Under the pieces are notes generated by a model, which saw only the letters and a program-made list of their open reading frames with translations, was not told the DNA's origin and did not search any database. From Massariosphaeria phaeospora (lineage: Eukaryota > Ascomycota > Dothideomycetes > Pleosporales): DNA of 64,000 nucleotides. Where the stretch lies: the NCBI GenBank assembly GCA_011032825.1, contig JAADJZ010000026.1, positions 558,001 through 622,000 on the forward strand, read 5' to 3'. Every line of letters begins with the position of its first letter. Within the stretch, counting starts at the first letter, position 1. Made by a program: the position numbers and the translations under genes. Of this stretch, positions 1 to 64,000 are shown piece by piece.

Positions 1-334
1 TGTTTAATAGCAATTAATTTAGTGTTCTTTAAAATAAGTTGGTTGTGCCAAGAGATTTCCGGCTACTCGGTGATATTGGCTACTCTGTAATCGAATACGT
101 TATAGAATTAATCTTTATATTTCTCTAGAAAGGTTAATTCTACGACCTAATAGTTTACCTTTTGCTTAGATACAAACCTTGTATAGTTTTGCGCGACTGT
201 GTTGATCTGGTTAGAAAACGCATCTATTGGCTAAACCTTTGCGAAGCGTCGTTACCTCGTATAACGAAGGTGTTACACCAAACGGTACCTCGGCCCAACT
301 CCTCTTCTTCTGGCATCGCTACCAGCTTCCTCCA
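1..334. other. AT-rich leader region, no gene seen
   Basis: Roughly the first 230 bases are visibly AT-rich compared with the genes that follow, and no coding frame with an ATG is convincing here. It probably contains the promoter of the hydrolase gene that starts at 335. The first bases could be the edge of a further AT-rich repeat block lying outside the window, but nothing here identifies one. Confidence 0.4.
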
Positions 335-1580
335 ATGTCATCCTTATTATCATCAGAGGACCGCGCAATCCGCATGGTATGCGCAAAGCACTTTCACCAA
401 GCTCTATGGCTTCCAGAGACTACAGACCATCCGAAACTTAAGGTCACGTATTCGACGACAACGAATTTCGACGATGTCAGCCTTCCAGTCATTCTCTTCA
501 TCGGTCCAATGTTTGGCACACGATGGTATTCTTTGCACTTCGACAAGCTTGCAAGAGACTGTGGCGCCAGAGTCATATGCGTAGACAGGTAGGTACACCT
601 GTGATGTAACTCTGGCAACGATAACTCCAGTTGAGCATAGACTAGGCCAGCCTTCGGTGGCTCGACACCAGTGACCATCAGTATTCGCATGCGCATCTGG
701 CTCGAAACAATTCCAGTCCTGCTGCAACGCCTCGACGTTAAGCACATCGCCATAGTGACCCACTCGGCTGGGGCTATATACACGCTCAACACGTTGTTCC
801 GCCACCGCTCCTTTCTTGACCCAACGGCACCCTATGTCGCTTTCTTAGGTTCGTCTCTGGTCGTTGTATCTGTGTCCTAGTACAACCCTGACACCCAAGA
901 TAGCGCCTTATGTACCGATCGCCCACTCGGGTGCGACTCTTACTACAATTCTTGCCAAACTTCCGACCAACTTACTTGATTCCTGGGCTGGTCTCAACAC
1001 CTTCATCAACAACAATATATTACCTGGCACCTCCTGGTCTGGGGGTATCATCTCCTCATCGGCGGCATTACTCTCTTCCTCGGCTAGCACAGACGTTCCC
1101 GGTGCGGATATATCAACATCTACTACGCCGTTCGAGCAGTACGGCTTCAATAAAGACACCGCTAAGCTCATCGAGACGCTTTCGTCGAAATACCAGTTCA
1201 CGGAATGCACCACAGGTGCGAACGAGGAAGTGAAACTTTGCCTCCAGAAGTGCGACGATGCTGACTGGGGAGAGGCGGCGGATTACTCGAGTTGCATCCG
1301 CAAGATAGCTGACAATGAGAAAGCGCTTGGTAGCCGTGAGCTAAATGCGGCGAAGGTGACAGTCGAAGCATTTTTCGGTGGCTCGGACATGATGATTGCC
1401 CAGCGCGGACAGAAATACTTTGAGGAATGCTGGCTAAGCGATGGGGTTGAGGGGAAGGTTGATTTTACTACCTCGACATTTCCGGAGGCGAACCATGACT
1501 CCGTCCTCTTTGATCAGAAAAAGGGAGCCTTGAAGATTGTGTTCGAGAGGATTGTCAGTCTGAGCAAAGATAGAGCCTGA
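335..1580 (+). CDS. alpha/beta-hydrolase fold protein
   Basis: Three exons give 377 residues: 335-588, 646-848 and 904-1580, with GT-AG introns of 57 and 55 nt. The first intron falls within a conserved CVDRPAFGGSTPV stretch, which is restored only by this splice. The second joins YVAFL to APYVPIAHSG. The nucleophile elbow is THSAG, with Thr in place of the usual first Gly of GxSxG. A GGSDMM motif and a late NHDSV motif supply plausible Asp and His partners, so the triad looks complete. The family covers many esterases and hydrolases, and the substrate cannot be told from sequence. The first in-frame ATG at 335 was chosen as start; an unseen upstream exon is possible. No signal peptide is evident. 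Confidence 0.75.
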
Positions 1581-1817
1581 TCTTTACCTTTGAAGTCGCC
1601 GCGTGTGGATGGGTATAGATAAGCCCACATATTACGTCTTGATCATGGGTACTATTTTCCTCGGTCATGGCTAGGGAAACTTCTGGAACATAAAACTTTA
1701 GCAGGTGTAGCCTAACATACAAACTGCTATAGTTCGTCATATTGCATGACAATAAAGTCGTCGGTGCGACGGTGTTCCCTATAAGCCGACTGATCCCAGG
1801 CTATGTTACTTTGTCCT

Positions 1818-2726
1818 TCACTTGAGCGTGGTATTTAGAAAGGCGACTATATCATCAATCTCTCCAGGGATTTGATACCAATGCCCTAAATCGGGGTACC
1901 TTTTCCAAGTGACGTCCATTCCAAGGGATGAGAGAGTAGAGGCAGCCTCATCGCCCAATCGACAATCGACCTTCTCATCCCTTTCCCCATGACCAAGAAA
2001 TAAGGGTGTTGATAGACATCTTTTAGCACTGGCTGCATCCGCATTGATATCATCCAAAGATAGAATACCCCGAATCAGACCCAAAGCTTGATATGAGAGA
2101 TCCGGTGGCGCCGACTCGTCTTCGTCGCCGAAAGAAACAATGTCATCGAGCACACCGCCCAAGATGTCGTCAATATCGTGACGATATGGAAGCCAGCCGC
2201 TCATCCCAATACAAGCGCCTAGAGAGAACTCCAAGCTCAATAGAATCAAGAGGCTCATTGCGCATCCTTGACTAAGTCCTCCTAATATGATCTTCCCCGG
2301 GGGCAACGTTTCGATCTCATGGGCTATTATGGACCGGATGTACGAAGCAGATTCAGCGAATCCGTCCATCTGGATTTCCTGGCGCTGTGATGGGTCGCTC
2401 AGGCTGGATAGATTGAACCACTGTGTCAATCTTACACGGCCGAAAGCTGCCGACCGGCGCCATTCTGCTGTCGGGAATACAAATCTCGCACATGGGAAGA
2501 TGGTGTTGAGTGTTTGGCCATCGGATGAGAGACCTGTTTCAAGGAGTTCGTTCCCAAATCTATCGCCGTTGTTTCCCAGTCCATGGAGCAACACAAAGGT
2601 ATGTGTGTGAAGGGACGTCGGCTGTATTATGACTGGAGGTGGGCGTGACGCTCGTGTTGTCGCTAGTAACGCCGCCATTGATCGGGTTGACAACTCTGGA
2701 GGAATGTATGAAGTTGTAGGATGCAT
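1818..2726 (-). CDS. acyl-protein thioesterase / carboxylesterase-like hydrolase
   Basis: This single-exon frame of 302 residues carries the hallmarks of the phospholipase/carboxylesterase (APT1-like) family. They are an oxyanion-side LLHGLGNNGDRF, the nucleophile motif GGLSQGCAMSL, an acid residue in GERDEKVD and the catalytic His in DLGHWYQIP near the C-terminus. Family members remove acyl groups from S-acylated proteins or cleave small esters in the cytosol. At 302 residues it is longer than typical APT1 (about 230), because of an N-terminal extension of roughly 40 residues and an acidic, serine-rich internal insert. The ATG at 2726 is the first in frame; a second Met at residue 17 is an alternative. 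It lies tail-to-tail with the upstream hydrolase gene. The choice of thioesterase over a generic carboxylesterase is inference. Confidence 0.8.
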   Translation of the reverse strand: MHPTTSYIPPELSTRSMAALLATTRASRPPPVIIQPTSLHTHTFVLLHGLGNNGDRFGNELLETGLSSDGQTLNTIFPCARFVFPTAEWRRSAAFGRVRLTQWFNLSSLSDPSQRQEIQMDGFAESASYIRSIIAHEIETLPPGKIILGGLSQGCAMSLLILLSLEFSLGACIGMSGWLPYRHDIDDILGGVLDDIVSFGDEDESAPPDLSYQALGLIRGILSLDDINADAASAKRCLSTPLFLGHGERDEKVDCRLGDEAASTLSSLGMDVTWKRYPDLGHWYQIPGEIDDIVAFLNTTLK

Positions 2727-3104
2727 GCACTTGGAAGTAGATACTGGAAAATAGCTGTGCCCTGTACCGTGTGCCGTGGCTGCTCCGCATTACCACCTGA
2801 CCACGTCGCCAAGCAACATCGCGGGACTTTTCAGTATAATGAAGCTGATCGCGTGTATCAAACACGATGCAAAACGATTGGCAATATACATTGAAGCTAG
2901 GCACACACTTGTTATACCGTGATTATCGTGGATATGACTGTGCGGCTGTATGCAAAACTGCGAGCGAAACCGCAGTGTGGCAAACGGCGACAAAACGCGG
3001 CGAATCCATTATCGGATAGAGATAATCTACACTATAGATCGACTACAAACTCTGCTACAATATGTGAATAGAGATGTACCTACTTACACTCTGTTACCCA
3101 TACA

Positions 3105-5237
3105 TCAATCGTCGTCTTCATCGGCGTCGTTGCCGAAGATAGCTTTAAAAAGATCCTCAGAAGCTCTCTCGGTCAAAAGCGCCTCATTGCTCTCAACATC
3201 GACGATTGCATGGTATTCAGGCGCGAGGACAGCAGGAACAGATCCCTGTAAAGTTTTAGGGAGTTGCGGGTTCGGTACAAGCGTTAGGTGCCTTATCTCG
3301 TCCATAGAAGATTTAGACACAGCCTCCGCAGTCGTTGCCTTTGAGTTGAAGTTGTCGACATGAGTTGGTACCTCTGGGGGTGATTTCACGTCGAAACGCT
3401 TGCATAGTAAACGTGCTGGATGAAAAGGGAGCTTGCTCCGAGTCATAGCGCCATACATGCTTAGCTTAGCAGCCTGCTCTGCCGGGTCTTCCGGGACTGC
3501 TGCTGGTTGGCGCAGGAGACTACTACCAGGTTCAGCAGCACTGGATCGTGTCGAGGCGGATGAAATGAACCGTGAGGCCATTATCCCACTACTTGGCTTG
3601 AATACCTCAGCGGCATGTGCAAATTCATGTAGTTCCTTGACCCATACTGACGTCGACACGCCATCTAGTCGCTCTGGGAGGTCATTTTTCAGCCCAGCCT
3701 TCAGTTCCAAGAAGCTGACATATCTCGCACGTTTCTTTTGATTCTCCGCGTATGGCATCCACCCAGCAGCCCCTTTGGCCAAAGCGGCCGCGGCAACGGC
3801 TTTGTCGAGTACAGGCACGAATTTCCATAGGTCTTTTGACTGTGCTTGATCTGCTGCTTGATAACCGTCTGAGGCGGACTGTCCAAGGCCTTGGGGCAAA
3901 TCAGTCTTTCCGGTGAGTGCTGCAATATGATCTCGAGTCTCCTTTGAGATGAAATCAAAGACTGACTTCCCGGGAAGTAGGGTTTCGTGTAGAAGAGAAG
4001 CGCGGGCTTTGGCGTCAAGTGTGGAAGACTTTGCAGCATCAGCGACAGATGGGAAAGATTGCATGTCGGATGTGTGAACCAATGACCTTGCGGAGGTCCA
4101 CCCTGGTGGAATAGTAGGTGGAGGGAATTTGCGCTTGGTCTCTAAAGACTGGGTTGCTATAGTGAACCCGTTGAGTGGCGTCTTGCCATTGTGAGGTGGT
4201 CTGGAAGCAGACAAGGCGCTGCCGACTAACTCTCTCTTGGTAAGGAAAGTGTGGCCGGCAACAGCTGATTTGGGAAACTTGCTGGGCTTCTTGAACTTTT
4301 TTTCTTTGCCAATGCTTTTGTTGAGCGTGATTTTTGGACCAAGTTCGTAGGGATCCTCATCATCAGACCCTGTGTCATTTAAGACACCTACACCAAACGA
4401 GGAGTTCTTGGCCTGGACGCTCTTAGGTTTTATCGACGTTGTAGAATTTCCAAGTGAAGTTAAGACCAAAGATGGACTGGAGGCTGCTTCTTTTTCCGAA
4501 GTCCTTGCCAGACGAGCTTCTGGCCGGTGGCCCAATCCTTTCCGACGAACCTCTTCTGCGAGGGGGACCATTGTGCAGGCATCTGTGGGAGCAAAAGTGT
4601 GCTCGGATGTGGCATCGCCAGAAGCTACGCCCATGGCTTCGTCGAGACGAGCAAGTCGACGGACTTTGCGCCCGACGCCTTGGGCCCGTCGCCATCCCAT
4701 CTTCTGTGCTATCTTGACGCCCACAGTGTCCTGTTCGATGACAAAGAGCCCAAAGAAGCCGTCGTTGGCACCATGTTCAGCTACGCCAATACTGGCGAAG
4801 CCCTGGGCAGTTTCTAGCTGACGAGACTCGGCCGCCTCAGCCAGATCCTCCTCATCCATGAAGTCTTCAGCGCGCTGAGATGCGGCATTGGCTTGGTCTT
4901 TGTGGCGATTCGTTCGCGAGGAGACGAAGGTCTTGGGGACCCATCCTTCCTTGGATCCGACGGTGTTGAAATAACTGAAGAGAGTCAAGAACCCGCGAGC
5001 CCGGTTGCACACAATCCTGCGTACTTACCCTGCACTGAAGCCACCGGTAAAGGCGCCATGAAGCCTCCGACGGCCTTGCTCGTCGGTCACAGTCTGCTTC
5101 CACACAGGCACAAAAGCACCGTCGTCGCCCTCTTCGTCTGGTGGCAGCGCGGTGCCCACCGTGACGTTCTTCGCCTCGCCGCGAGACCGCTTCTGCGCGG
5201 CCGAGGGCGACGGTGGTCTCTGGCGTTTGTAGGCCAT
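3105..5237 (-). CDS. GPATCH1: G-patch domain protein, GPATCH1/TGH type
   Basis: Two exons, 5237-5029 and 4974-3105 on the minus strand, give 692 residues with a 54-nt intron (GTAAGT...CAG). The splice joins FTGGFSAG to [11 protein letters not shown], the DUF1604 N-terminal block that defines the GPATCH1/TOUGH family. A G-patch follows at about residues 150-190 ([19 protein letters not shown]), then long basic and low-complexity regions, and an acidic tail including [20 protein letters not shown]1 proteins associate with the spliceosome and use the G-patch to engage DEAH helicases, so nuclear pre-mRNA splicing is the expected role. The gene is divergent from the Kin1-type kinase across about 825 bp. 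Family assignment is strong; the specific partner helicase is not visible. Confidence 0.88.
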
Positions 5238-5618
5238 GGGAATGAGACGCTAGCGTAGAGGTCTAGATGGCACTTCTGGCCAGTAGAAGTGGTGATGTAT
5301 TGCGCGGGTACGGATAGACTGAGAGACGGCTAGATGTCGGAGTCTACAAATCTGCTGCAGAGAGAATGTGGGGGCAAGTCCAGCGAGAGAGCCGCCCAGG
5401 GTGAGGAGGCGAGTGGCTGGTCGGTGATGTGGTATGCGAAAGTCGACGACGAGTTTTGGAGCTTAGGGTTCGCCTAAGCAGCAGGCGTGCACGTGATCGT
5501 GGACGTGCAGGTGCCCAGGTGGAGCTGGTGACAAGTAAGCCGCAGCCTGGGGAGCTGGAGGCGGAGGCGGTCCGCGAGACAGGCGACCGATAGAGCGGGG
5601 GCTACGCGCGGGCAAGGC

Positions 5619-5857
5619 ATGTCAGCGCCCGTGGCCGCAACTGGGCCTGTCCACGGGTTGTTTCCTGTGTGGTCCTGGCAGAGTGCAGCTGGAGAGTGCA
5701 GTTGGCGCCTGCCTCCCCAGCCTGATGAGCCAACGCCAACCTCCCCGCCGGCCAACCCAACCTGCCAAGTTCCGCTTTCGCGCCCACGACTGACGACGGC
5801 CCCCTTTTGCCCGCCGCCCGCTGTCCGTCGCCCACCCACTGCACCGCTTTGCTGGGT

Positions 5858-5889
<32 letters not shown>

Positions 5890-5957
5890 GCGTCCAGAAG
5901 CGCTTCCATCGTGCCCGACGCCAGACGGCCAGAAGGAACAAGTCGTCGCCAGCCTAG
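5619..5957 (+). promoter_or_regulatory. candidate long upstream ORF in the kinase leader
   Basis: An ATG-initiated 112-residue frame ends 104 bases before the kinase start codon. It is proline-rich and reads the (CAG)10 tract as a run of glutamines. No homologous domain is recognisable. It could be a translational uORF, could be removed by a leader intron, or may be untranslated if transcription begins downstream of it. It is listed because its position could affect kinase translation, not because a protein product is established. Confidence 0.25.
5859..5888 (+). repeat. (CAG)10 trinucleotide microsatellite
   Basis: Ten uninterrupted CAG units lie in the leader of the kinase gene, about 170 bases before its ATG. 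Such tracts often vary in length between isolates. Confidence 0.95.
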
Positions 5958-6061
5958 GTACCACTGCGCTCCCGCCGACTAGCAGCGTCCGGCCCGCGCC
6001 TTCTCCTGCTCCTTGCGCACCGGCCCAAGCACCCACCCAAGCACCCACCGCCCGAATCGCC

Positions 6062-9000
6062 ATGTCTACTGCCGCTCCCACCACGACTCCGGCCGTTGTC
6101 CGCTCGCAATCGTCGTCGCGCCGCCATCAGACGCAGACACAGACACAGACGCAGACGCAGACGCAGAACAGCGCCTCGGACCGCCCGCAACGCTCCAGCT
6201 CGCGGCCCGGTGCGCCCTCGCACTCGCATTCGCAGCAGGCCCGCCCGCCGCCCACCGCCCTGGCCAACGTCGCCCGCCGCGATTTCGAGCAGGTCAACGT
6301 CGCCGCCGCCAGCAGCTCGCCCGCCGCCCGCCGCAGTTCGTCGAGGGACAGGGCCGCGCCGCCGCCCTCGCGCCCCGACTCCAGCAGACGAGCCCACTCG
6401 CGCTATGCGTCAGACGCTTCGACCGTCTCTGCCATGCCCATCAACGGAGTAGCCGCCGACAGTGTGCGGTCGGGGTCGCAGGCCACGTCCACGGCCAAGC
6501 GGCGGACCACCATCACCGCTCCAAGCACGGGACAATGGGCGCTCGGGAAGACCATTGGCGCCGGCAGCATGGGCAAAGTCAAGCTGGCGAAGAATGCTGA
6601 CACTGGAGAGCAGGTACGTGGGCCTCTGAATGCCTGGCGTCATGGGCGGGGCCTTGATGGCGTCTTAGCCGCCTCCAGACTCTGGGAAACGGCTACTGAT
6701 CTGTACTAGGTTGCCGTCAAAATCGTGCCCCGACAGTCGACAGACCAGCACCACAGCCAGGCCGACCGCGAAAGAGCCGACCACTCCAAGGAAGTGCGGA
6801 CCGCGAGGGAGGCTGCCATTGTCAGCCTCCTCACCCACCCCTACATCTGCGGCATGCGTGATGTCGTCCGGACCAACTACCACTGGTACATGCTCTTCGA
6901 GTACGTGAATGGCGGGCAGATGCTCGACTACATCATCTCGCACGGCCGGTTAAAGGAGAAGCAAGCACGCAAGTTTGCCCGCCAGATTGCGAGCGCCCTC
7001 GACTACTGCCACCGCAACAGTATCGTGCACCGCGACCTGAAGATTGAAAACATCCTCATTAGCAAGACGGGTGATATCAAGATCATTGATTTTGGTCTGA
7101 GCAATCTGTTCTCGCCCCGAAACCAGCTCAAGACGTTCTGTGGTAGTCTGTACTTTGCCGCCCCGGAACTGTTGCAGGCGAAGCAGTACACGGGGCCCGA
7201 AGTTGACGTCTGGAGCTTTGGGATTGTGCTCTATGTGTTGGTGTGCGGAAAAGTTCCCTTTGACGACCAAAGCATGCCGCAATTGCATGCCAAGATCAAG
7301 AAAGGACACGTCGACTACCCCCCATGGCTGTCTACAGGTAAGCTCGACGATCCCGCTTATTTCTCGCTTGCTAATTGTCTGCAGAGTGCCGTAACCTCAT
7401 TCATAAGATGCTCCAAACCGATCCCACGCAGCGCCTGACGCTCGGCGAGATCATGAACCATCCCTGGCTCACCAAAGGATTCAACAGTCCTCCTGAGAAT
7501 TACCTACCCCTCCGTGAACCTCTACAACTACCCCTCGATAAGGAGGTTATCGAGAAGATGACAGGCTTTGATTTTGGCACCGCCGAATACATCACCACTC
7601 AGCTGACAAATGTCATCCAATCCGAAGAGTACCAGCGTATAGTTCGACTCGCCGCTCGGAAGACTACAGTTCATACGCCTGAGGCCGAGAGAAAAAGGGG
7701 CATGTTCGACTTTTACAAGAGGCGAAACTCAATCTCTAGCCGAGAACAGTTATCGGCCTCATCTTCTGAAGAGATACAGCGCGGCCTTGACCCTGTCAAC
7801 GCATATAGCCCCCTCATCTCTGTCTACTATCTTGTGCGCGAGAAAAGAGATCGCGAGCGGGTAGAGACTAACCCCGGTGCTGTGGCTATTCCTCACAGTC
7901 CTAACGAAGCGCCTTTGCAGATGCCCGATCTCCCGGCGCCTGAGGCGGCCTATACTAACTCTGCTACCTATGAAATGGCTGGAGAGAAGCCGACTGGTGG
8001 CAGGTCTCGACCGAGGGCTAGGACCCACGGCGAAGATGAAGTAACAGAAGGACTACAAAAACTGAATCTCAATGTGCCACCAGGAGCCGTTTCCCCTGCA
8101 ATTATCACTCCTCCTATCGAACAGCCAAAGAAAGAAAGCGCAGCTGTAGGTCTACTAAGACGCTTTAGTACACGAAGACACAAAAATCCTGACCGCGATC
8201 GTACTGAACAACCGCCTACTCCATCTGTTGCAGTGTCGGGTCCCAACGAGTCGACCACTGCTCCACGAAAGAGTTTCAGTGTCCGACGAACGCGGGAGAA
8301 AGACACGCAGTCATCATCACAACTGCAGCCAAGTGGGACAACTCAACCAGAACTACTATCTCCACCTGCGGCCGAGAGCAGCACCACACGAAAGATCAAA
8401 GCTCTGGGCCGTTCTACAAGTGTGAATGGGGCGGATCTTCGTAGGCGATTGAGCAGACGGGGCAGGTCGTCAGAAGACCCTGGAAACCCCCCGCCTACGA
8501 GTGGATCCGACAGATCAAGCGTCAGTGCCCAGAGGACTAAACCTGCCAATGATGCCGCCTCGGAGGATTTGTCAAACAGCCCGCGTAGGCTCCCGGCTTC
8601 TCGCGCAAAATCTCTAGGACATGCGCGTAGAGAAAGCATCCAAGCCCGTCGTGCGCGAAGGGAGCAAGCCAGACAGTCGAACGTTCCCGAAGAGACTGAC
8701 GCAGAGCTTGCAGAGACGCGCGTTGCAGCTAGCCGCAGCCCTGATGCTGTCAAACCTGTCTTCCTCAAGGGTCTATTCAGTGTTTCCACGACTAGTAACA
8801 AGCCTTTGACATACATTCAGGCTGATCTCATTCGGGTGCTCGACCAACTTGGCGTCACATACCACGAGATTAGAGGTGGTTTCAAATGTCGCCATGCTCC
8901 TAGTATCGACTTGGCCACGGTCGTCGATTCACCCACAGCTGCAAACACACCTAACCAGGGGTCCCATCGACGCAAGATTAGCTTTGGGGGCTTCAAGAGT

Positions 9001-9351
9001 GGTGATCGAGACCGGGACGAGTTTCGAGAACAACAACGTCCACCCCAGACACCCAAATCGGGACGAAATCGACCATCAGCAGGCGACCGCAGCTATACCA
9101 ACACCGACGAATCAGATGAAAGCGAAGAGAGAGAGGAGACACCACAACGGACTGGCCGCGCGATCCCGGCGGGCGAGACGACAACACATGTGCAGAGCGA
9201 TCTTGGAACGAGCATGGTTATCGTTTTCGAGATCCTGATTGTGAAGGTGCCACTCTTGCAATTGCACGGCATACAGTTCAAGAAAGTCGATGGTGGGACT
9301 TGGCAGTACAAGACCATGGCGCAGACAATTCTTTCCGAGCTGCGACTGTAA
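6062..9351 (+). CDS. KIN1: Kin1/MARK-type serine/threonine protein kinase
   Basis: Three exons (6062-6613, 6710-7337, 7385-9351) give 1048 residues. The first 150 residues are low complexity, with a Gln-Thr repeat coded by CAGACG/CAGACA units. The kinase domain follows: P-loop GAGSMGKV near 167, VAVK at the exon 2 start, HRDLKIEN near 291, DFGLSN near 311 and the activation-loop motif [12 protein letters not shown] long disordered Ser/Pro/Arg-rich region leads to a C-terminal KA1-like domain, including [20 protein letters not shown], which in this family binds acidic membranes. Kin1/Kin2 kinases act at the cell cortex in polarity, septation and exocytosis. Both splices preserve strongly conserved blocks (EQ|VAVK and LST|ECRN), so the model is secure. 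The ATG at 6062 is the first in frame. Confidence 0.93.
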
Positions 9352-10047
9352 GGAATTGCGGCGTTCTGGTTCTTTTCCCACGCGGTGTGCGAGAAGCATT
9401 TGATACTAAGATAGACTGAGGGGATCAGCTGCGATCTGGCGCGAAGTGAGGCGCATATACACATACACACGATCGACGAATCTCATTGGTAGCATCCTTT
9501 CTAGGAGTGGGAGCTGAGCGAGTGACGGGTTGGAATTGGCATCACTCGTTCAGACCGCTCGGTATTGTGCATATTATGTAGTAATTCGGAGACGTTTCCC
9601 AGGCGCGTCACGCTCGGGCCGACTAGCTAGCCCTCTTCTGCGACGTGCCACTGTCTAGAATAGATGGCTAAGTGCCTTGTCGACGTTGGCGAGGGGCGTC
9701 GCCACTACGCACGTGAAGCTGTCGGCGGCGGTGGGTCTGGTGAATGCCGCGAGCCTCGTGAATGTGCGGGCAAGTGAAACATTGAAGCTCGCGCCAATAG
9801 CGAAGCAGCGCACGGGCTTACTGTCTGATGGGTGGGGTCCGTTCCGGCCCGGGGAACCTCACCTGTCGAGTTGGCTACAAACACCGCGCTGCCACCTGCC
9901 CACTCCTACACTGTCCCGCCGTGCTCCCTCCCACAGCGACCAACCCTCCCCACCAAAACGGCACGGCTCTTTGCTGACGCTTGACACTGCCCATATCAGA
10001 GACGCCAGCCCTTTGCTTCGCCGACACGGGCCAGCCGAGCAGCACTC
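9352..10047. other. intergenic: kinase 3' end and Caf40 promoter
   Basis: About 700 bases lie between two co-directional genes. The first 250 or so should hold the kinase 3' UTR and the remainder the Caf40 promoter and leader. The open frames here lack an ATG start or conserved motifs, and I see no gene. Confidence 0.5.
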
Positions 10048-11313
10048 ATGCAACACATGTTCACGCAGCACCAGCAGTACCCGGGCGAGTGGGCGCAAGG
10101 CCACCACCAGCACCCAAATCACCACGTCCCGCAGCAGGGCCAGCTGCAGGCTCACCAGGCGCAGGCGCAAGTCGTTGCTGCCGCGGCCGCTGCGCAACAA
10201 CAACACTACAATCGCATCGCGGGGAGCAATGGCACCGCTTTGCCAGGCAACGGCGTCGTCCCACGCGGGCCTGCGAACGACCTCCAAACCGCGGCTGATA
10301 TTGGCATGACTGACGAGAACCGGCGAGTCCTCGACTGGATTGCGCAGCTGATGAAGCCCAGCACCCGGGAGACGGCGCTTCTGGAGCTGAGCAAGAAGCG
10401 CGAGCAGGTGCCGGAGCTTGCGCTCATTCTTTGGCATTCGTTCGGTACCACACGCGCTGCGCACGTCTTGGAGGCGTTGGCTAACAGTGCGCAGGTGTCA
10501 TGACCTCTCTGCTCCAGGAAATCATCTCCGTATACCCTCTGCTCAACCCCTCACAGCTAACTGCGGCTGCTTCGAATCGCGTCTGCAATGCTTTGGCACT
10601 TCTTCAATGCGTCGCCTCTCATACTGAAACGCGCGGCCTCTTTCTAAGTGGTACACAACCTGGCGTACTTGACCACGCGCAAGCTGACCATGCACCAGCT
10701 CACATCCCTCTATTCCTATACCCTTTTCTCAACACGACGTCCAAATCGCGGCCTTTCGAATACCTTCGTCTCACCTCGCTCGGCGTCATCGGTGCACTGG
10801 TCAAGAACGACTCTTCCGAGGTCATCAACTTCCTCCTGACCACGGAAATCATCCCGCTTTGTCTGCGTATAATGGAAACTGGCTCGGAACTCAGCAAGAC
10901 CGTCGCCATCTTTATCGTACAGAAGATATTATTGGACGACGTTGGTCTCGCCTACATCTGCCAGACTTATGAGCGTTTCTACGCCGTCGGCACTGTCCTT
11001 AGCAACATGGTCAATCAACTTGTTGAGCAGCAGACTGTGCGTTTGCTCAAACACGTTGTCCGATGCTTCCTCCGGTATGTTCCTCTATTACCTTTTGCCT
11101 GTGAAGCTCATTTACTGACAAACTTGGAGTTTGAGCGACAATGCACGTGCGCGTGAGGCGCTTCGCCAATGCCTCCCTGAGCCTCTCCGGGACGCCACGT
11201 TCTCTTCGGTTCTACGGGATGATGCTGCAACGAAGCGCTGCCTGGCCCAACTCCTGATCAACCTGTCGGATAACGTGGTGGAGCCTACGAACAATCAGGC
11301 GCTCCTACATTGA
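10048..11313 (+). CDS. CAF40: CCR4-NOT complex subunit Caf40/Rcd1 (CNOT9)
   Basis: Four exons (10048-10444, 10495-10650, 10699-11074, 11130-11313) give 370 residues. After a Gln/His/Ala-rich N-terminus of about 85 residues comes the armadillo-like Rcd1 core. It includes [19 protein letters not shown], then [56 protein letters not shown] and [23 protein letters not shown]9 is the conserved scaffold of the CCR4-NOT deadenylase and binds tryptophan-containing motifs in silencing factors. Introns are 50, 48 and 55 nt. The second has a length divisible by three and no stop, so retention would insert 16 residues just before AHIPLF. The last acceptor is GAG rather than CAG/TAG, but it restores the conserved RCFLRLSDN. 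Confidence 0.95.
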
Positions 11314-12002
11314 GGAGAATCAGCACTTTCTACCTCTTCAGACAACCCGGACATCCGATTTCAGCTCCATGGATGAGCCCCACAGAGTGTGGTCTGGACC
11401 TTTCATGTATACACTGACGGCCTCGGCTCCTTTGGTGCAACTGCATTTTTTCGACATTTACATACCCTTTTGCCTTTGATATCTTTATAAAGTGGGCATT
11501 GTGCACGGTTTGGTTTGGCGTTGGCATCTATTTAGTGCGATACCCGTTGCGGCAGTATTGGTGAGATGTTCTCACTGGTGGGAGTGCATCATACATCTTC
11601 CACATGGAAAAGGTTCGGAGTCTGGGTTTTTGCATGGCCCTGGAGCTGACTTGGCCGACTGGGGTGCGGAAAAGCGATGTGTACATTAGCTAGCCCTCTG
11701 AGCGGACTATATGGACCCCATATCATTGGGCTCATGGCTGGGACACCTGAAATGGCTACATGTCAGGATTGTATTAGTTATAGATTAACGAAGAAGCCGT
11801 GTACATTTGTCCATCACTCTTACTCGTACATGCATAGGTGCCAAGAGATGCCACCAACTAGGCTTAGCTTCGGAAAATGTAAGCGAGCGCTTCCCCACGA
11901 AAACTGCGTTGGGCAATCCTTTTTCCCCCCTCAGAACATCATCGCCACAGAGCCACCAAAGAAAGTAGCTCGACTAACTACTTCTCTTGGGAGACACTCA
12001 TC
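11314..12002. other. intergenic: Caf40 3' region and uL1 promoter
   Basis: About 690 bases without a convincing gene. They should carry the 3' UTR of Caf40 and, from about 11700 on, the promoter of the ribosomal protein gene. Short open frames lack conserved features. Confidence 0.5.
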
Positions 12003-12871
12003 ATGTCGAAAATCTCTGTTGTATGTGTCCAGCCTTTGGACGTTCCCAGGACGAGTCCGTACTGATTTTGAGTAGGCCGGCGTGCGTACCAACGTGAAGG
12101 AGCTCCTTGAGTAAGTCGCAAGCACCCGTCCGGGAATGACTCTTTCAGAGTACGTCTATTAACTCAAACTAGGTACAGCAATGAGACAAAGAAGCGCAAC
12201 TTCCTCGAGACGGTGGAACTCCAGATCGTGCGGCCCCCTTCGCCTTCCATCCCGCACCATAGCTAACGCATTGCAAAGGGCCTCAAGAACTACGACCCTC
12301 AGCGTGACAAGCGTTTCAGTGGAACCGTCAGGCTTCCCACGATTCCCCGCCCCCGCATGTCGCTGTGTGTCCTCGGTGACCAGCACGACATCGATCGCGC
12401 GAAGAACTACGGAATCGACGCCATGTCTTCGGATGACTTGAAGAAGCTCAATAAGAACAAGAAGCTTATCAAGAAACTTGCGGTATGTCTCAGTCTCTCA
12501 GGCACAAGTGCACGGCTGACAACCCTCAGCGCAAATACGACGCTTTCATTGCCTCGGACGCCCTCATTAAGCAGATTCCGCGTCTCCTTGGACCCGGTCT
12601 CTCCAAAGCCGGAAAGTTCCCCGCGCCCGTCTCTCACGCCGAGGACCTCAGCAACAAGGCCAACGAGGTGAGATCGACCATCAAGTTCCAGCTCAAGAAG
12701 GTGCTCTGCATGGGTGTCGCTGTTGGCAATGTCGGCATGACCGAGGACGAGCTGATCGGCAACATCATGTTGGCCATCAACTACCTCGTCTCGCTCCTCA
12801 AGAAGGGATGGCAGAACGTTGGCAGCTTGACGATCAAGGCCACGATGAGCCCGCCCAAGCGTCTTTACTAG
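12003..12871 (+). CDS. RPL10A: 60S ribosomal protein uL1 (L10a)
   Basis: Five exons (12003-12020, 12076-12110, 12173-12227, 12279-12482, 12530-12871) give 217 residues, the usual length of eukaryotic L10a. The product starts [17 protein letters not shown] and continues [53 protein letters not shown], and ends in MSPPKRLY. Protein uL1 forms the L1 stalk of the large ribosomal subunit near the E site. The first three exons are only 18, 35 and 55 nt, a 5'-biased intron layout common in ribosomal protein genes. The third intron uses a GTGCGG donor and an AAG acceptor. All splices are supported by unbroken conservation, so confidence is high. Confidence 0.96.
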
Positions 12872-13976
12872 ACGGCGGATCTATACATGTGGGGGACGGG
12901 ATCGTAGCGTCACGCTTACCGTGATCTGTAAAGCCATACGACAAGACCAATTTGCAGAATCTCAACGCATACCTATGGGCAGTAGTGCAACTAGCAAATA
13001 AATTCATGAAGCCCAATATCGTTGTAGTGACTCTCGTTCGTGACTCAAACTTAAGCTGGGTGCACAAGATCAGCAAGCGTAACAGTCGTTGGTAGTATCA
13101 GTATGCCCAGGTGTTCGGCTTTGCACGGTTCACCCTCGGCTATCGATAACGACGGAGGCTCGGCTCAACCTGCTACGCGGCCAACGCCGACCGAGGCTCC
13201 GGCTGACTAACGCCTGCACGGTCCCCACTCGCACTCTATAAATTCTCTGCACGCCCGCGTCCCTCTTCGACTCGCCATCATCAGTTGGTAACTACCAATT
13301 TATCGTGGCTCCGCTTAGGCGGCTCGCTGAGGGTTATTCTCCATTCTGTGGATAGTCTTCCGTTCCCGGCCCCGTAAAGTGACATCCAACCGTCTTTCCT
13401 ACCAACTACGTGCAGTCCGTGAAAAGATGGATCGGAGTTGTGGGATGGGTGGAACATTTTCTTTTCTGCATTTTCACTCCACCCTTCTCTTGGGCAAAGT
13501 ATATAGCCGTCTTGTCTTGTGCTGTCGTTGCACTGGGCAGGGCAGCCATTCGACATAGCGTGAGGCTCCCAGCTCGACCCTTCAACTAGGTTGATCATCG
13601 TGTGGGAGTCGTGAAGTTTTTTTCAGAAGTGGGAGTTCAGCTGCCTCGCGCGGAGGTGCTGACGGTGCATACCACATCAATGTCGGAACAGGAACATAGT
13701 GGTCTCATCTGAAAGTGCCTTTATTGTCATCCTCGGTGCGCCTGGCGGCTCTGGATGAGCTTTATACAGCTCCATGACGGGGTTGACGCAGGTGATTAAA
13801 CACGGCTCCTGTAATGAGTTGAATGGTCATTATTATTAATCGTATTATACAAGCGCGCTACAAATGCTAAGTATGCAGAGCTTACTTCATGTCGCTTCTT
13901 CTTTGGCTGCCTCCGCGTGATGGACGTAACCTGGTGTGCCATCCCAACCGCTTCTCAAATCATACAGAGGATGGCA
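12872..13976. other. intergenic 1.1 kb, no gene supported
   Basis: This is the gap between the 3' ends of uL1 (+) and the Cid2-family gene (-). A TATAAATT-like box lies at about 13237-13244, with a pyrimidine-rich stretch just after it. That resembles a promoter for a short transcript reading right, but no conserved coding frame or recognisable RNA follows. A minus-strand open frame of 105 residues at 13281-13598 has no familiar domain. Confidence 0.4.
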
Positions 13977-14623
13977 TTAATTTTTCATCTGCCTCGCTCT
14001 CCATCCATTGAAGGCTTCGTCGGCCGAGACCGATGACGTGCCACACCTTTCGCCTATTAGACTCCAGGTGCGACTGCGTATGATCTTCTCCACTGCCCTC
14101 TCATTCCGCATCAACATGGCCAAACTTTCTGTCCGCGCCTCTCGCGGGAAATACCGCGCTGAATATGGGTCCAGCCTTTCGTCGACGACCCGTTCCCTTG
14201 CCCTCACATCGTCGATCTGCCGCAGCACGCTGTCGGGATCGTCAGGGTCTGGTGATACCGCGACCGCGGCGCAGTAGTCTAGTACGTCTGACCGTTGTGC
14301 CCACGAGGGGAACAAGATATTGTTCTTGAACGCATCGCACTGCTCGGCTGGGATGTTACGTCCAGGTGCAGACAGCTGGCGGGACGACGTTGATGAAGGG
14401 TCAAAGCGGCGTTGCGCCGGGGCAAGTAGCGCGTTCAAATTCTGCGTTATCGGATCGTCTATCGTACCGCGAGAGATGCGAAGGAAGTCTGCAGTGGCGC
14501 TTAGATGATTAGTTAGTGCCATCAACACGAGCGTGAGAGTGTGGGACAAGTCGTACCTCGCAGTGCCGTCTGGTTGAAGCAGAACTGCGCCCTCAGCACG
14601 GGAGGCTCTGGTGAATGAGACAT
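13977..14623 (-). CDS. Cid2-family protein (caffeine-induced death protein 2)
   Basis: Two exons, 14623-14557 and 14488-13977 on the minus strand, give 192 residues. The 68-nt intron (GTACGA...CAG with a CTAAC branch) joins CFNQTALR to DFLRISRGTIDDPITQNLN. That continuous block is the signature of the fungal Cid2 family, related to animal CCDC58/MIX23. Downstream is a Cys-containing helix region (AEQCDAF...LDYCAAV) and a charged C-terminus. Family members are small coiled-coil proteins; the animal homologue is linked to the mitochondrial intermembrane space, while the fungal function is poorly known. The ATG at 14623 gives the usual short MSHSPEPPVLRAQFCFN start. The gene is head-to-head with DNA ligase. 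Confidence 0.82.
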
Positions 14624-14944
14624 AAGAGGCTGTCGCGCGGGCTTTGGCTCCCTCGAGGGAGCTTGCCGCCAGAACAAGTGCGCCAGGTCGAAAGGTAAGA
14701 TGTACTTGGGCTGTGGTAACAACAGGGTAGATGCGTGAACTGCGGCAGTTGCAGAAGCCTTGCCGGGGACTCTTTGGTATGGTGGCGGAACCGGCAGACG
14801 GAAAGACGTGGGCAGTTCGAGGCGGGCTGGGGTGATGATGTCAGCGCATCACGTGAGCGCTTGCGACCCGCCGACGCGCAGGCGCGACCGGACGCGTGCC
14901 TGCTGAAGTTGATGCAGACCTCAGAAGCGAGCCGGCGCCAGAGC
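14624..14944. promoter_or_regulatory. compact bidirectional promoter, Cid2-family gene / DNA ligase
   Basis: About 320 bases separate the two divergent start codons (14623 on - and 14945 on +; 288 bases if the ligase begins at 14912). Both promoters and leaders must share this space. A GATGACGTCA-related stretch lies near 14833-14842 (TGATGATGTCAGCG). No TATA element is clear. Confidence 0.5.
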
Positions 14945-17900
14945 ATGCACGCCCGCTGCAATGCGTCTGCCTACTCTCTCATAACATCCGCACGCCTCGC
15001 ACGTCGTCTCCGTCTCCGTCTCCCCTCACTGCGGCCAGTTCCTGCGGCTCGCTCCATCTTCACCACCTCGCCCCGGCTGCAGCAGAACCCGCACCCACTC
15101 GCAGCCATGGCGCCCAAGCAGGCCACTCTTGGGTATGTTCGGCCTTCTCAAACCACTCTAGGGTGCGAAGACAGCCTGGCCGTGTTTTTTACGAGCCACA
15201 GACTGCAGCTAATAGACTCTGACAGAAAGTTCTTCGGCAAGTCCGCTGGCACCGCGGCAAAGTCGCAGCAGTCCAAACTCTCTTTTTCCACCAAGTCCGA
15301 AGCGCCTAAGAAGGGCGACAAGCCCAAGGATGAAACATCGGCATTGAAGGAGGGAAGTGAGCATACAGAGGCTGGCGCTAGCGTCAAGGAAGCGGCCGAT
15401 GGAGACTCCATGGAGGTCGATCGAGAGGTCGCCTCACCCACCGGAAAGAAGCGCCAGGTGAAAGACGAGGAGGACGGCTCCGACGATGAGCCTCCGTCTA
15501 AGAGGCAACGTACCAAACCAGCAAAGCCGGCACAGGATAAAGCTACGAAGGCAAAATCGTCGAAGAAGACGGCCGAAAAGACACCATCGAAGACGAAAAA
15601 GGCCATCTCCTTACCAAAAGACGAGGAACCGTCAGACGACGGGTGTGTTCTGGCGCCCACTAAAGCAACGAGCGGCAGGAGAGGGGCCAAGAAAGCGGCG
15701 ATGGAACCATCTTCTGCTATAGTCGAGGACAAAGACGGAGCCAACCCCAAGGACGACGAAGAGGACATCCTCAGTTCAGACGCAGAGGCCCCTGAAAAGA
15801 AGAAAAAAGCGCGTGAAAAGGTGCAGTCCACACTCACATCTACCACCAAGGATCTCTATCCTGATTGGAACCCCGGCGAGCCGATCCCTTATGCTGCTCT
15901 GTGTACCACCTTCTCTAAGATCGAGATGACTTCGAAGCGGCTGGAGATCTCCGCGCATTGCTCACTCTTTCTTCGACAAGTACTCCGTCTCACCCCTGGA
16001 GACTTGGTCCCCACCATCTTGCTTATGATCAACAAACTCGCTGCTGATTACGCCGGTATCGAACTTGGTATCGGCGAGTCCCTTATCATGAAGGCCGTGT
16101 CTGAAAGCACGGGCAGAAGCTTGCAACACATCAAGCACGACCAGAACGAAATCGGTGATCTTGGCCTAGTCGCTGCTAAGAGTAGGTCAAAGCAACCGAC
16201 CATGTTCAAGCCGAAGGCTCTGACGGTGCCGGGTGTACACAAAGGCTTGATGGCCATCGCAACGACTGAGGGCCAGGGCGCTCAAGGTCGTAAGGTTGAC
16301 GGTATCAAGAAGTTGTTGTCCGCTGCGGATGCACACAACGCTGGGAAGGCGGTCGACATAACCAAGGACCACGGTGGACCCAGTGAAGCCAAATACATTG
16401 TACGCACATTAGAAGGCAAATTACGTCTGGGTCTGGCAGAGAGGACTGTCCTGGTGGCGCTGGCGCATGCTGTGATGTTTCACGAAATCTCACAGAAGGG
16501 CAATAAGACCCCCTCTTCTACTGACTTGGCGAAAGCGGAAGCTACTTTGAAGTCCGTATACAGGTATGCAAACCATAGCTTATCTCTCCTCTTTCGAATA
16601 CTTATATAACATAGTGAACTTCCGAGTTACGAAGTCATCATTCCAGCAATGTTGGAACATGGCATGCTCCATCTCCCTGAAAATTGTCGTCTACAGCCGG
16701 GTGTACCTCTCAAGCCTATGCTAGCGAAGCCTACCAAGTCGATCACGGAAGTTCTTGACAGATTTGATGGCAAAGACTTCACGTGCGAGTACAAGTACGA
16801 CGGGGAACGAGCGCAAATCCACTTTGTCGCCCATGATGCTGATATGGAGCTAGCGACAGCTGCACCGTTAGCAGGAAAGAGTGAGAAGGGCGTCTCAAAC
16901 ATTTTTTCGAGGAACTCAGAGGATCTTTCGAAGAAATATCCAGATATCCTTGCTAAACTGCCAGGTTGGGTCAAGGACGGTACAAAGAGTTTCGTCCTTG
17001 ATTGCGAGACCGTTGCTTGGGACATGGAGGAGAAGAAGGTGTTGCCATTCCAGCAGTTGATGACTCGCAAAAGGAAGGACGTCAAAGTCGAGGATGTTAA
17101 AGTGAAGGTGTGCGTCTTTGCTTTTGACATACTCTATCTCAACGGCGAGGTAAGCAGATGGAAGTTTCTCAGCGGTTGGAGACGCTAACCGTTTTAGGCC
17201 CTTGTCAACAAGTCTTTCCGCGAGCGCCGCGAACACCTCAACAGCGCCTTTGTTCCCGTTGAAGGCGAATTCGCCCTCGCCAAATATGGGAATACCAACG
17301 AGCTTGAAGAAATTCAAATTCTCCTCGAGGATAGCGTAAAAGCATCCTGCGAAGGGCTTATGGTAAAGATGCTGGATGGCCCCGAAAGTTCCTACGAGCC
17401 TAGCAAACGCTCGCAGAACTGGTTGAAGGTCAAAAAAGATTATCTCGCTGGTGTTGGTGATTCGCTGGATCTGGTAGTCCTCGGTGCATATTATGGCAGA
17501 GGAAAGCGGACGAGCTGGTATGGTGCGTTCCTGCTTGCTTGCTACAATCCGAACTCCCAGAACTACGAAACCGTCTGCAATATTGGCACTGGATTCTCAG
17601 AAGCCAATCTGGAGACTTTGCACAAGCAGCTTTCGGACATTGTCATCGAGCGCTCGAAACCTTTCTACACGCACTCTAGTGGCAATAAGGATCAACCTGA
17701 TGTATGGTTCGAGCCGAAGTATGTCTGGGAGGTGAAGACAGCGGATTTGACTCTGTCGCCACGTTATAAGGCTGCCGCTGCTGACGTTGGTGGTGGTGGC
17801 AAGGGCATCAGTTTGCGGTTCCCACGATTCATCAAGGAGCGAGATGATAAGAAGCCAGACCAGGCGAGCACAAGCAGAATGATCGCCGAGATGTACCAGA

Positions 17901-17959
17901 GACAGGAGAGTGTGTCCAAGAATAAGGGACCAAGCGCTGACGACGACTTCGAATACTGA
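14945..17959 (+). CDS. CDC9: ATP-dependent DNA ligase I (Cdc9 type)
   Basis: Four exons (14945-15132, 15226-16563, 16615-17149, 17198-17959) give 940 residues. The N-terminus ([20 protein letters not shown]) is rich in Arg, Ser and Ala and looks like a mitochondrial presequence. A second in-frame ATG at 15107, in strong context, starts MAPKQATLG, so separate mitochondrial and nuclear forms are likely, as known for yeast Cdc9. The PCNA-binding PIP box QATLGKFF is assembled across the first intron. A lysine-rich nuclear region leads into the ligase core: DNA-binding domain, nucleotidyltransferase motif KYDGER (active Lys near 569) and the OB-fold ending in [16 protein letters not shown]. It seals Okazaki-fragment nicks and acts in repair. 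An upstream in-frame ATG at 14912 is possible but in poorer context. Confidence 0.95.
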
Positions 17960-18448
17960 GGACGTCCGAAGGGGCGTTTCGATGTGGTTAGCATCAGCCG
18001 CATGCATATAGGTTACGAAATATGTGTATGTGTGCGTCAGGCCAGGTCTAGGCGTAGATGTGGTCGGTATTGGTCCGCGAAAGAGCTCTTGTAGTATTGT
18101 AGAAAGCATTCACATCCCGACTATCTCGCCTCTCGCCCTCAATCCTCCATGACATTCGTACGCTGCATTGCAGTTATGTTTACAAGCCCTCGTGGTCATC
18201 CTGAGTTGCCCCAGAGCGGAGGTAATTACATGATCTACTGATCACATTTACCACATTCACATTTCGTAGGCTAGTAGTATATCCGTTTGCACAACTAAAA
18301 TTCACCAGTAAGATGCTTTTGCCACCTCAAACTTACTCTACACCCTTCGTGCAAATACTATCCACCTAAGATAGTGCTCACATTTACTGCTGCCAACTTT
18401 CCTTTATTCCTCTCGTATTTTATAATCTGACTTTGGATACTCAGCATT
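17960..18448. other. intergenic, no gene seen
   Basis: About 490 bases between DNA ligase and the pepsin-like gene, both on +. They should contain the ligase 3' UTR and the next promoter. I see no coding frame or conserved element. Confidence 0.5.
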
Positions 18449-19888
18449 ATGAAACTTCGACAGCTACCGATCGTAGGCTGTCTCGCAATGACCTACTTTT
18501 CTTCGGCCCGCGGTAACCCAAGAGGCGTAGTCGCACTTCCCATAAGAGTCATCGAGAACACAAGCACACCCATACATCGAAGGCAAGATGGAGTTCCCCT
18601 GAGAAGCATATGGACAGGCACGTACGTCGTCAATGGTACATGCGAACCCACTCCCTGTCGACCAGCCAAGCTTATCTGTCGTAGTTGGGGTCGGTGAGCC
18701 CGCCCAACCAATGGCTCTCGAACTTGACACTCTATGGGCCTACACATGGCTCAATCCGAACTGTACAACCACCGGCAGCGCTGAGCGAGACCTCTGCCGC
18801 AAAACACCTCAGTACGACCCCCGAAAGTCGTTGCATGCCATCGATCGCCCGGCCTGGACAAAGACAAGATTGGACTATGATCTTTATACTAGTATGGAAG
18901 GGTTGTTTTATACGGATACCTTGCGGGTTGGACCAGATATGGTTGAGAGATACAGCTTCATAGTTAACAGTGAGAGCAGGAACCTAGCCTTGGGAAGATT
19001 GGGGCTGGGCATGTGGAACATGTCCTCTCCCAACCTGCTGGAAAAGCTTTATGAGCAGTCCTTTATTGACAGCAAAGCTTTCAGTCTTGACATCCGCTCA
19101 GTGGACGAGCAAGGTACAGCACTACCTAGATACCACTCTGCCCGCCCAGATTTGGGTTACTGACGACCATTATACTAGGATCTCTTGTACTCGGCGGTCT
19201 CGACACAAAGAAATACAAATGCAAACTCCAGAAGATCCCACTCAACTCAGAGTTCCGCCTTGAGCTAACCGACATCGGCTTCTCTGCCCCGAACCAAGAT
19301 TACAAGCGCGTGCCCATGGATATCACCGTCACCATGGCACCCGATGCCGCCACTGTACTCAGCACGTTCCCAGAGTCCTTGTTTCACACCATCGGACAGA
19401 ACTTCCCGCGCACAACCCTCCCACAAAAAAGCCAGGGCCAGGTGTATTATACAATACCCTGTGACGACATCCCAGAAGGCACCCTCGATTTCACGTTCAT
19501 AAAAACCACCAGGATCTCTGTGCCCCTGGCTGACTTCGTGTTGTACGAGCCGAGCATCGGACAGTGCATACTCGGAATGGCGCCGATGGGTCAAAGCGGC
19601 GAGCTGTTTCATTTTGGGTTAGGGACGTTGGTGCTGCAATCGATATATCTGGTGGTCGATGTTGACAATAAAAATATGTGGATCGGACAGTCGGACAACT
19701 GTGGTTCGAGTGTGGTGCAGATGAAGAAGGGCGAGGATTCGAGTCTTCAGGTTGAGGGTTGCAGTTGCAAAGGGCCGAAATCGAAGCCGAAGCCCAAACC
19801 CAAACCCGGGGCAGCTTACTCTCTTTCCCCTCACGAGTTTCTTGGTGCAGGCTTATTCATCGTGGCGGTCTCCATGACCAATTTATAG
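18449..19888 (+). CDS. secreted pepsin-like (A1) protein with degraded catalytic motifs
   Basis: The best model has three exons (18449-18621, 18671-19113, 19179-19888) and 441 residues. A signal peptide is evident (MKLRQLPIVGCLAMTYFSSA), followed by a pro-region with a dibasic HRR. The fold resembles aspartic proteases: SVVVGVGEPAQPMALELDT at the first catalytic site, then LALGRLGLGMWN, GSLVLGGLDTKKY and a late CILGMAP block. But the first site reads DTLW rather than D-T/S-G-S (Asp near 77) and the second reads DAAT rather than D-T/S-G-T (Asp near 261). Both catalytic loops therefore lack the Gly. The C-terminus has a Lys-Pro repeat and a hydrophobic tail, suggesting wall or GPI attachment. 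The first intron (AAG acceptor) is the least certain part. Confidence 0.7.
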
Positions 19889-22726
19889 GATAGGAGAATC
19901 TCGTTACGTATTGCCTTCTCTACGACATTGTATTGCCAGCCTCTTTTAGATTCAATGCTGGGGAGGCTTCTTCCATCGTCCACATCCATGGCAGTTTAAA
20001 GGAACAGGCCAGTTGTTGAGTCGTGGTAGTGGCCGTTGAGAGATGAGGTGCATACATAACTAGGCACATGTGAGAAATTTCTTGCTCACCTCCATTGTCA
20101 TTTCCAATACAGTGATACACATCGACCCCACTTGCTATTGATCAGTCGAATCTCCTCATATACATCGACCCAGAAAACTCACTCTCTAAGGCGTAGTAAT
20201 CGTGTGAAGTAACAGCAAGAACTCCAAGATCCTCGGAGGTAATGCTTGTATAGATAGGCTGGGAATCACCAGCCGTCTCCATGCCATGTTGCGAAGGCGA
20301 ATACTCCCGTGAACAAGTACAATGAGTTCAAACCTGTGAATCGTTAGCAGTAGCATATGCTCTTCAGAGAAGGGTGACTTATAAAAAAAAGATTGGGCCG
20401 TCCAGAGGACGGCAAAAGCCACACCCACCGTTTCCTCACCACTGACCCCCTCATCGACCCTGACAACTAATGGCAGCCTCCATCTGAATGGACATCAACA
20501 ATACGCCCAAAGCTCAGGCTAAGAGTACGTCGCAAAGTAGACGGTTTGACAGCCAGCAAACAGCCACAACAGAGTAAACCACAGGTTAGCCTGAGTAGCT
20601 ACACTTTGTCGCAAACAGAGTCGACGGACAGGCCGAAACCTTGACGCTCACTCTAGAGAGGTCCCGTCGCCAAAGTCAGTCAACAGGTGCTATTCGCGCC
20701 CCTTGCTATGGCCTGGTGCCCTCTATTGTGACCGCTGCTTTGACCAACCGTTCCCTTCGTTGTGACTGTGCTCTCGTCGTGAAGTAGCCATTGTCCAGAA
20801 CATATCATCATGTGAACCAGATATCAGCGCCGCGAAAGCTGCAGAGCTTCAGAACAAATCGTCTTCCCATCTCAGTCTCCCCGCCTAGCTCTTCCTTGTG
20901 CGCCAAACCTTCCATTTCGTAGACCAAGAACTGCCACCGAAGAGATCCTAGTCGGAACAGCACAACAGTCGCACAACTCTATCCGTGGACACCATCAGCC
21001 TGGGCCAAATGGTCCGTGGAAGCTTCTCTCTGTGTGTAGCGGCATGACTTTCGGAGACTAGTCTTTGTTTCCTCTCCAGCTCCTTGGGAGAGGAATTGGA
21101 GGGCAGGGTATGCGGACAAATAACATCCTCAAAAACCGCATGTTTGCGTTCAGAGTGACGATGGAGAAACCACTCGAACGAGATTCGTAGGCGCTCGCCA
21201 ATATCTGTACGCTTGACGTACAGCTGAACGATTGACGCGACTGGCCGGATATTACTCTTGAGTACCTAGTGTCCAGTGACGTAAGTCGGGTACACAGGCT
21301 CGGTGACAGTGAGGACAGCCCGCGAGGTTGGAGATCCGGTTAGAACTTTCGTCCTTGTTGGGGATATGCACGGGTATTTCAACGCCATAGCAACAAGGCC
21401 ACTTGAACCACTCACGGCAAGTATCAACGCCGCTTACTGGGTCCAACACACATGGATCCCCCAGGAATACCTCGAGAAACTTCTTGACTTCAGATCCGGA
21501 GCGTGACGGTTTGTCACTGTGGTGACAGTACTGACCTGAGACGCATTGAGACCTCGCTAGGCGAACCTTTCTGACGAGTGGATCTCTGCGACTCAGGGAT
21601 GGTACGTCCGTCTGTAAGACATGACCAAAGGTCAAAACCGTGCTCATCTTCTGCCAATTCGAATTCAAGGTGCCACGAAGGACACATGTGTTTGTGTTTG
21701 GTACTCAGCGTCGCGACTCCCCATGCGTATCCTAGAACAAGCGGCCAAGGCGAGGCGATATAGAAATCCCAAAAACAACCCTCAGTGGAAATGTCCGGCA
21801 TCTCCCTCCAGAGCTCTCCTGCGGTACCGTCGAACTGTTTATCGAAGCTATCCATAGTGGCCAGAGTCTGTTGCACGGATGCAAGAGTCGACGTGGTTCT
21901 TGTAGGAGAACTTTAACGCCCCTACAGGCACATGACTCTCCAGTTTGAAGCGTAAGCCTCCCGTACCTCGAGCCATCCTTTTACGCACTTTCTTGCGAGA
22001 CGCTGCGCCCGAAGGCACCTCGGCAGGCTGTCCAGAGGCTAATCGGAAGGTCGGCGACATAACCGCGATACTGCTCCTGCACGTACTAGACGTGAAGAGA
22101 CAACCAGAAGATGATTAGGGTTAAGATCCGAGTCTGCCCTCCTCATGCACAACCTCGATGTTTCCACCAAGGTGCACCAACCGCATGCAGACGACCCACG
22201 AGACCATACTGCGAGGCTCGGGCGTGTGCCGAACTGATGCAGAACGTACATGAGGCGCAGCGACGCATTCCGTAAACGGAAGACAGACATCGGTAACTGT
22301 GAAGAGAGTGGCATGCGTAGAAGCTTGTCAAAGCAAGCGAGAGAAGACTTGATGAACAAGGGAGAATTGCGCGACTGTCCCGCTGTTGCCGACATGGTCA
22401 GAGGTCGTCAATGGGTTGTTCGAGGTCCAGAATCCGGGGTAAAAGCGAATGGAAAACTGCAGCAGTTTGATCGAAGACAGACTCTGTGAGGTTCGGAACG
22501 GGTGGGTGTGGTGTAGGGACAAAGACACGCGAAAGTTGATGTTGTTGTTAGGTGGCTGGGACGTGCTAGCAAACACGCTACACTTCATCCGGCTTAGGGC
22601 GTCGCGTGTTCACGTGGCTGTAGCGTCTTGTTTCCTAAGCAACTATCGTTCGGCCAAGGAATGCCGCTTCCGACTCCTACCACTCGTATATAGACATCTC
22701 ACAAACGGCCAAGTCATTAGCATGCG
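19889..22726. other. long intergenic region, no confident gene
   Basis: This 2.8-kb gap has ordinary base composition and no RIP-like decay. Overlapping minus-strand open frames of 70-139 residues crowd 21252-22395. One contains MDSFDKQFDGTAGELWREMP and GYAWGVATLS, but I recognise no domain and could not assemble a convincing spliced gene. The remainder has only short frames. The last few hundred bases should be the promoter of the Rtp1 gene. Confidence 0.4.
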
Positions 22727-25700
22727 ATGGGTGCCGTAGAAGATGCAGTCGATTCTGCCGCTGCTTTCATTGCGCCTTTCCTAGCCAAAGGCTCGCGACA
22801 AGATGCGCCCGTCGAGCCAGACAACATCGAGGCCGAGCAGCTCGTAGCTCAAGCCCTTTCCCATCTCCAGGCCATAAACGTTGCCGAGCAGGGGGCAGAT
22901 CCTAATGCACCCTACGATGCGTCCCTTTTTGGAATCGTCTACGGTCTCCTCGACTTGATCACAACACTCGGCATTCTTCCATGCCTCTCCCCAGGAGTCA
23001 CCTTTGGTCAACGGCCCAAGTCAGTTCTAATAGCATCACTGACGGTGCCCCGTAATCGAAACGAAAACCTCCTTTCCAGTGTCTTGAAGAGATTGACGTC
23101 TATCCTGGAACAGAACGGCAACGGAGTTCAACCGCTCCTTACCCAACGACTCCTTCCAGACATTCTATCCGCTGCAGCAGAGTTATCATTGTCGCCTACT
23201 ACAAGCGCAGAGGGCAATGAAGCTTTTGAGTCGACATTCAGAACGTTGCTGTCTTCAACCCCTGTGTCTAGACTCCTCCCGATCCTTACTTCATTCCTAC
23301 AGCAAGATATCCCTCCCTGGCTCAAACAACAACTATCTACCGAACTTGCGCTCATACCGCTCCGTCTGCATGGGATTAGACATACCATCGAGTTCTTATC
23401 CCTCTCATATATATCCAAGCACGGCAAAGTCCCCGAGGATGCGTCTGGGCCTCGAACACAGCTTCCAATACACCTCGAAGCCGTCACGCAGGCATCTCGA
23501 CTTTTGACCTCGGTACCAAGTGTCATGAACCAGAGCGATTGGTACACCCAACTGGCACCTCAACTCTGGTCTCTTTTAGATGGTAATGATGGAAAAGAAC
23601 TGAGTCGGGCTGCGGGCCAGATCATTGCTGGCGGGATATTGAATCGTAAGGCAACAGGGGCGCCGGGCAGCATTGGATGGGAACTTTTCGCCCGGCCTCT
23701 ACTTCAAGCCATCGATCCCCAGGGTGGGGCAGGTACCACTACCAGGGAAAGCACGTCAGACAAGGTCATCGTGAAGGAACAAGATCTCAAGCTCGCTTTG
23801 AAGCGTCTCTCCGTCATCGCGTCTTCGTATACTCATGTGGGACTCATGAAGCGCTTTATAGGTCCTGTTCTTCTCCCACTGTGGGGCTTGCTAGGCTATG
23901 CCAGATCTAGGCCTTTGTTGAACAAGGAGTGGACACAATTTCCCCGCATGATTATGCTTCGTTATATGTCTACTGCCAGCGATCCTAAGCAATTAGACCG
24001 TATTGCTACCAACCTCTTCTGGGACGGTGGAATATCCCGGATCTTTGGTCCGGGCTCCCAAGGTGGCATCGAAATCCGTCAGAGAAAGAGGGGTGAGAGT
24101 GCTATGTCATCGGTAGATGGGCTCCTCTCACGCATTGGAAACTTGGATGCACAGGTCAACCTTCTTATATCTCTCCTTGGGGACGCAGATATTAGCGACG
24201 ATATTGCTGGAGCTCTCTTCACGAACACCACAAAAAGGTGGCTTTCCACTAGTCAACCTGGGCCAACCTTAAAGCCTTCATTGACAAGCGAACAAGACAT
24301 TGATCCCTTCTCTGCTCTAGCGGATGCGAAGCTCTCTTCAGCTCTTGCCACAAAGTTCCAGGACAAGTTTGCACGAAGCCCACAGCACGTCATCGAGCTC
24401 ATGGCTCAACTGCTTCAGAGTTTTGTAGCCGAGCACAAGACTAGATCGAGACGAGCTGCAGGGACACAGAAGTCCAGTCGAGCAAATCTAGGGAGACTTG
24501 TCAGTCCTTTGCCAAGGCCAGCTGTTTCTGAGATGGATGCAGAGGGTGAGGAACTCGTTTCTTTCGTGTTAAGTATCATTGACACAGTAACCACTTCCCC
24601 GGATTTTAAACAAAGCGATACCACGGCTTCTCTATTGTCATCTATCCTGCCATCTCTACAATACCTCTCGCAACCCCAGACAAATCATGCTCTTCCGCCT
24701 CTCATCATCAATGCAGCAGCCAACCTCCTCCAGGCTCGCAATGTCTCCCTTACGCCAACAACCATTCAAGACCCACTAGCCGAGAAGCGGGCAGCTCTGA
24801 AGTCCACATTGATCGAAGTCACAGACTCCGAGGCCCCAAACCGCACCTGGGCGCTGTCTAACCTACGAAAGCTCATTAAAAACCCTACCACGTTCTCACT
24901 CATCGATGCCCCATCAACAGCTCACTTGATCCTCTCCGCTTCAGTTGCAGATCCAGAATCATATGTACACACAGCTGCGATGCCCATCCTTGTCGATCTT
25001 GCAACTCGGGCTCCAAACCCGACCGTACGTATAATAGTGGACGCGTTCATGGATATCGACGAGAGCTCTCTCCGATCAAGAAAGGAGAAGGATATCGTGC
25101 AAGCTCTCGATTTCCGACTTCGCGTTGGCGAGATTCTGAATAATCTTATCCTGAGCGACGATATCTGGCAAGACAACAAACATGTCGAGGTTAGATATAA
25201 TATTCTAAAGATGATCACCGAAGCAACTCTATCCCTCGCCTCCCGTCGCGGTCAACGAAAGGACACACTTACAGAGCGCAACGCTCTTGCTGAAGCCGAA
25301 CGCCAAGTACAAGAAGAAAGCGAAGCAGCATGGGGCGGGCCAATCCCCAACCTCCTAGACCCTGACGCCGAGGATCCGGTGCAGCAACAAGAGCGCGACG
25401 CGCTTCTCAAGATTGTACAGGGATGGGAAGATACAGGAATCGGAGAAGATGTGCGGATTCGTGCTTCGGCATTGAGCATATTTGGCAGTGTCTTAGAGAA
25501 GAGATTGCCGCTGCTGAGCCAGGCTACGGTGGATGCAGGATTGCAGATGGTGCTGCTTGTGTTGACCATGGAAATTGGAGAGGCGGAGGGTGTACTCAGG
25601 CGAGCGGCTGTGCTGGTTATCATGGGTTTGTTGAGGGGCATGGATGCGTTGCTCGAGGAGGGCAAGGAAAGTTCCGCGGGACTCGGAATCAACCAAGCTA

Positions 25701-25951
25701 ATGAAGTGGAAAAGGTTGTTCAGTGGGTGCGAGACGAGGATATGGATGGATTAACGAGAGATCATGCGGGGATTGTCCTAGAGGGGCTGGAAACCTGGCG
25801 CATGAAGAAATTATACAAGGTTAGAGACGAGAGTTTTAGACTAGGACCAGATTTAGGATTAGAAGGGAATTTGCGCGGTCTGGATGTCCAGCCTCTGCCG
25901 GAGCAGGCTCAGCGAAAGGGAAGGCCGCTTATTGTGGAGGAAATCGAGTAG
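22727..25951 (+). CDS. RTP1: RNA polymerase II nuclear import/assembly factor, Rtp1/Tango6 family
   Basis: A single exon gives 1074 residues of almost entirely helical, HEAT-like character. The C-terminal third matches the two RTP1 domains. The first is around PILVDLATRAPNPTVRIIVD followed by DFRLRVGEILNNLI; the second runs from IRASALSIFGSVLEKRLP to VQWVRDEDMDGLTRDHAGIV. In yeast, Rtp1 binds RNA polymerase subunits and nucleoporins and helps import assembled Pol II; animal Tango6 is the homologue. No signal peptide or membrane segment is evident. The ATG at 22727 fits the family start. Assignment rests on the C-terminal blocks, since the N-terminal two-thirds diverges quickly. A general HEAT-repeat scaffold is the fallback description. 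Confidence 0.78.
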   Translation: MGAVEDAVDSAAAFIAPFLAKGSRQDAPVEPDNIEAEQLVAQALSHLQAINVAEQGADPNAPYDASLFGIVYGLLDLITTLGILPCLSPGVTFGQRPKSVLIASLTVPRNRNENLLSSVLKRLTSILEQNGNGVQPLLTQRLLPDILSAAAELSLSPTTSAEGNEAFESTFRTLLSSTPVSRLLPILTSFLQQDIPPWLKQQLSTELALIPLRLHGIRHTIEFLSLSYISKHGKVPEDASGPRTQLPIHLEAVTQASRLLTSVPSVMNQSDWYTQLAPQLWSLLDGNDGKELSRAAGQIIAGGILNRKATGAPGSIGWELFARPLLQAIDPQGGAGTTTRESTSDKVIVKEQDLKLALKRLSVIASSYTHVGLMKRFIGPVLLPLWGLLGYARSRPLLNKEWTQFPRMIMLRYMSTASDPKQLDRIATNLFWDGGISRIFGPGSQGGIEIRQRKRGESAMSSVDGLLSRIGNLDAQVNLLISLLGDADISDDIAGALFTNTTKRWLSTSQPGPTLKPSLTSEQDIDPFSALADAKLSSALATKFQDKFARSPQHVIELMAQLLQSFVAEHKTRSRRAAGTQKSSRANLGRLVSPLPRPAVSEMDAEGEELVSFVLSIIDTVTTSPDFKQSDTTASLLSSILPSLQYLSQPQTNHALPPLIINAAANLLQARNVSLTPTTIQDPLAEKRAALKSTLIEVTDSEAPNRTWALSNLRKLIKNPTTFSLIDAPSTAHLILSASVADPESYVHTAAMPILVDLATRAPNPTVRIIVDAFMDIDESSLRSRKEKDIVQALDFRLRVGEILNNLILSDDIWQDNKHVEVRYNILKMITEATLSLASRRGQRKDTLTERNALAEAERQVQEESEAAWGGPIPNLLDPDAEDPVQQQERDALLKIVQGWEDTGIGEDVRIRASALSIFGSVLEKRLPLLSQATVDAGLQMVLLVLTMEIGEAEGVLRRAAVLVIMGLLRGMDALLEEGKESSAGLGINQANEVEKVVQWVRDEDMDGLTRDHAGIVLEGLETWRMKKLYKVRDESFRLGPDLGLEGNLRGLDVQPLPEQAQRKGRPLIVEEIE

Positions 25952-26181
25952 CTTTAATTGACCTTTTGACAATCCGAACGGTAATCCAACAACCCTTTTC
26001 CTGTCTTTACGCCTAAAACCGCTGTGATATCTGGAAACTCTGCCGCGGGGTTGTCCGGGTTGTCGTTCCCACATGGATCCGCGTCGGTATCAACTGTAAC
26101 CCTCGCTGTGCGCAGGCTACGCTATGGCGACAAACGCTGGTATCAATGCACCTCCCAGTCCTGCGTGACTTGTCGAGCATT

Positions 26182-26650
26182 TCAGCCGGACATTTCGGTG
26201 TCCTTGACTTTCTTCGGCTCCACCTGATCTGCGTGTCCGACCCAGAGCACGTTGTTGCACCTGTTCAAGCGTCAGCACTCGGCTTCTGGCACAGGTGGCG
26301 CGTCGGGATGGGTAGTGTACGCACCGTATGAGGACCTGGCCCAAGGTGCCTGAGCTCACGCCGTTGATGAATTCCTCGGTGTTCCCCAGCTGTATATTCA
26401 TGTAGAGGTCGACCGACACAAGACGGCCCTTGTACTCGGTCTCTCCCCACTTCAGGCGCACCACGATCTCTTTATCCACCCTAAGACTCTGTCAGACGCG
26501 CTTGTGGAGAGGTGGCGGCGAGCTGTGGACGAAGAGTGGGCTACGTACAAGCTCTGTAGCAAGGGACGGGGGTTGAAGGGCGCGACGGTCTAGGTCTTGT
26601 GTGAGCAGTGCGCCCGGTTGCAAAGTCGGAATCCATTAACCTACCGCCAT
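26182..26650 (-). CDS. SMX3: core spliceosomal Sm protein SmF
   Basis: Four exons on the minus strand (26650-26645, 26589-26549, 26480-26325, 26260-26182) give 93 residues. The first exon is only ATG GCG, two codons, ahead of a GTAGGT donor. The Sm fold is complete: [20 protein letters not shown], then [20 protein letters not shown] and [17 protein letters not shown], with a short [12 protein letters not shown] tail. SmF belongs to the heptameric Sm ring on U1, U2, U4 and U5 snRNAs, between SmE and SmG. The last splice (CG|G before TGC AAC AAC) restores the invariant RCNNVLW. The gene is divergent from the DUF866 gene across about 330 bp. Identity as SmF rather than LSm6 rests on the IRCNN and NTEEF motifs. 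Confidence 0.92.
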
Positions 26651-26978
26651 GGCTGTGCCGGTACGCGTGGAGCTTCCCAACGGACGGCAGGTGCCTGCGC
26701 GAAAGACGGCGAGGGTGGAGGAGGGCGTAGGAGGGCCGTGGTGTTGCGGTGTTGCGGTGCTGCGTGTGGTGTGTGCCTGCCGCGCTCCATGTCGTCGAAA
26801 AGTTGCCCGTCCCCGTCGCTTGGTTCCTAGCCAATCACGAGCGAGCGCACCCCGCCCCCGCAGAAGCTCCGCTCCGCTCCCTCTCCACCTTGGTATCACG
26901 ATGCCCTCACTCTCACTCCTCACTCCTCACTCCTCACTCCTCACTCCTCACTCCTCGCCCCTCCTCCCCACAGTCACT
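26651..26978. promoter_or_regulatory. bidirectional promoter, SmF / DUF866
   Basis: These 328 bases lie between divergent start codons and must serve both genes. The right side is strongly pyrimidine-rich and contains six perfect CACTCCT units ending 23 bases before the DUF866 ATG, a plausible CT-rich initiator or leader. No TATA box is evident. Confidence 0.5.
26914..26955 (+). repeat. CACTCCT heptamer tandem array (6 units)
   Basis: Six perfect 7-bp units are followed by a diverged CGCCCCT copy. They sit immediately upstream of the DUF866 start codon, in the likely leader. Confidence 0.92.
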
Positions 26979-27680
26979 ATGCTCGCTCTTGCCCTGACTG
27001 CCGACCTGAACGGGTAATGCGCCGTCCATCACCACCACGGCACCGGGTGCATCGCTGACCTGCACCATCAGAGTGACCGACCTCCGCCCCGACGACACTG
27101 CCGATGCGCCCTTCTTCTACACATTCAAGGTCCAGTGCACATCATGCCGCGAAACGCATCCCAACCCCGTCACCATGAACCGATTCGTACGCCCCCGCAC
27201 GCTTGGCCCGTCTGTACCGCGGCATGTTCTGACCGCCGACAGGAAACACACGATGTGAGCGGTAGCAGGGGTGACGCCCACTTCGTCTGGAAGTGTAAGA
27301 ACTGTAAGGTCATTATGCCCGACCTATGTTGCGCCTCCAGAGTCTGACTTGTGGCGCCAGAGGGAACACTCGGCTAGTATCAAAGCCTCCCCAACCTCGT
27401 ACCCGCACTCCGACCCTCCCAAGAAGCAGAACATACTAGAATTTGACTGCCGGGGGCTGGAGTTCACCGAGTTCAGGGCAGAGGTAAGCCCTCAGACGTC
27501 GTACTTCGCTATCTTCCAGCGCTAAAATAATGCAAGGGCGAGTTCCTAGCAACCGGCCTCCAGTCCAACACCAAGTTCGCCGCCATTGATATCTCCGAAG
27601 GCGAGTGGTACGACTACGACGAGAAGACTGGGGAAGAAGTCAGCATCACCAACGTCAAGTGGGAAATCCGCCGAGCCTAG
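26979..27680 (+). CDS. CXXC zinc-binding protein, DUF866 / CZIB family
   Basis: Five exons (26979-27013, 27072-27186, 27243-27308, 27361-27483, 27537-27680) give 160 residues, normal for the family. The product begins MLALALTADLNGVTDLRPDD and carries two CxxC pairs, CTSC (34/37) and CKNC (68/71), which bind zinc. It continues with ILEFDCRGLEFTEFRAE and ends in GEWYDYDEKTGEEVSITNVKW. This is the conserved eukaryotic UPF0587/C1orf123 family, a small beta-rich metal-binding protein of unclear function. Introns are 52-58 nt; the third starts GTCATT, a weaker donor, but its product matches the family without a gap. An upstream read-through frame from 26649 exists but begins with non-conserved sequence, so 26979 is preferred. 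Confidence 0.92.
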
Positions 27681-28135
27681 AAGTAAACTCAGACGTCGAA
27701 CAAGTTGAAGCTTGGCGAAGCCCATAAAACATCATGAGCGCTGAAATTTTACATCCCCGGACGTTGTGGCAGCCAAAAGAACCTTTCGCATCAGTGATCA
27801 CCTCGAGCGACTTCCGAGCGTCCTCTTACAGTGAAGAATACAACACCGCTTACGAGGACTAGATTATAGTGCTACCGATAAGTAAATATGTATCATGTGG
27901 TCATTTCAGTTTTACACGGAAGAGGATAACCAATGAATTCAATGAGGTACGTAAACATGACAGCTAAGTGGATGCACTGAGTAGTGTGGCAGCGCTCAAA
28001 TTGCTAGAAGCAAGTTATAACTAGAGGTAGTTTGATATGCAGGAAACTCCCTTGTCCCTTTCTCTATCGCGTTAATCTACCGGAAATCCCCTGGTCCCTT
28101 CCATGATCGCCCTAGAAACCTCAACAAATCCTATA
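27681..28135. other. intergenic, convergent 3' ends
   Basis: About 455 bases between the 3' ends of the DUF866 gene (+) and the second pepsin-like gene (-). It is moderately AT-rich, as expected for 3' UTRs. I see no gene. Confidence 0.5.
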
Positions 28136-29367
28136 TTACTCCTGGCACTCGAGGACTTCAGTGTAGACTCTTTGCTTGAACGACATCTTGCGCCCGTCCA
28201 AATTATGGTTGATAATTACATGGCTCATGAACGGCACTCCGAGCGTTGCAGCATGCCCAGGCCTAGGGAGAAATGGCTTTACCATGGCGTAACTGTATGA
28301 TGGGGAGTTCCAAATCAGGATGTTGTCTTTCACTGGGATCTTGAATGTCGCTTGGCCAATCTTGAAGTCGAGAGTTTCAGGACCTTTAGCTTTGTTGGCC
28401 ACATACCATCTTCCATTGTGCGAAATCGGAAAGGGGTCCCACAATGCAAGGAATTCGTCGAAGGCCTCCTGGGGCAGATCGATAAACGGGGCGCCTGATA
28501 AAGATGCACATATCAGCGTAGTCTTAGTGGTTGTGCGGAGTAACGCACTCCACACTTACCTGAATCAACGAGCGTGCTTTTGTCTATCTTGATTGTTTGT
28601 AGCTCAAACCCTTCGATAAACCACCCCTTCTGTCCCGATAAGGGCACAGTCTCCCAAGAATCAGGCGTCACAGGTTCGCCATCTAGGATTCCGCCAATAG
28701 CAATAGAGCCGCCATTGTTTCCCTCATATCCCCGGTTGATTGCAAGTGTGAACTGTACCGGTAAACCCCAGGAACTGCAAAGTACCTGCCATACTGAGGA
28801 TATACCAGGATACCAGGACATGCCAAAGAGACCCACAGTCAAGCCATCACCTTCCCAGAAAAGCTCATCTATCAAAGCTATCAGGACGTCATTCACTCTT
28901 AATCCTCCTATTTCTGCAGTTTCTCTTATCCACTGTCCAGTCGCATGCTCTCCATCTCCATAACTCTCCTTGAAATATCCGAGTGCCTGGAAGCCTCCCT
29001 CAGATAAGCTAGGTGCTAAGCCCGGTCCTAGCTTACAATAATCCTGGCTTTGGGGGTGTTTACTTTTATCGTAACATTGGAAGTCTTCTTGAGCTATCCA
29101 CGTACTAGGGGTTCCAGAATCGAGATGGAGAATGTAGCTTCTCCCTTTTAGTATTATCTTGATGCCAAATCGTCCGAGCTGCTGTAGAAGTTGTTCTAAA
29201 ACAACAGGAGTATCATCCCGCTTGCCATAAGAATCGTTGGCTCCGCGGATCCTGATCAAATCAAAGACTAGAGGGCCGCTATCTTCAAAAACAGGGGCAG
29301 TATTGCCTAAAAGAACCAAGAATCCCACAAAGTAGAGAATGTAGACATTGATCTGGTGCAGTACCAT
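28136..29367 (-). CDS. secreted pepsin-like aspartic protease (family A1)
   Basis: Two exons on the minus strand (29367-28560 and 28494-28136; 65-nt intron GTAAGT...CAG) give 388 residues. A hydrophobic signal peptide (MVLHQINVYILYFVGFLVLL) and a pro-region ending in GKR near residue 50 precede the mature domain. Both catalytic motifs are present: LHLDSGTPSTW (Asp 83) and, restored across the splice, TLVDSGAPFIDLP (Asp 268). The flap region has YFKESYGDGEHATGQW, and the family's late strand reads TLGVPFMSHVIINHNLDG. It should be secreted or wall-associated and active at acid pH after removal of the pro-segment. It is only distantly like the degenerate A1 protein at 18449. It lies about 2 kb from the repeat-precursor gene, on the same strand; a functional link is speculation. 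Confidence 0.87.
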
Positions 29368-31423
29368 AGTCCAGAAGTGTCAGATCGGAAGAAACAAATA
29401 ATTGCTATAATGTGGAAAAAGACAGCTTGCTATCCCTAACATCACAATCAACTTTTCACAAGCTGAACAACGTGCCCAACAAACTAACAGTAGTAATTAC
29501 CGCACTCGCCCCACTCTAGTTGGTGGATGGGGTGAGTCCCGCGCCAAATCGTTGGTGGTTCTTTGCGTACCGCTCTTGACGGCCTGTTGCCGTGATTAGT
29601 GGATGGCTGCTAGATTGCTCCTGCAGGAAGGCGCTGTCGCCTAGGCAGTATCCAAGTGTTGGAACCTTGATGGACATTTTGCGTGTGTGTGTTAGGTGTG
29701 GGAGGAGGACGACAGAAGCGAAGATTTCATATTGTAGGAGCTCCACAAAATGGCCACCCATTCAGCTTATGCTGAAATCAAATAAGGCTGGCTATAAGCT
29801 GCTCGTGTAAACTTTCTCTGTAGGGCTCTTGAGCCCATGAAGTGGGGTTGAGGTTGAGGTTGGTGTTAGTTGCCCTGAGCTCGCTACCGTATTGGTGCTA
29901 TGCGCAATGCCTAGTCTACCCCCAAAACAGTAAAAGACATGGGGCAAAGGGGGCAAAGAGGCTGACTCTCGGGGAAGGGGCAGGCCGCTCTTCAACCGTA
30001 TCTTCGGTCTAAAATCTCTTTCAGCAGCGTAGGACAGCTAGTATCCCATGCAGATACCGGGCGCCCCTGCACCGATGATAAGTGCCGTCATATTGGCAGG
30101 TTCTGTGTTGTGTCGCGAACAATTGCATGGCTAGCAACGAAAGGCTAGTATCGAATAAGGCGGAGTAGATGCAGTTTCTTCTAGTGATTGTTATCGTCTT
30201 CGTCGTACTGCAGAGGACGCCGAACCAGTGGTCTTCAGGGAGAGAGTTCCCCGAGCTCTCTCCATACTCTGTCTCTCCCTGTACTCTGTAGGGTTTCCCG
30301 CGAGAGCTAAGCTTTATTATTAACTTGTAGGTATAGGCCTAGTGTACTAAGATTGATTGAATAGAATAGATGCGGGGTATCGGAGACTGGCTCAACGAGA
30401 CGGAGCCGCAATGCAATATCGATCAGGACGAACCGCACAGTAAAGGGGGCCGCCTCGCGCATTTACTGGCGGGTACAAGCATTACAGCAAATTGCCTTCA
30501 ACCAAATCCCTCACACTCATGTCGCTCCGCAGGCTCAGATCGTTCCGCAGACTCAGATCCATGACCAGGATCTATCGACGAGCAACGATGGCTTGGGCGC
30601 TGCTACGAACAAAAGGGCCGCCGAAGGTGATGATGAAGAAGAGGAGGATGATGAACGTCGTTGATCGGCGCGTTAGGGCGAAGGTTACGGTTTCGTTTCC
30701 GCCTATTGCCGATGAGACAGCAATTGGATATGATGACAAGGATGATGAAGAGGACGATGCAGATGAAGAGGGAGAGGAAGAGGATGCTGGAGAGGATGAG
30801 TCTGAAGACGGACCATCCGACAAACTACCCGTGGGTTGCAGGATCAGGAAATGGGATAAGCCACTGTCGACGAAAAAGTGGGATGAAGCGATGGTGGAAG
30901 TTGCCATATCTCGGGAGTCCCCTGCCCACCTCTTCAAGTGATACGAGCTACGTGTATGGAATGTTGCTGTGCAACTAACGGAGTGACAACAAGATGACAG
31001 CTCAGCTGGCGTATGAGCTAATCGGCGCATCATCCGCATCAGAGCCGGTGATCTCTGTAAGAGCCCACTGTTTGGCGGCAACGATTGCGAGCCACTGGTA
31101 CACGTCCGACTTCTTCGGCATCTCCCCATCGCTACTGGCTCCGTTTCCAAGATACGAGGATACTATGTCTTCACATTGTTGTTACCACTCCAGAGTCACA
31201 TTGCATTGGTGTAGCCATATTATTGTCGCTTCGCTGGTTAAGGCCGAGAAAACGTACACTGATACCCCATGCGTGTAGCTACCAGACCTCCCCTTGATAC
31301 ACTTGCACCTGATTTTGCCGTTCCAAGAAAATAGAGAAGGGGGAATACAGCAGAGAAGTCTACGCACATCGAACGGGAATAAAGAAAAAGGCAGCTCCCC
31401 ATGAAGGGAACACTACAATGAAA
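29368..31423. other. gene-poor accessory stretch with a coding-like fragment
   Basis: This 2-kb gap contains no gene I can defend. An 8-bp stem (GGAGAGAG / CTCTCTCC) with a 9-base loop lies at 30239-30263, just before an LTR-like or promoter-like AT-rich stretch. A stop-free + frame without an ATG runs 30365-30664 and is listed separately. Around 30600-30830 the DNA is rich in GAT/GAA triplets and reads as acidic repeats in several + frames, and as serine runs on the other strand. Confidence 0.4.
30365..30664 (+). pseudogene. coding-like fragment with acidic C-terminus, identity unknown
   Basis: An open + frame of 99 codons lacks an in-frame ATG. Its residue usage looks protein-like: TVKGAASRIYWRVQ, LQQIAFNQIPHTHV, then PQTQIHDQDLS and NKRAAEGDDEEEEDDERR before TGA. 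A charged C-terminal tail of this type is common in nuclear or transposon-derived proteins, but I do not recognise the family. It may be a terminal exon, a broken gene or a transposon fragment. The absence of a start and of visible partner exons argues for a fragment. Confidence 0.3.
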
Positions 31424-31765
31424 TTACTCCTTGCCCCACGTAACAACCGTCGTCGGCTTGCCAAGCTTGAACTCGTCCTTCGACTGCTCCCTCTTTCCCC
31501 AGGTGATCTCGGTCTTGGGCTTTCCAAGCTTGAACTCGTCCTTGGGCTTCTGCTCGCCACGCTTGCCCCAGATAATCTCAGTTGACGGCGGGGTGAGCTC
31601 AATGTCGTCCTTTGGTGTCTCGTCACGCCTTCCCCAGGTCACGACTGTTGTTGGTGGTCCTAGCTGGATATCGTTGGGTGGAGTGGTAGTGTCTCGCTTT
31701 CCCCATACGATAACCGTGGAGGGCGGGCCGAGTTGGATGTCATCTGGAGGGCTGGTGGTTGTGTC
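31424..31765 (-). repeat. five tandem coding repeats, 63-72 bp each
   Basis: The DNA encodes five consecutive copies of 24, 23, 22, 23 and 21 codons, each ending in a Trp-Gly-basic-basic junction except the last (Trp-Gly-Lys-Glu). The first two copies are most alike (DTTT start, IQLGPP centre), and so are the last two (KDEFKLGKP centre). This suggests stepwise local duplication. Confidence 0.85.
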
Positions 31766-32007
31766 CCTCTTCTCTTTGCCCCAGTGGGTATTTGAGTCGG
31801 GCGGCGTCAGACCAAACGTGGGTGGGAGGACTAGCGTCTGTGCCTGTTGACAGTTAGAACGGATTCAGGAATCAAGTACCGCAAAGTTCAACTTGAAGAC
31901 GGAATGGTAGTATACGAATAAGTGGTGCTTACTTCAGGCTCCGCGATAGGCAGACCGTTGGCGAGCAGAGCGCCAGCAGCAATCACTGAGACCAGACTGT
32001 AGTGCAT
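31424..32007 (-). CDS. secreted Kex2-site repeat precursor (KEP / RiPP-like)
   Basis: Two exons on the minus strand (32007-31933 and 31843-31424; 89-nt intron GTAAGC...CAG) give 164 residues. Exon 1 is a signal peptide (MHYSLVSVIAAGALLANG). Exon 2 encodes a spacer ending WGKEKR, then imperfect tandem repeats: residues 52-75, 76-98, 99-120, 121-143 and 144-164. Each repeat has an acidic or proline-rich start, a centre such as DIQLGPP or DEFKLGKP, a beta-type stretch such as STVIV or TTVVT, and ends W-G-K-R or W-G-R-R. The last copy ends WGKE-stop. Dibasic KR/RR are Kex2 cleavage sites, so the secretory pathway should release several near-identical 17-22-residue peptides. This is the design of fungal KEP proteins, dikaritin-type RiPP precursors and alpha-pheromones. 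No Cys is present. The product is unknown. Confidence 0.85.
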
Positions 32008-34939
32008 AACTGCTTTCTAGTAACTCTTAGTATCGAAGTGGGTGTTGTGTTTAGGTGTCAAGGTAGGCTTTCCACTAGAGTCAGGATGTAGTAAAGTAAG
32101 TTCAGAACGGCAGACCAGGACAGGGCAGGCGGCCTCATATACTGCTGAGCGACAAAGTGTCACGGGTTGCCACCAGCCCAAACACGGCCGAGAACAGATT
32201 CTGCTAAAGAGCGTGAGTGTAACTAGATCCGCCGTATAACCAATCTGGATAAAGCATTTCCCAGCATCCGTCATAACCTGCGGACTTTGCGACAGAGCCT
32301 GGTCATTTTCGCGAGCCCCATATTGCATGGTGTGAAAGGCGCCTTAGTGGGGTGATAGAGCACGATTGAACCTAGCTGAGATAGCTGATCCTCATGCACT
32401 GTCTGAGCTGGGTGTGGGTGAGAGCCCATGTCGTGCGATTGATCTAAACAATGTAGAGAAGGTCGACCCCCGGCACCCTGCAGCGAAGCCGTTGAAAAAT
32501 GGGGAGCAACGGCTCGCTCGGCTCCTCGTATTGGTATCGGGTTGGGCTAGAATGTGATATGGGCCTGACGACTCTATCAGTGCGCCGCCAAGGATGTCGA
32601 GAGGGACAACCGGCAGGGTGCGCAAAGAATCGGCTTGGTGTATCGATGCTTGATAAGAGCGGGGAGCCACGGCATATGCGGCACTGTTGTGGATCATCGA
32701 GCATACAGTACCGAGACTAATGTGTACAGTAGCAGCGTGGATCCCTGATGGCTAGAACGTTGAAGGCCTAGACCTGTCGACTGTGAGACCAGGTGAAGAA
32801 GGTACAATCGCAGACGCAGATGCGGGAGAAAATTATCCCCTCTGGGTGACCTGTCGGCATGATAGATGGAGATCTGGGGAAGGAGATCAACCACCTGGAG
32901 CTATTGGCGCTAGATAGCGGTTGATAATCTCCTGCTCGTTTGATATGATCTTCATATCCCGGGGAGTTATTTTCGGCAGCGGTCACCGAATCGGTAACGC
33001 CAAGTGCATAGAACACTATGTGATGAATGGAACACGGGGTTCCTCCAAGGTGGTCAAGGAGCCGTGCCATGCGAGGGCCTAGAAGACGGAAACTTGAAGT
33101 TTTTGGGCTTAAAATAACCATTTGCTGTATTGTCATTATGCGGACCACGATGAAAGAAGAGATACCCCGAAATAAACATGAGACAGTGATGAGGACAGAA
33201 TGAAAATTCAATTTAACAAGAAAATGTGGTTACATTGCGACCCTTCGAGCCGGGCAACGAACAACTGGCAAAATGGCGAAGCGGTCGGACTGGCCGCACA
33301 TCATAATCAAACTCCCGGACACTCGTTCTCTGGTAGGCTAGAGACAAGAGTGGGAGACTAGAGTTGAGACGATTCTGAAGCGAGGCGGATAGATTAAGGT
33401 GCAGTGCGGTTAATCTAGATAAACAGAGTTGAAATGAGCTTGGCGGCGCCTAGGTCAGCTCACAACAACGCTATCGCGAGAGCGGCAGTCGGTCGTTATG
33501 TCAAGGTTTCTATACAACTCACCCATTTCTGTCGGACCAAAGGGGTTGTGCGGCGTTGAACAAAGGTTTTTCAAGTGTGCTCTCAGGTGCAGGTTTTAAT
33601 ACACACACGTGACCGCCGGGGAGAAGCAACAACTCGCGCTTGGGATTAGATGAAATTCCACCAAGATCAGCTTTCGGTTCCACCGCAAAAGGGACATACC
33701 TTTTGCCATTGAGGAGTCAGAATGAGATGACTGAAAGAGTTTCCTTCCATGACCAGTAAGCCTGATGGGGCGAAGTGCCATTATGATTGATAGCGCCATA
33801 AACACGCCCACCACATGCCCATCATCAGTGCGTACCACCGACGCCCAACTCTTCTGCTCCAAACGGGAACATCCTTTGGAGTCATCCATCGACTGTCCTC
33901 GTGCTCTTCTCGTACTGCGTATGCTGGTCAAGCCATCCAAGCCTTCTCTAGTCGGGTTCATAGCCTCTTAGCGCAATCTCATCTGACATGTTTTCTACTC
34001 CAGAGTGCGAGTAGTTCTTTCCAGCATCAATGCCCTCGATACCAATATTCTGCTGGCCTACTAGTGGTGCACCAAATCTACAATGATGCCCTGCACCTTC
34101 TAGACTTGGGATAGGACGACAGCATGAGCGCCTGTAAGCTAGATGGTCTCTCTCAGTATTTACGTTCAGTTACTCCAAGTGCTCACGATTCTCGATGACG
34201 GATCCCTTGCAGAACAAGCGTACATCTTGGGCGAGATGCCGAAGCTGCTGAACACAACGGGAACCCGCCCCGTCTTGTACACACGTGACAATGTCTAGGA
34301 GCCCGAGCCCGAGCCCGTGGCGTCTAGGCAAATCACCGTGTGAGAGCCGACCACCTGAAATGGCGGACGAGCGGGCACGATGGCCTTTTGACGACAGATT
34401 GGTGTGGCGTCCTGTCAACGGCGAGCTCGCCACGAAGAAGGTTTTTGATGAACTCAGCATACTCTCAGTGGAGACGAACTTAGAACTTGGCCATATCTGG
34501 TATGGTAGGTAGTAGACGATGCGCTCTGGCAGCTGAAGAGCGGAGTATGCGTTGCTTGGAGAATCGGTTTCGACGAAGAAGGAAGGTCTATAATAGCAAT
34601 AAAGCACTCGAGATGATACGCGAAAAGCAAGGCTAGGCCAGGCTAGAAATAGAAAGAAACCCGTGGTTGACTCACGAGAAAAACCCCGACTTTTTGCGTT
34701 TGCGGGCCGATCTCGATAACATGTTGAACGGCGGTGGTGAAGCTGGGCGGATGTGAAGGCCAGAGCTTTGCTCGATAGGAGCAGTCTGCCGCCAAGCCCA
34801 TAAGGGTTCCGCCCCGCTCCGCTGCCGCCAAGCTGCTGGTAAGCGACAACGGCAACCTCTTACCTCGCAATATCTTGACGCGACTTCTCGAGTGTTTTCT
34901 CCCGCCTACGACACGACGGACGGGCCTCGACGTCCTTCC
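32008..34939. other. long gene-poor gap, no confident gene
   Basis: Nearly 3 kb without a defensible gene. Short frames on both strands at 32366-33211 lack conserved motifs. Between 33596 and 34512 several overlapping frames occur. One + frame from 34142 reads QVLTILDDGSLAEQAYILGE and looks coding-like for about 55 codons before a stop, but I found no coherent splice model or family. This could be a decayed gene. The last 200-300 bases should hold the PPR-gene promoter. Confidence 0.4.
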
Positions 34940-37030
34940 ATGCTGCAGACCGGAAAACATGTCTCGAGAATAATGCAAACATTATGGTCCCGGGCAACAC
35001 GCAACCCGGGAACCTGTCGATGCATCTCCTCTGTCTCCAGCCCCGCAACCATCGCGCGCCGCGCCGGTGTCGTCCGTCACCATGGCCCCCGGGCTTGCGC
35101 GACTTCGAGCTCGACCCTTCGCCCCGCCGCTATGTTCATCGCAGGGCTTACCACCGGCAGGAGGTGCCATGACAAACGCAAGGAGCAGTGGGACGCCGCC
35201 GTTGCAATCTTGGGTGAAGAACTGCACAGGCCTCCATCTCAGGGCACGCAGTCACAGCCAGAGGATTTGTTCGACGACGAAAGTCTAAGCCACCCGAGTC
35301 CATTGGCGCCTGAGAACTTCTTCATCGAGAGCGCCGACTGGGACTCCATATTGCGGGCAGTGGGAATGGAATTGGTTGAAGGCGACGTATTCCAGGAGCG
35401 CCAGTCCAAGATCCAACAGGACTATGTGTCCGAGGATCTCTGGGACTTGATACAGATCGACTCCAGGTTTCCCGGAGTGCAGGCGCTGACTTGGCCTGCC
35501 AATACTGGCCGCGACCTGGTTCCCCATCATCTTCCCCCACAGTCACTGTGGTCTCCGGACCACATGCGGTGGACAGCCTTACGCAAGCGGCAGACGCGGA
35601 AAAAACTGGCCATACAGGAACTGGCTATCGGCAGGCTTATCCATTCGCTACTTCAGTGCGCAAGGGTGTCGCGTCTCCCACCCGATTTTTCCGTGTCTAT
35701 ATCGCCGGAGTTACGTAGGCTTGCCTCGTTAGGGCAGTATGAGATAAACATTTTCAGGCGAGAGATTGCCCATGTGATTGAGAAGCTTCAAGACCTCCCT
35801 TCAGACAATCCATCTTCCGACAATCTCAACGGAGTCAGAGCCTCTTTCGAAGGCATCGCGGTTCCACAGTACTTCCAAGACAGTGACGGCGACTTCTATC
35901 AGATCAGTCGACAGATGAATACTGCGATAAAACACATCTTTTCGGGCACAGCAAATGAGATGAAGGATGAGCAATATTGGCAGTCCGGACAAGGAGCGCT
36001 AGCGGTAGTCAAGTTGTGCCATAATCTCCTTGTGTCTTCGGCTGCCCCAGACGTGCAGACTTTCAATATACTCATCTCCGGCTTCAAGAGGTGGAGGCGT
36101 GCAGACATGGTTCGCGAAGTTATCAAAGAATTCTATGTTTGCAAAATCCGCCCTAACGAGATCACTTGCGTTGCCATACTCGATCATTATATACAGAACA
36201 ACCTCCCGAGCGAATTCAGCCGTTTCGTTGCTAAAATGCGTGGCATGGACAATGCTCTTATGTTGGCTCGTCCAGATATCAACATCAACCAAGCCGGTGG
36301 AGATCGCCTCGTCCGCGTCGCCAAGGACAAGGTCTACCAAAAGATCCACCCAACCCCTCTCGTATACAATACAATCATGCTTGGGGTCCTTAGATTCGCA
36401 GGGTTTGAGCGAGCCTTGGAAATCTACTACGAAATGAAAGAGGATGGATGGGGTCTTGACGCGCTCGCGCTGACGCATTTCCTAGTCGACTGTGTCCACC
36501 GAATTGACTGGAACGGCGGTCTTTTCGTATGGCAAGAGATCAACACTATCAAGCGCAAAGCAAAATTTTCACATATGATGAAGGCTTACGCGCAAATGCT
36601 AAGCTTATGCTCCGTCGCGGGGAAAACAGTGGCTTTCAACCAAATCCTCAACGAAGTCGCGAGGCGCGGGTTAGACCGGAAAGCAATTATCGAGTCAGCA
36701 ATGCAAACGACGCGTATGGTGCAGAAGAAGAACGATGACATAGGTCCCGCTTGGACCGCTGACAACGTTCTCATCGCTACTGAATATATGGAAGACGCTA
36801 CTCCACGCCGGCAAAAAGACGATCCTTTCGAAGAAAGTTTCCCTTCCTACCCGGACTCAACCGTTAAGCCTCGTGCCTCGGTGGCATCCACATCATCAGA
36901 TCCTGAGACGGCATGGTCGTCCTGGGTGGCGCATGAGCTGGGGGAAGATGTTCCTGATGAGCCCGAGTCAGACAACAAACTTGAGAACGCCGCAGTTCTA
37001 CCGAACTCTACCAGGCCGCCGACATCATAA
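34940..37030 (+). CDS. mitochondrial pentatricopeptide-repeat (PPR) protein
   Basis: A single exon gives 696 residues from the first in-frame ATG at 34940. The N-terminus (MLQTGKHVSRIMQTLWSRAT, continuing Arg/Ser/Ala-rich) fits a mitochondrial presequence. The middle and C-terminal parts contain helical-pair repeats of PPR type. Examples are APDVQTFNILISGFKRWRRA, IRPNEITCVAILDHYIQNNL, and HPTPLVYNTIMLGVLRFAGF, which runs on into ERALEIYYEMKEDGW. The C-terminus is acidic and disordered. Fungal PPR proteins bind organellar RNAs and support maturation or translation of specific mitochondrial transcripts; the target RNA cannot be read from the sequence. It is convergent with the UCS gene. Upstream open frame to 34892 has no ATG. 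Confidence 0.8.
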   Translation: MLQTGKHVSRIMQTLWSRATRNPGTCRCISSVSSPATIARRAGVVRHHGPRACATSSSTLRPAAMFIAGLTTGRRCHDKRKEQWDAAVAILGEELHRPPSQGTQSQPEDLFDDESLSHPSPLAPENFFIESADWDSILRAVGMELVEGDVFQERQSKIQQDYVSEDLWDLIQIDSRFPGVQALTWPANTGRDLVPHHLPPQSLWSPDHMRWTALRKRQTRKKLAIQELAIGRLIHSLLQCARVSRLPPDFSVSISPELRRLASLGQYEINIFRREIAHVIEKLQDLPSDNPSSDNLNGVRASFEGIAVPQYFQDSDGDFYQISRQMNTAIKHIFSGTANEMKDEQYWQSGQGALAVVKLCHNLLVSSAAPDVQTFNILISGFKRWRRADMVREVIKEFYVCKIRPNEITCVAILDHYIQNNLPSEFSRFVAKMRGMDNALMLARPDININQAGGDRLVRVAKDKVYQKIHPTPLVYNTIMLGVLRFAGFERALEIYYEMKEDGWGLDALALTHFLVDCVHRIDWNGGLFVWQEINTIKRKAKFSHMMKAYAQMLSLCSVAGKTVAFNQILNEVARRGLDRKAIIESAMQTTRMVQKKNDDIGPAWTADNVLIATEYMEDATPRRQKDDPFEESFPSYPDSTVKPRASVASTSSDPETAWSSWVAHELGEDVPDEPESDNKLENAAVLPNSTRPPTS

Positions 37031-37541
37031 AGAGGGGTACTATCGCGGGCCGCGACTGGTGGAGATTCTCCTGCTTCGATGCGAAGTTGCTCTATACTTA
37101 CTCTACATTGCGATTTTCACCCTAGGGTAGTTAGATCTTGTACACACATCTTTTGTAAGAATTCTGTATACTACTTGTACTTGTTTGATACGATTAAACG
37201 CATTACTGTGGTGTTTGGGAGCATATATGGCATTTAGGGCAAGCCTGTTTGGAAAATATTTCCCTGCTACATGTTGTATAATGTAGCAAAACCGTCGTGA
37301 CATCCGCACTAGGAAGAGGTTCGACGCTTTCTTTTCACTGCATATATTGAAGAGCAATGAAGAATACATCAGTTACTACCATTCGAGCTGTAAGCTTCTA
37401 CATAACTCTAGCTGACTTCACTCCAGCTCATAACGCCTAGAGTCTTTTTCAGTCTGTCCGTCCATCCCCTCGGGCTCAAGCTCTCAAGTATGTCTCTACA
37501 CATCCTGCTTGACCACTGCCTCGTCCGGGGCTCCGCATATT
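37031..37541. other. intergenic between convergent genes
   Basis: About 510 bases between the 3' ends of the PPR (+) and UCS (-) genes. It is AT-richer than the genes, as expected for 3' UTRs. No gene is seen. Confidence 0.5.
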
Positions 37542-39986
37542 TTAGGTTTGGCCCAGTAATATCTTCAACGTCTCAACGCCCAACCCCAACACCTCCTGTC
37601 TCCGACTCTCCTTCAACACGCCCTTCAGCACCTCAACCCCGCCCTTCTTATTCACTGCCTCGATCCCTTGGTCCCCAATCTCCACGACGCTCCGTACGCA
37701 CACCACACCTCTATGTCGGATATCTTCGTTCTCATCCCGGCACAACACGAGCAGAAACTCTACACCGCGAGGCTGCGCAAGTATCTCCTGCACGCCAAGG
37801 TCAAACGACGCGAGCATAGCTAGCGCACCACCCGCTGCGCTGCGCGTGGGCGGGTCGTCGACGTCGGTCATAGCGAGGAGGAGGTGCAGACGTTGCCTTG
37901 CGCGCGGAGAAGCATCGGCGAATTTCTCGATGCAAGTCGGCGAGGCCATGAGATTGCATAGTAGTTCGGTAGCTGCGCGACGCACGAGTGCATTGGGACT
38001 GAGCAGAAGGTCGTCACAAACTTTGTCGAATGAGGTGCGGATGATGTGGTCCTGGGTTTCGGTATTGAGTGATGCGAGGTTAGTGAGCGCAAGGAGGGAC
38101 TCGAATGCATGAAGCTGCCATGTGGAAGAATCGGTGGGCTCGAGGAGAGAGAGCAGGGGTCGTATCGCGGAAGTCGCTGGGAGGGCGGAGTTAAAGACGT
38201 GCGCGGGGTTTATGGATATCAGGATCCGAGCGAGGGCTTGTGCGGCTGTAGCTTTGGCTGTTCCGGAGAAGAGAGCTGGGGTGGGAGAGGCGGATATGTG
38301 ATCCCATATCTGGTTGAGTAGCTTTACAGCACCTTGTTGAGCAAGGGTAGATCGGTGGGTTTTCGCTTTACTGAGGGCGAGGAGAATGGAGGCAGTATTG
38401 GAAAGTACGGTGGGCGAACCGCGTTTGCTGATTGCGACCAGCAACGGCACGATGTCTGATGATAAAATCTTTTGGCAGCGTACTGTGACGTGGGCGTCGT
38501 CGAGTAGTGGGTCAGGATCAGACGGCTTCTGTGTGTTGGCGTAGGCTTTTATCTGGGCTATACGCTTTTCTTCCTCAGATTGAATGGGGAGGTACGCGGT
38601 CAGGTTGGAGATGATTGTAAGTCCACCGAAGAGTAGGTTAGGAGTTTCAGTTTCCTTCATTGTCTCGATGAGACCTTTGAGAAATTTGGGAGAGGAGGCC
38701 AGGTCTTCGCGGACTTTGGGCTGCAGGGAGGCGTATGCAAGACCTTCGACCGAGTCTTGTTTCGATGTAGGTTCATCCGACAAGACCATTGATTTGAAGC
38801 GCGATAGCAGATCGGCTTGATCGGGCTTACCATGAACGACGATATGCGGACCTTCAGAATTCGGAGGCTCATCCCCGATCTTCACAAGAACAAGCGCCGC
38901 TAGGTTTGCACGCTTCTTGTCCTTGACTACAGCAACGATATCTTCAAGCCAAATTCTGCAGTGTCGATTGATCGCTTCCCTACATGCCTTGTCGACACAC
39001 GCAGCGCTTGCAAGCTCAAGTGCCGCTTGTTCCAGCTTGAGAGATTTCTTGCTTTCCACCACGGAGACTAGAGTGCTAATAAAGCCCTCTGTGAGAAACA
39101 AAGCTGCGGCAATTGAGACGGTAATGGGAAATATGGCGGCTGCGGCAGAGAATGCAACGATAAGGTCATCTGCTGTAGAACGTTGGACACGAGATGTGAC
39201 GAATTTGGAGATGAGGTCTTGCGCCGTGTTCGGTGCCAATTCGAGGAGCTTGATTGTGGCGAGCGTGGCCTGCCCTCGAAGGCTTTGGGGTAGCCTGATG
39301 TCTAAGGATGCGAGGATAACATCAAAAGAGTCTGCATCGATGATACCCTTCAAGTGGTCGGCGTGATGTGCAAGCAATTGCGCGATGCCTTTCATAGCAC
39401 GTTCCGGATGGTCGAGGGCCTCCTCCATCATCATAGCCAGACTTAGCATGAACTGGTCCCGGTGGCCCTGTACAAACAGCTCCTCGCTCGGCCATACCTC
39501 TCGTCTGAGTAAAACCTTCAGCAACCCATTGATGGAATCGTCGCCGCGCTCAAACAATTCATAATACACCTGCGTTGGCCTCTCTTCAATTGCCTTTGCA
39601 AGCCAGACCTGCGCGTCTAGATTCTGCAGCAATTCTCCCGTAACTTGATCTAGGACATCGTCTTCGCCTTTGAACTCCATCAAAATTTCCATGGCTTGTT
39701 CCGCCTCTTTGGCACCAAGATCCTGCCCTCGAATCAACTTCAGCACCTTCTCCCCGTCCGCCTCATCCTGGCTCTTAACCCATTCGTTACAAGCTGTTAG
39801 CAGCTCGGACTTCTCCTCCTCTTCCCTTAGATTCATCCATGCTGCTTTGACTTGGCCGTGCTCCGGTGCCAGGTTAGTAGCTTCCCGCAAGAACCGAGCT
39901 GCATCTGATAATTTGCTAGCTTGAACGGCCTCGCTCGCTTTTTGTACGAGCTCAAGAGCCCGCTCTTCTTCGGCCGTGGTGATCAT
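37542..39986 (-). CDS. SHE4: UCS-domain myosin chaperone (UNC-45/Cro1/She4 family)
   Basis: A single exon gives 814 residues. The N-terminal 70 residues form helices reminiscent of a TPR (LVQKASEAVQASKLSDAARF then LREATNLAPEHGQVKAAWMN). The rest is armadillo-like repeats, including LRGQATLATIKLLELAPNTA, LKLEQAALELASAACVDK, KKRANLAALVLVKIG and, near the end, LVRRAATELLCNLMASPTC. This layout fits fungal Cro1/She4 proteins, which fold and stabilise myosin motor heads and are needed for actin-based polarity, endocytosis and cytokinesis. The ATG at 39986 is in frame with the conserved MITTAEEERALELVQ start. The gene is tandem to the Nud1-like gene on the same strand. Another armadillo protein is a weaker alternative. 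Confidence 0.85.
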   Translation of the reverse strand: MITTAEEERALELVQKASEAVQASKLSDAARFLREATNLAPEHGQVKAAWMNLREEEEKSELLTACNEWVKSQDEADGEKVLKLIRGQDLGAKEAEQAMEILMEFKGEDDVLDQVTGELLQNLDAQVWLAKAIEERPTQVYYELFERGDDSINGLLKVLLRREVWPSEELFVQGHRDQFMLSLAMMMEEALDHPERAMKGIAQLLAHHADHLKGIIDADSFDVILASLDIRLPQSLRGQATLATIKLLELAPNTAQDLISKFVTSRVQRSTADDLIVAFSAAAAIFPITVSIAAALFLTEGFISTLVSVVESKKSLKLEQAALELASAACVDKACREAINRHCRIWLEDIVAVVKDKKRANLAALVLVKIGDEPPNSEGPHIVVHGKPDQADLLSRFKSMVLSDEPTSKQDSVEGLAYASLQPKVREDLASSPKFLKGLIETMKETETPNLLFGGLTIISNLTAYLPIQSEEEKRIAQIKAYANTQKPSDPDPLLDDAHVTVRCQKILSSDIVPLLVAISKRGSPTVLSNTASILLALSKAKTHRSTLAQQGAVKLLNQIWDHISASPTPALFSGTAKATAAQALARILISINPAHVFNSALPATSAIRPLLSLLEPTDSSTWQLHAFESLLALTNLASLNTETQDHIIRTSFDKVCDDLLLSPNALVRRAATELLCNLMASPTCIEKFADASPRARQRLHLLLAMTDVDDPPTRSAAGGALAMLASFDLGVQEILAQPRGVEFLLVLCRDENEDIRHRGVVCVRSVVEIGDQGIEAVNKKGGVEVLKGVLKESRRQEVLGLGVETLKILLGQT

Positions 39987-40641
39987 GTTTGATGTCGAAT
40001 AAATGACAGGACATCATGTAGTGGAGGCGAAGCGGGCAGGTCACACCGCAATCAAGACTATTCAAGAGGTCACGGGAATGCTTTAGACCCGGGCGGGACA
40101 CGCACGGTCGTTTTGTGAGACCAGCCAATCAGAGCAGGGGGCAGCAACAACAACATGCTATCATTGCGATGCTGTCAACGACAAGCTATATTGACTAGTG
40201 AAACATATGGTCACGAAGTTATAGGGCTGTTCGATCGTATATCGAAACTGCATTGCCTACAAGTGATGCAGTCATCTAATCCGGCATCAAACACCTTTAC
40301 CTTTTAGTTCGTCAGCCGCGTCAGCCGTGTCAGCCGTGTCAACCAAGAACAAACATCGCTCAATCTCCTATCTTAGATCCTAATCTAGATTATAGTCTGC
40401 TCGATACAAGCTAGCGGAACTGACATCGTGATTTTCGAAATATGCTTCATTATTGATACAGTTCATACAGACGTTGCTAGATGCTAAAGACCCCTCCCCG
40501 AGCACGCCACTGAGGTTCTAGAAATGCTTCATACCTAATACTCCAGGCAAACAAAATCATCCACATCAAGTAAAACCAAACGCAATTCCTTTCTTGAAAT
40601 CCATCCAGGACGTGAAACCGAAGCCATCAAGGGGCCTAACG
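39987..40641. other. intergenic, Nud1-like 3' end and UCS promoter
   Basis: About 655 bases between two co-directional minus-strand genes, holding the 3' UTR of the Nud1-like gene and the promoter of the UCS gene. A 9-bp tandem repeat (GTCAGCCGY, three full copies plus a diverged fourth) lies at 40311-40345. No gene is seen. Confidence 0.5.
40311..40345 (+). repeat. 9-bp tandem repeat, about 3.5 copies
   Basis: The unit GTCAGCCGC/T is repeated three times, with a diverged fourth copy (GTCAACCA). It lies in the intergenic region upstream of the UCS gene. Confidence 0.85.
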
Positions 40642-43600
40642 TTACTGCATGATCTTATTTCCTCGTCGTTCACCATCTTCAGCAGACTTATCGACTGGTT
40701 TGCGATGTATGACACCGAGCGACAACAATCGTTCCCATACATCATCTCTCACGAGGATACGTCCTGTGTCGAAGGGTAAGCCATCAAGCTCCTGTAGTGA
40801 TTTACAGAAGTGGGCCAGCATCATTTCGCTGACTCTCCGCCTGATTTTCGTCTCGTTGTCCAATCGTGCCAGGTATTGTTCATCGGCTTTAACATCACCG
40901 TCTGGTAGGACGAAGCGGTCTGTGGTCTGCTCATCAGAGGGTTTCCGCCTCAACGACATGATGCGATTTTCCGAATGTGGGGCATAGAATCGAAATGTGA
41001 GGGGATTGTCCCGCCAATCCAGTTTGGTCAACGTGCCCAGCCTTCCTAGGACTGTTGCATTCGTGCGCAATCGATCGATTTTATTTCCCGCCAAGAACAG
41101 CTCATTGAGCCGCTTGATATTAAGGAGAGGCCTGAGATCCTTGATGGAATTGAAGTTGAGATTGACGGTTCGAAGATTCGGTGTGAGCTGTCCAAAGTCG
41201 TTTGGTAACTCCTTCAGTCCCATCGATGCAAGTTCCAGCCGCTGGAGGTTTAAGAGATGCTGTGAGAGATCTAGAGAGCGCGCCGAGTTCAAGGAAATGT
41301 ACAGATTCCGCACGTCAGCATTTCGGATTAGGTTTCCAACGCAAGCCTCGGATTCCGAGTTGGCTCGAAGCCGCTGGCCTCGAGCCGAGAAGGTCTTGAG
41401 ACGTCGAAGGTGTTCTAGCCCGGAAACTTGAATGAGAGCGTTGCCGTCTAGGTATAGCGACTCCAGCTTTGGGAAGTACCTATCGACATTCATTGACGTA
41501 AGCCTGTTTGCGCACAAGCGAAGTGATCGTAGCGCGTTGCATCGCTCTGTGGGCTTGTCTACGAGTGGGAATTCATCGATACAGTTGTCATCTTATGTGT
41601 ATTAGCACGGACACTACTCACGAGAGAATGCGAAAACTTACCAAGGTCAAGGTGCTGAAGTTGGGACAAGGAACCTATATTTCGGACCTCGAACAAGCCG
41701 TTTCCGCGTAAATTAAGGTCTGTGAGAGACTTCCTAATCATGAGTTAGCGTTGGTTAGCTAAAATTGTCTAACGAATACACACAAATTTGTCCTCGCGAA
41801 GTCCACTGCCTGGATGCTGTTTCCACTAGCGCTCAACTCCATAATGCCATCCAGATGTGAAATCCCACCAAGAGACTGGATATTGTTGTCGTCGGCCTTC
41901 AAAGTACGTAGGTGCAAAAGCTCGCTTAAACCGTCGAGACTGTCAATATCGTTACCAGATATGTCGAGATGCTGAAGATTCATCAAAGTAGACCAGGATG
42001 TAAGGCTAGTGAGGTGATTGTTCTGCACACTCAATCTACGTATCGTGAAAGGGATACCTTCGACTTGGTTTATGCTATTGTCGGACACATCAAGATTCTC
42101 GAGACGGTGACAAAACTCCTCGAGGCGGTGCAGGTTTGTCAAACATTTGTTTCGAAGGTTTACCTCTCGGAGGTCTTCCCAATATGGCTCATCTGGTTCG
42201 GCATCTTGTAACGCCTTCACCAATTCGGCAGTCCCTAGGGCGTAGCGATCCTCGAGTGCTTTAGAGAACTTGGCTCCGTCGTGTTTTACTATGACTCGAT
42301 CCGGCAGTTCACATTCATCGATCTGATTGAGAGTAAAGTCAGGTAGATCGCTTAGCATGAATGTCACATCCCCTTTCATGGGCGACGACCCAGAAACCAA
42401 TACTTCTCGTTCAGCAGGTCCCGGATTAGGTCTGGATACACTCATCGATACTTGCATCCGGTAGTTTCCTGTAGGTAGATCCTCAAGGATGGAAAGTTCA
42501 CGGTCTTCTTGATATAAGTGTGGTCGCGTGCGTGGAAGAGTCTTCGCGCTCTTAGGAGGCCACGCTTTTGCCCCCATGTGTGCATTGTGGCGAACATTCG
42601 GATCTCGCAGCTTCTGCCAGTATTTATTTGGGGTGGACATTTCCGGTTCCGGTTCATTTTTGGTTCCAAAGTCTCGTTCCGCGATTGAAATAGTGATATC
42701 TCTCACTTTAGTACTTTGCATGGCTGGCTTAACAGTGCCCCGACCTTCGAAGTACTGGATCTCGTGCTCCACGTCGTCCTCATCCGATTCTGGAATGGCA
42801 TATGTTGTTGGGAACTGTTGAGGTTTCTGCGTATCCCCGTTTCGGGTTTCTTGGTCACTCCAGGATGTCGCCCGCGTTTCGGTCTTCGGAAAGCTCCATG
42901 CAAAGTTCGAGACCTTCGAAGGCACGGATGAGGTATCCGTCATTGTTGTCGCTTTACCCTCTCGTGTGACAGGGCGAACTTCGTCTTCTGGCTCAAAAAC
43001 CTCAGTATCTTCAAGGAAAGTCTCAGCAGTGGCCTGCGGACGCGATGGAGACGCGTTGTTCATCTGGAGCTCTGCCAGTTCATCCACTGAAAGGTCTGGT
43101 ATATTACCAAAAGGGTCATCCTCGCTCTCGTTTGCACCGGGATACTCGGTGGGGTGATGCTCTTTTGACAGACCTTTTTGTCGTACCCACATGTTCTTCT
43201 GCCGGTCGAAGCTCATCCCTGCGACTTGTTCGGGGATTAAATGTGCCACTGCTTCCGGAGCTAAGGTTGCTACATGATCTGATCTCCGAGAGGTATTCGT
43301 GACAACTGTTTGACCGACAGAAGAGGCCGTAGAAGGGTGGGTACTAACAGTCCTTGGCTGTGAATTAACTCGGTCGTCCTCAATAGCTCGTGCCGTATGA
43401 TGTCGGTCCCGGTTGTCAGTGATTCGAATACCATCTTGTTCAACTACAACACTGTTGCCATCTGATTCTGTCGGAATGGGTCCGTCCATCATCCCAAACC
43501 GTAATGAGCGGATAGAAGAACCCATGAAGTCATCCGACTCCCGTTCTTGATATTTGCGTAGATGGCTTATCACGTTGGCATCTAACTCGCGTTTGTTGGG

Positions 43601-46150
43601 CTCTCTCCAAGCTGACAAGCGTCCCTCACGACTAGGAGGTCTATCAAAAGTAAGTGGAGTGGATGGAACGTCGCTCTCTGGCTGCAGCAGTACTGATTCG
43701 GCCTCCGTCTCTTCAAGACTACCCAGCCCGCTTGTAGGACGGCCTTTGGCTCGGATAAAGTCCATGATCTTTACAGCTTCGTCTAGGAAGTCTTGCGTGG
43801 TGACGGACCGTTTACGAGTTTCGTCCCTCGTCCCGTGAGCTCTCGTCATACTGAAAGCGGCCACTTCGTTCGCCACTATGGTCGCTCGAGTCTCTTCAGA
43901 TACCGAACGTACAGGAGACTGCAGTTGTTCACGAATAGTATTTAGCTTTGGCGATGACAGCATAAATGCTTCAGTTGCCTCAATGATCTCCGCATGAATT
44001 TCATCCTTCCTCCTCTGGCTCGGGGTAGGATTTCGCGGCCTAAGAATGTGTCGACGAGCTAGCACTTCCGGTTCGGCAACATTATTAGAATGATCATGGC
44101 GTGCATCCTTTCGCTTGCGTCCGATGACAGATTGAATAGCTGCATGAGAATGTTGGATGGGTTTCAGACCAATGTCGCTGGGACCTTCTCCCTCGTCAAC
44201 GGAATGGATTGTTCTTCGACGCTTGGGGGTTGGGTTTTTGAACGGGGATGTCGGTCCTCGTTTGCCCTCAGCACACTCATACTGCAGCTCCGACTCTAAA
44301 GCGGAGGTCGTAGTAGGCGACTTCGGATTTGGATGTGGTATTGTGTGACTCGTACTATGGAAAGGATTCGAGACACGAGTAAGGCCTTGCCTTTTAGTCC
44401 TAGAAGGTTCTCGTGAGATGGGCGATCTATCGAGATGAAATGTAAGAGGCCGCCGGCTGCCTGGTGGTGCAATGTCCATGGAAGGGGACTCGATTGGGGT
44501 ACTGCCATGGCTGCAGAATAGCTGAGACGAATCTCCAGTGAACTCTCCAGTGAACCGGTATTCATTGAGTCTCCCTTGTCCAAAGGTTTCCAGTCTGGGA
44601 TGGTCGATCTGTTGATTTTCGGCAGCGTTTTTCATTATTCCTTGTATGCTTACTTCCTCCACCGAGGTTAAACGGGATGCCTTTTGAATCAACTTGGTCG
44701 ATTCTGTCTTGCTTATCTGTACAGTGCTCGACGTTGCAGTCTCAGACTTGTATTCTAGCTGGCTTAGCCGTCGATGGAGTCGATTGCTCGTAAATGTGTC
44801 GTGCGCATCGAAAAGTTTCAATGGACTTGTGGAGCTTTTAGCTCGCTCTGGACTAAGGCGCTTCGAACGTTCCTCTCGGTGTGGGGTGGTAGGATGGGGA
44901 GGAATCTGTGTTTGGCCGCTTTCATTGGCATAGTCGATGCCATCGTCTGATTCCAGATTTGCCGGCGTACTACCCTCGTGTGTCAGTTCGTCTTCTAATT
45001 TACTTCGCGCTGCAACTTTTGATCGGGGTGATGGACTAAGAGGTCGCCTCCGAAACGAGCCGTCTCGAGAGTAGCCTCCTCTACGCAGTTCTACAAATCG
45101 TCCCATCTCCGCGAGATCAGGCGTCCCCGCCGGGAGATCCCCAGGAAGCGAATCATCCTGTATTTTGGAAAAAGACGAGTCCTGCTGACTTTGGTCGGGT
45201 GTTTGTTCCTCTAACACAATCTTGGGGCCTTGATTAGGTGGTGGTGAACCCAAGTGCCGAAGTCTTTGGGCCAACTCTGAGCCTCTGAAATTCGGAGCGG
45301 AGTCGGACGCACCAGCAACCTCAAGTTTGGTGGAAAGGTAGACAGGGCTAAAGTTCTCGTTCTCGAATTCGATTTGTCCGCTCACAGTTCGAGGGCCATC
45401 ACCTTGACTGGATACGGAAATCTTTCCCAGTTGCTTATCGTCGCTGTACTCGTGGAATCCGGCCTTATCAAGTACCGCCTTGCGTCGCGGGTCGTGTGCA
45501 GATGCGTCCTCGTCTTCTGCCTGTTGCTCTGTGGATGACCAAGGTGGGGGGCTTGAGGGCATGGCAGCTAGTCCTTTGAACAGCCCAACCTTTCGCTCCC
45601 CCTGCTTGATATCCTCCGACGGCTCGTCACTTGGTTTCTGGAAAATATTCTCTAGACCCATCGGGCTGAAGAGATCTTTCTGGTCGCCGTACCCTATGTC
45701 ACCTTTGAGCAATCGCCTCCTCCATTCTGGCGTCTCATGGGACGGCCGGTCCGGCGCGGGAGCTTTTGGGACAGCTTTCTGCGCCACCGTGCCATCGTGG
45801 ACCACGGAGCCTAGCGATGCGACGGAGAAAGAGCGAGAGGTATGTCGAGATGCGACATCATTGGGTGTGTCTGGCGATATGGGCGTCGGGATATTGTTGT
45901 CGCTGAGAGCGCGCTCGATCAGGGCACTTCTCCGCTTCGGTGGTTTGAGGTCTTTCGCGACCTGGCGGAGCTGGAGATCAGAGAACGACGCCGACGAGTG
46001 CCTCATGCGGGGAAGACGGCTCCGAAGTTTTGGCGGCACACTCTGCGACACCTGTGGCGACAGAGGGCTATTCGCATCTTGCTTGTCCTCTGCAGACGTC
46101 GGCTGGGGAATCCACTCCTCCGAAAGGTCGTCGAGCCACGGCTGGCCCAT
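40642..46150 (-). CDS. NUD1: Nud1/Cdc11-type leucine-rich-repeat scaffold of the MEN/SIN pathway
   Basis: Three exons on the minus strand (46150-41784, 41733-41642, 41591-40642; two 50-nt introns) give 1802 residues. The N-terminus MGQPWLDDLSEEWIPQP is a family hallmark. About 1300 largely disordered, Ser/Pro-rich residues follow, rich in likely phosphosites. The C-terminal 400 residues are leucine-rich repeats such as LENLDVSDNSINQVEGIP and LMNLQHLDISGNDIDSLDGL, with both splices falling inside repeats (ARTN|LKSLTDLNL and LQHLDL|DDNC). In yeasts, Nud1/Cdc11 sits at the spindle pole body and anchors the mitotic-exit or septation kinase cascade. An open frame extends to a GTG at 46243 but the first ATG is 46150. 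The start lies about 250 bp from a transposon end. Confidence 0.88.
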
Positions 46151-46410
46151 GTTTGTCGGCGTTGATCTGTATCCTGCGACGGCTGATCCAAGCTGCTGTT
46201 GTTGTGCTGCGAAAGACGCGTCCGGAAATATGTCAGGCGGCACCCGGATGCATGCTGCGGGTAGTTGGGCACAGCAATGGCGTGGGGTGCAGCAGTCGAC
46301 GCGTGTTGTTGACTCGGAAGGACAATGTGCCCCGGGTTGCGCAACCCGACAGGGTTGAGGTGCACTGGTGACTGAGGGCAGCTTGTTGCGGCCGGCCGTT
46401 AGAGTGCCCG

Positions 46411-46442
46411 TGCGCTAACGTGTCCGTGCGCGTGATGCACGC
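46411..46442 (+). repeat. left terminal inverted repeat of the DNA transposon
   Basis: It matches the reverse complement of 48479-48516 with differences that are nearly all transitions. This copy is GC-rich and apparently not RIP-mutated, while the right copy has lost several C/G bases to T/A. Confidence 0.7.
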
Positions 46443-48478
46443 GGAACACCATAAACGTTCTACTAGCAATGAGGCAATAGAGCCAGCCACAATCAATATT
46501 ATCATAAGAATTTTTAGCAGAGTACTATATTGATACTTGCGATTAATTTGCGCTACTTATATCTATCTAGAAACTTGACGCTGCGGCCGCGACGCGTTAG
46601 GATAGCTGGGACAGCAGATACGCTCTCTAAGGCCTCCGCAGCATCTCTAGTATCAACGCTACGTTTGTAACGCTTTTTGCTCTGTAGAGATAGCTGCAAA
46701 GCTTTTCTTTTACTTTTTTAAAAAAATTGTAGAGCTTTTGTAGCGTCGCGAGCTTCTTTCTAGCGAGCTCGCTCTGCTGCCTTTTCTGCTTTCTTTCTCT
46801 CTCTAGCTACTTTAGCTGCCTTCCGCGCTATACGCTTCTCCTTTGCAATTTTCTTCTTGTATAGCTTAGCTGCTTTCTTTAGCTCTGCTATCTCTGCTTT
46901 TTAAAGCTGCTGCTTTTTTTTTTCTTGCTCTCTAACAGATTAACGAACACGTGCTTTCTTTATTTTTCTTAGTAGCTAGAAAACTGCTCTACTATGATAT
47001 TTCTAGCGCTGTTAGAGATCTAAAGCTTTGCTTTTTTTTTTACGCTTCTCTTTAGTAGATAGCGCTTGCTTAATTCTATTTATCTTATGCTTAAGTAGCT
47101 TATTTTGAACAGATAGGTAGTAAAGCGATTGGCGAAGCTTTTGTGTATCTTAACTACTTTGATTCTTTACTACTAATCGTATAAGCTTATCTATTTTTCT
47201 TTAGTTATAATTGCTAAGCTCTAATAAAAAGCTATTGCCTAATTCTTTATCTTGCGTAAACCTATTAAGAATAGACTTAGAATTAGGTAGTAATATGCCT
47301 GTAGCTCTAAAAGAGCTAAAAATAGTTAATTCCTTAAAAAAAGCTTTCTACGCATTCTAGAATAGAAGAAAGAAGTTGCTTTTAGTAATAGAAGCTAGGT
47401 CCTAGCTTCTATGAAAGTATTCTAATAGCTCTACTAAGTAGGCTGTTAATAGAAGCTTAAACATTACTACATTAAGTAGCTAAAGCGTATAAGTCAAATA
47501 AAAAAGTAGAATAGCAAAAAAAATCTTGTTTTAATTATAGTAGTTGATAAAATCTATAGTAATATAGAATTCGTAGCTATCTAGAATTAGAAGTTAATAG
47601 AATCGTTAGGTTTTTTTTTTTGTACAGCGATTAAACACTTGCTTAAGCTAGGCAAGTTCAATATCGTTGTTCGTCTAGCTAGAAAGTAATAAAGTAATAA
47701 AAACTAAGTGTTCTTTTGCCTAAATATCGTTTACCTAGCTTAATTAAATGCTTTTGTTAGCAGCTTTATAGATAAAGCTTAGAAGCAAAGCAGTTCTATT
47801 AGCGCATATACATACTAGAAGTGTAATCTATGCGCAGCTTCTATTCTAAAGCAATGCTCTAACTTTTTTTTTTCTACATTCGTTAGCTAAATATTTTTTT
47901 TAATCTGCTTACAATACTAATTATAAAGCTTTTTTTATCTATATTGTACGTATAACGAGAATTTATCTAATATTAATCAATCTTGCTATGTAAAAGCTAA
48001 AAATAGAAGCAATATTTGTTTTTTAAATTAGCTTTGTAGCGATTGCTGTTTATGCTAACTATTTATTGTAATATAAAATAAATGCTGTGCTAGTTGATAA
48101 AGCGCGTAACTTAGCTTTTACTAACTAGCTTTTAGGCTATCGTTAATGCGAAATTTCGTATTATCTCTTTTGTAGAAAGTATATGTTTTTTTAATAATTC
48201 TTTAATATACTATACAAGCTTCTGCTTTTGTTGTAAGCTAAGTTTCTGTTAGTTAAAGTTTTTCGAAGTTCTAAAGCGTGTTAGGCTTTAGTGTCTTCGG
48301 CTTAAAGTAGAGCGCATAATACTATGTTTAGTAGCAATTTCTGTATATAAGAAATTTTCTTCTAGTTCTTGCAATTTGATTTTTTTAATCGCAGCTTGTA
48401 TTGAGTTTATATTAGTAGAGTTGTTGCGTGTTAAAAACAATAGAGTTTGTTGTATTTTAGTGTTTCGCGTGCATTACG

Positions 48479-48516
48479 CGAATTCGTGCATTACGCGTAC
48501 GAACACGTTACACAAG
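48479..48516 (-). repeat. right terminal inverted repeat of the DNA transposon
   Basis: This is the inverted partner of the left end. It has T or A at several positions where the left end keeps C or G. A duplicated inner motif (GCGTAATGCACG in reverse) begins just inside, around 48465-48478. Confidence 0.68.
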
Positions 48517-48530
48517 CTATTACAGTACAC

Positions 48531-49859
48531 AAGCTACTTTTTCTAAAATTAGCGCGCGCAAAAATAAAGCTGTAGAGCTACATACAAATTGTATTATTAT
48601 AAAATTTTCTAGTGTAGTACTATATAGAGCTTTGCGTAGCTTTTGTACTACTTAAACTTTTGTAGTACTTTAATTTAGCAGCTGCGCGTAGTAGTTTTAG
48701 GTAAAAGCAATAGCAATAGATAAACGGCACTACGGTTTGAGTATATAGCACTATAGTTTTCAAAGTACGCGTGCAGCTTTTAGTGCTGTTTATCTTAGCA
48801 CAGCTGAAAATTAGCCAACGAACTTCTAAACTTAAAATGCTTTAGCTGCACTAATTTTGCGCTACTGCAAAAGCTCTAGCTATAGCTAGCGCTTTACTTA
48901 TTCGAAGTCTTCGCCAAGCAGCGCTGCTAATCTGCTAGTTTATTCAAATTAGCATAAATTTAGCTTAATATGTTGCTATTTTTAAGTAGTTAGTTTACAT
49001 TTGCTTAGCAACTTTTACTTTCTCTTTAACTTCTGCACTACACTACATTTTTGTAATATTATTTGAAATATTTTTTGCATTTACTATTTTATGTAGCGCT
49101 ATTAATTTTAGCTAAATCTAATGTAGCGTTTTTGTGCTATTGCTTAGTAAAATATTTATTTTCTAAAACTTTAATATGCGAAGCTACGACTAGCTTACTT
49201 TCTCGCCTATTTAACGCGCTTACGAGAAAGCGTTAGCTTATTTAGCTTATACTTCGACTTAAAGCTAGATTTAACTAGTAGTAAGCGTTTACGACTACTA
49301 CTAGCGCTAAAAGTAGTACTATTAATATATGCTTCTTTTATTTACTTTGTTTTTTTCTTATTTCTTTTAGCGTTGCTCTAAGGTTTTTATTAAAAAGTGC
49401 GCTTTTTTTAAGCTGCTAACTTCGCTTAACTTTGCTTTTAACAATACGCTTAGTAGATTGTCTTGTAGTAGTTACTTTTTTAGTAACTTTAACTTTTTTG
49501 TTAGCTTAGGTAGCTTAAGTAGTAGTAACCTAAGTTGCGCTAGAAGTTGCAGTAACTTAAAAAGCACGTTAATAAGTAATTTTAATGCTAATTAGCTCGT
49601 AGAGATTACGTAGCAGCTTTTTGCCTTTAGTTTTATTCTTTTTAGAGTATTCTTTGCTTAAAGTAATTACTATCGAATCTTGCAAAATAACTAGCGAAAG
49701 TGCTTTTTCTAGTTAAACTAAGTAAAACTACTAATGTTGCTCTATCTAATTCGCTTTTAAAATCTACTCTAATAAAGTAGTTTAATAGAGTAGCGCGTGT
49801 AGTACGTGTTTGCAAAGCAATTTGTACTTAATCTTAAACGTTTCTAAATAGCAATTAGT
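48531..49859. other. AT-rich RIP-type sequence, element unidentified
   Basis: About 1.3 kb of low-GC sequence with frequent stops in all frames. TA-rich words and runs of T dominate. It is probably a decayed repeat, but I could not assign a family or ends. The LTR element that follows inserted into this sequence. Confidence 0.4.
49855..49859 (+). repeat. target-site duplication TTAGT (left)
   Basis: Five bases directly before the left LTR, identical to the five bases after the right LTR at 55824-55828. A 5-bp duplication is typical of Ty3/Gypsy integration. Confidence 0.85.
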
Positions 49860-50147
49860 TGTAATGAGCTAAAAGCCCTATAGATTGCCTTAGTCGTAGA
49901 ACTTTAGTAGCTATTAACGCTGTACGTAACAGCTTCGACGATACCTAGAAAAGCCTCGCTAGTTTCTAGTTAACGAAGGCCCTGCGGTATTGAGTTTTTA
50001 CATAGCTTCTAAAAGCGCTCCGCAGGTAATTTGAAAGCTAACTAACTATAAAGTATATAGAGCTCTCTTGTCCGCGCTGTAGATAAACTCTATTAAATTT
50101 ATTACATTCTTTATCTAGAACCTGCTTTCCTAGGCGATTTTCTTTTA
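49860..50147 (+). repeat. left LTR (288 bp)
   Basis: Aligned by eye to the right LTR (55536-55823) without gaps. About 20 positions differ and all are transitions. It starts TGTAAT and ends in TTTTA, the terminal CA having become TA. Confidence 0.93.
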
Positions 50148-51545
50148 TTTAAATTTAATTAATCTCTACGCAGTGAAAGTCGTGAGATTTTTAAGAAGTA
50201 CAATACTTTTAGAAGTTAAAAGCAACCTCTAAGAAACCTCAAAACGCAGCGAAAAAAGTTTTTAAAACTAAATTGCTACGATAGACAGTACCTAGGATGA
50301 GTATATTTAGATGCTAGTTGTAGAAGCCCGCAGGCTAGAAAGCGAAGGCCAAAGCAGCGAAGCAATTAAAAAAGCTCTACAAGAGCTAATAAACAACGAC
50401 AAACTCGATGTAGAAACTCGAAAGATTCGTTTTAATGCGGCAGAAGCTACATATACGAAGATATTCGTTGCAAAACTCGTAATAAGACCGCCTAGAAGAG
50501 TAACAAACAATTAGCTACTAGCAACGAAGCTAGTCCTCGCAGGACTTTTAAATTCTAAGCAGCTAGTTAATAACAAGAGTGCGAGAGTTCAAGCGCTTAT
50601 CGAAATACTGCGAAATTAGGTTTAAATTCTTTAGAAAGAAAAAAGAGCTGCGCTAGCAACACTGCTAACTTCTCTTAGTATTTCAAAAGCTTCTACGCTA
50701 ATTACAAAGCACAACAAAATGCTTAACCTAGCCTAGTTCGACAAAACAAGGTCAAACTATAGACAGTTTAAAGTTTAGGTAGAGAACAAGATGCTTAATA
50801 ACAAGAACTTAATTAAGAACTTATGCGGCTACATCTACAACTGCTTAATAAAGCAAGCAGCTACTACTAAACTCGCCTAGTATTAGAAACACTATAACGG
50901 AACGGCAAAGAAGTTTTGAGAGTACTTTAATAGGCACTACTAAGACTACATGCAAGCGTAGAAAGCGCTTAACCAACTCTTCGCTCTTAGGCAGAAAAAA
51001 ATGTTCTTTTAAAAGTACAATAAAGAATTCATGCGTCTTGCGTACGACGCAAAAATAACAGGCAACGTAGCTACATTAAAGAACTAGTACAAAGCAAAGC
51101 TTCGCGCTAATCTACAGAATAAAATAGTTAGCGTTATCGTTCTCTTAGCATAGCAACTTTAGAACCTAATAGAACAGGTTACCTAGATTAAAGAAAACCT
51201 AAACCGCGCGAAAGCAAACAACTAGTAGCAAATAGTACTAAATTAATTAATAAGCAACACGGAAGCTATAGACTAAAAGCTAGCAACTAAAGCTGCTACC
51301 TAGGCAGTCCGCGCGGCTACTAACAACAAGAAGAAAAAGCGAGCTAAATAGGCAAACAACGCAGAAATAACGAAACAACAAAAGAATTACCTTTGCTTTT
51401 AATGTAGTTTAGCAACTTACATGTCTAATAAATGTAAGCTCGTAGCTCCAAAAAAGCCCGCTACAACTTAAAAAGCAACTTTTGAACTAGTTAAGACGAT
51501 AGCAAAGGTTAAGAAAGTCTTTGAGTTTGAGGACTTAGAAAACTA
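50148..51545 (+). pseudogene. gag relic of the chromovirus
   Basis: A short stretch is still open at 50311-50514 (VVEARRLESEGQSSEAIKKA). After that the frame is interrupted by many stops. Near 51393-51435 a CX2CX4HX4C zinc knuckle is recognisable, with the first spacer Gln now a stop and the His codon now Tyr. Gag would form the particle core in an intact element. Confidence 0.75.
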
Positions 51546-51599
51546 AACACTTCTAACTAAAAGCGCGGTTAAGAGTAGTAGAAAAAGAACACGGTTTCT

Positions 51600-54500
51600 T
51601 TATTAGATGATTTTCTAAAGTTCCGCTAGCGCTAGCCGAACGGGAAACTACTTACAGTACATGCAATTATTAATTAATCTATTTTCGCTTTAGCAATGCT
51701 CGACTCTAGGTGCACTACTTATAGTTTTGTTAGCAAAAAGTTTTGTAAAAAGAACTATTTTCTACGTATTTTAATAAAAGAAAAGCTTGTAGTAGGCATT
51801 AGTAAACAAGTTGTTAAAGTTACAGAAACCGCTTAGTTTACAATAGACCTAAACGAGCACGAACAAACAGTTTAAGCGTACGTTATAACTAAAAATAACG
51901 AATACGATATTATTCTAAGGCGCCTATAGATAAACGGAAGCTAGGTAACGCTAGCTCTAGCGAAAAAATCGATTTTCATTTATTCAACTAGAACACGCGT
52001 GCGGAGCTAGGAAGAAAAAAAGCCTAAACAGAAGCTCTAGCAAGTGTCTGCAACCGCGTTCAAAATAATAATGCAGCAGTTTAAAAAAAAGAACTCTAGC
52101 GTTAAGATTTTCGCCGCGTTTATAGCGGACATTTAAAAAGCTTTCTAGACTAAAGTAGTAGTCGACCTACGCCTAACGCTGCTTAACTAGATAAAAAATT
52201 AGTATACAGCGTTTATGCAGTCTAAGGCTAACAAATTATCTTCTTACTAGAGCCTAATAAACTACGGCATCAAACTAATTAAAAAGAACAAAAAGAAAGC
52301 AGAGGTTTTATAGAAACTTTTGTATAACATGTTTAAAAACAAACTGTTAGTCTTGCAAAAGCAGCTTACTGCGCATTTAGATTGCGGGTTTATTAGAGTA
52401 AGTTGCTTCTAGGCCGGAGCGCTAGTGTTGTTTGCAAAGAAACTTAGTAGAGAGCTACGCTTTTGCGTAGACTATCGAGCGCTTAACGCTATTACAAAAA
52501 AGAACTAATACTCGCTGCCTTTGATTTACGAGACTCTGAATTAGATTAGCTAGGCTAAATAGTTTACTAAGCTAGACGTTATCTAGGCTTTTCACAAAGT
52601 CTAAATTGCTAAAGAAAACAAGTAGAAAACAGCTTTCCGTACAAGATTTAAATTGTACAAATAAATAGTTTGCTTATTTAGTTTTGCTAACGCTCTAAGT
52701 ACGTTCTAGCAGTTTATTAACTACACTTTGCGTAATTACATTAACGTTAACGCTTTTGCATACTTAGATAATGTACTTATCTACTCTAAAGGTTTTTAAA
52801 AGAACTACTAGCGACGTGTTAAAAAAGTTGTTAACAAGTTAAAAAAAGCGGAGTTACAACTCGATATTAAGAAATGCGAGTTTAAAGTAACTAAAACTAA
52901 ATACTTTAGTTTTATTATCGAGGTAGGCAAGGGAATTAGCATGGATCTAGAAAAAGTCCGCGCAATTTTTGAATAAAAAGCTCTAGCCTTAGTTAAAAGA
53001 GTACAAAGCTTTGTTAGTTTTGCAAACTTTTACTAGCAGTTTATTCGCGCCTTTTCTGCAATTGTTTTTCTACTAACAGAGTTAACAGAAAAAGGCGTTG
53101 AATTCTGTTAGAGGCTTAAACAACAAGAAGCGTTTGACACGCTTAAGAAAGAGTTCATATCTAGGCCGTTATTAGCCTATTTTGACCTCAATTTAGAGAC
53201 CGCTATTAAAGCGGACGCTTTGGAAATAGCTACTAAAAAAGCGCTTTTTTAAAAAGCAAAGAACAACTTGTAGCGAGCAGTAGCTTACTACTTTGCTAAA
53301 ATGTTACTTGCAAAGTCTAACTACACTATTTACAACAAAGAATTATTAGTAGTAATTAAATGCATTACTAAATAAAAAGCAGAGCTTAAAGCAGTGCCGA
53401 AGATTACAGTTTACACTAATTACAAAAACTTTTTGTACTTTACTACAGCGAGGTTACTAACAAAGCAACATGTTCGCTAGGCGAACATTTTTTTTAAACA
53501 CAACCTAGAGTTTGTGTACTACCTTAGAGCAGCTAATAAAAAAGCAAACGCTTTTTTACAAAAAAAGCAGAATCTCTTTTAAGACTAGAACAATGTTTAG
53601 CTAAAAAGCTGTAAATTTTAACTTCTCAAACTAACTAGTGTGTCAAACGAGAATAACATTACAGAAAAAACTTTAGGCGTAATCCGCGCGTTCCTGCTCT
53701 ATAGCACTTCAATTCCAACGCCAAATGTACTTGCTAGTAAGCTCGATGCTTTTTACAAAGCAAATGTAGCAGAAGCTCTAAAGCAAAACGTTTTTTTTTA
53801 GATCAAAAGTGCAAGCTCTAAAGAGCAGAATGCTGCGAGTTTTAAACAGAATGCTGCTAAATAGAAAAAAAATGCTAGCACAAAGAACAATTCTAAGAAT
53901 AATGCAAAAAAGCTGTTTTTAAATAAACTTTGAAATAAAAGAGTTTAAAAAGACGATTTGTACTAGGAAGCCTTAGAGGCCGTAAAAAAAAGCTAAACTA
54001 AAGAAAGTACCCGTAGGAAGTTTCTTTTAGGCCTTTAATTAAAAGCGTCTTTAGCAAATTGCGCTGTTAAAAACGACGCGCTTTTTTATTAAAAAAAGAA
54101 ATAGGTGCCGAAAACGTATCAACTACGCACTAGATTAATTTTTGAAGCCTACGACCCGCCTATCGCAAGGCACTCTAGCAAAAAGAACACCTATAATATT
54201 CTCAAAAGGAATTTCTTCTAGCTAGGAATAAGCTCGGACATTTGATAGTACATTGCCAACTGCGATGCATGTGAACAAGCGAAACTATAGCAGAAAATAA
54301 AAAGTAGTTTTCTTTGCTCGCTCTTTGTTTTGGACAGAATCTAAAAAGAACTTTTTATAGACTTTATTACTAACCTGCCGAAAAGCAAGAAGTGCACGAA
54401 TCTACTAGTTATTACGAACCAATTGAGCAAGAATATAATCTTGATTCTTATAGCGAAAATTAACGCAGCAACTGTAGCAAAGGTATTTATTAAAAAAGTA

Positions 54501-55490
54501 GTAGCTTACTACTAGCTTCTTAACGCTATTGTCTTTAACTAAGAAGCACAATTTGTAAGTAAATTCTAGAAAACGCTTTGCAAAGAGCTTGAAATCGTAA
54601 GGCAGCTATTTACAGCTTTCCACTCAGAAACTAACAAAGCTACAAAAAAAGCAAATTTAACAATTAAAACTGTCTTAAGGCTGTTTGTGAATTGGAACTA
54701 AAAGAACTAGGCGCAGCTATGCTCTATTGTACAAATCGCAATCTAAGAACAAGAAACAGTGTCGACAAAAGTAAGCTCTTTCTTTCTCTAGCATAGTTAC
54801 GAAATAGACTTAATTTAGCTTCGAGCAGAGAAAAGAGCGAATACGCTTTACTAGGCAACCTTGGACTCTTAGCAAAGCGCAGCAGAAATAGCTAAAAAGA
54901 TAAAGAAAGTTATTAACTTCGCGCAAGCTGCTATGGCGGAGGCCCAACAAGAGCAGAAAAAACAAGCAAATTAACATAAAAAAGAAGCGCTGCTGCTTTG
55001 AGTAGAAGATAAAGTGTAGTTGCAATACAGAAAACACATCTCTAATAGGCGCCTAAGCAAGAAACTAGACTAGAAAAATAGCAAATATATAGTTTTACAA
55101 GTTAAGTCTTTAGGCAACGTAGTTTTAAACACACTTTCTAAGATAAATCTAACATTTCCAATAGATAAGCTTAGACTTGCAGCAGACAATTCTTTAGAAA
55201 GCTAGACAGTGTTTAATTAGCGCCTAAGAAGCGTTACCGTAGAAAGCGAGTAGAAATAGCTAGTCAAGCGCATTACGAGTAAGTGCTAGAAAAAAGTTAA
55301 AAGAAGCTAGAAGCTAGAATATCAAGTTAAATAAACTAGCTATAACTAGCCTACATAGAAACTAGCGCTAGAACTCGAAGACACAGAAGCTTTATCTACC
55401 TAGCAAGAATTTTCAGCGGCTTACTAGAACGCCGATGGAAAATTGCCAAAAAACTTTCAAAACGGCACGCTTTTAAAAAGGACGCTAGGA
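51600..55490 (+). pseudogene. pol relic: protease, RT, RNase H, integrase, chromodomain
   Basis: Domains in order: a retropepsin site near 51702 (LDSR, originally DSG); RT from about 52430, with LRFCVDYRALNAIT, FTKLDV and YLDN at 52761-52772; RNase H around 53200-53450; the integrase zinc-binding CDAC at 54261-54272; and a chromodomain near 55258-55400 (LEYQVK-stop-TSYN, then LALELEDTEAL). Stops replace Gln, Trp and Arg codons throughout, matching RIP on both strands. Without the stops, the residues fit fungal chromoviruses closely. Confidence 0.88.
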
Positions 55491-55535
55491 CGCTAGCGAA
55501 GTAAGTAAATTGCTACAGATTAGAGAAAGAGCTTA

Positions 55536-55823
55536 TGTAATAAGCTAAAAGCTCTATAAATTGCCTTAGTCGTAGAACTTTAGTAGCTATTAACGCTGTA
55601 CGTAACAGCTTCGACGATACTCAAAAAAGCCTTGCTAGTTTCTAATTAACGAAGGCCTTGCAGTATTGAGTTTTTACATAGCCTCCAAAAGCGCTTCGCA
55701 GGTAATTCAAAAGCTAACTAACTATAAAGTATATAGAGCTTTTTTGTCCGCGCTGTAGATAAACTCTATCGAATTCATTACATTCTTTATCTAGAACCTG
55801 CTTTCCTAGGCGATTTTCTTTCA
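55536..55823 (+). repeat. right LTR (288 bp)
   Basis: Same length as the left LTR, begins TGTAAT and ends CA. It is followed at once by TTAGT (55824-55828), the right target-site duplication. Confidence 0.93.
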
Positions 55824-56828
55824 TTAGTAGCGCAATTGTACTCTAGAAATTTAGCAAGTACAAGTTGCTTTTTTAAGTAACGTAGCTTTTTGAAAGTAAT
55901 TTTGTAATAAAGCTTTTTAAATTTAAGTAGTTTAACGTCGTTTGCTACTTAAGCGTACTTCTAGAATATTTTTTTTTTATACTTTTTTTTTTCAACGCAA
56001 GTAAAGTAGTGAATACAAAGTACAATATAGTATATATAGCTAGTTTTGTTTATAATAGCTAACTTAAGTTAAGTAAAGCTACTTTCTAAGCGAAAAGTAA
56101 CGCGTTAGCTAAAATCTAGTATATATTTGTAGTAACGTACTTTACGAGTTAGCTAGACACATAAGTTAGCTAAATACTTTTGCTAAGCTTCTACCAAAAC
56201 TACTTTTCTACGTAATACTTTAACAATAATACTAAATAAACTTCTCTAACGAACGTTAGATACAGCTTGCTTTTTAAGCTTTTAAACAAAATGCAATACT
56301 ATTTTAGCAACGCGCTGCAGCTATCTACAATGTTTTTTATACAACACTAAGCAATTAACGCGCTAAATAGCTTTTACAAGCAAATCGCTAGCTTAAATCA
56401 AAAAATCTAACTAAGCTTAAAAAAAAAGTAGTTGTTAAGCATATACTTAAGCTTATTACGCGCGAATTTTTTTTTAAGCTCGTAGCTGTAGCTAATATAG
56501 CTAATTCTTTGCGCGCAAAGCGCAATCTAGGCTAGGTTAGCTTAAACTAGTTTAGTACGTAAGTTAAGCACTGCTCTAAGTTTACAATAAAGTTTAATCG
56601 CAAGTACAATTACAAAAAAGCGCTTTGCAAGAATCTAGAAGTTATCTAAAGCTAGTTTCGCCTAGTAGCTAACATAAAAGCTAAGTATAGTATCTAGAAT
56701 AAAAATACGTATTACTTTAACAAGTTAGGCTTTATAATAAGCTAGATATTAACTAAAGTAATTGTTATAGCTTTAGAAAAACGAGAATAGCTTAAAGTAA
56801 TATAGCAAGACATAGAGTAGTAAATAAG
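55824..56828. other. AT-rich RIP-type sequence, element unidentified
   Basis: About 1 kb of very AT-rich DNA with no open frame, continuing the sequence into which the chromovirus inserted. It contains several poly-T runs. No terminal repeats or domains were recognised. Confidence 0.4.
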
Positions 56829-57102
56829 TATAAGTTAAGTTAAAGTTAAGTTAGCTTACGTAAAACTCTAGTGCTAACTTAACTTATACCTACGCTAAAA
56901 CGTTTTAGCATAAGTATAAATTAAGTTAGTATAAACTTCTACAATTCTATATTTTAATATATTTTCTTTTTATAATTATAATAGCTAGTTATAATAAGTT
57001 TATTAACCTAAAAGTAGTACCTATAACCTAACTTTAACCTACGCTTTAATTACTCTAACTTAATTTTAACTTTAGGTTTATGCGATTCTAACTCAACTTA
57101 TA
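56829..57102. mobile_element. short inverted-repeat element, MITE-like
   Basis: The ends share TATAAGTTRAGTTARA in opposite orientation (56829-56844 and 57087-57102), enclosing about 270 bp without coding capacity. A strong internal palindrome lies at 56872-56931. Size, inverted ends and lack of coding frames fit a MITE, but no target duplication was established. Confidence 0.45.
56872..56931. repeat. 60-bp imperfect palindrome
   Basis: Two arms of about 30 bp meet at AAAAC/GTTTT (centre 56901/56902). By eye, about five mismatches occur and all are C/T or G/A differences, so the arms were probably near-perfect before RIP. Confidence 0.75.
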
Positions 57103-57975
57103 CTCAACGATAAGTACTTTCTACTTATTCGCTAGCGTAGCAAAGCAATAGAAAGTAAACAATAGTTATTCAAAGCATTAACGCAATAGAGTAAGCTATT
57201 TGTTACAAACAAAAACGATACTAGGTATTGTAAACTAAGCAACGACGTAGAAAAGTTGTTAGAGCTTGCTAGTACGCAAAGTAAAAGTACAACAACGCGC
57301 AAAGCAGAATTAAGTTAGCAAAAGTTACGTAATGCGCTACGAGTGCTACAAAGCTTTAGCACGTAGTATACTAAGCAAAAGTTGCTACAAGCACTACGAG
57401 TGCTACAACGTAGCAAAACGTAGTAAGTAAAGTAGAACGCTTTTAGCAAAGAATTATAGAACTATATAGATTAGCAGAATTTCTTTAATAGTTTAAATTC
57501 TTTGTAGTTAACTTTTTTAAGTACATTTTATACATAAATTGAATTTATAGGCAACAGATTGTTACTTTGTTATTCTATTAAAATAAAATTGAGATTGTTT
57601 TTTTACGTTGTTATTAAGCTTTCTAAACATAAAACAATTTCTTAAGCAGAATTTCTAAGTCTAATAACGCGTACTTTTAGTAAAAGAATACTCTTAATAA
57701 CACTTTAACTACTTTAGGTTTAGAACTAAGATAATATAGCAACTTTTACAAGCTTACGTATAACAAGTAGTAGTATTACTATACTTGCAACAAACCTAGC
57801 AGCTGTTATAGTAAAACAAGCTAGTTAGATACAGCAGCAAGCAAAATAGATTTAAAAACTACTAGTAGCAGTTACGAAGCTTTGAAGTAAGTAAGAAAAA
57901 AAGTTAGCAAAAGCTCTCTCCTTAGAGAAGTATAGCAGTAAAAAAAAAAACTTAAAACTTTTTTTTACTAACGTT
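57103..57975. other. AT-rich sequence, nothing identified
   Basis: About 870 bases of low-GC sequence with stops in all frames. No coding trace or repeat ends were recognised. Confidence 0.35.
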
Positions 57976-59900
57976 AACTTCTATTGCTGTTATTATAGCA
58001 ACAGCTTTTATATAAATTAAAATAAAATCTTAGCAGCTAGAATGCATATAAAAGATAATGTAGTAGAATAGTTTTAGCTATACGCCGAAAACTACGTTAC
58101 GCACGTAGAAAACGTAAAGAAAATAAAGCTAGACACGAAGCGCATTTTTAAAAACTAAAAGTTATTTAAGCAAAAACTTTATACAATCTATAGCAAAGTA
58201 AACAAAACGCAGCAAGTAATAAACAAGCTAAAACTACTTAGACAAAAAAGCTTAGCTAGCGAATACACAATTAAATTCAAAAGAATTTAGGCTAAAGTAG
58301 ATAACGTAGAAAAACGCAGTCTATACGAGTTCTACTACGCGGAATTAAAAAAATACGTAAAAAATAAAATTAGTTAAAACAAAAAATTAAAAAAACTCAA
58401 CGAGTTAATTAAAACTGCGGTACAAATTAACAACTAACTATAGCAACAATAGTAAAAACGCAAGTTTACTATCAAACTATACATACGCCTAGTAGCTACG
58501 ATTAAAAAAACTTATTACTACAATCTAATAAATATCGACAGCGTTAAACAAGTTTAGAATAACAAACTACTACAAAAGCAGTTTAACAAGAAAAACGCTA
58601 CTTTAACAAAGCAAAACTCTAAAAACAAGTTGTTTAAAAAAGAACGCTAAAAGCGTTACAACAACAAAGTATGTTTCTAATGCAGCAAAAACAAAAACTT
58701 TTGCAAAAACTGCTTAAAAATACAATAGAAAGTAGCAAGCGCATAAGCTGCTACTATTGCTATAGTACAACTACAGCAAGTAGCTACACTATACCTAAAA
58801 AACCTCAAAAAATAAAAAAACAACTAAATTTAAATAGAAAGTTTTGAAAACGTTACAAAGCTAACAAATAAAAACAATAAAAAACTATTAACTTTACAAG
58901 TTTCGAAAATTAACGGATAGCTATAGAACTACGAATGCTAGATGTGCAGCTAAAAAACTTACATTATTTAGTATTGCAAAAACAAGTTTTATACGCTTTA
59001 AATTAAAAGATTATAAAAATAAAAAGTTGCAAACGCAGCAATAGCACAACAAAAGCTAATAAAAAAAATACAATTTGCTAATTAAGAAAATTACAGAAAC
59101 TTACTTTAGCACTAGTGCAACAAAAAAAACTATGTATACTACGCAAACAATAAAATTCTCGCTTAGCAATAGCTAAAATTACTATTATACGTTTTACTTA
59201 AAGATAGCGAGTATATAGTAACAACATGTTACGTACACAACTACAACAACTAGTTTAAAAACTACAGCAGCAGCTGCAAATAAGCGTAGTATTACAATAA
59301 AAAATATTAAATATACTAGTTATGCAAGCATATTACAGAATAGTAGCTTATAAGTCTAAAAAACAAAAACTACTTAAAATACAACAACGAATTATGCGCA
59401 AAAAACTACGACACGTGTAAAAAAGCACGTTAGCTTTTTTGCACTACAAAATGCACTATTTATAAGCTATAAAAAAATGCAACGAAATAAAATTTTAAAA
59501 ACTAAAACTACAATAAGTTTTTAAAGCTTTGGAAATGCTTCGCTAACAAGTGCAAATACTACGAGCAATAAAATATTCTAAAAGAACAAGCTTTAAAAGC
59601 TTTTTTAGCAAAAAACTAGTAGGCTACTAAACCTACGATTAGAATAGTATAAGTGCTTTTAGCACAACTATACGAAGCGTACAAAAAATGCAACTAAAAT
59701 AAAATTACATAAAAGTAAAAGCAAAAGTTGTAGGCTAAAAGCTTACTACACTACTTAATAGTAAAGCTGCCTAAACATTAGTTTCTCTAGAATAAGTAAA
59801 AAAAAACAAAATACTTTACTAAGTTAAAAACTAACTAATACGAATAGTGTTAGCTAACAGACAACTACTAGAATATAGAAACAGTTTGATTAATCTAGAA
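57976..59900 (+). pseudogene. retroelement relic, gag-like then Cys-rich coding traces
   Basis: The + strand reads a gag-like helical region from about 58030 (AENYVTHVENVKKIKLDTKR, later KLKLLRQKSLASEYTIKFKR), interrupted only at codons that would be Gln or Trp. A Cys cluster follows at about 58670 (CSKNKNFCKNC). Further on, to about 59600, the trace is unusually rich in Cys, Tyr and Asn, with repeated CxxxC-type spacing that I cannot assign. The strand is A-rich, as expected when G-to-A changes dominate. Element ends were not found. Confidence 0.45.
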
Positions 59901-60700
59901 ACTTCAAAAGTTAAGTTAAAAGTTGCGAGCGTTAGGCACTAACAGCGTATTAATATTATAAACTTTAAAAGTTTTAACATGTATATTAGGTACAACTAGC
60001 TACAAAAACACAACTTTAACATTAATTAAGAAAACAAAACAATACGCAGCCGAAGGCTTAGAAAGAAAGTGTAAAAGCTAAGCGAACTTAAAAAAGTTGT
60101 TTATTAAGCTTAAGTTGGTTCTTAGAGAATAAGTAAGTTTAATAGACTAAAGAAAGTTGTATAGCGTTCAATACTAAAGCAGTAGCAAGCTTCGTTTTGC
60201 AAAAAGTATAAAAGTCAAAGTAAAAGTCAACTTAAGTAATTAAAATTGAAAATAATAAGCTATAAAAGTTTATTGTCTTGACTATATACGTAAGTGTGCT
60301 TTGTATAATCTTCTTGCTCTTACAAAGCTAACAGATTAATAAAAGCACTTTAATCTCTTGCTCTTAAGGTGCTATAGAGAGCGTAAAATTAAAAAAAGCA
60401 TATAAAAAAGCTGTGTCGTTGAGGAAAGTCTTTAGCTTACGTGCTAAGCTTACCTAAAGTATAGCCGTGCTTTGTTACTTTAAGCGCTAAAGTAAAAGCA
60501 TCTTTTTTTTTTAGCAGCTTAGCAGATTATTGATTGTAACACTATTTTTCTTTTTTTATGCTTCGTTCTCGAAGCTTTTTTTTGCTATGCTAAAAGCTTT
60601 TTTTTCTAACAGTACTACACAACGTTTTAACTTTGCAATATTTATTAACTTGTTTAGAAACATTATGCTTGTTGCTTGCTAAAGCTATTGTTTTGCGAGC
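59901..60700. other. AT-rich sequence between two relics
   Basis: About 800 bases without open frames. The 3' LTR of the minus-strand chromovirus should lie in or near this stretch, but its partner is outside the window, so it cannot be delimited. Confidence 0.35.
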
Positions 60701-61187
60701 TTAGTTTGCAAAGTGCATGTTCGTTTAAAACAGTGTAATAAGTGTAATTGTCAAAATCTTAAAAACTATAATATTTAGATTTTAGAAAATAAATAAGTGC
60801 TTATTCGTTAGAAGCGCGAGCGTTTTTAGGCTTAGCTAGAAGTAGTAAAAAAAAAAGCAGCAGAAGTTAAGCAGGCGCTGCGCGAAAATGCAAAGCGTGC
60901 AACAAAAGCAATCGCAGTTAAAAAAGCAAGCATCTCGTTGCTAAAATAGCAAAAAGCAACTGCGAGTTTTTTTAATAGTCTAGCAATGTTTTCTTTTATC
61001 TAGAGTGCGTTAGATAGCTTTAGTAACGAAGTATAAAAAAGCAACGTTTCGTTGTACCTAACTAGTTCTAACGATACTGTGCTAGAATCTAGTAGCAGTT
61101 TGTAAAATTCGTGTTTAGTTTCTATGTATTCTCGCTGTCTAGATAGCTTAACTATTTAACTAGGTACTTTTTCTAGTTGTTCGCAAC

Positions 61188-61427
61188 TTAGTGTGCAATA
61201 ATTTTTTTAACTTTAAATTCGTTTTTTTTTTTAGTTTTATAGCGAAAGGTTCGCTGAAGTAGCGTTTGTAGGTTAGCTAGTTTTAACAAGAATATGTAAA
61301 ATACTAGGTGTATCTTTGCGTCTTTTAGTAGGTTTAATTTGTAATTAACTAAGCTTCGTTGTTTTAATATTAAAAATAGTTTGACTTTGACGTTGTCTAG
61401 ACTCTTGCTTAGTTGTTTTGTGCGCAA
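61188..61427 (-). pseudogene. integrase C-terminus (GPY/F) with start of chromodomain
   Basis: This 79-codon open segment covers the integrase GPY/F module, including LDNVKVKLFLILKQR and INYKL-type strands. It ends inside the chromodomain at NEFKVKKIIAH. The next codons read a stop followed by VANN and then KKYLVKW, so the chromodomain continues past one inactivating stop. Confidence 0.8.
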
Positions 61428-62177
61428 ATTCTTTGTAAAGAGATAAACTCTATTCTCTTTTTTTAGCTAAAGTGCTATTTTTTGTTTTTAGTTAACATAT
61501 AAGATGCTTTAGCGTTGCGCTATTTTAAGTTTACTTTGTAGTAACTTATGTACTTTTTTAAGCTTTTTTACTACTTTTGTAGCAGTTTTAGCTTTCGCGC
61601 TTAAAAGCGTTTTTTTAAAGAAATATAAGTGTTTCTTGTAATTTGCGTAATAAAGTGTTTGTCTTGTAAATTTAAACAATTTGTTGTTATACGCTAACTA
61701 TGCTATTAGTAAAAGCTTTACTTAATTAGTTTGTCGTTCGTTGCTGTATATCCTTAGATATGTTTTTATAGTTTAATTTGTTTTTTCTATTTACTTATTT
61801 GTTTGTAAATAATACGCTGTTAATAGCTTGCGTTTTGTTTTAATTGCAGCTAACAAAGTTGTCTAATAGTTTGATGTAAAGAGCTTGTTTTTGTTACTAA
61901 TAATCAATTTAAGTATTTCGTAGTATCAAATAAGTTGATCTAAAAAAATGAATTCTAGTTGTTGCGCAGTGTACGTGTTTTTAAAGAGTACTATTTCTAC
62001 GTACTTAGTAAATTAGTTAACTATAACTATAATAGCGTTGTAAGCTATTTCTATAGCAAAAATTTTTAACAAAAGCAATTCTATTACAAAATCTATAGAG
62101 ATATTAGTCTAAAGCTTATTTAGTAGCTTTAGAGCTTGCATTTCTCCGTATTGTGCGTAGGTACTATATTTGTTTTT

Positions 62178-62366
62178 CTAACAGTCTGCACATTTCTTAA
62201 CAATTGCAGTAACTTTTTCTTTTATTCTACTAAACTCGTAGTTTTGTTTAATAAGTTTTATTGTTCTTGTAATTCTAAAGTAACTGTAAACTAAGTTATC
62301 GTAATGTTGTTGTATAATTGCTTTTTGCAATTTTTTTAAAACTGTAATTGTAGTCTTTAGAAGCAC
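62178..62366 (-). pseudogene. integrase zinc-binding domain fragment
   Basis: A 62-codon open segment contains the HHCC-type domain of a Ty3/Gypsy integrase: QQHYDNLVYSYFRITRTIKL, then IKQNYEFSRIKEKVTAIV and KKCADC. The second His is replaced by Tyr, consistent with a CAC-to-TAC change. Confidence 0.82.
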
Positions 62367-64000
62367 GTTTAACGTTTTAGCTAGTTTTAGTAATTTATCT
62401 TAGTTAATCCTAAGTATCGCGGTGTTGATAATTTTCTTTGTTTTAGCAATATTATGTTTTTAGCTAAGAGCGTTAGTTTTGCTGTTGTTTTTTCTTAGTG
62501 TGTACACAATCTTGAACTTGTACTAGCTTAGCATTTCTAACTATCTAACTTGCTTTTAGTTAAGTACTTTAGTAGTTGTAAAATTAACTAAGTTTTTGTA
62601 ATTTGTAAATATTGTAAGTTTTAAGCAGCTTTTTGCGTATACTCTCTAATGCTGTAAGCATGTAACAATAGCTAGCAGCTCTTTGTCGTGTACGTTGTAT
62701 TGTTTTTTAAATTTTAAAAACTTGCGTAAATAGTAAGCAATAAAGTGCTATTTGTTTTTGTACAATTAACTAGCACATTCTTTTAGCGCAAAATTCAACG
62801 CGTTAGTTTTAAAGCGTAAAAGTTGTTTTGCTTAAAATATCTAGAAGCATAGTAAACTAATGCTTGCATTTTTAAGCTGTTAGAAAGCTTTTTTTGCTTT
62901 TTTGCTTTACGCGAAAGCTGTATTCTTTCGCGTAAGCTTTGTTAAAAGTATAGCAATTTTTAAGTAATCTTTAATAAACTGTTAATTAAAGTTTAGAAAC
63001 TTTAAGAAAAATTGTATTTCCTTAACGTTCTTAAGTTGTAGCTATTTTTTAATTACTTTAATCTTGTCTTTGCTTATGCGTACTTCGTTCGCTTTTACTA
63101 TGTATCTAAAAAATGCAACTTCGCGCTTGTAAAATTCGCACTTTTTTAGTTTAAGTTAAAAGTTAAACTTGTTAAAGCACTTTAGTACTGTTTTGACATG
63201 TTTAACATAGTTTTTTTAAGTTTTAAAATAGATAAAGATGTTGTCTAGATAGGCAACAACAAAGATATTTAAGTGCATTTTTAGCACGTTGTTAATAAGC
63301 TTTTAAAAAGTTGCTAAAGCATTTGTAAGCTTAAATAGCATAATAGTATATTTGTAATATTCGTATCTCGTTTAAAACGCTGTTTTCTATTTTTTACTTT
63401 TCTTAATTTTAATAAAGTAGTAACTATTCTGTAGGTTAAGCGCTGTAAAGACTTTTGCGTAAAATAATCAATCTCGTAATTCTATAATATTTAGTAGAAA
63501 GTATTAATTCTTAACTGTAATGTTGTTAAGCTTTTAATAGTTAACACATAGTCGTAGTACGCCGTTTTTTTTTAGTACAAAAATAATTAGATATTCTGCA
63601 AGTAACTGTAATAGTCGTATGTAACTTTTTTTTAAGTTATTTTTAATGTAATTGCGAAGTGTGCTTAACTTTTTTTTTAATAGTCTATAAATTAAGCTAA
63701 AAGTTAGTTGCTTTCTTTTTTGTAAAACAATTTTGTAGTTTTAAAGTTTGTATTCTAGTAATGCTTTTTTATCTACTACTTTTTAAAAGAAATATCTAAA
63801 CTTTTTGTACTCGTAGAGTATTCTTAAAAGTGCGCTAGTTTTTTTTTTACTCTAACTTGTTAATCTAAAAGCTTTGAGTTAGTATTTGTTAAGTTAGACT
63901 TTTGTATTCTAAAGCTGTTCTTTGTTAATGCAATTACATTAATTGTTTTTTTATTTGCTATTAAACTTTGCCGATGCGTAGGCATAGTGTTAGAAGCGCT

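What the first reader, a model, noticed from the sequence alone, without database searches (positions are those of the whole stretch)
31424..32007. Unrecognised secreted Kex2-site repeat precursor (KEP/RiPP-like)
Seen in the sequence: a signal peptide, then a spacer and five imperfect repeats, with junctions WGKR, WGRR or KEKR. Known: fungal KEP proteins, dikaritin precursors and alpha-pheromones share this design and are cut after KR/RR by Kex2. Inference: the gene releases several related 17-22-residue peptides. The repeat (acidic/Pro start, LGPP or LGKP centre, TVVT/TVIV, WG end) lacks the Cys of most ascomycete alpha-pheromones and is unlike the dikaritin cores I know.
Basis: partly seen in the sequence, partly recalled or inferred. 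Interest (0 to 1): 0.88.

Follow-up and report, generated by a model that had tools for sequence, protein, structure and literature searches.

The report
Conserved fungal secreted peptide precursor
This fungal gene makes a protein built to be secreted and cut into several short, similar tryptophan-ending peptides; relatives sit beside the same neighbouring gene in at least two other moulds of the order, which hints at a shared but unexplained extracellular signal.

Summary
On the minus strand, 32007-31424, an intact two-exon gene encodes 164 aa: a signal-peptide-like start, then repeats joined by KEKR, WGKR or WGRR. Repeat pairs give pN/pS 0.34, and 31 database proteins (E <= 3.3e-11) resemble it. 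Named ones come from Alternaria, Bipolaris, Stemphylium, Ascochyta and Boeremia and are "hypothetical" or "uncharacterized".

It is a KEX2-processed repeat protein (KEP), a published class. The RiPP/dikaritin part is not supported: no UstYa match on this contig, no tailoring gene among scanned neighbours. The gene lacks both published dothideomycete alpha-pheromone cores.

What I add: one locus in its genome, and the same PPR neighbour in Alternaria dauci and Ascochyta clinopodiicola by consecutive locus tags, although this fungus probably belongs to another suborder. Against: no named Massarineae relative was found. Best guess: linear 19-22-residue signalling peptides, receptor unknown. The genome has Ste2, yet no alpha-pheromone pattern that I tried led to a precursor; a mating role stays open.

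The parts
31933..32007 (-). Exon 1: start codon, signal-peptide-like segment and short pro-segment, MHYSLVSVIAAGALLANGLPIAEPE
   Evidence: aligned with the N-termini of homologues such as P0002, P0005, P0009. No signal-peptide predictor was available; the reading rests on the hydrophobic core and small residues.
31844..31932 (-). 89-nt phase-0 intron, GTAAGC...CTAACTGTCAACAG
   Evidence: seven homologue models (P0001, P0008, P0011, P0020, P0021, P0023, P0027) carry an insert near this junction that begins with V (as GTN would read) and ends with Q, or K in P0023 (as CAG/AAG would), while P0002/P0003 and P0009/P0010 lack it: looks like an unspliced in-frame intron (inference)
31424..31843 (-). 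Exon 2: repeat region and stop codon
31766..31819 (-).
   Evidence: 165 of 20,000 shuffles score as high
31694..31765 (-). Unit 1 DTTTSPPDDIQLGPPSTVIVWG-KR
31625..31693 (-). Unit 2 DTTTPPNDIQLGPPTTVVTWG-RR
31559..31624 (-). Unit 3 DETPKDDIELTPPSTEIIWG-KR
31490..31558 (-). Unit 4 GEQKPKDEFKLGKPKTEITWG-KR
31427..31489 (-). Unit 5 EQSKDEFKLGKPTTVVTWGKE, C-terminal, no Kex2 site after it
34757..37027 (+). Stop-to-stop frame of a divergently transcribed pentatricopeptide-repeat (PPR) gene, the shared neighbour
   Evidence: PF13041; homologues whose locus tags are consecutive with those of the KEP homologue in Alternaria dauci and Ascochyta clinopodiicola

Best explanation
The gene is a KEX2-processed repeat protein. 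The product enters the secretory pathway; Kex2 cuts after KR/RR at the five junctions, Kex1 removes terminal K/R, and linear 19-22-residue peptides (family consensus roughly D-[TD]-I-x-L-G-[KP]-P-[ST]-T-x-[VI]-x-W-[GS]) are released outside the cell. The most likely use is an extracellular signal, self-sensing or colony communication, inherited vertically, rather than a clustered, oxidatively cyclised RiPP or a host-specific toxin. Shown here: gene anatomy, repeats, constraint on the frame, a family of relatives, one locus in the genome, a shared neighbour in two named species, and one Kex2-type P-domain match. Inferred: secretion, cleavage, trimming, signalling.
For: Anatomy and constraint. 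Family: 14 proteins and 32, all 14 among the 32; 31 of 32 at E <= 3.3e-11. Among 32 proteins (31 database, 1 query; P0032 left out), 105 of 106 fragments after the first cut contain Trp and 93 of 106 are 15-30 aa long; P at -6 from Trp in 122 of 153 Trp-anchored windows, V or I at -2 in 138 of 153. Kex2-type P domain once in the genome, two DPPIV_N (Ste13-type) matches. One locus: other matches only at E 0.04 and 1.3. Shared neighbour: consecutive locus tags with the PPR gene in Alternaria dauci and Ascochyta clinopodiicola, and, compared by eye, identical longest-contig lengths for 5 of 32 KEP proteins, these two included. No UstYa on the contig. AlphaFold gives no confident fold for exon 2 (mean pLDDT 45), as expected of a precursor that is cut up. 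Ste13-type XA/XP starts in 11 of 106 fragments, with EAEA runs in P0017, P0018 and P0031.
Against: No transcript, peptide or secretion evidence; signal peptide not scored by a predictor. Spread: the named relatives are five genera only, none of Massarineae, Plenodomus, Pyrenophora or Exserohilum, though PPR proteins of those are in the same database; unannotated small genes or the word-based search could explain it, but so could patchy presence, which would weaken a general role. Units within one precursor differ (query mean identity 0.52 over 14 positions; range 0.33-0.87 over 26 proteins), more than expected of ligands for one strict receptor. Four Bipolaris rows (P0008, P0009, P0010, P0015) have junctions KKAR, KKVR, KKSR or KAR in place of KR/RR; unless KK is cut, only part of those chains would be released. 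The low pLDDT may come from a shallow alignment. Weak Pfam matches in some homologues (PF21506 in 6 of 22, best 1.8e-4; PF01052 in 5 of 22, best 5.2e-3; PF02494 in 2 of 22, best 1.2e-4; none in the query) are unexplained. Adjacency elsewhere was judged by locus tags and contig lengths, not by reading DNA.
Confidence: 0.57

Rival explanations
1. It is an alpha-type sexual pheromone precursor of this fungus: peptides trimmed by Kex2, Kex1 and Ste13 act on Ste2 of the mating partner.
For: Same precursor plan; EAEA Ste13-type spacers in three members and XA/XP starts in 11 of 106 fragments; Ste2 in the genome, two exon-level matches over profile positions 1-279 of 280 without stops; no hit to the published Pleosporales core PYG[L/M]P[I/V]G and no plausible precursor under PYGxPxG[K/R], YGxPxGKR or C..PGQ.C patterns (contexts read).
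Against: PMC6339444 gives PYG[L/M]P[I/V]G for 13 Pleosporales including Alternaria brassicicola; the genus Alternaria also has this family, so it would be a second one there. None of the 32 proteins holds PYG, and none of the query's units starts with XA or XP. Units differ within a precursor. The patterns I tried could miss a divergent or intron-split pheromone.
Confidence: 0.12
2. It is a dikaritin-type RiPP precursor: cores are cross-linked by UstYa-type oxidases encoded elsewhere.
For: Same precursor plan; conserved Trp near the end of each core; UstYa genes exist in the genome. The contig probably ends about 34 kb from the gene on one side, so genes beyond that end could not be seen.
Against: No UstYa on contig C19 among 26 matches; no tailoring gene among the 26 frames scanned; PPR neighbour shared with other species; no Tyr in the query's five units, unlike the EDYXI core of ustiloxins and phomopsins (PMC6339444). 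Tyr is not a strict test: DUF3328-linked KEP types with an HH motif are described (PMC7329392).
Confidence: 0.07
3. The released peptides act on other organisms: effector-like or antimicrobial peptides used on plants or competitors.
For: PMC6339444 reports KEPs conserved in pathogens and KEP genes regulated during plant infection; PMC9769878 (abstract) found no phenotype for kep knockouts in Coprinopsis cinerea and suggests interaction with the biotic environment. The named homologues are from genera known (recalled) for plant-associated species, and named relatives were found in only five genera.
Against: One locus with a shared neighbour across suborders points to old vertical descent; fragments are mostly acidic, median net charge -3, positive in 12 of 106, and almost free of Cys (3 of 106), unlike cationic lytic or Cys-rich peptides.
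Confidence: 0.2
4. The units are structural: secreted beta-prone peptides that coat hyphae or conidia, like the Kex2-cut repellents of Ustilago maydis (Rep1).
For: Alternating T-V-V-T-W-like segment in each unit; PMC7329392 (passage) describes Rep1 peptides as water-repellent and Kex2-released; two short strands in units 4 and 5 of the model.
Against: Many charged residues in each unit; model confidence is low throughout; no sequence relation to Rep1 was tested.
Confidence: 0.1

Closest known systems
KEX2-processed repeat proteins (KEPs), PMC6339444 and PMC7329392
   Same: Signal-peptide-like start, at least three similar units separated by KR/RR, short precursor; trimmed unit length inside the 9-24 aa class of PMC6339444.
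   Different: No function or named motif for this family in the text that I read; the motifs listed in PMC6339444 (such as YVW[G/A][G/S]) do not match it exactly. Supplementary tables and figures were not available.
KEP type G-9 of PMC7329392 (48 KEPs in 48 strains, 14 genera, none within 15 genes of DUF3328)
   Same: Alternaria, Bipolaris, Stemphylium and Ascochyta, 4 of the 5 named genera here, are in its genus list; no DUF3328 nearby.
   Different: Its list also holds genera outside this family's named ones (Venturia, Pestalotiopsis, Phialocephala); its logo is a figure and is not held, so identity could not be tested; it could as well be the Pleosporales alpha-pheromone.
Pleosporales alpha-pheromone precursors (core PYG[L/M]P[I/V]G)
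   Same: Kex2-cut repeats, core without Cys, same order; some family members have an EAEA Ste13-type spacer.
   Different: PYG absent from all 32 proteins examined.
Dikaritin precursors (ustiloxin, phomopsin, asperipin-2a)
   Same: Signal peptide plus Kex2-cut repeats.
   Different: No UstYa on the contig, no Tyr in the query's five units, no tailoring gene among scanned neighbours.

Membership tests
KEX2-processed repeat protein (KEP) | Secretory signal peptide | tested here: inconclusive
   Hydrophobic N-terminus similar across the family; no predictor such as SignalP available
KEX2-processed repeat protein (KEP) | At least four fragments after cutting at KR/RR, and at least three similar ones (PMC6339444 pipeline) | tested here: met
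   Six fragments, five plainly similar, plus a degenerate unit in the first; the paper's own FIMO step was not run
KEX2-processed repeat protein (KEP) | Repeats cover at least 15% of the protein (PMC6339444) | tested here: met
   Units 1-5 cover residues 52-164 of 164
KEX2-processed repeat protein (KEP) | Cleavage by Kex2 in vivo | not testable with these tools
   Only a Kex2-type P domain in the genome was shown
Dikaritin (UstYa-dependent RiPP) | UstYa/DUF3328 gene near the precursor (within 15 genes in PMC7329392) | tested here: not met
   26 PF11807 matches in the genome, none on C19; on one side the contig probably ends before 15 genes
Dikaritin (ustiloxin/phomopsin kind) | Tyr-containing core such as EDYXI | tested here: not met
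   No Tyr in units 1-5
Pleosporales alpha-pheromone | PYG[L/M]P[I/V]G core | tested here: not met
   No PYG in any of 32 proteins
Cys-type ascomycete alpha-pheromone | Two conserved Cys in the core | tested here: not met
   No Cys in the query's units
Alpha-pheromone (any) | Ste13 XA/XP spacer after the Kex2 site | tested here: not met
   None of the query's five fragments starts with XA or XP; 11 of 106 fragments in the family do
C-terminally amidated peptide (G-K-R signal) | PHM/PAM enzyme in the genome | tested here: inconclusive
   PF03712 not found, but the search rang in none of the 14 controls; 45 of 152 Trp are followed by Ser, not Gly, which argues against a need for Gly

The most novel reading that the evidence does not exclude
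The gene encodes a non-classical peptide hormone of Pleosporales, kept beside the same PPR gene since before the suborders split, sensed either by an unknown receptor or, in lineages without a recognisable alpha-pheromone such as this fungus, by Ste2 itself.
Probability: 0.23. Interest if true: 0.7.

Novelty: new member of a known kind. Interest (0 to 1): 0.42.

Why it matters
KEPs are numerous and mostly without known function. This family offers a tractable case: one locus in the genome tested, a neighbour shared across what are probably two suborders, a sharply conserved Trp-ending core, and predicted masses that can be looked for in culture filtrate. If it is a hormone, it would give Pleosporales, Alternaria and Bipolaris among them, a peptide signal beyond the known mating pheromones.

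Tried and rejected
Alpha-pheromone of the known kinds: four genome-wide patterns gave 0, 1, 7 and 2 hits; the reversed-pattern controls gave 1, 1, 9 and 3. All ten contexts were read: the frames are broken by stops nearby, except that L041 is open downstream and there reads like the start of a polyketide synthase (my recognition, not searched). None shows repeats with KR.

Dikaritin cluster: rejected; 26 of the 69 frames of 130 aa or more, plus the spliced protein, were scanned, and 7 of the 26 had no Pfam match. Amidated peptide: no usable result. Folded repeat protein: no confident fold, so no fold search was run. Solved structures: none at E <= 0.1. NCBIfam: five proteins scanned, none for the query, one match below its cut-off in P0005. 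Literature: two searches of six strings each (family motifs and locus tags) returned 0 papers; four topic searches found 14, 3, 984 and 62 papers, of which 14, 3, 15 and 12 were listed; no listed title names this family, and three papers were opened. Supplements were not available.

Opposite-strand ORF 31422-31850: pN/pS 0.50 in what I reckon to be its frame, so selection alone does not exclude it; no relatives of it were sought. I prefer the sense frame because its relatives are found and it carries the signal-like start, intron and Kex2 junctions.

Because of the limited named spread I lowered the best explanation from 0.60 to 0.57 and the novel case from 0.25 to 0.23, and raised the effector rival from 0.17 to 0.20.

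Full report
What is there. The window lies in a 42.08-Mb, 51-contig genome. On its minus strand, 32007-31424, is an intact two-exon gene. Exon 1 gives MHYSLVSVIAAGALLANGLPIAEPE; an 89-nt intron follows (GTAAGC...CAG, with CTAAC before the acceptor); exon 2 gives the repeats and a stop. The spliced protein has 164 residues. Cutting after KR/RR yields an N-terminal piece of 51 residues and five fragments of 24, 23, 22, 23 and 21 residues. The N-terminal piece ends with TFGLTPPDSNTHWGKEKR, a degenerate sixth unit: 165 of 20,000 shuffles of its first 12 modelled residues match the other units as well, and homologues have a full unit there.

More than chance. W[GS][KR][RE] occurs six times in exon 2 against a mean of 0.012 in 20,000 residue shuffles. 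Among the five units, pS is 0.48-0.89 while pN is 0.10-0.35; pooled pN/pS is 0.34. Four other frames give 1.2-2.1; one antisense frame gives 0.50. By my reckoning that frame is the one of the plus-strand ORF 31422-31850 and shares its third positions with the sense frame, so the contrast with it is modest. Variable columns by codon position are 7, 6 and 13 of 15 each. These are ten dependent pairs of 15 codons: they show direction, not precise strength.

Family. A search with the protein gave 14 relatives, a second with an alignment of 12 sequences gave 32, including all 14 (only the 7997 candidates sharing most words were scored). 31 of 32 have E <= 3.3e-11; P0032 (5.4e-3) is doubtful and was left out of counts. 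Some rows are near-copies (P0001-P0003) or partial. In 153 Trp-anchored windows from 32 proteins, P at -6 occurs 122 times, G at -8 119, L at -9 118, V or I at -2 138, and G or S follows Trp in 133 of 152 (a few windows are not true units). Of 106 predicted fragments, 105 hold Trp, 3 hold Cys, 93 are 15-30 aa long, the median net charge is -3 with 12 positive, and 11 begin with XA/XP, among them EAEA runs in P0017, P0018 and P0031. Unit identity within a precursor ranges from 0.33 to 0.87 in 26 proteins with three or more units: 0.79 and 0.86 in the two Ascochyta rows, 0.44 and 0.51 in the two named Alternaria rows, 0.52 here. Four Bipolaris rows have junctions such as KKAR, KKVR or KKSR in place of KR/RR.

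Limit of the spread. No named Massarineae, Plenodomus, Pyrenophora or Exserohilum protein is among the 32, although PPR proteins of these are in the same database. Small genes are often not annotated and the search needs shared words, so this is not proof of absence, but it does not support a family present throughout the order.

Intron. The regular expression caught 13 rows. I read seven as an extra stretch near the exon junction that starts with V and ends with Q (P0001, P0008, P0011, P0020, P0021, P0027) or K (P0023); three are ambiguous (P0017, P0018, P0024) and three are spurious (P0026, P0029, P0030). Close relatives P0002/P0003 and P0009/P0010 lack the stretch. GTN and CAG would read so if an in-frame intron had been left in, which would place an intron at the same position in relatives. 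This is inference from protein models.

Where it sits. One locus was found (other matches only at E 0.04 and 1.3). I scanned 26 of the 69 frames of at least 130 aa, plus the spliced protein. Pfam names an RTP1/TANGO6-like protein, two aspartyl protease genes, a DNA ligase, a kinase, an Rcd1-like gene, a ribosomal L1-like exon, a MIX23 gene, a DUF1604 protein, an alpha/beta hydrolase, a PPR gene, a UNC45-like gene and LRR proteins; 7 of the 26 frames and the gene itself have no match. Short or intron-split genes may be missed, and the contig probably ends about 2 kb beyond the window, so a full 15-gene radius was not seen on that side. The PPR protein's best outside relative is Trematosphaeria pertusa at 54% identity, then Lentithecium fluviatile, both Massarineae, so the fungus is probably an unlisted member of that suborder of Pleosporales. 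In Alternaria dauci the KEP and PPR locus tags are ACET3X_009567 and ACET3X_009566; in Ascochyta clinopodiicola N0V95_008765 and N0V95_008764. Both are Pleosporineae, in two families. Compared by eye, 5 of 32 KEP proteins share their longest-contig length with one of the 120 listed PPR relatives (164 found): the two above, Bipolaris maydis, and two unnamed contigs (268,880 and 50,265 bases). The gene pair therefore seems older than the split of the suborders.

Machinery. One Kex2-type P domain, two DPPIV_N matches, Ste2 over profile positions 1-279 of 280 in two exon-level matches. UstYa: 26 exon-level matches, none on this contig. PHM: not found, but the controls were silent too, so nothing follows.

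Mechanism. A secreted precursor cut by Kex2 and trimmed by Kex1 into linear Trp-ending peptides fits what was seen. AlphaFold finds no confident fold in exon 2 (mean pLDDT 45, 22 sequences), in keeping with a precursor but not proof. A general extracellular signal is my choice because there is one locus here, the neighbour is shared, and no biosynthetic cluster shows. That step is inference.

Known context. I read the Results section, the pipeline section and the section on new peptides of PMC6339444 besides passages and the outline; section 6 and passages of PMC7329392; and the abstract and outline of PMC9769878. KEPs are an established class. PMC6339444 gives PYG[L/M]P[I/V]G as the Pleosporales alpha-pheromone core; this family lacks it. 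Type G-9 of PMC7329392 overlaps this family in 4 of its 5 named genera and in the absence of DUF3328, but its logo is not held. The roles of Kex1 and Ste13 are taken from PMC6339444. KEP knockouts in Coprinopsis cinerea had no detectable phenotype (PMC9769878 abstract), a caution for any claim of function.

Open. In this genome no known alpha-pheromone pattern turned up in a plausible precursor (with contexts in 47, 51, 57) although Ste2 is present. A divergent pheromone is the simplest reading; that this gene serves Ste2 cannot be excluded.

Noticed in passing
window 47000-64000: AT-rich block (GC 26-36% per kb) with strong RIP-type indices over 46500-64000: TA/AT 2.03 and (CA+TG)/(AC+GT) 0.67, against 0.73 and 1.18 in the left 46 kb. 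The window's own PPR protein P0033 is on a contig of 624,206 bases, so the window probably ends about 2 kb before the contig end.
   Followed up: partly
window 28139-29379 (-) and 18603-19885 (+): Two aspartyl protease genes (PF00026), the first about 2 kb from the KEP gene; whether either processes secreted peptides was not tested.
   Followed up: no
P0032 (database protein, unnamed contig): Doubtful distant relative (E 5.4e-3) with a stretch NSVGINPPTYTVIWGKEKR and an EAEAEAEP run; suggests that the Trp-ending Kex2 unit may be wider than this family.
   Followed up: no
G000:C30:256062-256950: Ste2 receptor present while no known alpha-pheromone pattern led to a precursor in the genome.
   Followed up: partly
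the 22 members of alignment A2: Weak Pfam matches to PF21506 (6 of 22 members), PF01052 (5 of 22) and PF02494 (2 of 22), none in the window's exon 2; the tool does not say which members match.
   Followed up: no
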